DNA of 64,000 bases from Bacilli bacterium (GTDB taxonomy: Bacteria > Bacillota_I > Bacilli_A > RFN20 > CAG-826): contig JALCDB010000001.1 of NCBI GenBank assembly GCA_022641095.1, positions 174,802 through 238,801 of the forward strand, read 5' to 3'. Below the pieces are notes generated by a model. It was given only the letters and a program-made list of their open reading frames with translations, did not search any database and was not told where the DNA came from. Shown here in pieces: positions 1 to 64,000 of the stretch. Position numbers and translations under genes: made by a program. The first letter of the stretch is position 1; every line of letters starts with the position of its first letter.

Positions 1-63
1 AGGTCGGGGAACGTTTTTTTCGTTATTTTTGGGAACTGAAACGGCGATTTTTCGGCTCTGAAA

Positions 64-91
64 AGAAAACACCCGACGATATCGGGTGTTA
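64..91 (-). terminator. Rho-independent terminator downstream of tRNA-Thr
   Basis: On the minus strand, stem ACACCCGA/TCGGGTGT followed by TTTTCTTTTC, immediately 3' of the tRNA. Confidence 0.8.
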
Positions 92-104
92 GTCTGCCAA
101 GTGG

Positions 105-177
105 TGCCGACTAGAGGAATCGAACCCCCAACCTACTGATTACGATTCAGTTGCTCTGCCAATTGAGCTAAGTCGGC
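105..177 (-). tRNA. tRNA-Thr (anticodon CGU)
   Basis: Reverse complement GCCGACTTAGCTCAATTGGCAGAGCAACTGAATCGTAATCAGTAGGTTGGGGGTTCGATTCCTCTAGTCGGCA(CCA). 7-bp acceptor stem GCCGACT/AGTCGGC, anticodon stem ACTGA/TCAGT with loop ATCGTAA, GGTTCGATTCC T-arm. CCA appears encoded (102-104). Confidence 0.93.
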
Positions 178-209
178 GCGCGAAGATAAATATAGACCAA
201 GCGGGCCGC

Positions 210-2285
210 CTAAACAAGCGCCGAAGCCCCATCTTTCGTTTTCGGGGGTTTCTTTTCCCCGCTTCGGAGACGACGCTCATAAAGCCCCCACCCGCCTAGG
301 GCGAGCGTGCCCGCCGCGGACACCCAAAACGTCACCCGGCCGATCCGGTAACCGAGAGGACCCGGGAACGAGACTTCGAGGGCATAGCTTCCCGAGGCGA
401 CTTCGAACGCCACCAAACCGTCGACGTTCCTGATGGGGGCGTAGCTCACCTCTCCGTCGATGGCGGTCAGCTTGGCTTCGTAGCCATCGTAATAGAACTG
501 AGGGATTTGGATGAGGGCGTCCTCGCTTTCCACGGTCACGTCAAAGGTGGCGTCGGGGCTGTTGAGGGCGGTTATTTCGATCCGCCCCTCGCCCTCAAGG
601 AAGGCCGGGTCGAAATAGCCTTCGATTCCGACTGGGAACCGGGCGCTGCTATCGGCGAGATAGGAATGGATGAGATCGTAGAGGGAAGCGGAGTACTCCG
701 AATGGTAATCGCTTTCGGAGAAAACCCGTGGCACATACTCGTTTTGCCAGCCGATCCTATTGTTGTTCTGGACTTCGCTCACGGAAGCGTCGTGCCAATA
801 GCCTTGGTTGTTCTGGAAAATGGAAATGCGCTTATCGATCGGGCCTTGGCAGAACATGAGAAGGGCGCAACCGACGACGCCGAGCGAAGCGAGGGCGGTG
901 CGGTTGTCGCGGAAGGCCTTCGCAAGGTAGACGATCAGAAGCACGGCGAAAAAGCCGAAGAGCCCCCATAGACGATACGGGAACTGGATGTTGTAGAAAG
1001 CCCGCGGGACCGCCTTCCACGCGTCCGGAACGTAAATGAGGGTCACGAGGACGATCATCGAGACGCAAAGGAAATAAACCTCTGGGACCTCCAAGAATTC
1101 CTGTATGGGTTTGCGCGACAATTCAGGTTCCGCCGGGTCTTTGGCGAAAAGGTCGAAAAGAAGGAAGAGGAGATAAAACGCCAAAAGGGAAAGCCAGGCC
1201 TCCGCCTCGGCGAGGATGCATAAAGAAGGAAGGAAGAGGATGGCCGCGTCGGCTAAGTAACGCCACTTCTCCTGGTTCTTGAGTTTCCGGAAAAGCCGAT
1301 CGAACACGATCATAAGAACCGCCGAAACGACGTAGAAAGAGGCCGAAAGGGCGACCTTGAAAGCGGCGTTCTGCTGAACGAGCCACTCGAAATTGAGGAA
1401 ACCGGTGAACTGAGTGCTCGTGCGACCGATCCAGTAGCTGAGCCAGGAAAGCGTCGTCCACATGATGTCGCCGTCGCTGATGTTGTAGAGGTCGCCTGAA
1501 GTGTTTCTCAAAGCGGTGAAGACATAGGGCGTGACGAACCCTACAACCAGCAGGATGGAAACGAAAAAACTGACGAGCCGCCGCCATTCCTTGATGTGCC
1601 TCGCGATCGCCTTGACGCTGAAAACCAGGAACGCCACGCAGGAGGCGGCGGTCACGAGGGCCGTGATCGGATGGGTGAGGACGATCGAGGCGGCGCTCAA
1701 GGTCAGGATAACGTAGGGGCCCACCCGCCATTTCTCATCATGGATGAGGCGGTAAAGGCCATAGTAGACAAGCGGGATGAAGCAAAGGGCGATGGCTTCG
1801 GGGTAGGCGGCCCGATAAAGGACGCAATACATCTTGTAAGGCAGGAAATTATAGATGACCGTCGCGAGGAAGCCGATGCTCCGTCGCGAGGAAATCCGAT
1901 TCGCGAGGGCGTACACGGCGAGGTTGGAGAGGAAGCAGAAAAAGAGGATCGCGAACTTAAGGGTCCCCGTGAGGCTGGCCCCGGCCCAATGCCACATCTC
2001 GTAAAGGATCACCACGAAATAATGCGGGAACGGCCCATAGAAGCCGTAGATGTCGACCGCGGTGAAACTGATGAGGTTATGGCCGAGGGAAAGCCCGGTG
2101 AAACCATGTTCGAACCCATAAGCCAAATCGGCCAATTCAAGTTGATGCCAGTAGCAATCGTCGCCAGTCGTCATGCCGACGTCGGTGAAGAAAATGCAGA
2201 ACGGCAACGCCGTGAGGATGAGAATCGCCAAGTAAGGGGCGGCGGCCTTCAGGAATTTAAGAAGCCGCGCCCTTGGAAATTTCAT
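210..2285 (-). CDS. Large polytopic membrane protein (YfhO / GT-C glycosyltransferase-like)
   Basis: 691 aa with many hydrophobic helices and a C-terminal extracellular domain. Overall layout resembles YfhO/6-pyruvoyl-tetrahydropterin-synthase-related membrane proteins. Confidence 0.7.
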   Translation of the reverse strand: MKFPRARLLKFLKAAAPYLAILILTALPFCIFFTDVGMTTGDDCYWHQLELADLAYGFEHGFTGLSLGHNLISFTAVDIYGFYGPFPHYFVVILYEMWHWAGASLTGTLKFAILFFCFLSNLAVYALANRISSRRSIGFLATVIYNFLPYKMYCVLYRAAYPEAIALCFIPLVYYGLYRLIHDEKWRVGPYVILTLSAASIVLTHPITALVTAASCVAFLVFSVKAIARHIKEWRRLVSFFVSILLVVGFVTPYVFTALRNTSGDLYNISDGDIMWTTLSWLSYWIGRTSTQFTGFLNFEWLVQQNAAFKVALSASFYVVSAVLMIVFDRLFRKLKNQEKWRYLADAAILFLPSLCILAEAEAWLSLLAFYLLFLLFDLFAKDPAEPELSRKPIQEFLEVPEVYFLCVSMIVLVTLIYVPDAWKAVPRAFYNIQFPYRLWGLFGFFAVLLIVYLAKAFRDNRTALASLGVVGCALLMFCQGPIDKRISIFQNNQGYWHDASVSEVQNNNRIGWQNEYVPRVFSESDYHSEYSASLYDLIHSYLADSSARFPVGIEGYFDPAFLEGEGRIEITALNSPDATFDVTVESEDALIQIPQFYYDGYEAKLTAIDGEVSYAPIRNVDGLVAFEVASGSYALEVSFPGPLGYRIGRVTFWVSAAGTLALGGWGLYERRLRSGEKKPPKTKDGASALV

Positions 2286-2294
2286 AACGAAGCC

Positions 2295-2323
2295 ATTATA
2301 GAGAAGCCGAGAAGACTTGTCTA
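2295..2323 (-). promoter_or_regulatory. Near-leaderless promoter of the 210..2285 gene
   Basis: Minus strand TAGACA-N17-TATAAT-N9-ATG. Confidence 0.6.
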
Positions 2324-2326
2324 AGC

Positions 2327-5047
2327 CTATCGGAGGCGCGAGGACGCCAACTTGCCCCTCACGGATAAAACGGCCACCACGGCCTCATGAACGAATAGAG
2401 GCGTGAGAGCGAGCAGGAAAACCCAAAGGTAGTCCATCGGTTCGTCATGGAGCGAATAGACGCTGAAGAAACTGTTGAGCCCCGGGGTCTCGATGACGAG
2501 GAACTGAAGGCCCATGCCGATGAAGAACGAGGCCCAAAGCATCACGTTCCTGTCTTTGAAGACGCGCAGGAACGTGTGCTTGACGTCCGTCATCCCGAGC
2601 ATATGGAAGAGTTCGCTGAAACTCAAAACGCAAAAGGCCATCGACTGGGCTTCCTCGAGGGCGATTTCGTTCCCGAAGTAGCCGTCGATCGCGGAAATCG
2701 AGAAACAGCCGGCTTGCCAAGGCTTAATAAGGAAGGCGATGAGCGTCGCGGCGCCTATAACGGCCCCATACCCAAAAGTTATCGCATAGCCTCCGCGGGC
2801 GAAAAGCGATTCCTTGGGATCGCGCGGGCGATCGCGCATGATATCGTCGGGCTTTTTGTCGGCCCCAAGGGCGATCGCGGGCAAGGAGTCCGTGATGAGA
2901 TTCGCCCAAAGAAGATGGATGGCGATGAGCGGGGCGGGCAGGCCGCAGGCGATCGCCACGAACATGCAGATGACCTCGCCGATGTTGCTCGAAAGCAAAA
3001 AGAGGATGGTTTTGCGGATGTTGGCGTAAATGCCGCGCCCCTCCTCCACCGCCTTCTCGATGGAGGCGAAGTTGTCGTCGGTGAGGACCATGTCGGCGGC
3101 GCCTTTGGCCACGTCGGTTCCGGCGATGCCCATCGCGATGCCGATGTCGGCGGCCTTGAGGGAGGGGGCGTCGTTGACCCCGTCTCCCGTCATGGCAGCG
3201 ATATTGCCGTTGGCTTTGATGGCGGTGACGATCTGGACTTTGTTCTCCGGGCTCACGCGGGCGAAAACGCGGATGGTTTTCACCTTCTCGCGCAATTCTT
3301 CCGAAGAGCAGGCGTCGATCTGCTCGCCCGACATGCACTGCTCGGGCGCCTCGGCGATGCCGAGTTCCCTAGCGATCGCGAAGGCCGTGTCTTTGTGGTC
3401 CCCCGTGATCATAATGGTCGCGATGCCGGCCCCCCGCAGGGTCATGACGGCCGGTTTCGCGGCCGGGCGCGGAGGATCGACCATGCCGACCAAGCCGACG
3501 AAAACGAGTCGGTCCTCTTCGATTTTATCGCTCTCGCGCAAGGCCAAGGCCAAGACGCGGAGCGCCTTCTCGGCCATCTTCGCCGCGGCCGCGTCGATTT
3601 TCGCGACGTCCTCTTCCGCGAGGGCTTTGGCTTTGCCGTTCGCGAGCACGCGATCGCAGCGCTTCAGGATCTGGTCCATCGCGCCTTTGGTGTACGCGAC
3701 CTTCCCGCCGTTTTTGCGGTGCTGGGTCGACATCATCTTGCGGACGCTGTCGAAAGGGAGCTCGTCGATGCGCGGAGTCGCTTTCTCAAGCGCGCTTTTG
3801 CTCATCCCGAAATCGGCGGCGAACTGGACGAGGGCCACCTCCGTGGGATCGCCATAGACGCCGTTTTCGATCGAAGCGTCGCTGCAAAGGCACATTCCTT
3901 CGGCCAATAAGCCGAGGTTGTCCTTCCTGAAGTCCTTTCTCTCATAAAGCCTCCCGTCGCAGTAGGCTTCGACGACGGTCATCTTGTTTTGGGTGAGGGT
4001 ACCGGTCTTGTCGCTGCAAATGACCGAGACGGCGCCGAGGGTTTCCACGGAAGCCAAACGGCGCACGATCGTATTGACCTTGATCATCTTCTGCATGCCA
4101 AGGGCGAGGACGATGGTGACGACCGCGGGAAGGCCTTCGGGGATCGCGGCGACGGCGAGCCCCACCGCGTCGAGCAAATCGGCGGTCCATTTCTCGACGA
4201 ACGTTCCGGCCACGGCGTCGTAAATGAAGGAAACGCCAAGCATCAGAACGACGATGCCAACGGTGAGGATGCCAAGGAATTTGGACAACTGGGCCAGTTT
4301 TTTCTGAAGCGGGGTCGGCTCCTCCCCTTCCCCGGAGAGCATGGTCGCGATCTTGCCGATCTCGGTGTTCATGCCGGTCGCGATCACGACCCCTTCGCCG
4401 CGACCGTAGACGATCGGGGTGGACATATAGGCTTCGTTGACGCGGTCGCCGACGCCGACCTCCTCGCTCAAAACGAGGTCCGGGTCCTTGTCGACGGGAA
4501 GCGACTCGCCGGTCAGGGAGCTTTCGTCGGCCTTCATGGCGAAGGCTTTCGTAAGGCGCAGGTCGGCCGGCACGGTCCTTCCTTCCTCGAGGATGACGAC
4601 GTCTCCGGGGACGAGTTCCTCGGCCTTGACCTCGACGAGTTTGCCTTCGCGCCGGACGGTCGCGGTCGGGGAAGAGAGCTTCTTGAGGGCCGCAAGGGCT
4701 TTCTCGGCCTTGGTTTCCTGAATGGTGCCGATCGTGGCGTTAAGGAAAATGACCCCGAAGATGATGACGACGTCGGCGAAATCCTCGAAGGTCACGCCCG
4801 CGCCGGATTTCTGAGCCTTGAGGATGCCCACGATGACGGAAATGATGGCGGCCCCGAAAAGGATGAACGTCATCGGATCCTTGAATTGGTCGAGGAAAAC
4901 GAGGAAGGCGCTGCGCTTCTTCTTCTCGGTGAGCTTGTTAAGCCCGCATTCGGCGCGGCGCGTCGCCGCCTCCTCTATGGAAAGCCCCGTTTTTCCGTCC
5001 GTCTTCAACGCCTTCAAAGAATCGGAGATCGATTTGTTCTCGTACAT
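2327..5047 (-). CDS. P-type cation-translocating ATPase (Ca2+/Mn2+ type, P2)
   Basis: ICSDKTGTLTQNKMTV phosphorylation motif, TGES, IPEGLPAVVTIVLALG in TM4, MTGDGVNDAPSLK. Start chosen at MYENKSISD because the upstream ATG (5086) lies inside the riboswitch. Confidence 0.93.
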   Translation of the reverse strand: MYENKSISDSLKALKTDGKTGLSIEEAATRRAECGLNKLTEKKKRSAFLVFLDQFKDPMTFILFGAAIISVIVGILKAQKSGAGVTFEDFADVVIIFGVIFLNATIGTIQETKAEKALAALKKLSSPTATVRREGKLVEVKAEELVPGDVVILEEGRTVPADLRLTKAFAMKADESSLTGESLPVDKDPDLVLSEEVGVGDRVNEAYMSTPIVYGRGEGVVIATGMNTEIGKIATMLSGEGEEPTPLQKKLAQLSKFLGILTVGIVVLMLGVSFIYDAVAGTFVEKWTADLLDAVGLAVAAIPEGLPAVVTIVLALGMQKMIKVNTIVRRLASVETLGAVSVICSDKTGTLTQNKMTVVEAYCDGRLYERKDFRKDNLGLLAEGMCLCSDASIENGVYGDPTEVALVQFAADFGMSKSALEKATPRIDELPFDSVRKMMSTQHRKNGGKVAYTKGAMDQILKRCDRVLANGKAKALAEEDVAKIDAAAAKMAEKALRVLALALRESDKIEEDRLVFVGLVGMVDPPRPAAKPAVMTLRGAGIATIMITGDHKDTAFAIARELGIAEAPEQCMSGEQIDACSSEELREKVKTIRVFARVSPENKVQIVTAIKANGNIAAMTGDGVNDAPSLKAADIGIAMGIAGTDVAKGAADMVLTDDNFASIEKAVEEGRGIYANIRKTILFLLSSNIGEVICMFVAIACGLPAPLIAIHLLWANLITDSLPAIALGADKKPDDIMRDRPRDPKESLFARGGYAITFGYGAVIGAATLIAFLIKPWQAGCFSISAIDGYFGNEIALEEAQSMAFCVLSFSELFHMLGMTDVKHTFLRVFKDRNVMLWASFFIGMGLQFLVIETPGLNSFFSVYSLHDEPMDYLWVFLLALTPLFVHEAVVAVLSVRGKLASSRLR

Positions 5048-5072
5048 GGAGATATTTGCTCCCTGGGTGCGG

Positions 5073-5178
5073 CCGTGCCGTGACAAAGGTCTCGCGAAGC
5101 CATTGGCTTACCCTTCCCGGCCGGAGCTGATCCCCGGCGTCTTGACGGAAAAAGGTTAACCGCTACTCCCCTTTACAA
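5073..5178 (-). ncRNA. yybP-ykoY family (Mn2+) riboswitch
   Basis: Minus-strand leader GTAAAGGGGAGTAGCGGTTAACC...CGTCAAGACGCCGGGG...GCCAATGGCTTCGCGAGACCTTTGTC. The AAGGGGAGTAGC 5' block and the AGACCTTTG 3' block are hallmark conserved loops. Sits directly upstream of a P-type ATPase. Confidence 0.87.
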
Positions 5179-5215
5179 GGGGAATAATAACACAAAAGGA
5201 AAAACGCCTGAAGGA

Positions 5216-5863
5216 TTAATACGAGCGAAGCCGCAAAACGGTGAAATAAATGCCGAGGCAAATGAGAATCTCGCTGATGGGGTAAAGGCATGATATGAGG
5301 ACATTTAAGCCGCTCGCCCCTCCTAGAAGAAAGATGGCCGGCAAGAAAGAACTGGAGACGATCTGAAAGATGACGAAAGCCAAACTCCAGTTGCGGACGC
5401 TCGTGTAAGTGACCGACGAACCGGTGAGGTATTGCCGCAGACGGATGTACGCGAAAATACCGGCGACGACGCCGAAGACGTTGAAGGCGAGTTGAACGAG
5501 GGCGATCGAACCGGCAAGGGGGTCGCCCGAAAAAAGGGATGAGAAGTTCAAAACTCCGCTGAAAATGAGATTTATCACGGCCGAGAAAGCCGAGGCGAAG
5601 ATGTAAATCAAGACGCCGTTATAAGCGCTGTTGCTGCTATTGACGTTCCCGATGAGGATGATGAAGTACGCCACAAGCATGAAAGCCAGATTGTACACGC
5701 TGATCGGGGTTGAGATCGAAGGGGTCTCGTGATAGGCGATCATCTCGACGACATAGATCACGGCCGAGGCCAAAAGCAAGGCCGTCGCAAGGGACGAGAA
5801 AATAATCGCGCAGTACTTTTTGTAGTTGTAGCGGAATCTCTCTTTGAACGCTTTCCAATTCAT
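5216..5863 (-). CDS. Hypothetical six-helix membrane protein
   Basis: 215 aa, strongly hydrophobic helices; no family recognised. Confidence 0.7.
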   Translation of the reverse strand: MNWKAFKERFRYNYKKYCAIIFSSLATALLLASAVIYVVEMIAYHETPSISTPISVYNLAFMLVAYFIILIGNVNSSNSAYNGVLIYIFASAFSAVINLIFSGVLNFSSLFSGDPLAGSIALVQLAFNVFGVVAGIFAYIRLRQYLTGSSVTYTSVRNWSLAFVIFQIVSSSFLPAIFLLGGASGLNVLISCLYPISEILICLGIYFTVLRLRSY

Positions 5864-5930
5864 AAACGCAATATTATCACAGGAAAGAAGGAAAACCCAT
5901 ACTCGCGAAAAATGCTAAAGTATGGTCCGT

Positions 5931-6392
5931 ATGATCGAAGCGAAATTCCAAGTCGGCCTCATGGCGGAGGCCAAAGCCATCCGCCTTCGCGTCTTCAAGG
6001 AGGAGCAAGGCTACGAAAAGGAGTTCGACGAGGAGGAGGGCCGCGCCATCAACCTCGTGCTGTATTTGGACAAGAAGCCGATCGGGACGGCGCGGTTGGT
6101 CGAAATCGATCCCGAGACGTATCGGGTGGGACGCGTCGCCGTCTTGCCCGAGTACCGCCACCGCCAAATCGGAACCTATCTTTTGAAATTCATGCAGGTC
6201 AAGGCCAAAACCCTCGGGGCCCGCAAACTCGTTTTGGGGGCGCAGCTCGGCAAGACTGCCTTCTATGAGCGCCTCGGTTACGAAAAGGATCCCACAGGGG
6301 AGGTCTTTTTCGACGAAGGACACCCCCATATCATGATGGAGAAGATTCTGAAATTCAGAAAAAACCGAAGGAAAGACACGAACGGTTATTAG
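5931..6392 (+). CDS. GNAT family N-acetyltransferase
   Basis: VGRVAVLPEYRHRQIGTYLLKFM...LGAQLGKTAFYERLGYEKDPTGEVFFDEGHPHIMMEK. Typical ElaA/YjcF-type GNAT. Start could also be 5922. Confidence 0.9.
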   Translation: MIEAKFQVGLMAEAKAIRLRVFKEEQGYEKEFDEEEGRAINLVLYLDKKPIGTARLVEIDPETYRVGRVAVLPEYRHRQIGTYLLKFMQVKAKTLGARKLVLGAQLGKTAFYERLGYEKDPTGEVFFDEGHPHIMMEKILKFRKNRRKDTNGY

Positions 6393-7204
6393 ACGTTGCC
6401 GAGGTAAACGTGCTTCAGGTAACGCCTCGCCACCGCCGCCAGTTCAGATAGGGCGCCCACCTCCGTCGGGGGCTCTTTTTCTTTGTAACGCGGGAAGTAA
6501 CGGGTGATGTGAAGCGCGATTTCAGGATCGAGCGAAGCAATCCATCTGGCCTCTTCCTCCATCATGGCCTTCGAATCGTTGCGGCCCGGGATGATAAGCG
6601 TCGTGATTTCGAGGTGGCTTTCCCGGCAAGCCAAGGCGATGAAATCCTTCACCATCCCCAAATCGCCGCCGACGAAACGATAAAACTCCTCCGAAAAGCC
6701 TTTAAGATCAACGTTCATCGCATCGATGTAGGGAAGGACTTGCCCCAAAACGTCGAGGGAGGCCGTCCCGTTGCTCACGAGAACGTTAAGAAGGCCCCGC
6801 TCATGGATTAAGCGCGCGCAATCGCGCACGAACTCATAGCCGACGAGGGGCTCGTTATACGTGTAGGCGAGGCCGATGTTCCCTTGCGGCACGAGTTCCT
6901 GGGCGTACTCAACGAGAGCCTCGGGAGTCAGGATGTCCGCGCTTTGGGAAAGGTCGAACTGCGAGATTTCGTAGTTTTGGCAAAACGGGCAACGGAGGTT
7001 GCAGCCATAACTGCCCACCGACAGGATCTTGGAGCCGGGGTGGAAAAGCAAAAGCGGTTTCTTTTCGATTGGGTCGAGGGCAAGAGAAGTGACGGCCCCG
7101 TAGTTCTTGGCGACGATGCGGCCGCCGCGATTGACGCGGGCTCGACAAAATCCCACTTGGCCCTCCGCGAGCTCGCAATGGCGAAAGCAAACGGGGCATT
7201 TCAT
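6389..7204 (-). CDS. amrS: AmmeMemoRadiSam system radical SAM enzyme
   Basis: MKCPVCFRHCELAEGQVGFCRAR...GCNLRCPFCQNYEISQ (CxxxCxxC-type SAM site), overlapping by 4 bp with an AMMECR1/MEMO gene. Confidence 0.93.
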   Translation of the reverse strand: MKCPVCFRHCELAEGQVGFCRARVNRGGRIVAKNYGAVTSLALDPIEKKPLLLFHPGSKILSVGSYGCNLRCPFCQNYEISQFDLSQSADILTPEALVEYAQELVPQGNIGLAYTYNEPLVGYEFVRDCARLIHERGLLNVLVSNGTASLDVLGQVLPYIDAMNVDLKGFSEEFYRFVGGDLGMVKDFIALACRESHLEITTLIIPGRNDSKAMMEEEARWIASLDPEIALHITRYFPRYKEKEPPTEVGALSELAAVARRYLKHVYLGNV

Positions 7205-8583
7205 TCGTGGCGCACGACCGTGAAACGGAAAAACTTAACCGGCGCTTCGGGGGCGATGCCGGCTTTCTTTTTGCAGATGGCGACCTGCTCGTCCGCCGTC
7301 TCGACGTTGGGAAGATCGGGCAAAAGAAGGCCCCTTTTGCCATCGTTTTCGACAATGAGGCCGTATTTGCGGGGATTAAGCTCCGCCATGGAACCAACCG
7401 GTTCGGGGTCGCCAAGGACATCCACCGAAATCTTGAGATACGGGATTTCTTTCTCCTCGATCGGGTCGAAGCGCGGATCTTGGCTGGCGGAGGCGATGGC
7501 GTTGGCGACGATTTCCTTGCCGATGTTGGCCTGGGTCGCTTTGGTGGTTCCGATGCAACCGCGAAGCTGGTCAAACTCATGGATCGAGACGAAAACGCCG
7601 GCCCTTCGTCCCGTTAAGCCAGACGGGATCTCACGCCCGGAAAGTTCCTTGCCCTCCTTCACGAAAACGTCGATCGCGTCGTAAGCCAGAAGAACGTAGG
7701 GGTCCGCCGCCGCCCGCTTGCCCCGGACTTCGAGGGCCTGCCGCGAATAGTAAGCTTCGGCGAAGGAACGGGATGGATCGGCGGAGCCGGCAATATACTC
7801 GCAGACCCCATACCCGACCCCGCACGGGGCCTCATGGGAAAGTTTCTTGGCTTTGACGGCCGTTCGGTCGAGCGCTCCGGCCATGATGAGAAAACTCCGA
7901 TGGCCGCATTCCTCGGCCTTCTCAAGGAAAGCGCCCGAGAATCCGAGAAGCTCCCCGAAGGCGCCCCGCTGCATGAGGTCCATGAGACGCTTGTCGTACT
8001 CCGGGCCCTCGGGCTCGTAGCCATAGGGGCCGTCTTCCTTTTGGCAATGCGACAAGTCGCCGCTGGCGATAAAGACGATTTTCTTCTTCGTTTCGTCGCA
8101 AGCCTTTTTGATAAGCTCGCCGAAACGGTAATGGTCGATAAGGGGGAGCCCGCTTAAGCCAACCCTGACGAGGCGATACGAGGTGTAGCGGCGGTTCACG
8201 AAAAAAAGCGGGACCATCGTGCCGTGATCGAGATAGCGTTCCTCGTTGCCTTCCGTCCCCGCGGGGAAACGCTGGATTTTGGCCATGAGGGAGATGCGCT
8301 CGACGAGCTCGTAATCGTATTGGCAGCGGAACGTCACCCGAGGGACGCCGAATTGGGCGAAAGAGCCGGTGACGACTTCCCCGTCGCTGATTTGGAAATA
8401 ATCGGCGTAAGCCTCCGCGTGGGGGCTCGAAACGATGATGGTGTCGGGCTGAAGGCGGGCGATTTCCCGCCCCACTTTGTCATAAGCGTCCAAAGTGGCC
8501 TGGGCCTTGAGGGCGTCAGAAGCGTCGACGCCCGGGATGAGCATCGGCGGATGGGGGACCATGAAAGAAGCGATGATGGGCAT
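7201..8583 (-). CDS. AmmeMemoRadiSam protein: MEMO1-like domain fused to AMMECR1 domain
   Basis: N-term MPHPPMLIPGV...SPHAEAYADYF...ASGDLSHC (MEMO/LigB fold). C-term GVFVSIHEFDQLRGCIGTTKATQANIGKEIVANAIASASQDPRF (AMMECR1). Confidence 0.93.
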   Translation of the reverse strand: MPIIASFMVPHPPMLIPGVDASDALKAQATLDAYDKVGREIARLQPDTIIVSSPHAEAYADYFQISDGEVVTGSFAQFGVPRVTFRCQYDYELVERISLMAKIQRFPAGTEGNEERYLDHGTMVPLFFVNRRYTSYRLVRVGLSGLPLIDHYRFGELIKKACDETKKKIVFIASGDLSHCQKEDGPYGYEPEGPEYDKRLMDLMQRGAFGELLGFSGAFLEKAEECGHRSFLIMAGALDRTAVKAKKLSHEAPCGVGYGVCEYIAGSADPSRSFAEAYYSRQALEVRGKRAAADPYVLLAYDAIDVFVKEGKELSGREIPSGLTGRRAGVFVSIHEFDQLRGCIGTTKATQANIGKEIVANAIASASQDPRFDPIEEKEIPYLKISVDVLGDPEPVGSMAELNPRKYGLIVENDGKRGLLLPDLPNVETADEQVAICKKKAGIAPEAPVKFFRFTVVRHE

Positions 8584-8689
8584 AGGTTATTTATAGCACG
8601 AATGGGGAATCCCTGCGCGCCAAAAGCGAGGAAAACGTCCCCCCGACGCCGTTTTCGTTTACGAAAAAAAGGCGAATGGTATAATGAGG

Positions 8690-8760
8690 CCGCTCATATA
8701 ATCCCAGTCTATTGGCATGGGAGTCTCTACCGAGCCGCCGCACGGCTCCGCTATGGGCGC
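8690..8760 (+). ncRNA. Purine (guanine-class) riboswitch aptamer
   Basis: CCGCTCATATAATCCCAGTCTATTGGCATGGGAGTCTCTACCGAGCCGCCGCACGGCTCCGCTATGGGCG. P1 CGCTCAT/ATGGGCG, conserved TATAATC, CTCTACC, and C preceding TATGG (C74, guanine specificity). Upstream of guanine deaminase. Confidence 0.93.
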
Positions 8761-8801
8761 TCATTTAATGGGCCCCATTTTTTCAAAAAGGAGAGAGAAG
8801 C

Positions 8802-10058
8802 ATGAAAATCATCAAAGGCCGTCTGATCCAAGCCCCGAAGTTGGGGGAGATACTCGCCTATCCGAACGGAGGCATCCTCCTCGACGAGGACGGAGCCATC
8901 CTCAAAGTCTATGAAACCGTGCCGCGGGAGGCGCCATGCGAAGTCGTCGACTACGGGGACAGGCTCATCATGCAATCCTTCGCCGACATGCACCTCCATG
9001 GCCCCCAATACCCAATGCTCGGGATGGGCATGGACCTTCCCCTCATCGAATGGCTGAAGACATACGCCTTCAAAACCGAATCGCGTTTTTCCGATCCCGA
9101 ATACGCCCGAGGCGTTTACCGCAAACTGGCCCATAAGCTCATCGCCAACGGCACCACCCGCATCGCGATGTTCGGCTCGCTCCACGTCGATGCCACCCTC
9201 ATTCTAATGGAGGAACTCGAGAAGGCCGGCCTCACCGGCTACGTCGGGAAAGTCAATATGGACCGCAACAACGAGCCCTATCTCACCGAAACGACGGAGG
9301 AAAGCGAAAGGGAAACCCTTCGCTGGCTCGACGGATGCGGCCGCTTTCGGTATATCCGCCCGATCCTGACCCCCCGCTTCACCCCGAGTTGCACGAACGG
9401 GCTCATGGCCTTCCTAGGAAAACTTTCCGCCGAGCGGCGCCTCCCCGTCCAATCGCACCTAAGCGAGAACGAAAACGAGATGGCGTGGGTCCACGAACTC
9501 CATCCCGACACCACCCATTACTATCAGTCCTACCAAAAGTACGGATTATGGAAAAAGAGGGCCCTCATGGCCCATTGCGTCCATAGCGACGAAACGGAAC
9601 GGAAAGCCATGAAGGACGCCGGCGTTTACCTCGTCCACTGCGCCGACAGCAACGTCAACCTCGCTTCCGGGGTTTGCCCCGTGAGGACCTTTCTCAACGA
9701 GGGCGTCAACGTCGTCCTTGGCAGCGACATCGCCGGAGGGGCGCTCCTGCCAATGTCCCAAAACATCCAGGAAACGATCAAAATCAGCAAAATCCATTCG
9801 ATCGCCACCAAAGGCAAGGACGCTTTTCTCTCCGTGAACGAAGCCTATTACCTCGCCACCACGGCCGCGGCCCTCTATTTTGAAGGGGGCGCGGGGTTCG
9901 AGGAAGGGAAGAAGCTCCACGCGATCGTGGTCGACGACGGCTCCTTCTGCCCCGCGACGAGGCCTCTCAGCCTGCAGGAACGCTTTGAGCGCGCCATCTA
10001 CATGATGGGCGAAAGCAACATCGTGGCCGTCTATAGCGAGGGCCGCAAAGTCCTCTAG
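8802..10058 (+). CDS. guaD: Guanine deaminase (amidohydrolase family)
   Basis: SFADMHLHGPQYPMLGMGMD, VQSHLSENENE, AHCVHSDETE, LGSDIAGG metal-site motifs of the GuaD-type amidohydrolases. SD AGGAGAG upstream. Confidence 0.9.
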   Translation: MKIIKGRLIQAPKLGEILAYPNGGILLDEDGAILKVYETVPREAPCEVVDYGDRLIMQSFADMHLHGPQYPMLGMGMDLPLIEWLKTYAFKTESRFSDPEYARGVYRKLAHKLIANGTTRIAMFGSLHVDATLILMEELEKAGLTGYVGKVNMDRNNEPYLTETTEESERETLRWLDGCGRFRYIRPILTPRFTPSCTNGLMAFLGKLSAERRLPVQSHLSENENEMAWVHELHPDTTHYYQSYQKYGLWKKRALMAHCVHSDETERKAMKDAGVYLVHCADSNVNLASGVCPVRTFLNEGVNVVLGSDIAGGALLPMSQNIQETIKISKIHSIATKGKDAFLSVNEAYYLATTAAALYFEGGAGFEEGKKLHAIVVDDGSFCPATRPLSLQERFERAIYMMGESNIVAVYSEGRKVL

Positions 10059-10180
10059 AAAACGCGCGGGCCTGCCTATCCCCATTTCGCGAAACGAAAG
10101 ACGGCCTATGCTTACGAACTCGGAGGCAAAACAACCCCCTCAAACCCTTCGTTTGCATCGCTTCGGTTCGCCGAAACCCC

Positions 10181-11176
10181 TTAAAGAAGGAATCCGTCTT
10201 TCAGCCGAGCGGTGAGGGAACGGGCAAAAAAGCCTTGTCCCCGAATGCGGCGAAACGGCTGCTCCGTTTCCTTTTTCCCGACATGAAGGCGATCGATTAT
10301 TCCGGCCACTTCTTCATAGGAACGGGCCCCCGGGCCCCTGAAATCGAATCCGGCGAGGCCCGCCAAAAAAAGCGTATGCGTCTTCTTTCCTTCCGCGGTT
10401 CGGCCAAAACGTTCGGTGAAAAAATGATAATGGCCGCCCGGTGTCGGAAAAAGGCGGGATGGCATCATCTCGATTCCGCATGAAACGGCCGCCAAATAGT
10501 ATGCGTATTCAATTCTCGTATAGTACGTTTTGCCGCCGTCCTCGCTTTCTTCGCTCGTGAGACCATCGAACTTCAAAATCCCGTATTTATATCCTTTTAA
10601 ACCGGAAATCTGACCGGATTTGATTTCACCATTAGGGGCCTAAGGCGATCGCCGCTTTGGCCCGAGCCCCGCCAATCGAGGAACCAACGGCCACCAATTG
10701 AGCGAGGGTCGCCTCATGAATATCGGCTTTGGCTTCCAAACGTTTGCTTAGGACTTCCGCGCCACTTCGGGTAACGAATCGATTTCTATTCTCTCGGACT
10801 TGCTCAACCCCTTGGCATAACTCGGCCTATACTCAAGGGCTCCCATCCCTCGCTGACCGATATAGCAAAGGGCTTCCACGGGATTGACCTCGTTTCTTTT
10901 CACGTTATGGACTTTAAGCCAAAGGGCGAACGGTTCCTCCCCGTAGTGGTCGGGCAAAGAATCGGAGACGAGTGGAGGCAGGCCATGGAAACTCTCCCGG
11001 CTTAGGGTCGGAAACGAATAGGTTTTTCGGGACAACGGCATCAGCAGGGGGCAAACTTCGACGCCGCTCCCCATGAACGCCTGATCGTACTGAAAAAGAG
11101 CCACATCGTCGTCTAAGGAATAGGCAAGCTTGCCAATCTTCGTCCCCCATAAACAAACGGCGCATTCGCCTTTCAT
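10181..11176 (-). pseudogene. Degraded HipA-like toxin kinase gene (multiple frameshifts)
   Basis: Three frames read through consecutively: LPLSRKTYSFPTLS..LPPLVSDSLPDHYG (HipA N-term), then LAQLVAVGSSIGGARAKAAIAL, then NGEIKSGQISGLKGYKYGILKFDG...HFFTERFGRTAEGKKTHTLFLAGLAGFDF, with loss of the kinase C-terminus. Confidence 0.88.
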
Positions 11177-11264
11177 TTCTCATCGCCCCACTTCCATGGG
11201 CTCTTTTTCTTCTTTAAGCGGCGAAAACGGGAGGGCGGATCGATGATTCTATAAGGCGGTATGG

Positions 11265-11471
11265 TTATGTTGTCGGAAAACACAACGCCAAGATCGCATC
11301 GAGGCCCCTAAGGCCGCCTAAAACGCGAAGAAGGCTGATAATGCGATCGAATGAGACGCCTTCCCCCCGCTCAACGTTGGAAATGGTTCCCAAAGAAAGA
11401 GAGGCCGTTTTGGCCAAACCGGCTTGACGAAGCCCGGCGTCGATCCACTCAAGGAGGCTCTTCGCGATCAT
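11265..11471 (-). pseudogene. HipB-like XRE antitoxin remnant
   Basis: LAKTASLSLGTISNVERGEGVSFDRIISLLRVLGGLRGLDAIL. HTH recognition helix kept, but the region between helix 1 and helix 2 looks shortened. Adjacent to the hipA remnant. Confidence 0.6.
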
Positions 11472-11536
11472 CGAGCGTCGTGGCGAGAAGAAAAACCCAA
11501 AGTAACCGATTGATTTCCGGCTTCCCCGTTCCCCGA

Positions 11537-11565
11537 TTGAGAAAGGAAAAGCAAAGCCGTAAAAT
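11537..11565 (+). promoter_or_regulatory. Leaderless sigma-A promoter
   Basis: TTGAGA-N17-TAAAAT, then 7 nt to the ATG at 11573; no SD possible. Confidence 0.65.
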
Positions 11566-11572
11566 GCTAACC

Positions 11573-12118
11573 ATGGGCAAAAAAAGAAAAAAACTCGATG
11601 AGTTGAGCCAGGCCAAACTCGTCTATTCGATCGAACTCGGCGTTTTCTCGCTGATTTTCCTCACCATGGGGCTTCTTTTCTACTTCGAGGTCATCCCGAT
11701 GAGCGACCGCCGAATCACCATCTTCAGCGTCATCACCCTCGTTGGCGGGTTCCTCGGCGTCGGGGATTTCGTTTGGTTCCTCTGCTCGCCCAAACGGAGA
11801 AAGAAAAACTCGATGCTCGACAAAGCCTCGCTTCTGCCCGTGCCCCTTTGCCTCATCCCCCTTGACATCGTGACCTTCGCGAACGGGGCCTTCCCCGACC
11901 GCGCCTACTCGATCATGTTCTTCGCCGTCTTCCTTTATTTCGCGGTCGATTACCTCGTTCAGCTCATCTACCATTGGTTCCGTCCGATCCCCATGCTCCT
12001 CGACACGGAGGAGGATCCCAAAGAGGTGGAGCGGAAGGACGCCGAAACGGAAACGAACGAAAAAGAAGAGGCCGATAGACCCAAGGAAACGCCTACCGAA
12101 GATCCAGGAGACAAATAA
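11573..12118 (+). CDS. Hypothetical membrane protein with acidic/charged C-terminal tail
   Basis: MGKKRKKLDELSQAK..., about 4 TM helices, Glu/Lys/Thr-rich tail. Confidence 0.75.
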   Translation: MGKKRKKLDELSQAKLVYSIELGVFSLIFLTMGLLFYFEVIPMSDRRITIFSVITLVGGFLGVGDFVWFLCSPKRRKKNSMLDKASLLPVPLCLIPLDIVTFANGAFPDRAYSIMFFAVFLYFAVDYLVQLIYHWFRPIPMLLDTEEDPKEVERKDAETETNEKEEADRPKETPTEDPGDK

Positions 12119-12129
12119 GGCGCGAACGG

Positions 12130-12160
12130 AAAGAGCCCCATACCCGAGGCTCTTTTTTTG
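12130..12160 (+). terminator. Rho-independent terminator
   Basis: AAAGAGCCcCATACCCGAGGCTCTTTTTTT. Confidence 0.8.
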
Positions 12161-12169
12161 CGAAGGCGA

Positions 12170-12910
12170 TCATTTGAGCTCAGCCCCGATCTTCGCGAGA
12201 AAAAAACGCTCCAAATCGATATGTTGCCTTTTGAGGGCGGCGGTTTTCTCTTGGGCCATGAGAACGCCTTTTTTAAGAATGATGACCTCATCGCAAAGAT
12301 TCTTCACGAGATCGATGATATGGCTTGAGAAAAAGACGACGTTGCCTCTTTCGGCGTGCTCCTTCATGACCTGCTTGATCTGAAAAATGGAATTCGGGTC
12401 TAGACCCGTCAGCGGCTCGTCGAGGATCAGCAGTTTCGGATTATGGCAAAGGGCGGCGATGAGGGTGATTTTCTGCTTCATGCCATGGCTATAGCTCGAA
12501 ATGGGATCATGGTAATGGCCCACCAGTCCAAGCGTCTTAAGCAACGAGGCCGTCCTTTCCTCGATTTCCTTTTTCGGCGTCTTGTATAGGCGCGCTATGT
12601 AATGGATATACTGCTCGCCCGACAGGTTCTCGAACAACGAGTAGCGGTCTGGGACGAAGCCCATGTCGCGCTTGGCGGCGATCGGTTCCTTCAAAACGTC
12701 ATGCCCGCATAAGGAGATCGCGCCTTCTTCGAACCCATGCATACCGACGACAGACTTGATGATGGTGGATTTGCCCGCCCCATTAGGGCCAAGGAAACCG
12801 TATATCTTGCCGCCGTAAAGCCTAAGGGAGAAATGCCGCACGGCGAAATCCTTGGCCGATGGATAGCGCTTGCCAAGATTTTCGATGACGAGAACGGCCG
12901 CCTCTTCCAT
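12170..12910 (-). CDS. ABC transporter ATP-binding protein
   Basis: GFLGPNGAGKST, SYSHGMKQKITLIAAL signature, LLILDEPLTGLD, SSHIIDLV. Confidence 0.93.
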   Translation of the reverse strand: MEEAAVLVIENLGKRYPSAKDFAVRHFSLRLYGGKIYGFLGPNGAGKSTIIKSVVGMHGFEEGAISLCGHDVLKEPIAAKRDMGFVPDRYSLFENLSGEQYIHYIARLYKTPKKEIEERTASLLKTLGLVGHYHDPISSYSHGMKQKITLIAALCHNPKLLILDEPLTGLDPNSIFQIKQVMKEHAERGNVVFFSSHIIDLVKNLCDEVIILKKGVLMAQEKTAALKRQHIDLERFFLAKIGAELK

Positions 12911-12912
12911 GG

Positions 12913-13413
12913 TCACTCCTTGCTGAAGTGGACAACGAGCTCCACTTGATCCTTGACCGCGTTCGGGCCGCCGTCGTTGGCGAGGCAACCGATGGTGACG
13001 AGATGGTATATCTCATCCTCCCCTTCCGCCTCGTAATCCGGCTCGACGAAAAGGAAGGCCCCTTTGTCACAAGCGGTCGGTTTCACGAAAGAATCGTTGA
13101 GGTCGACCGTGTAATAATAGGATTGGTTGGTCGCGTTTTCTGGAAGAATCTTGGTGTTATAGACGTATTCCATCGCCCGACGAGTCGCCCCTTTGGGGGT
13201 TTCGTAAGTCGTCGAAGGAACGAAATCGACCTTTTGCCTCTTCATGCCAAGATTGTCGCTATAGGCGATTTCCGAGCCATCCATCGCCAAGATATTCAGC
13301 GATGCGATGTAGACGACGTTCGTGATGTTTTCCGGCTGAACACCCATGAAGGCGATGACGGTGGTCATCGCGAAAACAACGCAGGCTATAAGGAGCATCG
13401 GACCTTTTTTCAT
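12913..13413 (-). CDS. Hypothetical anchored/exported protein
   Basis: One N-terminal TM (MKKGPMLLIACVVFAMTTVIAFMG), then about 140 aa soluble. Start overlaps the stop of the permease gene (ATGA). Confidence 0.75.
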   Translation of the reverse strand: MKKGPMLLIACVVFAMTTVIAFMGVQPENITNVVYIASLNILAMDGSEIAYSDNLGMKRQKVDFVPSTTYETPKGATRRAMEYVYNTKILPENATNQSYYYTVDLNDSFVKPTACDKGAFLFVEPDYEAEGEDEIYHLVTIGCLANDGGPNAVKDQVELVVHFSKE

Positions 13414-15095
13414 GCTTCGCCCTCCCCAAACAAATACTTCGCATAACGTAGATAACCATAGAGCGAAACGACGAAATAAAGAAAGCAAAGAACCATCAGT
13501 TTGATCGGCCCCGCCGAAAAGCCATCCTTAAGGTAAAGATAAAAGAGGATCGAGAAGACGATCGGGAGAAGGAAGGCCGCGAGAGTAATCAGAATCTCGC
13601 CCCGCATCGATTGGCTTTGGCTGCTGAGTCCTTTGCTGTGGCCTCCGCTCGCCTTGGTTATGGAGAAAAGCACATGGCCGTTATAGAGGAAAAGGGCGGC
13701 CAGGGCGAGGCACAGCGTCGAACCGGCGCCCACTCCGGCGTCATATCCGAAAAAGACAACGCTCACGATGATGGCGGCATCGCCGACGAGCGAAGGCAAA
13801 AAGGCTTTGCTATAGAGAAGGAGAGCGCTTTGGAGCGGATAGCTGACTTCAAGGGAAAGGGCCCCGTCCTCGTGGCCATAAAGCGGGGTGAGGAAACTCG
13901 AGGTGTTCAGCATCAGGAGCGAGAGGACGAGGAATTCCGTCACCTCGATAAGGATGGCTCCAAGGGTATTGGAATTGAAGGCCGAGTAGAATCGGTTAAG
14001 GACAATGGTGAGCAGCGCGATGAAAACGCAACTTCCGAAAAAAGGCATAAAGCGCGAGGGATCACGGAAGAAACCGATGATTTCTTTCTTAAAGGCACTC
14101 GCGAAAGGCGAATGCGAGAAGGAGTGGCGCCTGCTCCGAAAAAGAGCGTTCCCATCCTCGAAAGAATTGGATGCGAACTTAAGAAAAAGCGGGTTCACCG
14201 CGAACGCTGACAAAATCGCCGCCCCCACCCCAATCGCGAGCAGAATGAAGAGGGTGGCCACGCCGTTTCCGTAGAACATCATGGCTTTCGTGCCGTTTTG
14301 GCTGTAGCCGCAAACGCCTTGGCTCAACCAATAGAAGGCGGGTATCGTGCGCGCGTAACCGTTGAGAAAGGATTGGATTTTGAAGAAAATGGTGCCCCAG
14401 TTCGTGAAGACGTCGATGTGGTCGGGGACAATCGAAACGAACCAGGCGGCCAAAGCGATCAGGGCCGCATAGAGAAAGAGGTAAGTCAGAAACCGGCTCA
14501 CCGAGTGCTTCTTCGTGAAAGAAAAGAAGGCGTTAAGCGGAATCGAGACGAGGGAAGCGATCCCCAGTTCCGCGATCGTGAGAACGAGAACGGACGGGAA
14601 AAGCCACAAGATGACCCAAAGGGCGTAATGGCACGCAAAAGCGTAGCCGACGAAAATCGGGATCAGGAGAAAGATGTTCTTCACGTATTCGTAGACCGAA
14701 TAAGCGAAAACGCGCGCCATCAGCAACGTGGAGCCGTTGGTCGGATAGGTCAGCAAGACTTGGTTATCTTTCGAAAAATACAGGTCCTTAGTGAGCCCTG
14801 GGCAAAGCGAGAGGAAGCCAAAGATAAAAACCGCCGAAGCGATGAGGGAAGGGACCGTCAGAGGCACGAACTGGAGAGCGCTGAAAATAGTCAGTTTGCC
14901 CGTCAGGAAATAAAAGAGATAAAAGAGAGCGCTTATCAGCGCGAAGGCGACGAAAAAGAGGACTATGCGACCCCAGCTTTTTCGTTTCTTCTCCCGGAAA
15001 TCGACTTTGAAGCGGTTGCTGACGAGCATTGAGACGATGGCCCAAAATGACGCCTTGTCGATCACGAACCTCTCACCCCTCTTGGCGGCGCTCAT
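13410..15095 (-). CDS. ABC-2-type permease, about 12 TM
   Basis: 561 aa hydrophobic protein with two blocks of helices, coupled to ATPase genes on both sides by overlapping ends. Confidence 0.8.
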   Translation of the reverse strand: MSAAKRGERFVIDKASFWAIVSMLVSNRFKVDFREKKRKSWGRIVLFFVAFALISALFYLFYFLTGKLTIFSALQFVPLTVPSLIASAVFIFGFLSLCPGLTKDLYFSKDNQVLLTYPTNGSTLLMARVFAYSVYEYVKNIFLLIPIFVGYAFACHYALWVILWLFPSVLVLTIAELGIASLVSIPLNAFFSFTKKHSVSRFLTYLFLYAALIALAAWFVSIVPDHIDVFTNWGTIFFKIQSFLNGYARTIPAFYWLSQGVCGYSQNGTKAMMFYGNGVATLFILLAIGVGAAILSAFAVNPLFLKFASNSFEDGNALFRSRRHSFSHSPFASAFKKEIIGFFRDPSRFMPFFGSCVFIALLTIVLNRFYSAFNSNTLGAILIEVTEFLVLSLLMLNTSSFLTPLYGHEDGALSLEVSYPLQSALLLYSKAFLPSLVGDAAIIVSVVFFGYDAGVGAGSTLCLALAALFLYNGHVLFSITKASGGHSKGLSSQSQSMRGEILITLAAFLLPIVFSILFYLYLKDGFSAGPIKLMVLCFLYFVVSLYGYLRYAKYLFGEGEA

Positions 15096-17458
15096 GATTT
15101 CTCGGCCTCCAAAAAGAGTTCCTTTTCCTCAAGGCTGTCCAACTTGCTCAAAAGGACGGTTTCGGCATCGGCGCCTTTCCTCTTGCAGAGAGCCTTGATG
15201 TCCACCGTGTCCACGTAGCGGCCGCTCTTGATGATGATGACTTCATCGCAAACGGCTTCCACGATATCGATCATATGGCTCGAGAAAAAGACGATACGGC
15301 CTTCTTTGGCGATCCCCAAAAGAACTTTCTTGATCTCGTACACGCTTTCGGGGTCGACGCCCGTGAGCGGCTCGTCGAGGATGATGACTTTCGGCGAATG
15401 GACCAAAGCGCCGAGCAAAGTGATCTTTTGCTTCATGCCGTGGCTATAGGTCCGCATTGGCCGATCATAGACCTCATCAAGCGAGAGAATCGGCAAATAA
15501 TGGCCAACTAACCGTTCCCGCTCCCACGCCTTCACGCGGTAAAGACTCGCCATGTAGGAGACATATTCGCGGCCGGTGAGGCTTTCCTCCAACGCATAAT
15601 GGTCGGGGACATAAGCCATTCGGCTCTTGGCTTCGGAGGCTTCGAAGGCGATGTCGTACCCGCAGATCCTAATGGTCCCTTCCTCAAAATCGTGAAGCCC
15701 GACGGCGGCTTTGATGAACGTGCTTTTGCCCGCCCCGTTATTGCCTAAGAAACCATAGATCCTCCCAGGCGAAAGGCGAATCGAGAAATCGATGAGCGAA
15801 GGTTCTTCGTTGCCGGGATAAGTCTTGGTGACGTGGCTCGCTATCAATGAAATCGAATGGTTTGGCGTTGGCGCGAAGAGTTTCTTTCGTTCGCGGCGAC
15901 TCCTCGCTTTGTCCTTGATGGCGACTCGCTCGTCGATGATGGCGAACATGACATCATAGACGAACCACATCGCCAAGGAGAGGGCGGCATACGTGAAGAA
16001 GAACGTAAGCAGATACACCAAACGGACGGTATAGGTCGCCCCGTCAATCACGAAAGCGATGACGTTCGCTTTGTAAATGCTCTCGGCCCACGATCCGAGT
16101 TTGTCGGCGATGAAATCGCTGTTTAGAAAGAAGAAGTCGACCCCGGAATCGCCCTGTCCTTGATAATAGACGTCGATCGTGACGACAACCAGGAAATAAA
16201 TGAGGAACCCCGCCATCGAATAGAGGAAATATTTCCATTTGGGGCGCTCATAGATGCCAAGCAAAATGATGAGAATCGGCATAAAGGTCGCGTACATGTG
16301 ATTGATGTAGAACTGAAAGGTCTGGTTGGCGAAGAAAAGACGGGAACTGCTGAAATTTGGCATCAGGAGCGCGAAGAAGGCCCCGATGACGTTCACGAAC
16401 ATCGTGAAATAGAAGAGCTTGTAGTTCTTGAAAGCCAAAGTGAGCGGCATGATGTACATGGCCGTGTTGCATAGGTGAAGCGGCATGCTAGGGATGCTCG
16501 TCCAAGTGTCGTAACGATGGACGGAGGCATAGGCGAAAAGGACGCCGCTGGCGATAACGAAAAGAAAGTAGCGGCGATGGCCATAATCGAAGGGATAGAG
16601 CAAGGAGAAATAGCCGACTGGCAAGATGAACGTCAAATAGATGAACAAACGATGGGTCCAAGAGAAGTCCTTGGCAGTCGGTATATCGGTGACCTTTTCG
16701 CCAATCAGATTCTTGGGCAAATAATCGTTAATCGAGACGACGAAAAGGATAATGAGGCCCGCCACGATGGCATAGGCCTCGCTTTTGTCAACCGTGACCT
16801 TTGGGTTGACGAGCCACGCTTTGACGACGAAGCACGCCTCCAAGGCGACCTCAAGCGCAAAAAGGAAACCGCGCGGCGAAACGAACCCTTCGATATCGCC
16901 CAGCATCCCTCGCAAGAGGTTCGGGAAGAGGGCGATCGAAACGAATAGCACCGGGGCGCAAATCCATTTGACGACCGCGTCGGTCCGCGGGGTGCCCCAA
17001 AATTCATGGCCCACGATGAAGAAAACGATGACCGCTTGATAGCAAAGGAAAATGGCCCCGCTATCAAGCGAGAACGCGCTCATGATCCGCGCGGAAGTCT
17101 GTGGATCGAAAGTCTCCAAATAATCGTGACCCCAAAGGAAACGGACGATGAAGAGGAGGTTGAGGGCGACCGCAAAAGCCTCAAAGAAAAGCTTCGTGGT
17201 CTTTTCTTTGCTTGCGAATAGGGCTTTCAGTTTGCACGTCTTTTGGCCTGTTTTCTTCGCCGTGGACGCTTTTTTTTCATGAAAAGCGCGCGGCAAGAAA
17301 AGAAAAAGGCAAAGAAACGCTATGCCAGCCCCCGCAAGAACGATCTCATAGGGCCACGCCCCCGAAACGAGGGCGGACTCGACGATGGCCGAAACCACAA
17401 GGGCCAAGGAAACGATCCCTAGGGAAAACCAAAGCTTTCTGTCGCGTGATTTCAGCAT
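15092..17458 (-). CDS. YwaF/TMEM164-like membrane domain fused to an ABC ATPase domain
   Basis: N-terminal about 520 aa membrane region with PSMPLHLCNTAMYIMPLT...FYINHMYATFMPILIILLG (YwaF/TMEM164 pattern). C-terminal ATPase GFLGNNGAGKST...YSHGMKQKITLLGAL...VIILDEPLTGVD. Confidence 0.85.
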   Translation of the reverse strand: MLKSRDRKLWFSLGIVSLALVVSAIVESALVSGAWPYEIVLAGAGIAFLCLFLFLPRAFHEKKASTAKKTGQKTCKLKALFASKEKTTKLFFEAFAVALNLLFIVRFLWGHDYLETFDPQTSARIMSAFSLDSGAIFLCYQAVIVFFIVGHEFWGTPRTDAVVKWICAPVLFVSIALFPNLLRGMLGDIEGFVSPRGFLFALEVALEACFVVKAWLVNPKVTVDKSEAYAIVAGLIILFVVSINDYLPKNLIGEKVTDIPTAKDFSWTHRLFIYLTFILPVGYFSLLYPFDYGHRRYFLFVIASGVLFAYASVHRYDTWTSIPSMPLHLCNTAMYIMPLTLAFKNYKLFYFTMFVNVIGAFFALLMPNFSSSRLFFANQTFQFYINHMYATFMPILIILLGIYERPKWKYFLYSMAGFLIYFLVVVTIDVYYQGQGDSGVDFFFLNSDFIADKLGSWAESIYKANVIAFVIDGATYTVRLVYLLTFFFTYAALSLAMWFVYDVMFAIIDERVAIKDKARSRRERKKLFAPTPNHSISLIASHVTKTYPGNEEPSLIDFSIRLSPGRIYGFLGNNGAGKSTFIKAAVGLHDFEEGTIRICGYDIAFEASEAKSRMAYVPDHYALEESLTGREYVSYMASLYRVKAWERERLVGHYLPILSLDEVYDRPMRTYSHGMKQKITLLGALVHSPKVIILDEPLTGVDPESVYEIKKVLLGIAKEGRIVFFSSHMIDIVEAVCDEVIIIKSGRYVDTVDIKALCKRKGADAETVLLSKLDSLEEKELFLEAEKS

Positions 17459-17492
17459 ATGTGAAGTGGAAACGAACTTGGGGGCGATCGAA

Positions 17493-20288
17493 TCAACTGG
17501 CCGAATGGGTCTCGAGGCCCATCACGATTCCATAAGCCGAGGAACCGATGTAATTAGTCGGATCGGTTACCGCATCGGATTGAAGCGTGTCGTAATAGAT
17601 GGAGATGTACTTGCTACTGACGACGTTGTGTCTCTCGTCATTGGTGAAGTTCCCATAATCCGCCGCCGCCGAGCCGTCAACCATGTGCCGGGAATTGTAG
17701 AGCGCCGAACCGGTGCAAATCATGAACTGATCGTCGGACAAGGCCAAAGAGTCGCCGGTTCCATGGGTTTTGAAGACGGCCGGGCGAGCGGATCCGTCAG
17801 CGACGTACTGCTGCAAAAAGGTGTTCATGAAATCATAGTTTTGAACACCTGCGGCGAGGCCTCCGCTCATATAAGTGGAAATGTCGGCTTTGTCGCCATA
17901 GTCAATCATGTTCACGCCATCGACGACGGTCGGCCAACTGGTTACGTCGTCGTCCCAGTATTTGCTGAGGTCACCGCTTATGGCGCCTTCGAGCGAGGAG
18001 CCGCCATAAAAGGCCGGATCGTTGCCGGCAAGGCTGCCGGACAACCCCATGTTTAGGGTTAGGAAATCGTATTTCGTGACATTGCCTTCCTTCGCACTGA
18101 AGGTGACGCCAAAGGTCGGCTCGAAAAGACTGGTCGAGACGGTTCCGAGACTCGTAATGATGGATTCCGCGTTATAAAGAGCGAACCAGCCTCCTTGGCC
18201 AGTCACGTGATTCTCCAAATGGGAAGAGCTGTCGGCGCGAAACCATGTGCCACCGTATGCGGCCCTCGTAAGGTCGTTGGGATCGCCGCTTGAAGGCTGC
18301 GGGTTGGAAACGAACGATGACGATTGGCTGATGACCAAAGGCCCACCGGCGTTCATGAGTTCGCTATGGATGCAATAAGTCGCGGAAGCGTCATAGTTGA
18401 AAATCATCGTCGAATAGGTGTCGTGCATGCGACTGTCGATGACCCGAAGGTTCGGGTCGCGGACGGCCGGATCGCTGGCATCGCTCGTATAGCCGGCATA
18501 ACCGGCGTTGACGACCGTGGTGAAGAAGTGGTTGACGTTGATGTTCTTCATGACGACCCAATTGAACGACTTTTCAAAGAGGATGCCCGATTCGTTGTCC
18601 CACTTGCTGTCGCCATCGACGCCCTGGTTGCCATAAACGGCGATGTCCTGAAAAAGCGTTCGGTGCGCGCCGTCGCTGTCGTTTCGTTCGGATCCTTCAA
18701 GGCTCTCGTCCGTGAACGTGAAGAATAAGGATGCGTGCGGCTCGACCGGCGTCGTCTGATCGTGGTTGTGGCCGTTGTTTCTGGAGCCGGAGGTTTCGGC
18801 ATCGCTCACGATGAAAGGCAAATTGCCAAGGCTTATCTTGTTAAGGTTGCCATAAACCTCAAAAGTCGGATGCCCGTTGTTCAGTTCGTGATAATAGAAA
18901 TAAGTCCAGTCTTTGAGGGTGCCGACGATCGGATAGCCATCGTTGCCGCTATCGACCGGCTCGCCCGTTTGCCAAATGAAGCTCGTCGGTATGCTGTCAG
19001 CGCCGATGGTGATGTTATTTTGGATGATGACTTGGTCCATGATGGACTCCGGAAGGTTGTTGGCTCGTTTAAAATCCAAGATGTCGTTTGTCGCGTAAGT
19101 CGTGACATTGGTGTTGCAAACCATGAGTTGGGCCGCCGTCGTGATGTTATAGGCGCGCAACAAATCGAAGGCATAGACGATGTCCGGAAACGATTCGGAG
19201 GCGCCATCACCATAGCGGAACGTCAGACTATAGGCGCCCGCGACGACGTTGTCGTTGAATTTGATGGAGCCGTTGCTCTTAAGGAGAGTGAGCGCGTCCG
19301 AGCTGAAATAATCGTCAAGATCGAGGACGATGCCCTTGGAATTCTTTAGGATGAAAGAGACGCCTTCCGGCATATAAGAGTCGAAAGTGACGATGTTTCC
19401 GGTTTTGGCGTCGTATTCCTTGACGACCGGGCAAAGGCTCAGGGCGTTCAGGGTGCCGAGTTTGAAGGTCGCGGAATCCATGAAGGTCTCGCGGCCATCA
19501 AGGGTATCGTCTACCGCCTTATTGGCGTTTTCGAAAGCGACCCAACGGGCACTTGCGCTCCAATTGGTGAGATGCGTGACCTCGCTCACTGTGTAAGCCA
19601 AGGAATCGGCGAACGGGCCGATCCCGTTGACCTTATCCTCATAAGTGACCGTGAAGATGCCGTCCGTCGTGACCACGCTCGTGTCAATCGCGCCATAGGA
19701 GATAGTGTCGGCGTTATCCTTGGCGGTAAGGATGCTCAGCACTTCGCCGTCGGCGTTTTCGAGTTTGACGCGAAGATCGGAGTAAGACGGGACTTCGTTC
19801 TTGAGATACGAAGTTTGGAAGCCATTGGCGATTCTGATTTGCGTCACGACCTTCTTTTGGTTGGCGACGACGGTGTAGGCAATGCTATCGCTGAAGGTCG
19901 CGGACGGATGGGATGCGGCGAACATGACGATGAAGTTGCCCATCCCCACTTTGGATGTATCGATGGTGCCAAGGGTGAACGCCGCGGCGCTTTGCGCGTA
20001 ATAATAGGTATCGAGTTCGGCGTCGTGGGCGTTATACGTTTTGATCGCCAAGTTCGCGTAGTCCACCACGTCATCGGCTTGATAAGAGGTCACGATTGAG
20101 TCGGCGACGATTTTGATATGATCGACAAGGGTGAGATCCTCGGCGCTTGATTTCGAAGAGGAAGCGGAAGAAAGGGAACCGGACGACGAACTCGCGACCG
20201 ACGAAGAGCCATTGCCGCAACCGGCCAACGCCAACGCCAACATGCCTGCCGCAAGGAATCCAAACGGTTTCAAAACAGATTTATTCAT
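17493..20288 (-). CDS. Very large Ser-linker lipoprotein of unknown function
   Basis: MNKSVLKPFGFLAAGMLALALAGCGNGSSSVASSSSGSLSS lipobox plus Ser linker. About 930 aa; upstream of, and codirectional with, the YwaF-ABC gene (34-nt gap). Confidence 0.8.
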   Translation of the reverse strand: MNKSVLKPFGFLAAGMLALALAGCGNGSSSVASSSSGSLSSASSSKSSAEDLTLVDHIKIVADSIVTSYQADDVVDYANLAIKTYNAHDAELDTYYYAQSAAAFTLGTIDTSKVGMGNFIVMFAASHPSATFSDSIAYTVVANQKKVVTQIRIANGFQTSYLKNEVPSYSDLRVKLENADGEVLSILTAKDNADTISYGAIDTSVVTTDGIFTVTYEDKVNGIGPFADSLAYTVSEVTHLTNWSASARWVAFENANKAVDDTLDGRETFMDSATFKLGTLNALSLCPVVKEYDAKTGNIVTFDSYMPEGVSFILKNSKGIVLDLDDYFSSDALTLLKSNGSIKFNDNVVAGAYSLTFRYGDGASESFPDIVYAFDLLRAYNITTAAQLMVCNTNVTTYATNDILDFKRANNLPESIMDQVIIQNNITIGADSIPTSFIWQTGEPVDSGNDGYPIVGTLKDWTYFYYHELNNGHPTFEVYGNLNKISLGNLPFIVSDAETSGSRNNGHNHDQTTPVEPHASLFFTFTDESLEGSERNDSDGAHRTLFQDIAVYGNQGVDGDSKWDNESGILFEKSFNWVVMKNINVNHFFTTVVNAGYAGYTSDASDPAVRDPNLRVIDSRMHDTYSTMIFNYDASATYCIHSELMNAGGPLVISQSSSFVSNPQPSSGDPNDLTRAAYGGTWFRADSSSHLENHVTGQGGWFALYNAESIITSLGTVSTSLFEPTFGVTFSAKEGNVTKYDFLTLNMGLSGSLAGNDPAFYGGSSLEGAISGDLSKYWDDDVTSWPTVVDGVNMIDYGDKADISTYMSGGLAAGVQNYDFMNTFLQQYVADGSARPAVFKTHGTGDSLALSDDQFMICTGSALYNSRHMVDGSAAADYGNFTNDERHNVVSSKYISIYYDTLQSDAVTDPTNYIGSSAYGIVMGLETHSAS

Positions 20289-20495
20289 AAGCAGTCTCCC
20301 TATCCTTAACGAATATATTAGCACTATGGCAAAGACCGCAAAACGTCACAAAAGGTAAAAGAACCGTTTTTGGGTCATTATCCTCGCTAAAAGCCATTTC
20401 TTTTTCGATTAAGAAAAGTTTTGCGGATTCTTTATCTTAAACGATGGCCTGATAAGACATCGGCGATTTGCGCAGTTTTTGAAAAACCGCGAAAA

Positions 20496-21431
20496 TCAGT
20501 TTTTGACGTTCACAGGCGCGATTCCGCCCTCGGCTTTGCCTTTTCCGATCGGGTAAAGGATCAGATCGAAAACGAAGAAAGAGGAAGTCGTGAAAAGAGC
20601 CCCGAAGGAAACGTCGCTCAGGAAATGGGCGCCAATGAGCATTCGGCTATAAGCGACTAGCGCCGCCCAGATGAAGCCAATCGCGAAAAGAAGGACGTCG
20701 TGCTTGGCTAGACGGCTGTCAAGCCGCGGCAGGCAACCCGCGAGGAGGAGGGCGACGGAAGCGCTCGTGACGTGGCCTGAGGGGAAGCTCTTGAACTCCT
20801 CGGCGAGGCCCGCGTCGGTCCCTAAGACGGTGGCTCGCAAATCGTTGGCGCCCTCCCACCAATTGTGAAAGTCGCCCAAAACCGGAACCACCGACCCGCT
20901 CGTCTCGCCGACGAGCCAGCGGTACCGCGGACGGGCATCGAATTTCTTGACGAGGGTCGTCAGCAGAAGGGCGACGAAAACTGCCGCTATCATGCAAAGA
21001 AGGTCCCTCCGCCAATGGGGATCGTCGCATTTCCTGGCGAAAAAGAAGCCGCCCGAATAAGCCAGCCCGCACAAAAGGAAACTGATGGGCCAACCCAAGT
21101 ACCACATGCCCTCGACGTCATAGGCGTTGCGCGAGATGATGGCTTTGCCCGCGTAATAGATGCCGAAAGCCGTCACTATGACGCCGATGGCGATGACGAT
21201 AATCTTGCGCCAAAGGACTTTGTCGTCCTTGAGCTCCAGATAGAGAAGCAAGCCGCCGATGAAGCCAAGCCCCGCATAGCAAGGCAACTCCCCAACCGCG
21301 GCCATGAAAACCCCAAAGCCGTTGCGGCCATCGTATAAGGCTCGAGCGATCTGCAAATCATATAAAGACCCGAAGGCAATCCCCAGCACGATGACGACGA
21401 ACACCGGAACGAAAAGCCATTTCTTGCGCAT
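20496..21431 (-). CDS. PAP2-family phosphatase membrane protein
   Basis: KKFDARPRYRW...FKSFPSGHVTSASVALLLAG...VAYSRMLIGAHFLSDVSFGAL (KxxxxxxRP, PSGH, SRxxxxxHxxxD). Confidence 0.93.
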   Translation of the reverse strand: MRKKWLFVPVFVVIVLGIAFGSLYDLQIARALYDGRNGFGVFMAAVGELPCYAGLGFIGGLLLYLELKDDKVLWRKIIVIAIGVIVTAFGIYYAGKAIISRNAYDVEGMWYLGWPISFLLCGLAYSGGFFFARKCDDPHWRRDLLCMIAAVFVALLLTTLVKKFDARPRYRWLVGETSGSVVPVLGDFHNWWEGANDLRATVLGTDAGLAEEFKSFPSGHVTSASVALLLAGCLPRLDSRLAKHDVLLFAIGFIWAALVAYSRMLIGAHFLSDVSFGALFTTSSFFVFDLILYPIGKGKAEGGIAPVNVKN

Positions 21432-21516
21432 AACGGTATCTCCCTCGCTTCAGGTTACTAGGTTGATTATAAGCCGCCGGGACCTCTGGAAAAACACGTT
21501 TGTTGATATCTTTGCC

Positions 21517-21552
21517 AAAAAGACGCCGGATTGAGCTTCCCGGCGTCTTTTG
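21517..21552 (-). terminator. Bidirectional-looking terminator hairpin
   Basis: AAAAGACGCCGGattgagcttCCCGGCGTCTTTT. Confidence 0.75.
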
Positions 21553-22662
21553 CTATTTCCGTTTCGGCGAATCGGGCCTCTTTGAGATGACGAGTTGGTT
21601 GAATGGGATGTCGATGCCATTATCGCTCATGAGGGTGAAAATCCTCTCATTCAACTCTCGGGTGACCCCAAACTTGTTCTCCTCTTTGACCGAGGCGATG
21701 ACGCGAAGCAAAATGCCCGAATCCTGAAACTCCTGAACGCCGAGGAATTTCGGGGTCCCGATAACCCCTTTTGTCTCTTTGCCGATTTTGGGCAGGTTGT
21801 CGTCAAGGAGCTTGCGGACCGCCTTGAGGTCTTGATCGTAGTCGACTGGGATGTCCACCACCGCGAACGAGTTCTCTTGACTCAGGTTGATCGCGGTCGT
21901 GATCTGGGAATTGTGAATGGTCTTGATGTTGCCGGCGGCATCGGTGATTTTGGTCGCGGCGAGTCCAATCTCGGTGACGACGCCGCGGAATTCGTCGATG
22001 ACGACCGTGTCGCCCACCTCGAACTCCTGCTCAAAGACGATGGCGAGGCCTCCGATGACGTCGGCAATAAGGGATTGGGCCCCAAGGCCGATGACGAGGG
22101 CGACGATGCCGGCGCTGGCGACGAGGGCGGCCGTGTTAACGCCCCAAACGCCCAAGATGACGAAAATAAGGACGATCCAACTCACGTATTTTATGGTGCT
22201 ATTGACGAGTTTGCCGATCGTGATGGCCTTTTTGCTCGCGTGGCCGGTCGAAAAAGTGATGATGAAACGAAGCAGGCGCGAGATGCCGATGAAAAGGAAG
22301 AGATAGAAAATGGTCTGCAGGATCGGGCTCGCCTGGTCGACGAGCCAATTGCCCGTGACCGGGGCTTCGTTGCTGAATATTTTGGCGAAATAGCTTCCGG
22401 ACCACCACGTCGAGGCGTAAAGCCCGCAAATAACGTATGCCGTCGCAAGGGCCAAAAAAACCCATGCGGCAACGGTTTTAGCTCGCTGCTTATTGTCCAT
22501 TTCGCGCCACGTCGGGGTCTGGGAGCGGGAGCGGCCGTTCAGGTTTTTGCCGTAAAGGATGGCATCGGTCGCCGCCTTGGCCCGCGTCCTTGATCGGGCC
22601 CCGACCTCCTTAGCTTCCTCTTTGACCTTTTTGAGCCCGTCTTTCTTTTTTTCGTCTTTCAT
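21553..22662 (-). CDS. MscS-family mechanosensitive channel
   Basis: AALVASAGIVALVIGLGAQSLIADVIGGLAIVFEQEFEVGDTVVIDEFRGVVTEIGLAATKI, characteristic MscS pore/beta region. Confidence 0.93.
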   Translation of the reverse strand: MKDEKKKDGLKKVKEEAKEVGARSRTRAKAATDAILYGKNLNGRSRSQTPTWREMDNKQRAKTVAAWVFLALATAYVICGLYASTWWSGSYFAKIFSNEAPVTGNWLVDQASPILQTIFYLFLFIGISRLLRFIITFSTGHASKKAITIGKLVNSTIKYVSWIVLIFVILGVWGVNTAALVASAGIVALVIGLGAQSLIADVIGGLAIVFEQEFEVGDTVVIDEFRGVVTEIGLAATKITDAAGNIKTIHNSQITTAINLSQENSFAVVDIPVDYDQDLKAVRKLLDDNLPKIGKETKGVIGTPKFLGVQEFQDSGILLRVIASVKEENKFGVTRELNERIFTLMSDNGIDIPFNQLVISKRPDSPKRK

Positions 22663-22689
22663 ATTGAGGTCCCTCGCTTTCCTTTCGCT

Positions 22690-23277
22690 TTACTCGATGG
22701 TGACCGATTCGCTGAGCAACGGCCTCGTCCCCACCATGGTCGAGGCGACGACCGTCAAAGTGTAGGTCCCGCTTTCGAGAGGCTCGAACGTCCCCGCGCA
22801 CTCGATGGTAGCAAGGCTGTTGAAACCGGTGAACGAATAGATCTGCTTCTCGATGTCGTCCCGTTCCTCGATCCCGACTTTGACGGTGGCCTCGAAGGAG
22901 CACGTCGCGAAGAACGAATAGGAAACGCCGCTTCTTATGGTCGACACCTCCACGTCCGTCAGCTCCGGGACGGCCCCTTGGATGAGGGCGAACACGGAAA
23001 CGGCCAAAATCCCAGCCACCCCCGCTGCCATCGCGGCATTGCTGACTTTTTTCCGGCTCGCCAAGCCGATGTTCCCTTCGTTCTTCGTCGCCTGAAGGGA
23101 CGAGCCGAGGTCGCCATCGCTATAGCCAAACGTTTCTTTGCCATTCCCCAAAGGCTTGCCATCGAGACCGCCCGTTTTGATATCGTTATATTCATCATGC
23201 TCATAGATGTCGCGGGCCATGGCCAAATTAGCCCGTTCGTGCCACTTGACGTTGTTTGGCGAAACACCGGTTTTCAT
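22690..23277 (-). CDS. Hypothetical single-pass membrane protein
   Basis: MKTGVSPNNVKWHERANLAMARDIYEHDEYNDIKTGG..., one central TM and an Ig-like extracytoplasmic tail. Precedes mscS. Confidence 0.7.
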   Translation of the reverse strand: MKTGVSPNNVKWHERANLAMARDIYEHDEYNDIKTGGLDGKPLGNGKETFGYSDGDLGSSLQATKNEGNIGLASRKKVSNAAMAAGVAGILAVSVFALIQGAVPELTDVEVSTIRSGVSYSFFATCSFEATVKVGIEERDDIEKQIYSFTGFNSLATIECAGTFEPLESGTYTLTVVASTMVGTRPLLSESVTIE

Positions 23278-23534
23278 AACTAAGGAAATCATAACAAGGA
23301 AACGATGCCGATGCATTCAAAATGGCGGCGGCTAAGGAAAAAATCGGACATAGTGAATATTTACAATTCGATAAGCGAACGCTTTTTCTCCGCTAGCGTT
23401 TCACCTAACGCTTGACCATATCAAAACAAAACGGATTTTAGGGACCGCTAAATTAACCGCCTTTGAAAAATAGTGTCTCTTTTTTTAATTGAACACACGC
23501 GCATACACGCTTAATATATATAACGTTTATTAAG

Positions 23535-23584
23535 GACCAATATCGGCTGTTTAGAGACGTTGGGAATCCTAAACCCCGTTGGTC
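23535..23584 (+). other. Candidate structured 5' leader element
   Basis: Nested inverted repeats GACCAA...TTGGTC (23535-23540/23579-23584) and GTTTAG...CTAAAC (23549-23554/23569-23574) in an unusually long AT-richer intergenic region. Confidence 0.4.
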
Positions 23585-23644
23585 AATAGTAGGCTTCATA
23601 AACGCGTATCGCGCAAAAGCGATTGAGAAACAGGAGGCTCATCT

Positions 23645-24637
23645 ATGAAGTTCAAGATGAAGATGCTTGGAAGCATCGCCGCGGTCGGCCTTTCGTTTGG
23701 CTTGCTCGGGACGGCTTTCGCTTCCATCAACCACAACAATGCCATAGAGGCGGACGCCGCGGCGGGCGACGTGGCGGCTATATACGATTTCACAACAGCA
23801 AGCTTTGCGAGTACCAGTTATACAAGTGCGTGGGATTACGGTGACGCCACCATTTTCGGCGGAGCGAACAATAATGCAGGTTGGAATTATGTCAAGATGG
23901 GCGGAAAAAGTACAAATCTTTCAATAGCCAACCCCGTTTACGTTTCCTCTCAAAAGGACTCCATCTCAAAAGCAATACAAAAAGTAACGGTAAGCATTAT
24001 TGACGGATCGCTTTCGCACACCGGAATGTCCGTGAATAGTTGGGGTCTTTATGTTTATTCCGATTCCGAAATGTCAACTCAAATCGATTATGTGGCTGGC
24101 GGGACGATAACCAGTTCCGCGGCGGATTTCGATTTTACCCCAACGACCGGAAACGTGTGGGCAGCCGGTTCCTATTACAAAATAAGCTGGGATTTGGCAA
24201 ACACAACCACAAAAAATGGGATTATCTACGTTGATACGATTTCTTTCATTGAAGGCAGTGCTATCACCGACAGCGAGGCTCTTGACACGTTTGTTTCGGA
24301 TTATATGCACATAGACGAAACGACTGAAGGACAATGCATGACGTATTATCCGCCAGCCAAGTCCGCGTATAACAACCTGTCTTCGAGCCAAAGATCGTTG
24401 TTCGTCACGGACTCCCATTACCAGACCGCTTACAATCGCTTAGTCGCCTGGGCCGCAGCCAATGGCGAGAGCATTGATTCGGCCAATGACAATGTCCTAG
24501 GTGCCAAAACCTCGATCTTTGCCGCGGACACTTCTATGGAAACGGGATCGATTGCCGCTGGCGTTATCGCTTTGGTCGGCATTATCGCCCTCGGCGGATT
24601 CCTCTTCTACCGCAAGAAGAAAGGATTGCCCGAATAA
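23645..24637 (+). CDS. Secreted, C-terminally membrane-anchored surface protein
   Basis: Signal peptide, beta-rich body, C-term SIAAGVIALVGIIALGGFLFYRKKKGLPE (TM plus basic tail, no LPXTG). Confidence 0.75.
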   Translation: MKFKMKMLGSIAAVGLSFGLLGTAFASINHNNAIEADAAAGDVAAIYDFTTASFASTSYTSAWDYGDATIFGGANNNAGWNYVKMGGKSTNLSIANPVYVSSQKDSISKAIQKVTVSIIDGSLSHTGMSVNSWGLYVYSDSEMSTQIDYVAGGTITSSAADFDFTPTTGNVWAAGSYYKISWDLANTTTKNGIIYVDTISFIEGSAITDSEALDTFVSDYMHIDETTEGQCMTYYPPAKSAYNNLSSSQRSLFVTDSHYQTAYNRLVAWAAANGESIDSANDNVLGAKTSIFAADTSMETGSIAAGVIALVGIIALGGFLFYRKKKGLPE

Positions 24638-24668
24638 ACGATTGAATCCGATTGTCTCAGCCATTCGA

Positions 24669-24697
24669 AGCACCCTGATAAAACGGGGTGCTTTTTT
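24669..24697 (+). terminator. Rho-independent terminator
   Basis: GCACCCtgataaaacgGGGTGCTTTTTT. Confidence 0.85.
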
Positions 24698-24790
24698 GAA
24701 AGCAATTAGCAAGGCGCGTTCTTTTAGCAAAAAGGCGAAGAGGGCTTCATGCGATTATAAGCATACGGAAGGTACACAAATTGCTTGGGT

Positions 24791-24819
24791 TTGTGGTGAT
24801 GGTTCCACTCGTCTATAAT
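24791..24819 (+). promoter_or_regulatory. Near-leaderless promoter of apbE-like gene
   Basis: TTGTGG-N17-TATAAT, then 10 nt to ATG (24830), no SD. Confidence 0.6.
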
Positions 24820-24829
24820 CGGTGTAGCC

Positions 24830-25840
24830 ATGAAAAAAAGACGCCTCGCCATGTCGCTGATCGCCGTTGCCCTCCTCTCCGCCTGCAAAGCCACCGAAAG
24901 CGGGACTTTTTATCTTTTCGACACCACCGTAAGCGCCGTCCTTTACGAGAGCGAGCAAGAGAACATCGACTATTTGGAAAACTACCTAACCACTCTGAGC
25001 GGGGAATTGGACGCCTACGCGAAGCCGGCGGAAGGAACGAGCACCCTTTATACCCTCAATCACACGAACGAGCCGGTCGAGGTGAGCCAAGGCCTTTTCG
25101 ACGCCCTCAGTTTCGCCGTTTCGATGCAAGAGGCGACGGAAGGGTACTTCAACCCCTTCATCGGAGCCATCTCGTCGTTATGGAAAGATGACGTGCTCTC
25201 CAAAACGGATCCTACGGCGAGCGACGTCAGCGGAGTCGAAAGCCAACTGCCTGAATTGCTAAGGGAAATGAGGGCCACCTCGCTCACGATGGATCAAGAG
25301 AAGCTGACCGTGCGACGGAATGGGGAGGGCCTTATCGATTTGGGCGCGCTCGCCAAAGGCTATGCCTTCTTGGGGGTCCGCGATTATTTACGGAAAGAGG
25401 GGATCGGCGCCTATCTGGTCAATGGGGGCACCAGTTCCATTCTCCTCGGCACCACCGCCAAAGGGGAACCATGGAAAGTCAACTTCAACGACGCGCCCAA
25501 TTGCTACTTTAAGGCCGCCTCGACGGCGCTGGCCACCAGTTCGGAAAGCGAACAATGCGTGAGGGTCGACGGAACGACCTATTCCCACATCGTCAACCCC
25601 TTCACCGGGGAAGCCGTCTCCCCTTATCGGATGTGCACCGTCGTGAGCGAGGATCCCGCCCTCGACGACGTCCTTTCGACCGCCTTCATGCTGGCCGGGG
25701 GGAGCAAAGCCAAGGAACTCTCCGCCTCGATAGGCAAAACTTACGGCGTCGACCTCGCCTTCGCTCTTCTATCCTTCGACGAAAACGGGAACGGCGTTTG
25801 GGACGATAACGGAACCCTTGAGATCATGGCCGCCCAATGA
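24830..25840 (+). CDS. apbE: FAD:protein FMN transferase (ApbE family), lipoprotein
   Basis: Lipobox LLSACKA; DTTVSAVLY, EGYFNPFIGAISSLW, LIDLGALAKGYA, YLVNGGTSSILLG, YSHIVNPFTGE. Confidence 0.93.
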   Translation: MKKRRLAMSLIAVALLSACKATESGTFYLFDTTVSAVLYESEQENIDYLENYLTTLSGELDAYAKPAEGTSTLYTLNHTNEPVEVSQGLFDALSFAVSMQEATEGYFNPFIGAISSLWKDDVLSKTDPTASDVSGVESQLPELLREMRATSLTMDQEKLTVRRNGEGLIDLGALAKGYAFLGVRDYLRKEGIGAYLVNGGTSSILLGTTAKGEPWKVNFNDAPNCYFKAASTALATSSESEQCVRVDGTTYSHIVNPFTGEAVSPYRMCTVVSEDPALDDVLSTAFMLAGGSKAKELSASIGKTYGVDLAFALLSFDENGNGVWDDNGTLEIMAAQ

Positions 25841-26259
25841 AAACCAAGGAATTTGTCAGAAAGCATCTGTGGGACGGCGTTTTGACTTTGGGTCTCATCG
25901 CCCTTTCCTGCGCCGTCTTGGCCGCTTATTTCTGGCCCGTCGGCGAGGGGAACGACGTCTACGCTTACGTCTATGTCTCCGCCAAAATCGTGCGGCTTCA
26001 GGAGGGCTCCGACTCAATCGACCTCACCAAAGTCGATAGCGGAGCCACCTACGTGATCCAAGGCGCCATGGAAGGGGAAAAAGGGCTCGTCACCATATCC
26101 GTCGAACCGGGAAGGATCGCGGTTAAGGAAAGCCATTGCCCCCATCAGTATTGCGTGAAGGAAGGCTATATCTCGCGGCCGGGCCAAAACATTATCTGCG
26201 CCCCTAATGAACTTCTGATCACCCTCACGGGAAGCACGGGCGAGGTCTGGGTCGGATGA
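25837..26259 (+). CDS. NusG domain II-containing protein
   Basis: N-terminal TM; VTISVEPGRIAVKESHCPHQYCVKEGYISRPGQNIICAPNELLI. Overlaps apbE and the Gx transporter gene. Confidence 0.9.
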   Translation: MKTKEFVRKHLWDGVLTLGLIALSCAVLAAYFWPVGEGNDVYAYVYVSAKIVRLQEGSDSIDLTKVDSGATYVIQGAMEGEKGLVTISVEPGRIAVKESHCPHQYCVKEGYISRPGQNIICAPNELLITLTGSTGEVWVG

Positions 26260-26798
26260 GGAACTTCACGGTCGCCCGCCTAAGCGCGTTGGCGATGGCT
26301 TTGGCCCTGGCGGTCGTCCTTTCCTACGTCGAGGGCTTCGTTCCCTTTTTCGTGCCCGGGGTCAAACTCGGTTTCGCGAACCTCATCGTTTTGCTCCTGC
26401 TATACGGGATCTCGTGGTACGACGCCCTCCTCGTCGACCTTTTGCGCGTGTTCCTCGTTTCCTTGCTGCGGGGGAATATCTTTCAAATGGGTTTCTTCAT
26501 GTCGCTCGGGGGAGCCATCGCCTCTTTCGTCGCGATGCTGCTCGCCCAACGGCTCCTCAAAAAACTGTCGATATGCGGGGTTTCCGTCTTGGGGGCTTAC
26601 GTGCATAGCCTCGTCCAGCTTTTGGTCGGGGTGCCTTTTTTGGGCACTTGGGCCGTCTTTTCCTATTTCCCCTTTATCTCGCTCCTTTCCATCGCGACGG
26701 GTCTTTTGATCGGAATTTTGGCGGATCGGATCCTTCGGAGCGGGGCCCTTAAGAGGATCAAGGCTTCCACCCCGCCCCAAGCCGAGGGTCCCAAGTGA
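26256..26798 (+). CDS. Gx transporter family membrane protein (HepS/HepT-like component I annotation)
   Basis: FVPGVKLGFANLIVLLLLYGISWYDALLVDLLRVFLVSLLRGNIFQMGFFMSLGGAIASF. Confidence 0.88.
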   Translation: MRNFTVARLSALAMALALAVVLSYVEGFVPFFVPGVKLGFANLIVLLLLYGISWYDALLVDLLRVFLVSLLRGNIFQMGFFMSLGGAIASFVAMLLAQRLLKKLSICGVSVLGAYVHSLVQLLVGVPFLGTWAVFSYFPFISLLSIATGLLIGILADRILRSGALKRIKASTPPQAEGPK

Positions 26799-26809
26799 AG
26801 GCAAAACGA

Positions 26810-26839
26810 AAAGCCCTTCGAAAATCGAAGGGCTTTTTT
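26810..26839. terminator. Bidirectional terminator between convergent genes
   Basis: AAAGCCCTTCGaaaatCGAAGGGCTTTTTT between genes at 26798(+) and 26846(-). Confidence 0.9.
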
Positions 26840-26845
26840 CCTCAC

Positions 26846-27436
26846 TCAGAAGGGCAGTTTCGCCTTGTCGCCCTTGGGGTTGAAGGGGCAGTTTTCGTTA
26901 AGGCACTGCCGGTTGTTCGGATAGAAACCGCAGACCGGGATCGACAGATCCACCTTATGGGGATAATGCGCGTTCATATACTCGGCCGCCGTGAATAGAC
27001 TGATGAAGGCGTCGCGCTTGCAGCAACGCGGCCCCCCGATTTCGCCCATCCGCTCAAGGGCCTGGGCGGACACTTTGAGGTGCTCGCCCCAGTCTTTGAC
27101 GGAGAGAGGGCCCGTCCCCTCGATGAAGGAGAGGGCCGCCCCGACGGAAGCCGTCGAACCGCACACGGCCCAATAGCCGCAGATGGCCCCCGGCATGACC
27201 GAGCCTTGCTTCAGGATATATCGCATCCCTTGCTCCAAATCGAACTCCCCGCCGGCATTATGGTAGGCGGCGAGCAGACAGGCCCCGTCCAGCACGTGAT
27301 GCTCCGGCCCATGCATCCTCACGAAATCCATGTGGGCGATCCGAACGAACATTTTGATCGGGTCTTTTTCTTTCGCTTCCTTAACCGCGGCGACGATCTT
27401 CTCGCACCGTTCCTCAAATTCGTAATCCATAAACAA
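26846..27436 (-). CDS. DUF5714-like Cys-rich protein
   Basis: HVLDGACLLAAYHNAGG, GAICGYWAVCGSTASVGAALS, GGPRCCKRDAFISL, VCGFYPNNRQCLNENCPFNP. Confidence 0.7.
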   Translation of the reverse strand: MFMDYEFEERCEKIVAAVKEAKEKDPIKMFVRIAHMDFVRMHGPEHHVLDGACLLAAYHNAGGEFDLEQGMRYILKQGSVMPGAICGYWAVCGSTASVGAALSFIEGTGPLSVKDWGEHLKVSAQALERMGEIGGPRCCKRDAFISLFTAAEYMNAHYPHKVDLSIPVCGFYPNNRQCLNENCPFNPKGDKAKLPF

Positions 27437-27442
27437 TGCCTT

Positions 27443-29593
27443 CTATCCTTTCTTATCCAAATGGATAAACTCGACCTTTTCGTAATGGCTCTTCATCCCC
27501 TTGTGGAGGCAATCGCACGTGCACACCCCGCCTCTATTGGCGACATGATAGAGATTGAACTCGCCCTTCTTGTAGGAAAGCCCATCCCCGCTATCCTCGT
27601 AGTGGGTATAGGAGCCTTCGCTCCCGCACACGAGAAAAGAGAGGGTTTTCGGGTATTCGGTCGTGGGATTGCCTTTGACTATCGGAACGATCGAGTTTTC
27701 CTTCACGAAGAGGAGGATCGCCTCTAGCGGGACGTCGATCAGATGGTTGCCCTTCCTATAGCGGCGCCCGGAGAAATAATCGTAGAACGCCGAGGGGAAA
27801 TAGACGCTTCGGCAGTGCTCGCCGGGAAAAAGGGCCGGGGCGAAAAGGAGCGAGGCGCCGAGCATCGCCTCGGTGTTTTCGTTCCTTAGGAGAGAATCGG
27901 CGGGGAAATTCGCGACGAGGGGGCGGTAAACGGGCGAGCCGTCTTCCTCATGCTCGCGCAAGAGATCGTAAAGATACGAAATAAGCTCGTAGCGGAGCAA
28001 AACCGCCTTGCGATAGATCTTCGCCGTCTCCTCATCGAAAGCGTAGGCTTCCTGCCGTTTCGTGCCAAAAGCGCTGTGGTTGCGCATTAAAGGCGAGAAA
28101 ACGCCAAGCTCGACCCAGCGGATCAGAAGCTCTTTCGTCGCGTCGCCCGAGAAACCCCCGATGTCGTTGCCCGTCATCTCGATCCCCGAAAGGGCCATGT
28201 TCGCCAGTTGGGGAATCGTCAGCCGCAAATGATCCCAAATCGATTGGTTGTCGCCCGTCCAGGAGGCGGCGTAGTGGGCGGTCCGGGCATAAGCGGCCCG
28301 CGTCACGATGAAGGGGCGCATCTTGGCTCTTAGGAAACCTTCGCTTGTGGCCTTGTCCATCTTCTCGGCGTAAAGGTTATGGGCCACGGCGTGGGGCATC
28401 CCCCCCATATCGACTTCCTCGGGAAGCGGGCCGAGGAACGAAGCGGGCTCATTCATGTCGTTCCAAATCCCGGATACGCCGCTCTTGAGAAGGAAAGTCT
28501 CCACGTGGGAAGCCCACCAATCCTGCGTTTTCTCATCCATGAAGGCGGGAAAGACGGAATCGCCGGGCCAAACCTCGTTATGGTAGACCTCGCCGCCAAG
28601 GGTGCAAAGAAAGCCGTTCCTCAGCCCTTCATCGTACATGAAATACCCAGGCAGGGCCTTGAGCCCCGCGTCGATTATGGGGACGATGCGAACGCCTTCG
28701 CGCCGCTTTGCCCCGACCCACGAGGGAAAAGAGGGGAACCTCTTCTCGTCGACGGTGAAATCCATGTAGCGGTCCATGTAGGCGATGTCGAGGTAGAGGG
28801 CGCTTAATGGGATGCCGGCTTTCCTATATCCGGCTATCACCTCGTCGCACTCCCCTTCGCTCCCATAGCTCCAGCGGCTTTGCTGATAGCCAAGGGCCCA
28901 GCGGGGCGGCAAAGGGCCCGTGCCGACGCAGCGGGAGAATTGGCGCGATACGTCCAAAAGGGAACCAAAGAAAAGATAAAGGTCCATCCCGCCAAGGAGA
29001 TAGGACGCCGTGACCGTTTTCGGATCCCGCTTTTCGAAATCGAAGAAGGTTTTGCTGGAGTTGTCGAGGAAGACCCCCACCGAATCCTCGCCCTGAAACA
29101 TCGTAAAGAAGGGGATCGATTTGTAAAGCGCCTTGAAGGTGTCCACCTGAGCGCTCGGGTCGTCGGTGTTGTAATTGAGGTAATCGTATCCCGCCTTGTT
29201 GAGCGGCCCGGTCTTGTCGCCTAGCCCATACACCGGGCCCGCGAAAGCGAAGGAAACCCCGCCCGCAGGGGAAGGCGGCTTCCCCGTAGCCCCAAGGCCC
29301 TCCGCGAGATGGTTTCCTTGAGGGGAGGCGGCCATCCGTTCCGAGCCGAAAAGGCGCCCCTCAATAACGGGCTTCCGGCCTTTTTTGACCGCGAAAGACC
29401 CATCGCGGGAAAGAGCGAAAACGTAAGCGCCGAAAGAAAGCTCCGCGCTTTCCTCCCCGCCAAGGCCTTTGCCCGAAGAAGTGGGATCCATCGCTGAGAT
29501 CCTGAGGGCGGTTCGGCCGATGGGGGCGGCTTCATAAACGCGGCCGTCGAGGAGAAGGAGACGGCAAACGGAATTGGCGGCAGGATGGTTCAT
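27443..29593 (-). CDS. GH31 family alpha-glucosidase
   Basis: GIWNDMNEPASF catalytic nucleophile region, ASWTGDNQSIWDHL acid/base region; no signal peptide. Confidence 0.93.
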   Translation of the reverse strand: MNHPAANSVCRLLLLDGRVYEAAPIGRTALRISAMDPTSSGKGLGGEESAELSFGAYVFALSRDGSFAVKKGRKPVIEGRLFGSERMAASPQGNHLAEGLGATGKPPSPAGGVSFAFAGPVYGLGDKTGPLNKAGYDYLNYNTDDPSAQVDTFKALYKSIPFFTMFQGEDSVGVFLDNSSKTFFDFEKRDPKTVTASYLLGGMDLYLFFGSLLDVSRQFSRCVGTGPLPPRWALGYQQSRWSYGSEGECDEVIAGYRKAGIPLSALYLDIAYMDRYMDFTVDEKRFPSFPSWVGAKRREGVRIVPIIDAGLKALPGYFMYDEGLRNGFLCTLGGEVYHNEVWPGDSVFPAFMDEKTQDWWASHVETFLLKSGVSGIWNDMNEPASFLGPLPEEVDMGGMPHAVAHNLYAEKMDKATSEGFLRAKMRPFIVTRAAYARTAHYAASWTGDNQSIWDHLRLTIPQLANMALSGIEMTGNDIGGFSGDATKELLIRWVELGVFSPLMRNHSAFGTKRQEAYAFDEETAKIYRKAVLLRYELISYLYDLLREHEEDGSPVYRPLVANFPADSLLRNENTEAMLGASLLFAPALFPGEHCRSVYFPSAFYDYFSGRRYRKGNHLIDVPLEAILLFVKENSIVPIVKGNPTTEYPKTLSFLVCGSEGSYTHYEDSGDGLSYKKGEFNLYHVANRGGVCTCDCLHKGMKSHYEKVEFIHLDKKG

Positions 29594-29644
29594 GGACCCA
29601 TTTTACGGCGGGCGGAGCCTTCTTGCACCAAAAGGAAGCTCATC

Positions 29645-31993
29645 TCACCAAAGGGCCACCCGATCCTCCGGGGCGATATACATCGCGTCGCCGGCCTCGA
29701 GGTCGAAGGTCTCCGCGAACTTGTCGCTGTTGCTAAGAAGGCGATTGACGCGGGCCCGCCCATATGGATGGACGTCGTCGATGTTGTAGGCGAGGTAGGA
29801 AGCGAGGGTTTCCTTGTCGGCGAAGTTATAGGAGAAATCGCGGTAGAACTCCTTGTAATCGAAGCCGTCGATCGTCGCGACGATCCCTTCCACGAGCCCC
29901 AACCCGCCGATGTCGGCCATATCTTCGGTGATCGTGACGGATCCTTTGGTCGCGGCCCTCCTATCGGGTAGGCATTCGTAGCCCTCATAAAGGGCGGAAA
30001 TCTCGTTTTGCTTCATGGCGAACGTCTTTTGATCGGCTTCGCCGAAGATGGTCGTTTCCGACCCAAGGTAGCGCCCGTCCTTGCCGTAATGGCTGCCGTT
30101 CTTGTCGTATCCGTGCGTCATCTCGTGGCCCGTCACGATGCCTAGCGAAGCGAAAAGGGCCTCGTCGCTGAAGGAGGTGAAATCCCCGCCGTAAGCGAAC
30201 AGGAAGCCAAGCGTGATCGTGACCGAATTGAAAACCGGCATATAGAAAGCGTTGGCAAGGAAAGGGTCGATCGAACGCATGTAGGCTCGAGCGGGCTCCA
30301 CCCCGGATTCGATGTCGTTCAGGGAGAGCCGCCACGTGGCGTTGCGGACCGTCCCCAGGTCTTTCGAAAGCCTCCGGGTGATCGGGGAAACGACGGAGGA
30401 GTAATCGAACGGCGCCCCACCCGGATAAGTCGAGTACAGATAAAAGGTGAGGCCGCTCAGTTTGCCGGCGATCGCCTCGGCCCCGCCTTCGCTTAGCCAA
30501 GGGCTGTTTTCCGAGCGGTTGACGAACGAGGATTCGAGGGCGGAGAGAACCCTTTTGGCGAGCGCCACGTTGGAAGCGCAGGCCCCCGTGGCGAGGAAAT
30601 CGGTGGCTAGCGGCCATTTGACGAGGTATTCGAAGGCCCCGTCCAGCCACCGCTGGCCGGGTTTATAGGACAGAGTGGTCCGGTTGGCGCAATAGAAGGT
30701 ATAGAGCCCCAAAGCCCCCAGCTCATCCATGCCGGCTTCCGCGATGGCTTTCCCGCTCGAAAGGCAGAGCCCTTCGTTCGTGCAGATGAGATGGCCTAGA
30801 TCCGCGCCCGAAAGGCCTGAGGCGCCCGCGACCTCGCTTAGGGAAAGGGTGAGGCCGAAGCCTTCGTAGAGATCCTGGCTCGCCGAGGCGTCGTAAAGAT
30901 TGCAATACCGTTTGGCGAACTGGGCGTACTCGCCGACGTAATAGCTTTTTTGCCTCTTAGCGAAGGACAGGAGCGAATCAGCCAGAAGGGCCGATTTCGC
31001 GCCGGAAAAGCCCAAGGAACCGAAAGCCGTTTCGTAGGACCCCAGCAGGCTTGAGACAACCGTTTCGTCGCTCAAATCGCTCTCCGAGACGTCAAAGACC
31101 CCCGGCTCGCAGGAAACGGCCTCCTCATACGAACCCCGGACCACGAACGTCGGCGAAGAGAAAAACGGCGAAACGCCATAGTCGGCGAACATTTTGCCCG
31201 TGGCGGCGACCCAATCGGTAAGGCTTGAGGGCGAAGCGAGGCCCGTTATCTCCTCCGCGACGCCCGGCTCCTCAAGGAAAGAGTAATCGACCTCGCCCTC
31301 GAGGAAATCAAGCGCCTGCTTGTAGCTATCCGCGTGGGGGTTCGAGGAATCGACCGCATAGGCTTTGGCGGTTTTCTCGATCGTCTCGAACATGAGCCGC
31401 TCATTCACGATGTTCGCCTTGCCATAGATGTCTTCGCAAGTGCGGTTCGTGTCGTCGGGATCGCCAAAATAGAACCCGTACTGACTCGCGGTCGCGAAAT
31501 CGTCTTTGACGTTCGTTCCGAAATACTGGTAAAAGCGGGACAGGATCCTCTCGACGCCATCGACGCTCACCTCCGCCGCCTCGTCGCCGAATTCGTGATA
31601 GAGGCCATAGGGGGAAAGCCATTCCAAAGCGGATTTGACCTCTTTCGTCGTGGCTTTGGGAGGGACCTCATAGCCAGGATGGCCAATGTAATTCCTTTGC
31701 CCCGTTTTCGGAGGCATGAGGGAGAAGAAAGCCGCCTTCAAAAGCCGGACGAGGTTCCCCTCCGTGAATGCGCAATCGGGGGAGAGGCCGGAGGCGGACA
31801 AGAGGGCGCTTTCGCTTTTGCCGCCATCGTAGGGGAAAGCGCGCTCAGCGACAATGGAAGCCAAGCCGGCCGCCTCCTGAGCCGAATCGCTGGAGGAAAC
31901 GAAAGGCGAGGAAACGGCGGAGCTGGAGAGGTTCCCGCAACTGGCCATCCCCAGAACGAGGAACGGGAAAACGAAAATGCCGACCTTTTTCAT
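29645..31993 (-). CDS. M13 (neprilysin/PepO-like) metallopeptidase, lipoprotein
   Basis: Lipobox GMASCGN; VTGHEMTHGYDKNGSHYGKDG (HExxH), ITEDMADIGGL. Confidence 0.93.
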   Translation of the reverse strand: MKKVGIFVFPFLVLGMASCGNLSSSAVSSPFVSSSDSAQEAAGLASIVAERAFPYDGGKSESALLSASGLSPDCAFTEGNLVRLLKAAFFSLMPPKTGQRNYIGHPGYEVPPKATTKEVKSALEWLSPYGLYHEFGDEAAEVSVDGVERILSRFYQYFGTNVKDDFATASQYGFYFGDPDDTNRTCEDIYGKANIVNERLMFETIEKTAKAYAVDSSNPHADSYKQALDFLEGEVDYSFLEEPGVAEEITGLASPSSLTDWVAATGKMFADYGVSPFFSSPTFVVRGSYEEAVSCEPGVFDVSESDLSDETVVSSLLGSYETAFGSLGFSGAKSALLADSLLSFAKRQKSYYVGEYAQFAKRYCNLYDASASQDLYEGFGLTLSLSEVAGASGLSGADLGHLICTNEGLCLSSGKAIAEAGMDELGALGLYTFYCANRTTLSYKPGQRWLDGAFEYLVKWPLATDFLATGACASNVALAKRVLSALESSFVNRSENSPWLSEGGAEAIAGKLSGLTFYLYSTYPGGAPFDYSSVVSPITRRLSKDLGTVRNATWRLSLNDIESGVEPARAYMRSIDPFLANAFYMPVFNSVTITLGFLFAYGGDFTSFSDEALFASLGIVTGHEMTHGYDKNGSHYGKDGRYLGSETTIFGEADQKTFAMKQNEISALYEGYECLPDRRAATKGSVTITEDMADIGGLGLVEGIVATIDGFDYKEFYRDFSYNFADKETLASYLAYNIDDVHPYGRARVNRLLSNSDKFAETFDLEAGDAMYIAPEDRVALW

Positions 31994-32222
31994 AAACGAA
32001 CCTCCGTTTATTTTATTATGCTCCTTTAGGGCGCCTCAGGAAGCGGCAAAAGGCTTCGTGAAGTTCCTTTCGCCCCATAGTCCGCTATCATAAAGGCCGA
32101 AGAACGTCGTTCGGGCGGGCTCGTTCAAGCTTTTGGGCCCTCTCGCGGGGCCGAAGCGCAACAAAAAAGCGGCTTTCCGCCAACGCTGCCACGAAAAGCC
32201 GCTTCTTTTTTTCCTTAACTAT

Positions 32223-32744
32223 TCAAAGGCGTTTGCCGCACTTCCGGCAATAGGTCGCGTCGGCGTCGTTGACTTCGCCGCAAGCGGGGCATTTTTTGCC
32301 AAGGGGCTTGCCGCAATTGTCGCAAAAAAGGGCCCCCGGCTCATTCTTGGTGCCGCAGTTCGGGCAAACAAGCCCTTCGTCAATCGGTTCCTTCCCTTTA
32401 ACCGCCTCAGTCACCCCAGCGACGGTTTTCGTGAATTCCTCGCGCGTTCCGTCAAGCATATAGTTGGTCACATCCTTGGCCACCGGGGCGGTCTCTCCCG
32501 CCGAATAATTCGCGAACGCATGAAGATAGCCGAACGAAAGACAAGAACCGCCAACGAACAAGAGGGGCGCCCCAACGAAAAACGCCCAAAAATTGGTGGG
32601 CATGCCAAACCCGCCCATCGCCCCAAAGAAATCAATCAGGCCGACGACGATGAAAATCAAACCCAGCCCCGTGCAAACGAAGCCGATGACGCGCAAGATC
32701 AATTTGGCTTTCCCGCTATTCTTGAACGAGTATTTCTCACCCAT
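32223..32744 (-). CDS. Double zinc-ribbon membrane protein
   Basis: Two TMs, then CPNCGTKNEPGALFCDNCGKPLGKKCPACGEVNDADATYCRKCGKRL. Confidence 0.85.
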   Translation of the reverse strand: MGEKYSFKNSGKAKLILRVIGFVCTGLGLIFIVVGLIDFFGAMGGFGMPTNFWAFFVGAPLLFVGGSCLSFGYLHAFANYSAGETAPVAKDVTNYMLDGTREEFTKTVAGVTEAVKGKEPIDEGLVCPNCGTKNEPGALFCDNCGKPLGKKCPACGEVNDADATYCRKCGKRL

Positions 32745-32859
32745 GTGCAAGCCCCTCCAAAAGGCGACAACCCCACTATAGTCCAATCGCCATAAAAAGG
32801 AAAAGCGGCAAGTCAAAAATCCGACTCGCTTTTTGGAAAAGCCGGCTTGATTCCGGCTC

Positions 32860-33282
32860 CTATTCGCTTGCCTTCTTCTGACACTCGGGGCAAATGCCGT
32901 AGATTTCGGCATTATGGTCGACGATCTTGAAACCCGTTCCTTTTTCGAGGGCCTTATTGGCCTCTTCGTAAGGACAGCCCTCAATCTCGACCCGCTTATG
33001 GCATTTAAGGCAGACGATAACGTGCTTGTCAGGGTGGGAAGCCAGGGAAAAGAGGCTGACGTGATCGGGCGAAACCTCTTTGTGGATGAGACCTTTGCCC
33101 ACGAAAAAATTCAGGCAACGGTAAACGGTCGAAAAGTTGATTCCTTCTTTTTTCGCCGCGTTATAGATTTTGACGGCCGTGACGGGATAGTCGCTTTTCC
33201 TTAAAAAGGCGAGAATCGCCTGCCGGCCTTTGGTGTTTTTGTACGTGATGGTCTCCATGTCGCTTGCCATTTTACTATTCAT
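32860..33282 (-). CDS. Fur-family regulator (Zur/PerR/Fur type)
   Basis: TAVKIYNAAKKEGINFSTVYRCLNFFVGKGLIHK, HPDKHVIVCLKCHKRVEIEGCPYEE, HNAEIYGICPECQKK. Divergent from znuABC-like genes. Confidence 0.92.
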   Translation of the reverse strand: MNSKMASDMETITYKNTKGRQAILAFLRKSDYPVTAVKIYNAAKKEGINFSTVYRCLNFFVGKGLIHKEVSPDHVSLFSLASHPDKHVIVCLKCHKRVEIEGCPYEEANKALEKGTGFKIVDHNAEIYGICPECQKKASE

Positions 33283-33295
33283 GGGCTATATTATC

Positions 33296-33316
33296 AAACG
33301 CAAATGATTTGCATTT
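33296..33316. promoter_or_regulatory. Fur-family (probable Zur) operator
   Basis: AAACGCAAATGATTTGCATTT: 10-1-10 inverted repeat with one mismatch, core GCAAATGATTTGC perfect, between divergent fur-family and znuA-like genes. Confidence 0.8.
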
Positions 33317-33334
33317 GCATTAAGGATCAACCGA

Positions 33335-34207
33335 ATGAAGAAAACCTTTGCCTTGTTCGCCGTCTCGGCGATGCTCCTCGCCGGATGCGCCGGATCTTCC
33401 AACCTTCCCCCCAAGGACGGCCTCACCGTCTATGCGAGCTTTTACCCGATTTACGATTTCGCCAAACGCGTGGGAAAAGGGCATGTCACGGTCGTGAACC
33501 TCACCCCCGCCGGCGCCGAGCCGCACGATTATGAACCGACCACCGCCGAAATAGCGGGCCTTGAGGACGCCGACGTTATCTTCGTCAACGGACTGGGCAT
33601 GGAGAGTTGGACCGGCTCCCTGAGCGAGGAGGCTAGGAGCAAAACCGTCACTGTGACTTCGAGCATCCTCACCCGAAAGATCGGCGGCACCGTCGACCCC
33701 CATGTCTGGCTCGACCCCACCAACGCCATCAAAGAGATGCAAAGCATCGAGCAGGCGCTCGCGGAGGCTGACCCCGCCCACGAAGCCGATTATGAGAATA
33801 ACCTCGCCGACGCGACGTTGCTTTTCACGGCCCTTGACGAGAAAATAGCCGCCGTGAGCGCCTCTTTCACGCAAAAGCACATCGTCGTGTCCCATGCCGC
33901 GTTCGGATATTTCTGCGACCGATACGGGCTTGAGCAAATCTACGTCGATGGCATTTCCCCCGATGACGAACCGACCGCCAAAGGGATCGCCGAAGTGATC
34001 GACGCGGTCAAAGAATATGGCGTCGATACCGTCTATAACGAGGAATTGACGGCCAACGAGATCGCCGAGAAAATAGCCGACGAGACCGGCTGCGCCATGA
34101 AAACCCTGTACACTCTGGAGGGACTTGAAGAGGATGAGCTCGGCACCGAGAATTACGTGAGCAAACTCACCCGCGACGTCAATATCCTCGCCGAGGACTG
34201 CCGATGA
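33335..34207 (+). CDS. znuA: Metal (Zn/Mn) ABC transporter substrate-binding lipoprotein
   Basis: Lipobox LLAGCAG; ASFYPIYDFAKRVGKG, AEPHDYEPT, DPHVWLDPTNA, VVSHAAFGYFCDRY. Confidence 0.92.
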   Translation: MKKTFALFAVSAMLLAGCAGSSNLPPKDGLTVYASFYPIYDFAKRVGKGHVTVVNLTPAGAEPHDYEPTTAEIAGLEDADVIFVNGLGMESWTGSLSEEARSKTVTVTSSILTRKIGGTVDPHVWLDPTNAIKEMQSIEQALAEADPAHEADYENNLADATLLFTALDEKIAAVSASFTQKHIVVSHAAFGYFCDRYGLEQIYVDGISPDDEPTAKGIAEVIDAVKEYGVDTVYNEELTANEIAEKIADETGCAMKTLYTLEGLEEDELGTENYVSKLTRDVNILAEDCR

Positions 34208-34857
34208 TCGAATTCGACGACGTGTCCTTCTCCTACCGCGACGAAGTCATCCTCCAAAGGGTGAATTTTCGCCTTGAAGACGGGGAATACGCCGGCATCA
34301 TCGGGCTTAACGGCACGGGCAAAACCACGCTTCTGAAACTCATTTTGGGTCTGGCCAGACCGACTGAGGGGAAACTTAGGCGCGATCTTGGAACCGTATC
34401 CTACGTCTCGCAAACCACTTCGCTCAGCGACGCCTCCTTCCCTTGCAGCGTTTTCGAGGCGGTGGCGCTCGGCCTCGTCGGGGCAAAACCCGCCCTCTTC
34501 GGCTTGCGGAAACGCAAAGAAAAGACGCTCGCCGCCCTGAAGGAAGCCAATCTCTACGATTTGAGGAACCGCCTGGTCTCCGAACTTTCGGGCGGCCAGC
34601 TTCAAAAGGTCAAAATCGCGAAAGCCCTTATCGGCGAACCAGCCACGCTGGTGCTCGACGAACCCGATGCCGGAATGGACGAGGCCAGCCACGAACGCCT
34701 GATCGAGACCATCGCCGATTTGCACGAAAAACGCCACATTTCCATCGTTTTCGTGAGCCATCACTACGAAGACCTCAAAGACGCCGACTCAATCTACGAA
34801 GTCAAGGACCGAGGGCTCATCAGGCTCGCGAAGGGGGGCAAACGTGTTCGCCTATAG
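34204..34857 (+). CDS. znuC: Metal ABC transporter ATP-binding protein
   Basis: GLNGTGKTTLLK, ELSGGQLQKVKIAKAL, LVLDEPDAGMD. Confidence 0.92.
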   Translation: MIEFDDVSFSYRDEVILQRVNFRLEDGEYAGIIGLNGTGKTTLLKLILGLARPTEGKLRRDLGTVSYVSQTTSLSDASFPCSVFEAVALGLVGAKPALFGLRKRKEKTLAALKEANLYDLRNRLVSELSGGQLQKVKIAKALIGEPATLVLDEPDAGMDEASHERLIETIADLHEKRHISIVFVSHHYEDLKDADSIYEVKDRGLIRLAKGGKRVRL

Positions 34858-35668
34858 TTTCATGCGCCTAGCCTTCGCCGTGGGGATCCTCCTCGCCATC
34901 GCGATCCCCCTCGTCGGGAGCACCGCCGTCTTCAAGCGCCTTTCGATGGCGGGCGACGCGCTCGCGCACACGTCCCTAGCCGGCGTCGCGATCGGGCTGG
35001 CCGCCGGAACGAACCCCCTTTACGTCGCCGTCATCGCCTGCGTCATCGCCTTCCTCATCATCGAGCTCATCCGCAAGAAATTCCAAAAGTTCAGCGAGCT
35101 CGGGGTCGCGGTGGTCCTCTCCGCGGGCGTCGCGATCGCCGGCATCATGACCTCTTTCACCACCGCGGCGAACTTCGAGCAGTATCTCTTCGGATCCATC
35201 GTCCTCGTCGGCACGGACGAACTCTATATCACGATCGCCCTCGTGGCGGTCGTCGTTCTGGCCTACCTCTTCTTCCACGAGCAGATCCTCGCCTCCATCT
35301 ATAGCGAGGACGAAGCTAAGATCCAAGGCGTCAAGCCGGAACTCATCAACCTCGCCCACTCTTTGCTCCTATCCCTCGTCATCGCCATCTCAAGCAAAAT
35401 CATCGGCTCGATGGTCGTTTCCTCGCTCATCGTGCTGCCGGTGGCGTGCGCCCTTCAACTCAAGAGGAATTACCTGTGGACCATCCTCTCTTCCATCGGG
35501 TTCTCGCTCGTCTCGGTCACTTCCGGCCTCGTCGCCTCCTACTATCTCGATCTCAGGCCCGGCGCGACCATCGTGAGCGTCAACGTCGCCATTCTCCTTA
35601 TTCTGCTCATTGTCGGCCAAAGCCTTTCCTACGCCAAAAAGAGGCGCTCGCTCGCCAAGCGCGAATAA
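34844..35668 (+). CDS. znuB: Metal ABC transporter permease
   Basis: GDALAHTSLAGVAIGL, EDEAKIQGVKPELINLAHSLLLSLVIAISSKIIGSMVVSSLIVLPVACAL. GTG start overlapping znuC. Confidence 0.92.
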   Translation: MFAYSFMRLAFAVGILLAIAIPLVGSTAVFKRLSMAGDALAHTSLAGVAIGLAAGTNPLYVAVIACVIAFLIIELIRKKFQKFSELGVAVVLSAGVAIAGIMTSFTTAANFEQYLFGSIVLVGTDELYITIALVAVVVLAYLFFHEQILASIYSEDEAKIQGVKPELINLAHSLLLSLVIAISSKIIGSMVVSSLIVLPVACALQLKRNYLWTILSSIGFSLVSVTSGLVASYYLDLRPGATIVSVNVAILLILLIVGQSLSYAKKRRSLAKRE

Positions 35669-35695
35669 GAACCGAAAAACGTTGGGCGAACTTTC

Positions 35696-35983
35696 TCATT
35701 TTCCGGGTTTTCTCTTTTCGATCATCGCGATTGTCTCCTCGGACAAGCCCATTTCCTCGCCCACGCACTCGATGGCTTCCTTCATGCAGGAGTCGCAGAT
35801 GGACATGTCGGCATCCACGTCGCAAGAGGACTCCCGAAACTTATAGGTCGTGATTATGGCGGCCCCTCCGAGCAAAACGATTTCGGCCCGAACCTTTCGC
35901 TCAGCCCGTTTTCGGTACTCCAAGGCCAATCGATGAAGGGCTTTATCCACGCTCTCGGAAGTCATCGCCTTCTCAAATGGCAT
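35696..35983 (-). pseudogene. Nucleotidyltransferase-like (toxin/antitoxin type) remnant
   Basis: RAEIVLLGGAAIITTYKFRESSCDVDADMSICDSCMKEAIECVGEEMGLSEETIAMIEKRKPGK. NTase GGxA...DVD start, but the protein ends after about 95 aa. Confidence 0.6.
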
Positions 35984-36552
35984 TTCTAATATCCCCTTCC
36001 ACGATGTTGAAACGAAGAAACTCCGGAATCGCTCCGTTTATCGCTTTCATCGCGTCTTCGCCTTTTGGCAGAATCTTGGAAACCAGGGATAACGATGCGG
36101 GTGATATCGTCTCCGCAGTTTCATCTTCCTAAGACAGGCGAAATCCGAAGGGCTGGGCAAGCCGTTGACCCGGCAAAGGCAATCAACCATGCCCAAAAGA
36201 TAAAACGCCTCGAACCTACGGCCTTCCTCCTTGGCCTTTTGGATGCGTTTATTCTCCAAAACGTCCTTGATGAAAGAAAGGTCGCCTTCCTTGGACACGG
36301 CATGGCAAACGTTGCTTCGGAAAACGCTCCGATTAGCGTTTTCCAGTTTTTTTGCTCAATCGCGGATCCGATCAGTTCATCGGCGCTCAACCCCAAAACG
36401 TGGCTCAGCCGATAAACCGTCAAAGCCGAGCAATCCAAAATATCCGCGGCTCCGCTTATTATGTCGGCCACGGTTGTTTGGGGGATCCCGCTTTGCTTGG
36501 AAAGGCGATATCCGCTCACATCTTTGTTTTTAAGGGCAAACCGAAGGTTCAT
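35973..36552 (-). pseudogene. XRE HTH protein with C-terminal accessory domain, two frameshifts
   Basis: MNLRFALKNKDVSGYRLSKQSGIPQTTVADIISGAADILDCSALTVYRLSHVLGLSADELIG, then (frame 2) MSKEGDLSFIKDVLENKRI..FYLLGMVDCLCRVNGLP, then (frame 3) VSKILPKGEDAMKAINGAIPEFLRFNIVEGDIRNAI-stop. Confidence 0.85.
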
Positions 36553-36654
36553 AGGCAATAACGATATATCGGTTAACCGACATATACGCAACCCGATTCT
36601 ATGAGTTAAGTTGCGCTTTTTGCGCTTGGGGATCCTTTAAAATGAACGGGGCCT

Positions 36655-38376
36655 TCACGACATAAGGTACTTTAGCAAGCCCCAGAAACCTCGCTCATCG
36701 TAGATTTGGCGATAGAAGGACAGCTCGTCTTTGATGATGCCGTCGATCGCCCCCATGCTCCGAAGCTCCACGTCCGCGTTGTCGTCGGTGAGGCGGATGC
36801 CGCCGTCGGCGTACGGTTTGGCGTTATCGACGACGGAGCGGAGGTTGTATTTCATCGCTTCGTCGACCGGAAGCGTCTCGATGACCGCCGGAGTGAGATT
36901 CCGCGCCGATTCCGGATTCCTGAAGGCGAAGAACTCGAGATTGCCTCCCGTCTTGACGGATCGGCAGGACGGGAAAACGGAGGCCACCGTATCCCCGATC
37001 GCCGCGTTCACGCTTTGAGGGCCCTCGTCGATCATGTTGAAATTGAGGACCATGACCCCGTTATCGTTAAGATGGTCGTAAACCTCTTGGAAAAACTCGA
37101 CGCTCGCCATCTGGAAGGGGATCGAGATGCCACTATAGGGATCGGCCATGATGACGTCGTAGGTTTTGCTCGCATGGGTGATGAAGTAACGCCCATCGTC
37201 GCAATGGACGCTCTCCACCTCGTCGGTTATCCCGAAGTACTCGTGCGAGATATCGATGATTTTCTGATCGATCTCCACCCCTTCGATCGCGGTCCGGTAA
37301 GGCAGATAAAGATCGTTCTTGCACAAACTCGCATAGGTGCCCGTGCCATTGCCAAGGACCAAAATGTCCGCGGAACCCGTTTGGTCGATGCCCGCGTAAT
37401 AGGGGGCCGCCAAGGCGACGTCGTAATACATGCCGGTAAGGGCATCGTTCGGTTTTTTGATCGATTGGACGCCAAAGAGGACGTTGGTCGAGAAAGTAAG
37501 GGTCCCGTCGCCTTCGCGCTTGACTTGCAGATAGTTATAAACCGATTCCCCTTGATACACGAGATCCTCGTTCCAGAAAACGAAATTGCTGCCGGCGTCA
37601 AGAACGCCGCCCGTCACGGCTAGGACGAGCATCAACGGAATGACGATGGCTTTGCTGAGCGCGGACCCATGGACTCGTTTGCCGGGCTCCCTTTCCTTAA
37701 GCGGAACGCTCCCCTTATCCTCGGGTTTCCGCTTTCTCCCATCAAAGAAATCGATGAACCAAAAAACGTAATAGAGGAGCCCGACGATGACGAGAAGACC
37801 GCCGAAAAGGAGGAACGTCAAGGCGGTGCCGATCGTGGGGATGGTGACGAAAGTCGGCAGAAAAGTGCCGATGATGGAGCCGATGGTGTTCAGCGCCTCC
37901 AGCAAACCGACGGTCTTGCCAGACGTGTTTTTCTTCACCGCGCAGCGCTTCACCAAAGTCGGAGTGACCATGCCAAGGATAAGAAGGGGCGGCACGAAAA
38001 GGATCAGGCAAGTCAATAGAGACGACCAAATGAGAAGCCCATTATCGACGAACAAGGCCAAAAACGCCGTGAAAAGGGCGATTACGTAACGACCGAAGAA
38101 AGGAACGCAGCAAATATAGGCCCCGGCGATAAGGATCAATAGAAACAAATGGTCGACCCCCGGATGCTTGTCGGCGATCTTCCCGCCCCATAAGTTCCCT
38201 ATCGCCATCGCGATCATAATGGAGCCGATGATGATGGTCCAAATGATCTGGCTGCTCGAAAAATAAGGGGCCAGCAAGCGGCTGGCGCCTATTTCCACCG
38301 CCATGATCGAAGTCCCGCAAACGAACTCCGTCACGAAAAAGAAAACGTTCCTTTTCAAAAGTTTGCTTTCTAACAT
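36655..38376 (-). CDS. Membrane-spanning spermidine synthase-like protein (MFS/PMT fusion)
   Basis: N-terminal multi-TM half, then DILVLGNGTGTYASL...IEGVEIDQKIIDIS...VESVHCDDGRYFITHASKTYDVIMADPYSG. Start at MLESKLL preceded by AGGGGG SD. Confidence 0.88.
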   Translation of the reverse strand: MLESKLLKRNVFFFVTEFVCGTSIMAVEIGASRLLAPYFSSSQIIWTIIIGSIMIAMAIGNLWGGKIADKHPGVDHLFLLILIAGAYICCVPFFGRYVIALFTAFLALFVDNGLLIWSSLLTCLILFVPPLLILGMVTPTLVKRCAVKKNTSGKTVGLLEALNTIGSIIGTFLPTFVTIPTIGTALTFLLFGGLLVIVGLLYYVFWFIDFFDGRKRKPEDKGSVPLKEREPGKRVHGSALSKAIVIPLMLVLAVTGGVLDAGSNFVFWNEDLVYQGESVYNYLQVKREGDGTLTFSTNVLFGVQSIKKPNDALTGMYYDVALAAPYYAGIDQTGSADILVLGNGTGTYASLCKNDLYLPYRTAIEGVEIDQKIIDISHEYFGITDEVESVHCDDGRYFITHASKTYDVIMADPYSGISIPFQMASVEFFQEVYDHLNDNGVMVLNFNMIDEGPQSVNAAIGDTVASVFPSCRSVKTGGNLEFFAFRNPESARNLTPAVIETLPVDEAMKYNLRSVVDNAKPYADGGIRLTDDNADVELRSMGAIDGIIKDELSFYRQIYDERGFWGLLKYLMS

Positions 38377-38699
38377 GGATTCCAAACCCCCTTTTGCTTC
38401 TATTGATGAAATTATACAGGAAAAGGCATCCGACAATGAAAAATGACGGAATCCCGCTTCGCTATCCTATGGTTTTTAAAACCAAAACGAAAACCGCCTT
38501 CCTCCGACAGGGAGCCAAAATGTTTCCTTGCGAGGAAAAACATCGCCGCCAAAACGCGGTCTTTAAGGAAAAATGGGGATTGCTTTCATGGCATTTGGAA
38601 AAAGAGGGCCTTCGACGAACCATAATCGCTTTATTTTAATATGAATCGCGCGCGCGAAAATAGACTGGGCCAAAGGAGAAAGACGATAAGCGGTTTTGG

Positions 38700-38778
38700 T
38701 GAAAGCGCTTTCGGTTTTTTGTTGACGGACGGAGAAAGCGTTCCTATAATAATGATATGTTAGGAAATCGGTTTCCTA
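38700..38778 (+). promoter_or_regulatory. Regulated promoter: cre-like box, TTGACG-N17-TATAAT, class A operator at +1
   Basis: TGAAAGCGCTTTCG (38700-38713), TTGACG (38722-38727), TATAAT (38745-38750), TAGGAAATCGGTTTCCTA (38761-38778). Confidence 0.85.
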
Positions 38779-38882
38779 GAATGATGGGCCAAGAAAGCAA
38801 TCAATCAAGAAACCAAATTAAAGTCGGTATTTGAGGTTCATGCCCTTGAATATAAAACCCACAATTTGGGAGGGAAAAAAGT

Positions 38883-40439
38883 ATGAGAAAAACAAAAATC
38901 CTGTTTGTCTTGGCGGCAAGCGGACTTATGTTGTCGGCATGCGGAAGCACTAGCTCGTCAGCGAGTAGCCTTACCCCGTCGTCAACGTCCGCCTCAGCCT
39001 CTTCGAACGGCGGATCCACTTCAGAAAGTTCCTCTAGCCACAGCGCTAGTTCGTCGAGTCAGGCCAGTTCTTCCAGTTCCTCGAGTTCGTCGAGTCAGAC
39101 CAGTTCTTCCAGTTCCTCGAGTTCGTCGAGTTCTTCTTCGACTCCTTCCGTCGGAACGGACGTTTTCGTCACCGCGAGCAACGTTTTGGTCTACGGCGGC
39201 GAAGCGGTGGCCAAAACCGGTTACCTAACCTATTGGGCCGGCGATGGGGGAAACCTTACGAGTTCCAATTATGACGGCAGCACCATCACGATGAATTTCA
39301 CGATGGGGTGGGCTTGGTACGGCGTGCAACTGTTCTACATCGCCCCTTACGCCACTCCCAGCAACGACTATGCCATCTCGGCCACTATCAACTCGAGCGT
39401 CTCCGGCAGCGTCACGATCGACGGGAAAGCCGTGTCCCTGACGGCGAACGCGAACTATGACTTCAGCACCGACTTCACCCAAGGCAACGGAGCGACCTTC
39501 GGCATGCAAATGGGCGTTGACGGCACTCCGCTAGGAAACGCCACCGTCAGAATCTCGAATCTCAAAATCGTCGATAACACCAAAACCAACGTCTATCATG
39601 AAGTCACCTTCAAGAACGGCGACTCCGTCGTCGGCACGGTGCTTGCCAAGGAAGGCGAGACCCTTTGGACTTATCCGACCGATCCGACGCCGGCGGAAGG
39701 TTACGTCTTCGATGGCTGGTTCTACGGCGACACCGAATTCAAGCCAAGATCAGACGTCGTCAATGGCGATTTCACCGTAACCGCCAAATTCATCCAAAGT
39801 GCCACCTATTCCGTCAAGCTATATAACGGCGGCGAACTTCTCGACACCTTGACCGTCGCGGAAGGAAAAACCGTCACGATCCCTTCCGACCTTAATTATG
39901 GCTTCGCCCATAAGGCCAATGGCTGGTACAAAGACAGCGCCTTTGAAAACGCTTGGAATTTCGACACCGATACCATCACCGCCGAAACCAGCCTTTACGT
40001 CCGTACCGCCATCTATCCGGACGAGACTTACGAAAACAGCCAAGATCTTGGCTGGAAGATAGCCGACCAATACATGGCGATGCAAGACGATGGCTCCTTC
40101 CTCTATAGCGGGGAAGCCCCCTTCGGCGGAAGCGAAAGCTGGCACCGGCAAATCAACTTCGACAACGTGCCGGTCGGCGTCTCGGGCACAAACTACGCGC
40201 TGACGTTCGAATACAAGATGAACTATGCCGCGGATACGAAGATTTGGGACAATGTCGCCAATACCGACAACGGCACCACGACTTCCTTGGCCGTCGCCGC
40301 CTCTTGGACGAAGATCGCCATCAACTTCGCCGGCGGCGTCTTCAACGCCAACAGCAAACTATCATTTGAACTTGGAACCCAAAGCGGAAACGACACCGTC
40401 ACTTTCGCTCTCCGCGATGTCACCGTCGCGGCGGCCTGA
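38883..40439 (+). CDS. Lipoprotein with CBM-like and InlB-type repeat modules (putative glucan-binding)
   Basis: Lipobox LMLSACGS, poly-Ser linker, YVFDGWFYGDTEF/KANGWYKDSAFENAWNF (Flg_new/InlB repeats), flanking beta-sandwich modules; no catalytic domain recognised. Confidence 0.8.
   Translation: MRKTKILFVLAASGLMLSACGSTSSSASSLTPSSTSASASSNGGSTSESSSSHSASSSSQASSSSSSSSSSQTSSSSSSSSSSSSSTPSVGTDVFVTASNVLVYGGEAVAKTGYLTYWAGDGGNLTSSNYDGSTITMNFTMGWAWYGVQLFYIAPYATPSNDYAISATINSSVSGSVTIDGKAVSLTANANYDFSTDFTQGNGATFGMQMGVDGTPLGNATVRISNLKIVDNTKTNVYHEVTFKNGDSVVGTVLAKEGETLWTYPTDPTPAEGYVFDGWFYGDTEFKPRSDVVNGDFTVTAKFIQSATYSVKLYNGGELLDTLTVAEGKTVTIPSDLNYGFAHKANGWYKDSAFENAWNFDTDTITAETSLYVRTAIYPDETYENSQDLGWKIADQYMAMQDDGSFLYSGEAPFGGSESWHRQINFDNVPVGVSGTNYALTFEYKMNYAADTKIWDNVANTDNGTTTSLAVAASWTKIAINFAGGVFNANSKLSFELGTQSGNDTVTFALRDVTVAAA
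39048..39130 (+). repeat. 36-nt in-frame tandem repeat (2.3 copies) in Ser linker
   Basis: AGTTCGTCGAGTCA(G/A)(G/A)CCAGTTCTTCCAGTTCCTCG repeated at 39048-39083 and 39084-39119, partial third copy to 39130. Confidence 0.85.
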
Positions 40440-40465
40440 TCAATCCTTAGGTCCATTGCGCCATC

Positions 40466-40501
40466 ATAGGGGGCGAAGCAGCGTGATTGCTTTGCCCCTA
40501 T
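40466..40501 (+). other. Intercistronic hairpin without U-tract
   Basis: ATAGGGGGCGAAGCA-gcgtgat-TGCTTTGCCCCTAT between the lipoprotein and GH81 genes. Confidence 0.75.
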
Positions 40502-40534
40502 TCAATGCCATCGATCGATAAAAAGGAAAAACCT

Positions 40535-43495
40535 ATGAACAAAAACACAAAGAAATTCGTCGTCTCCGCCTTGTTGGCCTTAACCATGGCCGGAACGGTT
40601 TCCTGCTCCTGCTCCAGCGTCGGAGGATCTTCGGAATCGAGCGCGGGAGAAAGCCAATCGGCCGGAACCTCGTCCGAGGACGGAACTTCCGCCTCTTCAA
40701 GCGCCTCTTCCTCGAATAGCGACTCGTCCGCCTCTTCAAGTTCAAGCGGCTCTTCTTCCGGCTCAACGGGATCGTCCTCCGACTCCTCTTCGAGCGGCTC
40801 ATCGAGCTCATCTTCCTCCTCAAGCGGGGAAATCTCGCTCACGGGCGTCGAAAACGCCTCGACCCCGAAAGGCCGTTATTTCGATCCCCTGAAGGGGGTC
40901 AGCGCGAAAGGAGCCGACGGAGCCGACATCACGAGCGCGATCGATATTTCCGGCAACGTCGACTACAGCATCGCCGGCGATTACCCTCTCGTTTACACCG
41001 TCTCGGATAGCGGCAAGAAAGTCACCAAGAACCGGACCGTCACCGTCACGAACGACGGCTTAGGAAGCTATACCCGCAAGAAAGGATATGGCGAAGAAAA
41101 GACCATTGACGTCGGCAAGGGATCATATCTGGAAGGCAACAGCAACCTTATCGATTTCCGACCCGCCGACCCCTCATTCGTCGACGACGAATTGATTGAC
41201 GAGGCCCCGCTTCCGACCAATCGGTGGTGGAGCGGATTCGAAACCGCCAATTACGGCGGGGTGACGCTCGCGGCCACCAATCCCCTTTACGTGAAACTCA
41301 GCCCCTCGGGGGTCTCACTCACCAACAAAGGCACCGGCTTCACCCAGTATTTCACGGTCAGCGACACCTTCGGGGCCGCGCAGACCACCATGAGCCAATT
41401 CGCCCCCACTTTCAGCGACATCAGCGTCGCCTCCGCCTCAATGGGGTCCAGCCCCATCAGCAAAGTCATCGGCTACAGCGAGAACTCCGTTCGCCTTTCC
41501 ATGCGGAACAGTTCCGCCGGAGCCGATGAGTTGGTGGCCAACCTCGTGCAGGGATCGCCTTTCGTCTTCTTTGAGAGCGACTCCCACACCGTCAGCTTGA
41601 ACCTGCGCCTTGACGCGGTCACGAAACCCTATGTCTTCTATGACTTCTCCGGCAACGTCATCACCGACTCCTACACCGGAGACGGCATCGTGATCGAATT
41701 GCCGCAGGCCCATTGCGGCTACGCGACGACTTATCCTAACGTCGGCATTGGGGCCGCCCTTTATAAGGACTTCTATTACATCGTCAACGCCCCTAAGGGG
41801 TCCTCCTTCACTTTCTCGCGGCTCAAACACCCTTCAAACGAGTACAAAGACCATGTGGCCATCACGCTCAACGGATCGAATTACCTCTCCGTGGGGATGC
41901 TGCCGAGCCTCAGCGAGGCAAGCCTCTACCATGCGGCCGGCTACTCCTTCATCGACGCGGCCGATTCCTCCTTCAGCATCGACAAGGCGAAAGCCGAAGT
42001 CACCACCGCTTTCCATGAAACCGTCCAGCATGTCGACGGCGGAAGCGAAGAGCCGCTTCTGGCCCTGCTGCCGCACCAATGGAAGCATAGCGGCGCCGCT
42101 TTGACATCCAGCTCTTTCAAGACCATGCGGGGAACCAACAAGGTCCTTAAAGGCCGCACGTTCGCGACAACGAATGAGTTCCGGGGTCTTCTCCCCGGTT
42201 TCACAACCCCGCTCAATGGCGCTTTTAGCGCCGCGGACGCCAAAACCTACGCGACCAATTTGCTTAACGCCACCGTGCCGACGGGAAGCTTCGAAGATGG
42301 GGGCAAGAACTTCATCGACGCCCCAGGGCCATACTGGAACGCCAAAGCGCTTTACCCCCTTTCGCAAGCCATCTTGGCGATGAAGCAGCTCGGGGAGACC
42401 GAACTGACGGGCCAACTCGTCGCCCGCCTCAAGGCCGACATGGTCGATTGGTTCACCTATTCGGGGACCGATGACGACCGCTTCCTCTATTACGACGAAG
42501 TCTACGGCACGATGTATTACAGCAACGACGACTTCTCGACCGGCAGCCGCCTGAGCGACCACCACTTCACTTCGGGATATCTCGTTTACGCCTCGGCCGT
42601 CCTCTCGATGGTCGATGCCTCCTTCCTCAGCGATTACGGCGATATCGTGACCCTTTTGGCCCGCGATTACGCGGATTATCAGCGTAACGACGGAACCTAT
42701 CCTTATCTCCGCTCCTTCGACGCTTGGGCCGGCCATAGTTGGGCCGACGGCAGGGGCGACTTCGGCGATGGGAACGACGAGGAAAGCTCAGGCGAATCGC
42801 TGAATTCCTGGACCGCCGCTTACCTATTCGGAACGGTGTCGGGCAACCAGGGCATGGTCGACGCCGCCATTTATGGCTACACGACCGAGATGGAATCCGT
42901 GAAGCAATACTGGTTCAACTACGATGGCGACAATTGGGATGCCGGGCTTTCGAACCACACCCACGTCGTCGGCATCGTCTGGGGGGCCAAGAACGACTGC
43001 GCGACGTGGTTCGGCAGCAACCCCGAATTCATCTATGGGATCCATTGGCTTCCCACGGGCGAATATCTCACGGGCTATACTCTTGGAGACAAGGACGCCG
43101 CCACCTTCACGACCATCTATGACGAAATGCTCTCCAAGCTCAAAGGCACCATCCGCACCTGGTGGAGCAACATGTGGGCCATGCAGGCCCTCATCGATCC
43201 CGACGGCGCCGTCAGCGCCTTCGACAGCTCCAAGATCCTCGGCGACGATTATCCGTATGAACTCACGGGTTCGTACTGGATGGTGAACGCCCTCGCGGGG
43301 CTGGGGCGCAAGAGCCTCAACGATTACGCCGAACTGAAGGAGGGAATCGCCGCCTCGGTCTACGAAAAAGGCGGGACGAAGACCCTGCTGGCCTATAACA
43401 GCACCGCCTCCGCCCAAAACGTTCAGGTCGTGGTGAACGGCAACGTCGTCACCAAAACCATAGCCGCCAACAGCTACGCCAACTACAGCCTTTAA
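40535..43495 (+). CDS. GH81 endo-beta-1,3-glucanase, lipoprotein
   Basis: Lipobox GTVSCSC plus Ser linker; LPTNRWWSGFETANYGGVTLAATNPLYVKLS; WAGHSWADGRGDFGDGNDEESSGESLNSWTAAYLFG (GH81 catalytic region). Confidence 0.92.
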   Translation: MNKNTKKFVVSALLALTMAGTVSCSCSSVGGSSESSAGESQSAGTSSEDGTSASSSASSSNSDSSASSSSSGSSSGSTGSSSDSSSSGSSSSSSSSSGEISLTGVENASTPKGRYFDPLKGVSAKGADGADITSAIDISGNVDYSIAGDYPLVYTVSDSGKKVTKNRTVTVTNDGLGSYTRKKGYGEEKTIDVGKGSYLEGNSNLIDFRPADPSFVDDELIDEAPLPTNRWWSGFETANYGGVTLAATNPLYVKLSPSGVSLTNKGTGFTQYFTVSDTFGAAQTTMSQFAPTFSDISVASASMGSSPISKVIGYSENSVRLSMRNSSAGADELVANLVQGSPFVFFESDSHTVSLNLRLDAVTKPYVFYDFSGNVITDSYTGDGIVIELPQAHCGYATTYPNVGIGAALYKDFYYIVNAPKGSSFTFSRLKHPSNEYKDHVAITLNGSNYLSVGMLPSLSEASLYHAAGYSFIDAADSSFSIDKAKAEVTTAFHETVQHVDGGSEEPLLALLPHQWKHSGAALTSSSFKTMRGTNKVLKGRTFATTNEFRGLLPGFTTPLNGAFSAADAKTYATNLLNATVPTGSFEDGGKNFIDAPGPYWNAKALYPLSQAILAMKQLGETELTGQLVARLKADMVDWFTYSGTDDDRFLYYDEVYGTMYYSNDDFSTGSRLSDHHFTSGYLVYASAVLSMVDASFLSDYGDIVTLLARDYADYQRNDGTYPYLRSFDAWAGHSWADGRGDFGDGNDEESSGESLNSWTAAYLFGTVSGNQGMVDAAIYGYTTEMESVKQYWFNYDGDNWDAGLSNHTHVVGIVWGAKNDCATWFGSNPEFIYGIHWLPTGEYLTGYTLGDKDAATFTTIYDEMLSKLKGTIRTWWSNMWAMQALIDPDGAVSAFDSSKILGDDYPYELTGSYWMVNALAGLGRKSLNDYAELKEGIAASVYEKGGTKTLLAYNSTASAQNVQVVVNGNVVTKTIAANSYANYSL

Positions 43496-43515
43496 CGGTT
43501 GAACGAACAAAGATC

Positions 43516-43542
43516 AGCGCCACGAAAATGGCGCTTTTCTTT
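43516..43542 (+). terminator. Rho-independent terminator after GH81 gene
   Basis: AGCGCCAcgaaaaTGGCGCTTTTCTTTT. Confidence 0.85.
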
Positions 43543-43560
43543 TATTATGTTAAGTAGAAT

Positions 43561-43680
43561 GAGAAATCGGTTTCCTAAAAAACGTTAGCATTCATCGAAT
43601 AAACAAGCAAACATCAATGTTTTTAAATTGTGAAAGCGCTTATATTTAAGGTTGCGAAAGCGCTTTCCTTAACCTATACT
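43561..43680 (+). promoter_or_regulatory. Regulated promoter: class A operator, two cre-like boxes, TTGCGA-N17-TATACT
   Basis: GAGAAATCGGTTTCCTAA (43561-43578), TGAAAGCGCTTA (43631-), GAAAGCGCTTTC (43656-43667) inside the -35/-10 region TTGCGA (43652-43657)/TATACT (43675-43680). Confidence 0.8.
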
Positions 43681-43733
43681 TGTTTTGCATTTATTTATGG
43701 GAGAAGTGCATTCTCCCTTACAGGAGGGTTTCT

Positions 43734-45662
43734 ATGCATAAGTCCAAGAAACTGTTTACGATTCTATCTAGCGCGGCGCTGGCTTTAACGGTCGGCGGAG
43801 TCGCCATTGGCGTCGGCAGCGGAAAAGTCCGAGCCGCCGATGCCGAAGGAACCGCCACGATCGGTTCGCTGAGCGACTTCAACAGCGTGTTCGATGGAGG
43901 CGCCGGAAGCAGTGCCAAAGATATCACATTAACAGCCGACATCGATTTGGGTGGCATGTCATTTGGCATGGCTAAAATGGCAGGCGAATATACCGGGACT
44001 TTTGACGGCGGCGGCCACAAAATAACCAATTTCCTTGTCGGCGCAAATGCCGGTTTGTTCAACATTTCGTCCGGAACCATCAAAAATTTGACGCTTGAAT
44101 GCACCGCTAACGCCAACGGAACCTCGCCTTTGGCGTTTCAAAATAACGGTTCTATCACCGGATGTCACGTCGTTGAGACGGTCTCGTCCGCCTTAAACAC
44201 CCTTTCGTGCTATTTCTGCAACGGAACCGGAACGATCTCCGACTCCTACGCCCACTACATCTTCAATGCCTCCTGCCAAGGAACTAATTCCGTATTCCCT
44301 TTCTATCGCGAAGGCTCGCAGACGATCACCGACTCCTATTACACAAAGAACGACGCAACGACCGGCATAGCCATCGCAGCGAACGCTGGAGCCAGCGAAA
44401 CGGAACAGGTTTGCGGCGTGTCCATAGCCGACAAGATTATCACCATGGGCACCGATGGAACCCTTTCCGCTTCCACCTACGGATCGACCTATTCCGCGAT
44501 CGCGTGGACAATTGACGATGCTGGGGTTGCGACGCTGTCGAACGAAACGACCGACACGGTTACCATTTCGGGCGTAGCCGCCGGCACCGCGACGCTAACA
44601 TGCACTTATACATCCACTTTGGGAAGTTTCGCGAGTTCATCGACCATCACCGTACAAAACAGTACGGCCGTTTCGGACGTTAGCGTTTCCCCCACATCAA
44701 CATCTATATACGAAGGAGCCACCACACCCCTCACCGCTGCCCTGACCGGCAATGTTTACGACCACGTCGCATGGACAAGCGATGACGAAAGCCATGCGAC
44801 CGTCGCGGGAGACGGTTTAACCGCCACCGTAACCGGCGTCGCCGCCGGTTCGGCCAATGTCACGATTACCGTCTACGATTCAAGCAACGGCGTTTTGGCG
44901 AGCGCCTCATGCGCCGTGACGGTTAACGCCGCCGTGACGTTCGACCTCTACCTCGCCGTCAATTCATCCTTCTCTTGGACCGCCGAAACGGCCATCTTCT
45001 ACGGAGGAGGAATCGCCGAAACGTCTTTGGCCATGACCAATACCGGATACACGCTTCGCTTAAACGACGCCACCAATTCGAATACGCTGACCGAATATGA
45101 CCTTTATCATTTGAGCGTCAACGCTTCGGCCCTCGGCATGGTTGGCAAAACTGGCGTCTATATGCAAGCCAGCAACGGACAGAACGCTGGGCGTTGGGGC
45201 TCGGGCTACAACGTCGATTCCTACGTCAATGGCTTTGCGCTTTACACCCCTTTCCCTGCATCGGGCGCCCTTCAGAGCATTTGCACGGGTAACGGAGCCA
45301 AAGAAGGCATCGCTTGGGCCACCGGGCTTACCGATTGGAGAGACGCCAACGATTCGATCTGCTATCTCCTCGATGACGAGAACGAAGCCAAGAAGACGGC
45401 TATCCTCGATTCCTATAACGCCCTCTCGAGCAATGCGAAGACCTTCTTAGGGACCTTCACCGACGATACCGCCGATTACGATTCGACTTACGGCACCACG
45501 ATTTCCTATCTAAGCGCCGGCGGAAATCCCGCCATCGCCGTCTTCTCCGAGCTCCCCGACACCAAGTACACCATCCTCTTCGTCACCATCGGCGTCGCCG
45601 CGTTGGCGGTCGGCGGTTACTTCATCGTCAGGGCCGCGAGGAAAAGGAAAGGCAAAAACTGA
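43734..45662 (+). CDS. Secreted, membrane-anchored protein with GLUG-like and Big_2-like (Ig) domains
   Basis: MHKSKKLFTILSSAAL signal, GTFDGGGHKITNFLVGANAGLFN, SPTSTSIYEGATTPLTAALTG..HVAWTSDDESHATVAGDGLTATVTGVAAGSANVTITV, C-term TM plus RAARKRKGKN. SD AGGAGGG. Confidence 0.8.
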   Translation: MHKSKKLFTILSSAALALTVGGVAIGVGSGKVRAADAEGTATIGSLSDFNSVFDGGAGSSAKDITLTADIDLGGMSFGMAKMAGEYTGTFDGGGHKITNFLVGANAGLFNISSGTIKNLTLECTANANGTSPLAFQNNGSITGCHVVETVSSALNTLSCYFCNGTGTISDSYAHYIFNASCQGTNSVFPFYREGSQTITDSYYTKNDATTGIAIAANAGASETEQVCGVSIADKIITMGTDGTLSASTYGSTYSAIAWTIDDAGVATLSNETTDTVTISGVAAGTATLTCTYTSTLGSFASSSTITVQNSTAVSDVSVSPTSTSIYEGATTPLTAALTGNVYDHVAWTSDDESHATVAGDGLTATVTGVAAGSANVTITVYDSSNGVLASASCAVTVNAAVTFDLYLAVNSSFSWTAETAIFYGGGIAETSLAMTNTGYTLRLNDATNSNTLTEYDLYHLSVNASALGMVGKTGVYMQASNGQNAGRWGSGYNVDSYVNGFALYTPFPASGALQSICTGNGAKEGIAWATGLTDWRDANDSICYLLDDENEAKKTAILDSYNALSSNAKTFLGTFTDDTADYDSTYGTTISYLSAGGNPAIAVFSELPDTKYTILFVTIGVAALAVGGYFIVRAARKRKGKN

Positions 45663-45680
45663 TTAGCCGCCCTTAATAAA

Positions 45681-45716
45681 AGGCGTTCCTCATCCAAAAA
45701 GGAGGAGCGCCTTTTC
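45681..45716 (+). terminator. Rho-independent terminator
   Basis: AGGCGttCCTCatccaaaaaGGAGGagCGCCTTTTCT. Confidence 0.75.
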
Positions 45717-45756
45717 TAAACTCCGCATTCCCCCGCCAAAAGGTTACAATGAATCG

Positions 45757-46251
45757 ATGAAACAGTCCCTTATCTCACTGGAAAATCTGACAGCCGCCAA
45801 TCGAAAGAACGCATGGCTCATCGCTTTCGAGGCTTTCCTCATCGCGGCTCTAGGGGCCGCCACCGCTTTGATATACGTTTGCCAAACCAGAGCCACCCAA
45901 ACCATTTTCATTTGGGTGGGATCCATCATTTATATTCTTATTCTAACCATTTTCTTCTATGTTCTTTTCATGATGATCCGACCGCTAGGCAGTTACCGCC
46001 GTTTCATGAGAAGGGCGCTTTCCAAACCGCGTCCGCTCAATGACGTCAGCGTCCTTTCCTTGAGCGAGGAGAGGGAAACCTACAAAGGCTTCCCCTGCTT
46101 CTCCCTCCGCGTCAAAGAGCTGGACGAAGGCACCATTTGGAACGTCCGTTACGAATCTTCGGCGCCGATCGACGCCAAGATAGGCGGCATCTACGAAATC
46201 GAAACCTACGATGAGGTCCTCTGCGCGATAAAAGAGGAGAAACGGCCATGA
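45757..46251 (+). CDS. Hypothetical 2-TM membrane protein
   Basis: MKQSLISLENLTAANRKNAWLIAFEAFLIAALGAATALIYV..., first of a translationally coupled operon. Confidence 0.75.
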   Translation: MKQSLISLENLTAANRKNAWLIAFEAFLIAALGAATALIYVCQTRATQTIFIWVGSIIYILILTIFFYVLFMMIRPLGSYRRFMRRALSKPRPLNDVSVLSLSEERETYKGFPCFSLRVKELDEGTIWNVRYESSAPIDAKIGGIYEIETYDEVLCAIKEEKRP

Positions 46252-46913
46252 AGGTCGGCGTCACCAAAGAGAAAATCGGCGACTTCTTCACGAGTTACGG
46301 CTGGGTCGAACTGCTACTTGCCATCGTGAGCGTGGTGGCCTGGTACTGGCCCATAACCGCCATCGACCAGATCCGGAGCGACGAACGGATAAATTTCTTC
46401 ATCGAATGCTATGGTTTCAAAGACGAGAAATTCCAAAGCCAATTGCAGGATGATTTGGCCGATAATGGGGTTGAGGAGGTCAATGTCTATTCTTATTCCC
46501 CAAGCGATTCCCTCATCAACAGCTATTACGAGGCCTTCGGAACGAAAAGCGACTTCCTTTTTCTCTTATCAAGCGACCTCGACACGATGTTCGAGAAACC
46601 CAGCGCCGCCCTTCTTAGGGAATTCCTCGTGTGGGGGGATGCGCTGAAAAAAGAGGTTATGCCAAATTTCTCCGCAGCCTCGTTCTACGAGGTCGAAGGG
46701 GTTCCTTACGCCCTCAAGGTTTATGATCCCGACAATGCTTCCTATAGCCAAAGGATCGAGGATTTCGCCGTTTTCCATACCGATGAAAAGAGCGAGGCCG
46801 TCTACCTCCTCCTCAACGCGACGACCCCTAATTACGGTTCCTACGTCGACGGATCGGCGACCTCCAACGCCGTAGCGGCCTTATCTATGCTCATCGAAAG
46901 GTATTATTTATGA
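46248..46913 (+). CDS. Hypothetical membrane-anchored extracytoplasmic protein
   Basis: One N-terminal TM (WVELLLAIVSVVAWYWPITAI) and a 190-aa soluble domain; overlaps neighbours by 4 bp. Confidence 0.75.
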   Translation: MKVGVTKEKIGDFFTSYGWVELLLAIVSVVAWYWPITAIDQIRSDERINFFIECYGFKDEKFQSQLQDDLADNGVEEVNVYSYSPSDSLINSYYEAFGTKSDFLFLLSSDLDTMFEKPSAALLREFLVWGDALKKEVMPNFSAASFYEVEGVPYALKVYDPDNASYSQRIEDFAVFHTDEKSEAVYLLLNATTPNYGSYVDGSATSNAVAALSMLIERYYL

Positions 46914-47728
46914 GAGAACGCAAACGAAAAGTCGAAAAAACCGAGGAGGCCAATCTGCCCAGCACCCGCTGGCAACTGCTCAAAGACACGCTCCGCTGGC
47001 GGTTTTGGTCCCTCGTCGTCATCAGCCTCATGGCCATCGTTTTTTACGTTCCCTCTTTCGCTTGGATGAGTTTCGCCAGTATGTCCGGCCTCCTAGAACC
47101 CGACAACTTCTACTCGATTTTGCTCACCCACGCGGTGAATGCCGTTTTCTTGGGCGTATTCGGCCTTGGGCAAGCCGGCCTTTTCTATTTCCTGAAGCGG
47201 CTCGCGTGGGGGGAAGGGGCCAGTATCCCATCCGATTTCTTTGAGGGCATCAAGAGGAATTGGAAGGCCTTTTCCCTTCTTTTCTTCGTCATGGGGCTCC
47301 TTTACGCAATCTTGGAACTTGACCTCGCCTCCATCGGCAATTCCGGCTGGAATTCCATCGCCATCGGGGCCGCGACCGGGGCAAGTTATGCCGTTTTCTT
47401 CCTTTTTGTGGCCGCCATCCTCATAACTCTCGTCGAAAGCGTCATCTACAGCTCGCCCCTCTTCTCCCTCTTCGTCAACGCGTGGCGGTTCCTTATCGGG
47501 GCTTTCCTCACGAACGTCCCCGTCTTCTTGGCCTATTTGCTGCCCCTCATCCTTTACGAGTTCATCCCCAGCTACATCGCCCAGTGGGTCGCCATTCTCT
47601 TCGAGGGGGTCTTCTATCTCGGTTTCAGCGGCTTCTTCCTCACCATCTATTGCCACTCCCTCTTCGACAAAACCATCAACAAACGCCAATTCCCGGAAAT
47701 CGCCCGCAAGGGGCTCCGCAAAGAATGA
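46910..47728 (+). CDS. Polytopic membrane protein, possibly DUF624/YesL-like
   Basis: RWQLLKDTLRWRFWSLVVISLMAIVFYVPSF, about 5-6 TM, located between glycan genes. Confidence 0.65.
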   Translation: MRERKRKVEKTEEANLPSTRWQLLKDTLRWRFWSLVVISLMAIVFYVPSFAWMSFASMSGLLEPDNFYSILLTHAVNAVFLGVFGLGQAGLFYFLKRLAWGEGASIPSDFFEGIKRNWKAFSLLFFVMGLLYAILELDLASIGNSGWNSIAIGAATGASYAVFFLFVAAILITLVESVIYSSPLFSLFVNAWRFLIGAFLTNVPVFLAYLLPLILYEFIPSYIAQWVAILFEGVFYLGFSGFFLTIYCHSLFDKTINKRQFPEIARKGLRKE

Positions 47729-49041
47729 GATACGAGCTTTGCCTCAGCCAAATCGGCGGCCCATATTGGGAGAAAAAGAGCTTTTCCGAAGGCGGGGGCG
47801 AGCCGGTTTCCCTCGATCCGTCGAAACCTCGGCAAACCATCATCGGCTTCGGGGGCGCCTTCACGGAAGCCGCCGCCCATGTCTACGCATCGATGAGCCC
47901 CGCGCTGAAGAGGCGGACGATCGCCCTTTGCTTTGGGGAAGACGGGCTCCGTTACAACCTCGGGAGGACGACGATCGGCTCCTGCGACTTCTCGCTTTCC
48001 CAATACGATTACGCGAGGAAAGACGATCTTTCGGACTTCTCCTTACGCCACGACGAAAAGGAAATCATCCCCTTTCTTAAGGATGCCGAAAAGGCAAGGC
48101 CGTTGCGCTTATTGGCTTCTTCATGGTCGCCTCCCGCCGAATGGAAAACGAGCGGAAGCAAGCTTCAGGGCGGGCGCTTGAAAAAGAATCGCTACGGCAT
48201 CTACGCCGCTTACCTCGCCAAATACGTCGAAGGCATGACGAAAATCGGACTGCCAATCGAATTCATCACCCCCCAAAACGAGCCGTTGGCCACCCAAACG
48301 TGGGAAAGCTGCCTCTATGGACCCGCGGAGGAGGCCCGACTGGCACTCGAACTGAAAAAGCGGATGCCAGACATCAAGATCCTGGCCTATGACCACAATC
48401 GGGACAAACTATGGGACCGGGAAAGGGATATCTTCCGCCAACGCGAGGTCAAGGAGGCCGTCTACGGAATGGCCTATCATTGGTATTTCCCCGAGGGCCA
48501 CGAGGAAATCGCCAAATGCCTGGCCTCTTTCCCCGACAAGCCCCTCATCCAAACCGAAAGCTGCGTCGAGTTGCTGAATCTTAATCGCGAGGACCCCACC
48601 GCCGCGATCGGGAACCCAAAAGGCATGAGACGCTATGCCAAAGACCGTCTTGAGGATCTTCGAAACGGATCGTCCGGCTTCATCGACTGGAACCTCCTGC
48701 TCGACCTGAAGGGCGGGCCCAATCACGCCGGCAATTACTGTGAGGCGCCCCTTATGAGCGACGGGAAGCGCCTTATCGTGAACCCCTCCTACTACGCGAT
48801 CAAGCACCTTTCGCGTTTCATCGATCCGAATTCCCGACTCATCCCATCGGGTTTCCCCGTGGGAGTCCTTGGGGCGGCTTTCCTGAACCCCGATGGCGGC
48901 CTTTCCCTCGTGATGCTTAACGAAGGAGCGGGGAAAGCGATTTCTTTATTCATTGAAAACCACCAGTGTTCATGCTATTTTAATAAAAACTCCATCTGTT
49001 CAATACGCATATGGCAAACCTTGAAGCAAACTAAAAAATGA
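47725..49041 (+). CDS. GH30-family glycosidase (cytosolic)
   Basis: IIGFGGAFTEAAAHVY, LRYNLGRTTIGSCDFS, SWSPPAEWKT, FITPQNEPLATQTWESC (acid/base), KPLIQTESCVE (nucleophile). No signal peptide. Confidence 0.9.
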   Translation: MRYELCLSQIGGPYWEKKSFSEGGGEPVSLDPSKPRQTIIGFGGAFTEAAAHVYASMSPALKRRTIALCFGEDGLRYNLGRTTIGSCDFSLSQYDYARKDDLSDFSLRHDEKEIIPFLKDAEKARPLRLLASSWSPPAEWKTSGSKLQGGRLKKNRYGIYAAYLAKYVEGMTKIGLPIEFITPQNEPLATQTWESCLYGPAEEARLALELKKRMPDIKILAYDHNRDKLWDRERDIFRQREVKEAVYGMAYHWYFPEGHEEIAKCLASFPDKPLIQTESCVELLNLNREDPTAAIGNPKGMRRYAKDRLEDLRNGSSGFIDWNLLLDLKGGPNHAGNYCEAPLMSDGKRLIVNPSYYAIKHLSRFIDPNSRLIPSGFPVGVLGAAFLNPDGGLSLVMLNEGAGKAISLFIENHQCSCYFNKNSICSIRIWQTLKQTKK

Positions 49042-50051
49042 TCACCATTTACGACATCGCCAAAAAAGCCGGCGTCTCGCCTAGCACCGTCAGCAAAGTG
49101 ATCAACGATTACAAAGCCATCCCTGAGGAAACGAAGGAGAAAGTCCATCGCATCATGGATGAGATGAATTATATCCCCAACACCGGCGCCAAATCGTTAA
49201 GCAGCCACAAGAGCTACAACGTTGGAATCCTGGCGTATTTCGGTATGAAAATCTCGCCCTTCAAGCATACGCTTTTCACTGACATTCTCGATTCTTTCCA
49301 AACCGAAATGAATAATCAGAATTATGATCTCATTTTTATCTCCCATAACGTAGCGGGCCAAAACGGCTCTTTCTACAAAAACTGCATGTCCCGCGACGTC
49401 GCTGGGGTTCTGCTCTTCGGCGACATCAATAACAAAGAAATGAAAGAAGTTGTCCTAAGTTCCATCCCAAAGGTTTGCTTCGACTACGTTGGTGGGGAAA
49501 TGACGAGCGTCCAGAGCGACAACTACGCCAAAATGAAGGAACTCACAAAGTGTCTCATCGACCTTGGCCACCGCAACATATTTTTCGTCCATGGCGAACC
49601 GACCGGCGTCACTTCCGAACGCATCTCCGGATTCAAGAGCGCCCTTAAGGAAGCCGGCATCCCCCTGAATGATGCGATGCTTCAGGAGAGCATGTACCTC
49701 GACAAGCAACACATTCGCTCCCTCACGACCGACATCTTGCGTCAGCCAAGCAATGTCCCGACGGCCATCATGTACCCGGATGACTATTCGGCCATCCAAG
49801 GCATCGCCGCCATCCGCGAAGAAGGCCTTCGCTGCCCCAACGACATCTCGGTTACCGGATTCGACGGCATTTTCTCAGGCCAAGTTACAAGCCCCCGTCT
49901 AACCACGGTGAAACAAAATACCGAAGAAATAGGGCGAGCGCTCGCCAAATCGCTCATCGAGTGCATCGAAAGAAAGAGGACCGAGCCCCATTCGATCGAA
50001 ATCAAAGGGACCATCCTCGTCGGAGAAAGCACCGGGCCCGCCCGGAAGTAA
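49038..50051 (+). CDS. LacI-family transcriptional regulator
   Basis: MITIYDIAKKAGVSPSTVSKVINDYKAIPEETKEKVHRIMDEMNYIPN plus periplasmic-binding-like sensor domain. Confidence 0.94.
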   Translation: MITIYDIAKKAGVSPSTVSKVINDYKAIPEETKEKVHRIMDEMNYIPNTGAKSLSSHKSYNVGILAYFGMKISPFKHTLFTDILDSFQTEMNNQNYDLIFISHNVAGQNGSFYKNCMSRDVAGVLLFGDINNKEMKEVVLSSIPKVCFDYVGGEMTSVQSDNYAKMKELTKCLIDLGHRNIFFVHGEPTGVTSERISGFKSALKEAGIPLNDAMLQESMYLDKQHIRSLTTDILRQPSNVPTAIMYPDDYSAIQGIAAIREEGLRCPNDISVTGFDGIFSGQVTSPRLTTVKQNTEEIGRALAKSLIECIERKRTEPHSIEIKGTILVGESTGPARK

Positions 50052-50062
50052 GAAAAGAAAAG

Positions 50063-50098
50063 AAAACCCGTTTCGTTCAACAAGACGAAGCGGGTTTT
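50063..50098. terminator. Bidirectional terminator between convergent genes
   Basis: AAAACCCGTTTCGTtcaacaagACGAAGCGGGTTTT. Confidence 0.88.
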
Positions 50099-50116
50099 CG
50101 AAATACTTGGCGTTTC

Positions 50117-51619
50117 TTATGCGTGCCCTTCGTAGACAAGGGAGACGTCATCGAAACGGGCGCTGCCGCTGGAGGCGACGAGCCGAACCTCAAGGGTTTT
50201 GGCCTTTTCGGGCAGCACAACCTCGCCGGAATAGGTTTTGTAAGCATCGATGGAATCGATGGCGATCATGGTCGCGGGGGCCACGTCAAGCCCCAAACGG
50301 CTGAGATAATGGATCTCAAGGGCCCCGGCGCCGGACCCGACGTTCTTCCCGGCGAACGAATAGCGGTATTTGTAGCCTTCGTAGGCGCTGCCGATGTTCT
50401 GGGCGAAAATCATCGGCGCGCCCGAGGCGGCGGTCAGCTGAAGGGCCTTCGACCCGCTCGCGGAATCGTTCACGAACTCGCCCTTCCCGTCTCCGGCGTC
50501 GCTCTTGAGCCAGCCCATGTAAGACGAGTCTTGCTTAGCGATCGCGCTCCGCTCCATGTCGCCGTTGGAAAGACGGTTGGCGTTTTTGACGTCGGAATAA
50601 TCGATCGAACCGATGCCGGCCGCCGAGGGGTCGACTTGGGTGTAGCCGGCTTTGGCTCGCGACTCTTCGTAATATTGCGTTTCGTCGAAGGCGGTGTACT
50701 TGATGGATTTGACGAGCATGAAATCCTCGTCAAAGGCCGCCATGTTGGTCCAATTGGGGAACCACAGCCCAATCCATAGCGGCATGTCGATGTCGGTGAC
50801 GACGCCACCGCTCACCGAGGCGATGCAGACACCGTCGATGAACCAATCGACTTTGCCTCTGCCGGTGCCGTTGTAATTGGTGTACCAATCGAAGGTGTAC
50901 TTATGGAAACGGCCGTCGTTCAGATAACAAAGCGATGAAGTGTCCACGTTGACGGTCTGTTTGTTGGTCTTTTTGGTCCAACTCGTGCACCATTCGTGGG
51001 AGAAGGTGTCTTTTTCCGCCTCCCCGCCGATTTCGATGTCGATCTCGTTTTGGGAAGTGTTCTCGTTGCCGGTATCGCATAGGTATGTCCACATAGCCGA
51101 AACGCCGCCATAGCGCGGCATCGCCGCCATGTCGATTTCGTAACGGCCCGGCGCCAAATGGTTCTTACTGATCAGGCATCCGCCCTCGGGCAGGATATTG
51201 CCATTCGCATCGACCTTGCTGTCGGAGGATGAGCTATACATGCCGCGGCCTTTGATGCCGAGATAGGTTTCATCGCCATCCTTAACGTAAAAGAGGTTAC
51301 GCGCCTGAACTCCGTTATGGGGATAAGAAGCCTCGTCATTCTGCCACACGCCGGATAGGGCGTTCCAATAGTCGTCGTTAAGGGTCCCGCCGCTTAGTTC
51401 CTCATCGATATTAAGGTCACATCCCGCGTCGAAGCCAACGCGGGTGTTTACGTGATCGTAATAGGCCGTCCCATTGAACGGGGTATCGTCAAGATCAGGC
51501 TCAAGTCCGCTTGAGGAAAAGGCGGAAGAACTCAAACTTGAGGCTTTGCCACAGGCGGCCAAAGGCAAAAACGCGAGGGCGGAGATAAGAAGGGCGAAAG
51601 GCTTTTTGTTTGGTTTCAT
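50117..51619 (-). CDS. GH16-family glucanase lipoprotein with C-terminal CBM-like domain
   Basis: Lipobox FLPLAACGK; SQNEIDIEIGGE (ExDxE catalytic motif), Trp-rich GH16 body, C-terminal beta-sandwich. Confidence 0.85.
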   Translation of the reverse strand: MKPNKKPFALLISALAFLPLAACGKASSLSSSAFSSSGLEPDLDDTPFNGTAYYDHVNTRVGFDAGCDLNIDEELSGGTLNDDYWNALSGVWQNDEASYPHNGVQARNLFYVKDGDETYLGIKGRGMYSSSSDSKVDANGNILPEGGCLISKNHLAPGRYEIDMAAMPRYGGVSAMWTYLCDTGNENTSQNEIDIEIGGEAEKDTFSHEWCTSWTKKTNKQTVNVDTSSLCYLNDGRFHKYTFDWYTNYNGTGRGKVDWFIDGVCIASVSGGVVTDIDMPLWIGLWFPNWTNMAAFDEDFMLVKSIKYTAFDETQYYEESRAKAGYTQVDPSAAGIGSIDYSDVKNANRLSNGDMERSAIAKQDSSYMGWLKSDAGDGKGEFVNDSASGSKALQLTAASGAPMIFAQNIGSAYEGYKYRYSFAGKNVGSGAGALEIHYLSRLGLDVAPATMIAIDSIDAYKTYSGEVVLPEKAKTLEVRLVASSGSARFDDVSLVYEGHA

Positions 51620-51630
51620 GTTTATTTCGG

Positions 51631-51772
51631 GAAATCGGTTTCTCTAATCAAAATATAACTTGTATTCGATTCTTTTACAACACGTGATTTGAAAAAGTGA
51701 AAGCGCTTCCTGAATTTCGTTGACGGGAAGATGTCCCATCCATATAATGAGGTCGGTTAGGAAATCGATTTC
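51631..51772. promoter_or_regulatory. Divergent regulated promoter pair with two class A operators and a central cre-like box
   Basis: Minus: TTGTAA(51680-51675)-N17-TATATT(51657-51652), then operator GAAATCGGTTTC (51631-51642). Plus: TTGACG(51720-51725)-N17-TATAAT(51743-51748), then TAGGAAATCGATTTCTTA around 51758-51775. TGAAAGCGCTTCC at 51698-51710 lies between. Confidence 0.85.
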
Positions 51773-51797
51773 TTAAACCCGTAAGGAGAAAAACAAA

Positions 51798-53273
51798 ATG
51801 AATAAAAAACATGGATTGTCCGTCTTAATCATGGGATTGGCCCTAACGGCTTCTTTGGCCGCTTGCGGCTATACGGGAGGGACGGCGAATTCCGGAGCTG
51901 GACGCAGTTCCAACGGCGGACAGAACGACGAATTGTGGATCTGCGTTTACGATGGCGGGTACGGAACCCAATGGTTGAAGGACGTCGGCGCGGACTTTAC
52001 CGCCGCGACTGGCATCAAGGTCCACTACGATGCCGACACCTCTCTCCTCGACCGCATCGAAAGCGCTCTTCGGGACGGGGGCGATTACGATCTTTATATG
52101 TCGCACGGCCTCAACTGGCAAACCTACGCCGCCAACGGCTGGCTTGCCTCGCTTGACGACGTTTATTCAAGCCCGGTTGAGGGTTTCAGCGGCACTTTTG
52201 CCGACCGCGTGATCAATGGGGCCAGCGAATTCAGCAAAACGGTCGGAAAAGACAACGCGGAGCACTATTACAAAGTCTGCTATACCCAAGGGGCCGGCGG
52301 TTTCGTCTATAACATGAATATGTTCAAGAAAAACAGTTGGAGCATCCCAAAGACTTATGCCGATTTGGTCACTCTTTGCAACACAATAAATGCCGCTGGA
52401 CTTAAAAATAGCCTCAACAAACCCGTTAGGCCTTTCGCTTGGAGTGGAAGCGACCGCGAGTATTATTGGGACTACCCGCTATTCGAATGGTGGGCTCAGT
52501 TGGCCGGCATCGACAAAGTCGAAACCGTCCATAAGTACCTCGGTCCGACCGGTCTGTACTCCGATGGTTACGAAATGTATAACCCCAACACCTATTATAA
52601 GGAGTTCATGCAAGCTTACGACATGTGGTACGGCCTCATCGGAAACAATAGCGGCAATTACTGCACGAACGACTATTCGGCGACCCTAAGCACCGCCAAA
52701 GCCGAATTCATCACCGGACAAGCCGCGATGATGCCTTATGCCCAATGGGCCAAATACGAACTTGAGGAACTCAATGACGGACCGCTCGACTTCAACATCG
52801 CCATGATGCCGACTCCAAAGGCCACCGCCTCCTCGATTGACGTCAACTACCGCGTCGGCTTCGGTGATTCCATGATCGTCCCTTCCAACGCCGTCAACGT
52901 GAGCGCCGCCAAGAAATTCATCAACTTCATGGCCACCAAACAAGCCTGCAAGACCTTCGTCAAGGATAGCCGCGGCGCATTCCTCGCCTTCAACTATAGC
53001 GACATCGACATGAGCGACATCGAAAAAGACGATCCTTATATCAAGAGCGTTCATGCGAAAGTGAATTTCACCGGCATCAGCGACGCTTCGACGAACCCCA
53101 TCACCTACCGCAACATCAATTGCGTCATGCCGTGGGTCCTTAACAAGTACTACTACAAGAGTTGCTGCAGCGATCCCTCGAACTACACCGCTTCCAAAGT
53201 CGGCGCCTCGGTTTACGCGAGCGCCAAGGAAAACTGGGCCACCTGGCTCCGCAACGCCTCTCTTAGCGACTAA
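51798..53273 (+). CDS. Carbohydrate ABC transporter substrate-binding lipoprotein
   Basis: Lipobox LAACGYT; GTQWLKDVGADFTAATGIKVHYD, ITGQAAMMPYAQWAKYE (family 1 SBP). Confidence 0.92.
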   Translation: MNKKHGLSVLIMGLALTASLAACGYTGGTANSGAGRSSNGGQNDELWICVYDGGYGTQWLKDVGADFTAATGIKVHYDADTSLLDRIESALRDGGDYDLYMSHGLNWQTYAANGWLASLDDVYSSPVEGFSGTFADRVINGASEFSKTVGKDNAEHYYKVCYTQGAGGFVYNMNMFKKNSWSIPKTYADLVTLCNTINAAGLKNSLNKPVRPFAWSGSDREYYWDYPLFEWWAQLAGIDKVETVHKYLGPTGLYSDGYEMYNPNTYYKEFMQAYDMWYGLIGNNSGNYCTNDYSATLSTAKAEFITGQAAMMPYAQWAKYELEELNDGPLDFNIAMMPTPKATASSIDVNYRVGFGDSMIVPSNAVNVSAAKKFINFMATKQACKTFVKDSRGAFLAFNYSDIDMSDIEKDDPYIKSVHAKVNFTGISDASTNPITYRNINCVMPWVLNKYYYKSCCSDPSNYTASKVGASVYASAKENWATWLRNASLSD

Positions 53274-53282
53274 GGTGCCTTT

Positions 53283-54302
53283 ATGACCAAACTCGCGGCG
53301 CCGGTAATCGAAGCAAAAGCGGCCCCCGCTCCCAAAAAACGGAAGGCCCATAAGGGGAACTGGAAGACATATCTCTTCGTTTTCCTCATGCTTCTTTACC
53401 CCCTCGCGCAGTTCTGCCTCATGTGGTTCGGGGTCAACATCAATTCGATTTTCCTGACCTTCAAGTCCATTGATCCGGCCACGAACGTCCTCACGTGGAA
53501 CCTTTCGATCCCCTATCTTTGGGAGCAGGAGGGCGATGCGTTCGGGGTGTTCTTCTATAATTACAAGACCCTGTTCCTCAGCCTCACGACGAAAACGGTG
53601 AGCGACATGTTCCTAGCCTCTTTCGCCTATTTGGTCATCTCTTGCTTCGTCACCCTCCCGATCGCCCTCTTCATGAGCTATTTCATCTTCAAAAAGATCA
53701 TCGGAGCCTCCTTTTACAAGACCATCTTCTTTATTCCGTCGATTTTCCCACTCTTCATTCTTTGCCTCGTGTTCTCGCTCTCTTTGTCCTCAAGCGGAGG
53801 CATCATCCCGGGGATACTCAGCAAAATGGGGCTCGATTACGGCGATTTCTTCAACAACATCTTCCTAGGCGAGAACGTCGGTGACAGCGCTTCGTGGGCC
53901 GTGTGGGTCTTCTTCCTTTGGAGCGGGCTCGGTTACGACATCATCCTTTTGACGGCTGGAATGAGCCGCATCCCACGGGACATTTTGGAGAGTTGCCGCA
54001 TGGATGGCGTGAGCCCGATGAAAGAGTTTTTCCGTATTATCGTCCCTCTGACCTGGCCCACCATCACCACCCTTTTTATCTTCGGCATGATGGCCATCTT
54101 CAGCACCACCTTCCAACCTTTCTTCCTCACCAGCGGCCGCTACGCGACCATGACGATCGGCTTGCAGATATACCAATCGAGCCAAGGGACGGCCTTGCAA
54201 ACGCCGGCCACCTTAGGCCTCTTCTGCTCGTTGGTGGCCGCTCCGGTCATCATCGCGACGCGCAACGGGCTCAACCGGTGCTTCAAGAACGTGGGGTTTT
54301 GA
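53283..54302 (+). CDS. Carbohydrate ABC transporter permease (MalF-like)
   Basis: YDIILLTAGMSRIPRDILESCRMDGVSPMKEFFRIIVPLTWPTI (EAA loop). Confidence 0.93.
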   Translation: MTKLAAPVIEAKAAPAPKKRKAHKGNWKTYLFVFLMLLYPLAQFCLMWFGVNINSIFLTFKSIDPATNVLTWNLSIPYLWEQEGDAFGVFFYNYKTLFLSLTTKTVSDMFLASFAYLVISCFVTLPIALFMSYFIFKKIIGASFYKTIFFIPSIFPLFILCLVFSLSLSSSGGIIPGILSKMGLDYGDFFNNIFLGENVGDSASWAVWVFFLWSGLGYDIILLTAGMSRIPRDILESCRMDGVSPMKEFFRIIVPLTWPTITTLFIFGMMAIFSTTFQPFFLTSGRYATMTIGLQIYQSSQGTALQTPATLGLFCSLVAAPVIIATRNGLNRCFKNVGF

Positions 54303-54305
54303 TTT

Positions 54306-55253
54306 ATGGGTCCAACCACTTGGCTTAAAAAGAAATTCCGCGCTCGGCGCGAGGAGTCGCGTCAAACTTCCTACGAGAGGAAGCACGACATCCTTTATAA
54401 GCGCAAAGGGGGCGAAAAAGTCCTCTTTCTCATTATGGGGATTATCTTCGTCACCTTCGCCATCACCTTCATTTTCCCCTTCCTTTGGATCCTCATGAAT
54501 TCCTTCAAGGGCAAACTCGAGTTCGCCATGGATTTCATGGGTTGGCCGGTGGCATGGAATTGGAGCAATTTCGCCAAAGCCGTCACGTTCCAGAGCGCCG
54601 AGACGCATAACTACACCGTCTTCCAGATGATGGGCATGAGCCTGCTCGTCGCCGGCGGGGGAACCCTCGCCACGGTCATCACTTCCAGCTGCGCGGCCTA
54701 CGTGGTCGCCAAATACAAGTTCCCCGGGCGCGGCCTCATCTTCAGCGTCGTCATCTTCTCGATGATCATCCCGATCGTCGGTTCCTTGCCTTCTCAGATC
54801 CAACTTATGCGGGCGATGGGCCTCGATAATACCGTCATCGGTCTGATATTCCTTTATTCAGGCGGCTTCGGCAGCAACTTCCTGCTCCTATACGGCTTCT
54901 TCAAAAACCTCAGTTGGACTTACGTCGAGGCGGCCAAAATCGATGGGGCCAGCGACTTCCGCATCTTCTTGCAGATCATCCTTCCGATGGCCAAAGGCCC
55001 AATCACCGCGGTCGGCATCCTTTCGCTCATCGGACTATGGAACGACTACTTCAACCCATCGATCTTCCTTTCCAAACAACCCACGATCGCGGTTGGGATC
55101 TATTACATGCAGAACGCGATGCTTGAGACGAAAGGCAACTACCCGATGTTCTTCGCCACCGTCATCATCACTCTGATTCCGATTTTGCTCGTCTTCCTTT
55201 GCTTCAGCAAAACCATCATGGAGAACACCTCCGTCGGTGGTTTAAAAGGATAA
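54306..55253 (+). CDS. Carbohydrate ABC transporter permease (MalG-like)
   Basis: FFKNLSWTYVEAAKIDGASDFRIFLQIILPMAKGPI (EAA loop), C-term KTIMENTSVGGLKG. Confidence 0.93.
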   Translation: MGPTTWLKKKFRARREESRQTSYERKHDILYKRKGGEKVLFLIMGIIFVTFAITFIFPFLWILMNSFKGKLEFAMDFMGWPVAWNWSNFAKAVTFQSAETHNYTVFQMMGMSLLVAGGGTLATVITSSCAAYVVAKYKFPGRGLIFSVVIFSMIIPIVGSLPSQIQLMRAMGLDNTVIGLIFLYSGGFGSNFLLLYGFFKNLSWTYVEAAKIDGASDFRIFLQIILPMAKGPITAVGILSLIGLWNDYFNPSIFLSKQPTIAVGIYYMQNAMLETKGNYPMFFATVIITLIPILLVFLCFSKTIMENTSVGGLKG

Positions 55254-55281
55254 TAACTATTTTCACGAAAGGAGAAAAACA

Positions 55282-56751
55282 ATGAAAAAAGTTACAAAAA
55301 ACGCCACGTTCGCCTTACTAGTCGCCTTCGCTCTCGTCGGGGCCGCTTCGTGTTCTTGCAAAAGCGTCGGCACCTCGGGGGAATCCGCCGGGACGTCCGG
55401 AGGAAATTCCGGTTCGCCCACCCCAAGCGCCCAGGTCTTCAAGGACAATAAGGCCTATTACGACACGAGCGCGGACGCTTATGACATAAGCGTGGAAACG
55501 GGTCTTACCGGAGAGGTGACTTCCGTCAAAGTGGGGCGGAGCGAGGCCAGCGCTGATCAGTACTCGTTCGATGGCAACGGGGTCTTGACCCTTTCCGGAT
55601 CTTTCTTGTCAAGCCTTAACGCCGGCGAGAAGGAAGTTTCCCTCGTCGCGGGCGGCAAAAAAGCCACCGTCGATCTCTTCATGGCCACTAAAGTCATCAA
55701 AACCGCCGACGAGTTCCAGGCCATCAACGACAACTTGACCGGCTACTACGTCCTTGGCAACGACATCGACCTCTCATCGATTCAGAACTTCGAGCCATTA
55801 GGCAAGTATTGGAGCGAAACGGACACCAACAACGCTTATTTCCACGGCATCCTCGAGGGCAACGGCCACTCCATCAAGAACGCCAACGTCCTCTATAGCG
55901 ACAGCGCCGCCACCAATTACAACGTCTACAGCAACAGCGGGAATTACAAGTTCGATCTGAGCTGCCACTCGGCCGGCGACAACATCGGCCTCTTTCAGAT
56001 CATCGGCAGCTCCGGCGTCGTCCGCGATTGCAATTTCAAGAACATCAAAGTGCGGGGTCGCACGATTTGCGGGGTCATCGCCGGCAACTGCTCCGGAACG
56101 GTCTACAACTGCCATATCGACAGTTCTTGCTCCGTTGAGATGGGCACCCACTTCTACGATGACGACTGCAATATGGGTGGGGCTTTCGGAATCGTGGCCG
56201 GAACCGGCAACGTGCACAACGTCGTTAGCGAGGTCACGAACCTCAGACTCGGCGCGAGCGGTTCAAGCACCGTAAATGGCGTTTCAGTCGAAAAAGCGGG
56301 GATCTATTTGGATTGGAACGACGATTACATCGGCCAAATCGGCAATGGATGGGATCATGGCGAAGGCACCGACAACCCATGGTGGAAATTCTGCGCCGTC
56401 GACAAAGTCAATTCCAGCAACGCCATCTATACCGACAGCAACGGCTCCGCCACAAACGGCGAATACGCCTTCGTCGGCAAATGCTGGGGCAGCGTCAACG
56501 ACTGCGTCGCGAAAGCCTTCAACGTCACCCCGATGGATGGGTCGGCGAGGGCCGTTTATTTCGGGCAAACCCATCTCGGAGTCAATAAGCCAACAAGCGG
56601 CGAAAGCGATCTCGGCTCGCTTAAAGACGACGTTCTTCTTGATTCCTCTGGCCTAAAAACGGCTTCTAATTACGCCAACTTCGACAACGGCGTCTGGAAT
56701 ATCGAAGACGGTTCGGTTCCTAGTCTCAATGCCTATTACGAATTCGAATAA
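55282..56751 (+). CDS. Lipoprotein with GLUG-like beta-helix repeats (putative glucan-binding)
   Basis: Lipobox GAASCSC; VIKTADEFQAINDNLTGYYVLGNDIDLSSIQNFEPLG, FHGILEGNGHSIKNANV, GDNIGLFQIIGSSGVVRDCNFKNIKVRG. Confidence 0.8.
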   Translation: MKKVTKNATFALLVAFALVGAASCSCKSVGTSGESAGTSGGNSGSPTPSAQVFKDNKAYYDTSADAYDISVETGLTGEVTSVKVGRSEASADQYSFDGNGVLTLSGSFLSSLNAGEKEVSLVAGGKKATVDLFMATKVIKTADEFQAINDNLTGYYVLGNDIDLSSIQNFEPLGKYWSETDTNNAYFHGILEGNGHSIKNANVLYSDSAATNYNVYSNSGNYKFDLSCHSAGDNIGLFQIIGSSGVVRDCNFKNIKVRGRTICGVIAGNCSGTVYNCHIDSSCSVEMGTHFYDDDCNMGGAFGIVAGTGNVHNVVSEVTNLRLGASGSSTVNGVSVEKAGIYLDWNDDYIGQIGNGWDHGEGTDNPWWKFCAVDKVNSSNAIYTDSNGSATNGEYAFVGKCWGSVNDCVAKAFNVTPMDGSARAVYFGQTHLGVNKPTSGESDLGSLKDDVLLDSSGLKTASNYANFDNGVWNIEDGSVPSLNAYYEFE

Positions 56752-56759
56752 ACGGCTCT

Positions 56760-56778
56760 GGCCGCCCCTTCGGCGGCC
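56760..56778 (+). other. Intercistronic GC hairpin without U-tract
   Basis: GGCCGCC-ccttc-GGCGGCC between the lipoprotein gene and the phosphorylase gene. Confidence 0.7.
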
Positions 56779-56801
56779 CTCCCAAAAAGGGGATCAACAT
56801 C

Positions 56802-59800
56802 ATGGTGAAATACAGATTCGAAAACGGTTCTTTTATAATCGAGGATTACCAAAAGGCGAAAACCTTCTCTTCTTTTCTCCCGGCCGTCGCCGGAGTCGAC
56901 GGAAAGCCCCTATGGGCGTTTTACGCGAACGTCGGACAAGCGATGGGTGGATTCGGAGTCACATCGAAAGACACTCCGATCACCCCCTTTGACAGCGCTT
57001 CGCTGGCCTACCAGAACATTCCGGTGCACTCTTTTAGGACATTCCTGAAAGTCGGTGGCGAATTTTACGCGCCTTTCTTCCCTGGCAACGGGGAAAAGGA
57101 CGACATGACGATCCGGCGAAGCGATCTCTCGATCAGTGAAAAAGGACCCGGGTACGCGATTGAAATCACCTATTTCACCATCCCCCGCCAAAACTATGCG
57201 GCGTTGGTCCGCAAAGTAACCTATAAGAACCTTGGAAAAAAAGCGGCGAAATTCGTCGCCCTCGATGGGTTGCCCGTCTTTTTCCCCTATGGGCTCAGCA
57301 ACATCTCATACAAGGAGTCGGTCTCCCTTATGGCGGCCTACTGTCAGGTTTATGGCCTTGAGGACAAACGTCCTTTCGTTAAATTCAAAACTTCGACGAA
57401 GGACAATTCCGTCGTTAAGGAGGCGGTCTCCGGAAACGGCTTTTTCGCCAAGGACGAGAACGGTCGCCTTTTGCCCAGCATCGTTGACCCCGCGATCGTC
57501 TTTGGGAACGATTTGTCGCTTTTATCGGCCCATCCTTTTGCCAAAAAGGGCACAAAAGCCTTTTTGGCAGGCGGCCAGCAGACCGATAACAGACTCCCTT
57601 GCGCTTTCTCGCTTTTCGAGAGAAAACTGCTTCCAGGGGAGGAAACCTCGGTCTACGAAGTCTATGGCATGTTCGACGACGTCGAAGTCTTCCATTCGGC
57701 CGAAAAGGACCTGACCGTTGCGCGCATCGAGACGCTTCGCAAGGAAAACGCCGAATTGATCGAAAAGTTGCTTGCCCCGGCGAACTGCCACACGGCGAGT
57801 CCCCTTTTCGATGATTATCTGAAGCAAAGTTATCTCGACAACGATTTGCGCGGGGGGTTTCCCGTCCTTCTCGATGACAAGAAAAACGGACAGGTCTATT
57901 ACGTCTATGGCCGCAAACATGGCGACATGGAACGCGACTACAACGACTTCAGCATACCCTCCCGCTACTATAGTTCGGGCCCGGGAAATTTCCGCGATGT
58001 CAACCAAAACCGCCGAAATGACCTTTTCTTTCACCCCTTCGTTGGCGATTATAACATCCGGCTTTTCTTTAACCTCATCCAAGCTGACGGGCAAAACCCC
58101 CTCAACGTCAAGCCGGAAGTTTTTTGCCTCAATAAAGAGGCGGATCTTTCTTTTCTAGGCAAGGAATCGAAAGACGGACGGTTGCTAGGGATCGCCGCCA
58201 AATACGAACCGAGCGACCTTTATGCCTACCTTAAGGACACGATGGGCCTCGCCAAAGAAAAGGCCAGCGAAATCCTCGCCGACTTCCTTAGCGTCTCCCA
58301 CCAAGAAATCGAAGCCAACTTCGCGGAAGGGTATTGGATCGACCATTGGACATACAACGTCGATCTGCTCGAGAATTACAGCGCCATCTTCCCCGATAAG
58401 GAGGAATCGCTCCTCTTCGCATCTGGCTACCGCTATTTCTATAGCCCCGTCTACGTCGAACCGCGCAGCGAGAAAACGTGCCTGCTCAGCGACGGGAAGA
58501 TCCGCCAATACGGCGCCATCGACCTTAACAAGCTCAAGGATGTCTGCGAGAAAAAGCATTTCGACATCAAGAAAACGGCATGGCTCACCGCCAAAAACGG
58601 TCAGGAAATAAACGTCGATTTGGCCTCAAAGATCATCAACCTCGTCCTCGTCAAATTCAGCGCTCTCGACACCCAGCAGATGGGCATCGAGATGGAATGC
58701 GAAAAGCCAGGCTGGAACGATGCGATGAACGGCTTGCCAGGGCTCTTTTCCAGCGGCCTTTCGGAATCCGTCGAGCTTCTGCGCCTCGTCCGTTACGCCA
58801 GGAAGCATCTGGCCCCATTCGAGAAACGCGATCTCACCTTCCTCGACGAACAATATGCCCTTTACGGGACCATCAAGGAAAAGCTCCCATCGCTCATGAA
58901 AGGCGAGCTTACTCCCTTCCTCTATTGGGACGCGGTCACATCGGCCCGCGAAAAGATGCGCTTCGCCCTCAAAGATCGAGCCGAAGGAAGCGTTACAAAA
59001 GTTTCCATCTCCGAAATTCTCCCCCTTCTGAAAAGCATGGACGAAACCCTTGAGAAAGGAATCCAAAAAGCCAAAACGATCGGGAATGGCATTCTTCCGA
59101 GCTACCTCATTTACGACGTCGCTTCCTACGAGAAAACCGACCATGTCAACCACCTCGGCTTCCCAACCGTCAAAGTTACCTCTTTCTCTTTGCGGACGAT
59201 ACCCCCATTCCTCGAGGCCAGCGCCCGCGCCCTCAAACTCGGCCCGAAAGCCATTACCCACGAGGATTGCCTCCGCATCAAGCGAAGCGGCCTCTACGAC
59301 AAAACATTCCGTTTTTACAAGACCTGCGCCTCTCTCGATAAGGCCCCCTTTGAAATCGGCCGCGTCCACGCTTTCACGAAAGGTTGGCTGGAGCGGGAAT
59401 GCAACTTTCTCCATATGTCCTACAAATACATGCTTGGCCTATTGACCGCCGGCTATTACGAGGATTTCTATAAAGAGATCAAGACCAATTTCGTGGTTTT
59501 CATGGACCCAAAGGTCTACGGGCGCAGTCCCATCGAGGCTTCCAGTTTCGTCGTCCCTGATTGCAATCCCGACGCGAGCAAGCGCGGCGAAGGCTTCTTC
59601 GCCCGCCTTACGGGCGCCAACGCCGAGTTCCTCAACATGTACATGCTGATGTTCGCGGGACCCACCATCTTCGAAATGGATCGCGGGAAACTCGTTTTCT
59701 CCCTTTCGCCGAAGCTTTCCAAGGAGTTTTTCGACAAAAAGGACGAAGCTTCCTTCCTTCTCTTCGGAAAGACGAAGGTCACCTACCATAACCCCAGGCG

Positions 59801-59933
59801 GATCGATTGCTATAAGGGAGTCAAACTGAAGTACGCGATCGAGGGGAAAACCTACGAGAAAGTCGAAGGCCCGCTCGCGGAAAGCATCCGCGAAGGCGAA
59901 GTCGGGAATATCTACGTGGAGATCGACCGATGA
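56802..59933 (+). CDS. Cytosolic glycoside phosphorylase (GH94-like clan; probably GH161/GH149-type beta-1,3-glucan phosphorylase)
   Basis: VKYRFENGSFIIEDYQKAKTFSSFLPAVAG, EGYWIDHWTYNVDLLENYSAIFPDKE, MGIEMECEKPGWNDAMNGLPGLFSSGLSE. 1043 aa, no signal peptide, inside a beta-1,3-glucanase locus. Confidence 0.8.
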   Translation: MVKYRFENGSFIIEDYQKAKTFSSFLPAVAGVDGKPLWAFYANVGQAMGGFGVTSKDTPITPFDSASLAYQNIPVHSFRTFLKVGGEFYAPFFPGNGEKDDMTIRRSDLSISEKGPGYAIEITYFTIPRQNYAALVRKVTYKNLGKKAAKFVALDGLPVFFPYGLSNISYKESVSLMAAYCQVYGLEDKRPFVKFKTSTKDNSVVKEAVSGNGFFAKDENGRLLPSIVDPAIVFGNDLSLLSAHPFAKKGTKAFLAGGQQTDNRLPCAFSLFERKLLPGEETSVYEVYGMFDDVEVFHSAEKDLTVARIETLRKENAELIEKLLAPANCHTASPLFDDYLKQSYLDNDLRGGFPVLLDDKKNGQVYYVYGRKHGDMERDYNDFSIPSRYYSSGPGNFRDVNQNRRNDLFFHPFVGDYNIRLFFNLIQADGQNPLNVKPEVFCLNKEADLSFLGKESKDGRLLGIAAKYEPSDLYAYLKDTMGLAKEKASEILADFLSVSHQEIEANFAEGYWIDHWTYNVDLLENYSAIFPDKEESLLFASGYRYFYSPVYVEPRSEKTCLLSDGKIRQYGAIDLNKLKDVCEKKHFDIKKTAWLTAKNGQEINVDLASKIINLVLVKFSALDTQQMGIEMECEKPGWNDAMNGLPGLFSSGLSESVELLRLVRYARKHLAPFEKRDLTFLDEQYALYGTIKEKLPSLMKGELTPFLYWDAVTSAREKMRFALKDRAEGSVTKVSISEILPLLKSMDETLEKGIQKAKTIGNGILPSYLIYDVASYEKTDHVNHLGFPTVKVTSFSLRTIPPFLEASARALKLGPKAITHEDCLRIKRSGLYDKTFRFYKTCASLDKAPFEIGRVHAFTKGWLERECNFLHMSYKYMLGLLTAGYYEDFYKEIKTNFVVFMDPKVYGRSPIEASSFVVPDCNPDASKRGEGFFARLTGANAEFLNMYMLMFAGPTIFEMDRGKLVFSLSPKLSKEFFDKKDEASFLLFGKTKVTYHNPRRIDCYKGVKLKYAIEGKTYEKVEGPLAESIREGEVGNIYVEIDR

Positions 59934-61009
59934 AAAAAGGGAAAACGGTTCTCGCCTTAATGGCCGTGATGGTTCTTTCCGCCTGCTCTTTTGAGTTCGA
60001 TTTTTTCGCGAACTCGACGAGTTCCGCCAGTTTGCCAAGCGCTTCCGCCTCCGAAAGCGGCTCTTCCTCCGCCGGCCATCCCCTTCCTTCATCCTCCAGC
60101 GAAGCAAACTCAAGCGAAGGGGGTTCGTCTTCCTCCGCCGCCTCGAGTTCTTCTAGCGGCCTACCCTTTGGGCCGGGCAACTCTTCAAGCTCCGGCGATT
60201 CTTCGTCTTCTTCCGCTTCCTCGAGTTCATCAAGTTCCGGTTCGTCGGGCGACCCATACGTGCCATCGGGTTACGATTTGGCATGGAGCGACGAATTCGA
60301 CGGAGACGCCGTCGACGGCGACAAGTGGGCTTTCCAAACGGGAGACGGCAGCGATTACGGCATTTGGGCCTGGGGCAACAACGAAAAGGAATACTACCAA
60401 AAGGATAACGCCACGGTCAGCGACGGATGCCTATCCATCACCGCCAAAAAAGAGAACGTCGCAAACTATCCCTACACCTCCGCCCGGATGCGGACCTATG
60501 GCAAAAAGTCTTGGACGTATGGTTTCTTCACGGCTCGGATGTCTTTGCCGGGCATCGTGGGCAGTTGGCCCGCCTTCTGGATGCTCCCCGTTTCCTCTTG
60601 GAACGGCAAGGGCTGGCCGTGGAGCGGGGAAATCGACATCATGGAGAACATGGGCGGGTCCAACGGAACCGTCTTCACGACCGTCCATACGGGCCTCGAC
60701 GACAGTTCGGGCAGCAACGCCAATTCCCATCGATCGCCGGTCAGCGACGCCGCCTCTTTCCACGAATATAGCGTCCTTTGGGACGTGAGCGGCCTCCGTT
60801 TCTACACCGATGGATCCCCAACTTTCTTCGTCAGCGCCTCCTCTTACGCCACCTATAGCGGCTATGGTTCGGGGGACCCCTTCGACGTTCCGTTCTATCT
60901 CATCCTCAATCTTGCGATAGGCGGCAATTTCGTGAACAACGCCACCCCAAACGACGCCGAGATGCCGTGTACGATGAAAGTCGATTATGTGAGGGTATAC
61001 CAAAAATGA
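59930..61009 (+). CDS. GH16 laminarinase-type lipoprotein
   Basis: Lipobox LSACSFE, long Ser linker, YDLAWSDEFDGDAVDGDKW, WPWSGEIDIMENMG (ExDxxE). Confidence 0.93.
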   Translation: MKKGKTVLALMAVMVLSACSFEFDFFANSTSSASLPSASASESGSSSAGHPLPSSSSEANSSEGGSSSSAASSSSSGLPFGPGNSSSSGDSSSSSASSSSSSSGSSGDPYVPSGYDLAWSDEFDGDAVDGDKWAFQTGDGSDYGIWAWGNNEKEYYQKDNATVSDGCLSITAKKENVANYPYTSARMRTYGKKSWTYGFFTARMSLPGIVGSWPAFWMLPVSSWNGKGWPWSGEIDIMENMGGSNGTVFTTVHTGLDDSSGSNANSHRSPVSDAASFHEYSVLWDVSGLRFYTDGSPTFFVSASSYATYSGYGSGDPFDVPFYLILNLAIGGNFVNNATPNDAEMPCTMKVDYVRVYQK

Positions 61010-61938
61010 AAAAGAAAACAGCTTTGATCGTCGCCTGCCTCCTATCCGTTCCCGCCATCGCCGGGTGCGCGGGTTTCTCAAGCGCTCCTCTCGAGTCGTC
61101 GCAATCCTCTTCCTCTTCTTATTCCTCTTCCTCCCCGGCTTCTTCCAGCGAAGGCGGGATGAGTTTGGTTTGGTCCGACGAATTCAACGGCACCGCCCTC
61201 AACGAGGACTATTGGAGCTACATGATCGGCAACGGCAGCGATTATGGGGTTTACGAATGGGGGAACAACGAGGCCGAGAATTACCAACGGGATAACGTCG
61301 AGGTCTCCGATGGACTTCTCCACATCGCCGCCAAAGCGGAGAAAACGACGATCGGTTCGAAGGAGTACTCCTATACTTCCGGACGGATTCGCACCGCCGG
61401 CAAAGTCAGTTGCGTTTATGGCCGCATCGAGGCTCGGATCGCCCTTCCTTACGTCAATGGGATGTGGCCCGCTTTCTGGATGCTTCCCGAAAAGGCCTAT
61501 AATGGTTTGGGTTGGCCCACCTCAGGGGAAGTCGACATCATGGAGAATAAAGGCAGCACCGACGCCTACGTCTCGAGCGCCGTCCACTATGCCAACCTCA
61601 ACGGCGACCACGCTTACGTGACCGACGGGAAAACCTTCAGCAAACGCAACGACGAGAGCACGACCGATTTCCATGTCTATTCGTGCGATTGGGACGAGGA
61701 CGGATTCGTCTTCTCGTGCGACGGGGAAAGCTATTTCAGCGTCGATTCAAGGGTCTACCACCCCGACAACAGCCGCATCTACCCCAACGACGACAACGCC
61801 CCTTTCAACGCCCCTTTCCATATCCTCCTCAATTTGGCCGTGGGCGGCAACTTCGACAATGGGGCTTTGCCTCCCAGTGGCTTCGATAGTTGTGAGATGA
61901 AAGTCGATTATGTGAGGATCTACGGTTTCGAGGGATAG
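61006..61938 (+). CDS. GH16 laminarinase-type lipoprotein (tandem paralogue)
   Basis: Lipobox IAGCAGF, short Ser linker, [34 protein letters not shown] (ExDxxE). Confidence 0.93.
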
Positions 61939-61940
61939 CC

Positions 61941-63692
61941 ATGTTCACCAAAAAGAAAGCTCTCGCCCCCACCAAAAAGGAAATGGAGGGGCTTTATGCC
62001 CTTGAGGATGAGGTAAGCGGCCAAAACGAAGCCCGCAAGCGAAAACTCCGCCGCGAAAAGGAAGCGCTCCGGCACAGCAAGTTCCTTTCGCGACCCCATG
62101 GGCAAGAGGAAATCCAAAAAGAAGACGAGCGCGTCAAGGCTTTCGAGCGGAAAGAGGAAGCGATGCGCCTCGCCTACGAAAAAGAACGGCTCGAGGCTCA
62201 TGGGATCCGCCTCGCCAAGGAAGCGGAACAAAGGAAAAGCGAGGAAAGCCTCAAGGCTTCCTTAAGCCCCGAGCAATACTCCAAGCGCCACGAGGAGACG
62301 ACCCGCAAAGCCCGCCGCGCCTTCAAGAGGGCGCAGGAGCGGCTGCTTTTGAAGAAAGAGGACGCCGACATCGCCGACCGCAATCTCGTTTATCGCGACG
62401 TGAACGATTACGAAACCATCCATCGGAAAGAGACGAAAGAAGCCCCCAAAGGCGTCTTCCTCAGTTGCCAGCGGATCAGCAAAATCTACTCGAATCGCGT
62501 CGAGGCGGTCCACGATTTCTCCCTCGACGTCAATAAGGGCGACTTCATCGTTCTGGTCGGCCCCTCAGGGTGCGGCAAATCCACGACCCTTCGGATGATC
62601 GCGGGGCTTGAGGACATCACGACCGGCGACCTTTATATCGATGGCAGGTACGCCAACAAACTCGAGCCTAAGGAACGCGGAGCCGCGATGGTCTTCCAAA
62701 ACTACGCCCTTTACCCCCATATGTCGGTCTACGACAACATGGCCTTCGGCTTATCGGGCTTCCCGAAAGAGGAGATCAAGGACCGCATCAAGGCGGCCGC
62801 CGGCATGCTTCAGATCACCGAACTCCTCGACCGTAAGCCTACCGCCCTTTCCGGCGGCCAGTGCCAGCGCGTCGCCTTAGGGCGCGCCGTGGTGAGGAAG
62901 AGCCCGATTTTCCTGCTCGACGAGCCTCTCAGCAACCTCGACGCCAAGCTTCGCGTCCAAATGCGAAGCGAACTCATCAAACTCCATGAAAATCTTGGCA
63001 ACACGATGATTTACGTTACCCACGACCAGACCGAGGCCATGACCATGGCCACCCGCATCGTCGTCATGAAACGTGGCCTCATCCAACAGGTTGGCACCCC
63101 TTCGGAGGTCTATCGAAAACCCGCCAATGTCTTCGTGGCCACCTTCATCGGCAGCCCGACCATGAACGTCATCGAAGCCGTCTACAAGAAAGGGCGCGTC
63201 CGTTTTTCCGACGGCCAGTCGATCGCCCTTCCGAAGAGCGAGGTCAAATCCCATGACGACTTCTACGCGGAGCGCAAGGCGCTCCTTGAGAAAGAGGTCA
63301 AGGATTTGCGGGAGGAAGAGAGGAAACGCGCGGAAGCTAGGGCTTCCAAAGTCCGCTTCCTGCCGCTCGATTTCCATAAGGAAATCTCTTCGCGCGAGGA
63401 AGAACTCGACTCCATCGCCGATATCATAAAAACGGACGAGCATCAGATTTTCTTCGGGATCCGACCAGAGAACATCGAGTTGGGAACGAAGGACGGCGCC
63501 CTTAAGAGCGATATCGTTTTCACCGAACTGTTGGGCGCCGACTACCATCTGCACCTCGCTTTCAACGGCGGCGAGATCATCGCCAAAGTCCCAACGGGGG
63601 ATAAACCCATCGAAAAGGGACCAGTTCGGATTTCCTTCAAGCCCGGACGAAGCCACCTCTTCGACTTCGAAAGCGAACTCCGCATCATCTAA
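61941..63692 (+). CDS. Sugar ABC transporter ATPase (UgpC/MsmK/MalK-like) with 170-aa charged N-terminal extension
   Basis: [77 protein letters not shown] regulatory domain; preceded by [33 protein letters not shown]... . Confidence 0.93.
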
Positions 63693-63747
63693 AGGAAACG
63701 GCCGTTTGGTCCCCTCTTTCTTGGCGTCTCCTCACGAAACCACGTTT

Positions 63748-63957
63748 CTAGATCACTTCCGCGGCCATCGCTCGAAACGACATCTCGCCCATTTTTTCTT
63801 TTAGCGTCAAAACGACTTTCCTTGAGGAAAAATACGTGACTATCCAACCGATGAAAAAAGGGAAAATCAGTATCTCCGACAAGACGATGGCAAAGATTTT
63901 GAGGACGGGGTTCCAATCGCGGAGCGGCGATTTGCCCCTTTTTATCCTCCCGACCAC
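63748..63957 (-). CDS. Short hypothetical membrane protein (GTG start; may be a fragment)
   Basis: VLKIFAIVLSEILIFPFFIGWIVTYFSSRKVVLTLKEKMGEMSFRAMAAEVI; frame is closed by a stop near 63997. Confidence 0.35.
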   Translation of the reverse strand: MVGRIKRGKSPLRDWNPVLKIFAIVLSEILIFPFFIGWIVTYFSSRKVVLTLKEKMGEMSFRAMAAEVI

Positions 63958-64000
63958 GATTCCGCTGACGCGTTCCCCCTCGTAGTAGTAATTGGCTTAG

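Follow-up and report, generated by a model that had tools for sequence, protein, structure and literature searches.

Among the described systems that resemble the operon analyzed here, NosDFY is an ABC-2 transporter whose extracytoplasmic partner, NosD, is a right-handed β-helix protein, and the TMEM164/YwaF/LhaT proteins of the ATGY acyltransferase superfamily, the known members of which stand alone, have the PF14808 fold, a P-L-H-L-C motif and two conserved histidines, all of which recur in the operon. Acyl transfer by TMEM164 depends on a cysteine (PMC13276253), and the related LhaT acylates lipoproteins at the outer face of the membrane (PMC12345273). The nearest functional precedent, in which an acyltransferase and an ABC transporter act on a surface lipoprotein, is the Aat system (AatPABCD with CexE/Aap), where AatD acylates CexE ahead of its ABC-driven secretion (PMC7943197). 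Furthermore, EcsAB, which exports linear peptides (PMC7157817), belongs to the EcsAB/PptAB type that offers the closest structure in the PDB for the nucleotide-binding domain (NBD) of the operon. A fusion between a TMEM164-type acyltransferase and an ABC ATPase, such as that described below, is absent from TMEM164/LhaT, Aat, NosDFY and EcsAB alike; moreover, the literature searched, also via TIGR02206 and PF16949, yielded no published description of a TMEM164/YwaF–ABC operon and none of a bacterial transporter of such a layout, the preliminary description of this DNA having likewise known of none. The operon type is thus conserved and, so far as was searched, undescribed, every one of its component families being already known; the case for its domains and their linkage is strong, and its function is predicted.

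The operon lies in a 64,000-nucleotide stretch of the genome of a member of the Bacilli (the window), whose minus strand carries between positions 12170 and 20288 five genes in the order lipoprotein, TMEM164/YwaF–ABC fusion, permease, anchored protein and second ATPase (ATP2), separated in turn by 34 nt, two ATGA overlaps and 2 nt, exactly as had been read in the preliminary description. Since a convergent plus-strand gene stops at 12118, the unit ends at ATP2. A consensus scan of the operon gave fewer promoter-like sites than shuffled sequence and none above chance; because no promoter stands out, it is the spacing of the five genes that suggests their co-transcription.

The fusion protein (788 aa; 15092–17458, minus strand) matches PF14808 over residues 265–458 (E 5.8e-21; 75.4 bits, the curated cut-off being 25) and ABC_tran (PF00005; E 1.8e-23), its ATPase being complete, so that the YwaF/TMEM164-like domain with its PLHLC motif, located at residues 326–330, and the joining of this domain to a complete ATPase within one protein are both borne out. 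Its architecture, for which the AlphaFold2 model has a mean pLDDT of 85, comprises a seven-helix N-terminal part (residues 1–262), the TMEM164 core, a transmembrane (TM) helix with a linker (480–527) and the NBD (535–788); unlike the stand-alone TMEM164/YwaF/LhaT proteins, therefore, the operon domain has both an additional N-terminal membrane part and an ABC ATPase fused to it. The possibility that the N-terminal membrane half is a duplicate of the TMEM164 half was rejected, no likeness being detectable (hhalign probability 2.4%). When the PDB was searched with the structure, the listed matches were taken up by the NBD and none among them fell to the TMEM164 half. An assembly artefact is ruled out by the recurrence of the same fusion in more than 50 loci of other genomes.

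The predicted active site, situated in the TMEM164 core, consists of His269, Cys330 and His387. Of the 61 family proteins, whether fused or split, 59 have all three residues, and the 20 stand-alone bacterial relatives retain them in 20, 18 and 20 cases, respectively; this near-invariance across classes argues that selection acts on catalysis in the majority of members. Several TMEM164-type proteins per genome are encoded in some of the genomes searched. The family-averaged charges of the loops alternate as expected from the positive-inside rule, placing the NBD on the inner side and the PLHLC loop on the outer side, and the same pattern puts His269 and the outer half of the helix bearing His387 on the outer face. 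As judged from the predicted helices and this rule, the acyltransferase site would lie on the outer face of the membrane and the NBD in the cytosol. Such an outward site agrees with the outer-face acylation by LhaT (PMC12345273) and with the cysteine-dependent TMEM164.

The permease (561 aa, with about 13 hydrophobic segments; 13410–15095, minus strand) has no Pfam match when searched alone, and PF16949 (ABC_tran_2, ABC-2 type) matches 31 of 50 aligned permease relatives (best E 2.1e-14). The ABC-2-like nature attributed to this protein is therefore upheld through its relatives, the approximately 12 TM segments initially counted giving way to about 13 hydrophobic peaks in the family. No EcsB, MacB or FtsX family occurs among the Pfam matches of the 50 permeases, and no sequence relative was found in the PDB; EcsAB differs from the operon in this respect and, in addition, has no acyltransferase, anchor or β-helix lipoprotein. 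The anchored protein (166 aa; 12913–13413, minus strand), foreseen as a single-TM exported protein, indeed has one TM helix and, as the alignment shows, an extracellular Ig-like domain of the Big_2 type, Big_2 itself being matched by 5 of 38 anchor relatives (best E 1.8e-24).

The surface lipoprotein (17493–20288, minus strand, with its ATG at 20288) reads 931 aa rather than the 930 initially given. Its signal peptide and lipobox (...LALAGC24) are followed by the Ser-rich linker already recognized, by Ig-like modules and by a C-terminal right-handed parallel β-helix (approximately residues 379–899), the last two being seen in this order in a model of moderate confidence (pLDDT 71). The lipobox Cys is present in 97% of 38 relatives, proteins that are otherwise very diverged. 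The structural matches of the β-helix (VIA-align, Z 12–13.6) include Rhombotarget A as the best (Z 13.6), the K1 capsule lyase, pectate lyases and the AlgE4 epimerase; the generic Beta_helix family matches 4 of the 38 relatives, and NosD is not among the 25 families listed of the 31 Pfam families that these relatives match. Since the catalytic residues of the matched lyases and epimerase are not evident at the conserved positions of the lipoprotein, which are mostly Gly and Asn, no enzyme activity is claimed for the β-helix.

Relatives were collected by scanning 84,980 species genomes, from whose many matches the best 80 were kept, with further loci added from the window's own GTDB family. As compared over 61 loci of Bacilli and Clostridia, the core system consists of four genes, encoding the fusion, the permease, the Ig-like anchor and the β-helix lipoprotein, and occurs in dozens of genomes of gut bacteria belonging to both classes, many of which seem to lack a cell wall. 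Nearly all loci that extend far enough show the order fusion, permease, single-TM protein (about 130–310 aa) and large lipoprotein (about 400–2000 aa), the lipoprotein gene coming first in the window's clade (the window, L104, L105, L119, L120, L123 and L124). A second copy (L103), made up of the four genes, is present in the window's genome, and six loci (L040, L041, L044–L046 and L059) have two adjoining genes in place of the fusion, one for the TMEM164 protein and one for the ATPase. A collection of phage-related sequences yielded a single, NBD-only match and thus no sign of a viral module.

A β-helix protein was found in 53 of the 61 loci with the acyltransferase as opposed to none of 27 related NBD–permease loci without it, counts that, the loci being phylogenetically related, carry no probability; of the eight loci in which it is missing, six break off at a contig or locus edge that falls ahead of the lipoprotein gene or within it, and L032 and L042 are real exceptions. 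The acyltransferase and the β-helix thus travel together on a more general ABC–anchor unit. Where the acyltransferase is missing, the permease gene is often followed by one encoding a giant TM-anchored Ig-like relative of the anchor and, since these simpler relatives consist of NBD, permease and giant Ig-like protein, the transporter does not need the acyltransferase.

The fifth gene of the window, ATP2 (246 aa; 12170–12910, minus strand), has no counterpart in any other locus examined, including the congeneric operons L119–L124; as a core component it was therefore rejected and it does not define the system, so that, of the five-gene system initially proposed, all the genes are present and the fifth falls outside what is conserved. 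The two window ATPases resemble each other as had been noticed, both having YSHGMKQKIT and NGAGKST, and Walker A, Walker B, signature and H-loop are intact in both NBDs. The NBD belongs to the common EcsA/GldA/DrrA type, with 9a6w chain B (EcsA) as the closest PDB structure (Z 31.4, 28% identity). In the tree, ATP2 clusters with fusion NBDs from its clade (SH-aLRT 99%), the program warning of possible attraction between the two long branches, one of which is that of the window's fused NBD; the identity of ATP2 is 58–60% to the fused NBDs of L103–L105 vis-à-vis 49% to the adjacent one. Its place among the NBDs of its own clade suggests that ATP2 is probably a duplicate of the family NBD and a local addition. 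The fused NBD of the window, for its part, departs from the other 55 aligned NBDs at four positions where these are all alike, with its motifs kept. The heterodimeric NBD pair previously envisaged is plausible for the window, this drift and the grouping of ATP2 being compatible with such a pair without amounting to proof, and would be specific to this locus.

The reading that we prefer, and to which we give about an even chance, is that the operon couples a Cys/His acyltransferase, facing outward, to an ABC-2 exporter; the enzyme would acylate a substrate handled together with the β-helix partner. It draws directly on the domains, the conservation of the operon, the active-site residues and the co-occurrence of acyltransferase and β-helix; topology, complex formation, acyl transfer, donor, acceptor and direction are predicted. 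The Cys330/His387 site, with His269, would open to the outer leaflet, where an acyl chain may be taken from a phospholipid, as TMEM164 does, and passed to the acceptor. The NBDs would power the permease, presumably as a dimer of the fusion protein in the relatives and as a fusion–ATP2 heterodimer in the window, and the permease would deliver or extract a lipid-linked substrate that the Ig-like anchor and the β-helix lipoprotein, as the extracytoplasmic part, may receive or hold. More tentatively, and with clearly less than an even chance, the operon could represent a distinct class of envelope machine, in which an ABC ATPase is covalently tethered to an outward TMEM164-family acyltransferase and a dedicated β-helix lipoprotein presents the surface substrate that this enzyme acylates; such a fused acylation-and-export system, found in Gram-positive-derived and wall-less bacteria, would be without a described counterpart.

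The alternative that survives best, although we consider it rather unlikely, is modeled on Aat: the TMEM164 domain would N-acylate the operon's own lipoprotein after the action of Lgt and LspA, and the ABC permease would extract it or release it at the surface. Besides the AatD precedent of an acyltransferase and an ABC exporter working on a lipoprotein (PMC7943197) and the modification of lipoprotein N-termini by LhaT (PMC12345273), the persistence of the lipobox Cys despite strong divergence, the co-occurrence of acyltransferase and β-helix and the presence of Lgt and LspA in all seven genomes tested (the window's own, 88.8% complete, and six relatives) speak in its favor. On the other hand, PcrB (PF01884), the enzyme that makes the lipid acetyl donor of LhaT, had no match in these seven genomes. 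In the Aat system itself, AatD is Lnt-like (C–N hydrolase) and AatP LolCE-like, and both act as separate proteins in Gram-negative bacteria, whereas the operon has a TMEM164-type enzyme fused to the ATPase and an ABC-2 type permease; the window's five proteins have no Pfam match of the C–N hydrolase (Lnt) type, and the parts of the two systems are not homologous at the level tested. Natural variants have a bearing on the acceptor. In L036 the anchor and the β-helix are fused in one TM-anchored protein without a lipobox, yet Cys330 and His387 are kept; conversely, both copies in genome G027 (L106 and L107) have lost Cys330 and His387 while keeping lipoboxes, β-helix lipoproteins and intact ABC motifs, so that catalysis is dispensable in this genome. 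Grouping of the two G027 copies is rejected in a tree (AU p 0.013, tested after the pattern had been seen), and two losses, probably independent, are therefore likely. With catalysis lost where the lipobox remains and the lipobox lost where catalysis remains, an enzyme dedicated to lipoprotein N-acylation is not the simplest interpretation, and the N-terminus of the lipoprotein as sole acceptor is disfavored. For the acyltransferase coupled to an exporter that we prefer, the acceptor is more likely to be an exported lipid or glycan than the N-terminus of the lipoprotein itself, and may also be an internal site of the β-helix protein.

The persistence of the catalytically dead copies in G027 fits a second alternative, which we nonetheless hold to be improbable, namely that the β-helix lipoprotein and the Ig anchor are, on the model of NosDFY, subunits that stay permanently outside the cell and are moved by the ABC motor, the TMEM164 domain being mainly lipid-sensing or structural. 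The anchor–β-helix fusion of L036, the acyltransferase-free relatives that keep NBD, permease and giant Ig-like protein, the β-helix partner that recalls NosD, and NosF, one of the structures that the NBD matches closely (Z 28), point in the same direction; this last resemblance, however, is generic to the NBD fold, the near-invariance of His269, Cys330 and His387 across classes is at odds with a non-catalytic role, and NosDFY is without an acyltransferase, no copper context being seen at the operon. That the operon is an ordinary ABC-2 exporter of a peptide, drug or glycolipid with coincidental neighbors and an independently acting TMEM164 domain, as the common type of its NBD and the peptide export by EcsAB (PMC7157817) might suggest, is very unlikely in view of the gene fusion, the gene order fixed over the 61 loci and the β-helix confined to those with the acyltransferase. 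As a whole, the interpretation given in the preliminary description is partly supported, the lipid- or lipoprotein-handling role that it proposed being kept as a hypothesis.

No penicillin-binding transpeptidase was found in the window's genome, at the above completeness, or in five of its six relatives, which suggests that the window's lineage is without peptidoglycan, consistent with the losses reported in related orders (PMC10868615). In G005 transpeptidases are present, and the core operon is present as well. In bacteria without a wall, the surface must be made up of membrane lipids, lipoproteins and glycolipids, and the operon links an enzyme of acyl transfer with an ATP-driven pump and a dedicated surface protein. 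To our knowledge, the acylation of surface molecules without Lnt in low-GC Gram-positive bacteria and mollicutes is only partly explained, and the operon may bear on it; if the proposed function is true, it would represent a previously undescribed coupling of lipid chemistry to export and would provide a testable context for the bacterial TMEM164-type proteins.

Stand-alone TMEM164-type proteins are common in the class, a class-wide search having yielded a match in 208 of 395 genomes, with six or seven matches each in some of them. The window genome itself holds another copy of the operon (L103, contig C4, about 45425-47785), which consists of four genes without that of the second ATPase, ATP2, and whose fusion protein shares 46% identity with its counterpart in the window. 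In each of the two operon copies of another genome, G027 (L106 and L107), a tandem lipoprotein pair is present; the TMEM164 domain of both copies lacks the catalytic Cys and His, the loss of which probably occurred independently in the two loci.

Loci devoid of the acyltransferase were also seen, in which a giant TM-anchored Ig-like protein, about 800-2060 aa long where complete, comes after a related pair of ABC ATPase domain (NBD) and permease (L047, L049, L051-L054, L057, L060, L061, L067-L069 and L077); this arrangement is apparently common in Clostridia.

Directly upstream of the window operon and on its strand lie the genes of a PAP2 phosphatase and an MscS-type channel (20496-22662), which in the relatives seen are not linked to the operon. 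Elsewhere, the window (40487-43495) encodes a 1002-aa protein combining a GH81 glycosidase domain with a surface Ig-like domain. The penicillin-binding transpeptidase PF00905 was not found in the whole window genome (88.8% complete), nor in five of the six relatives searched; the lineage to which this genome belongs may be wall-less.
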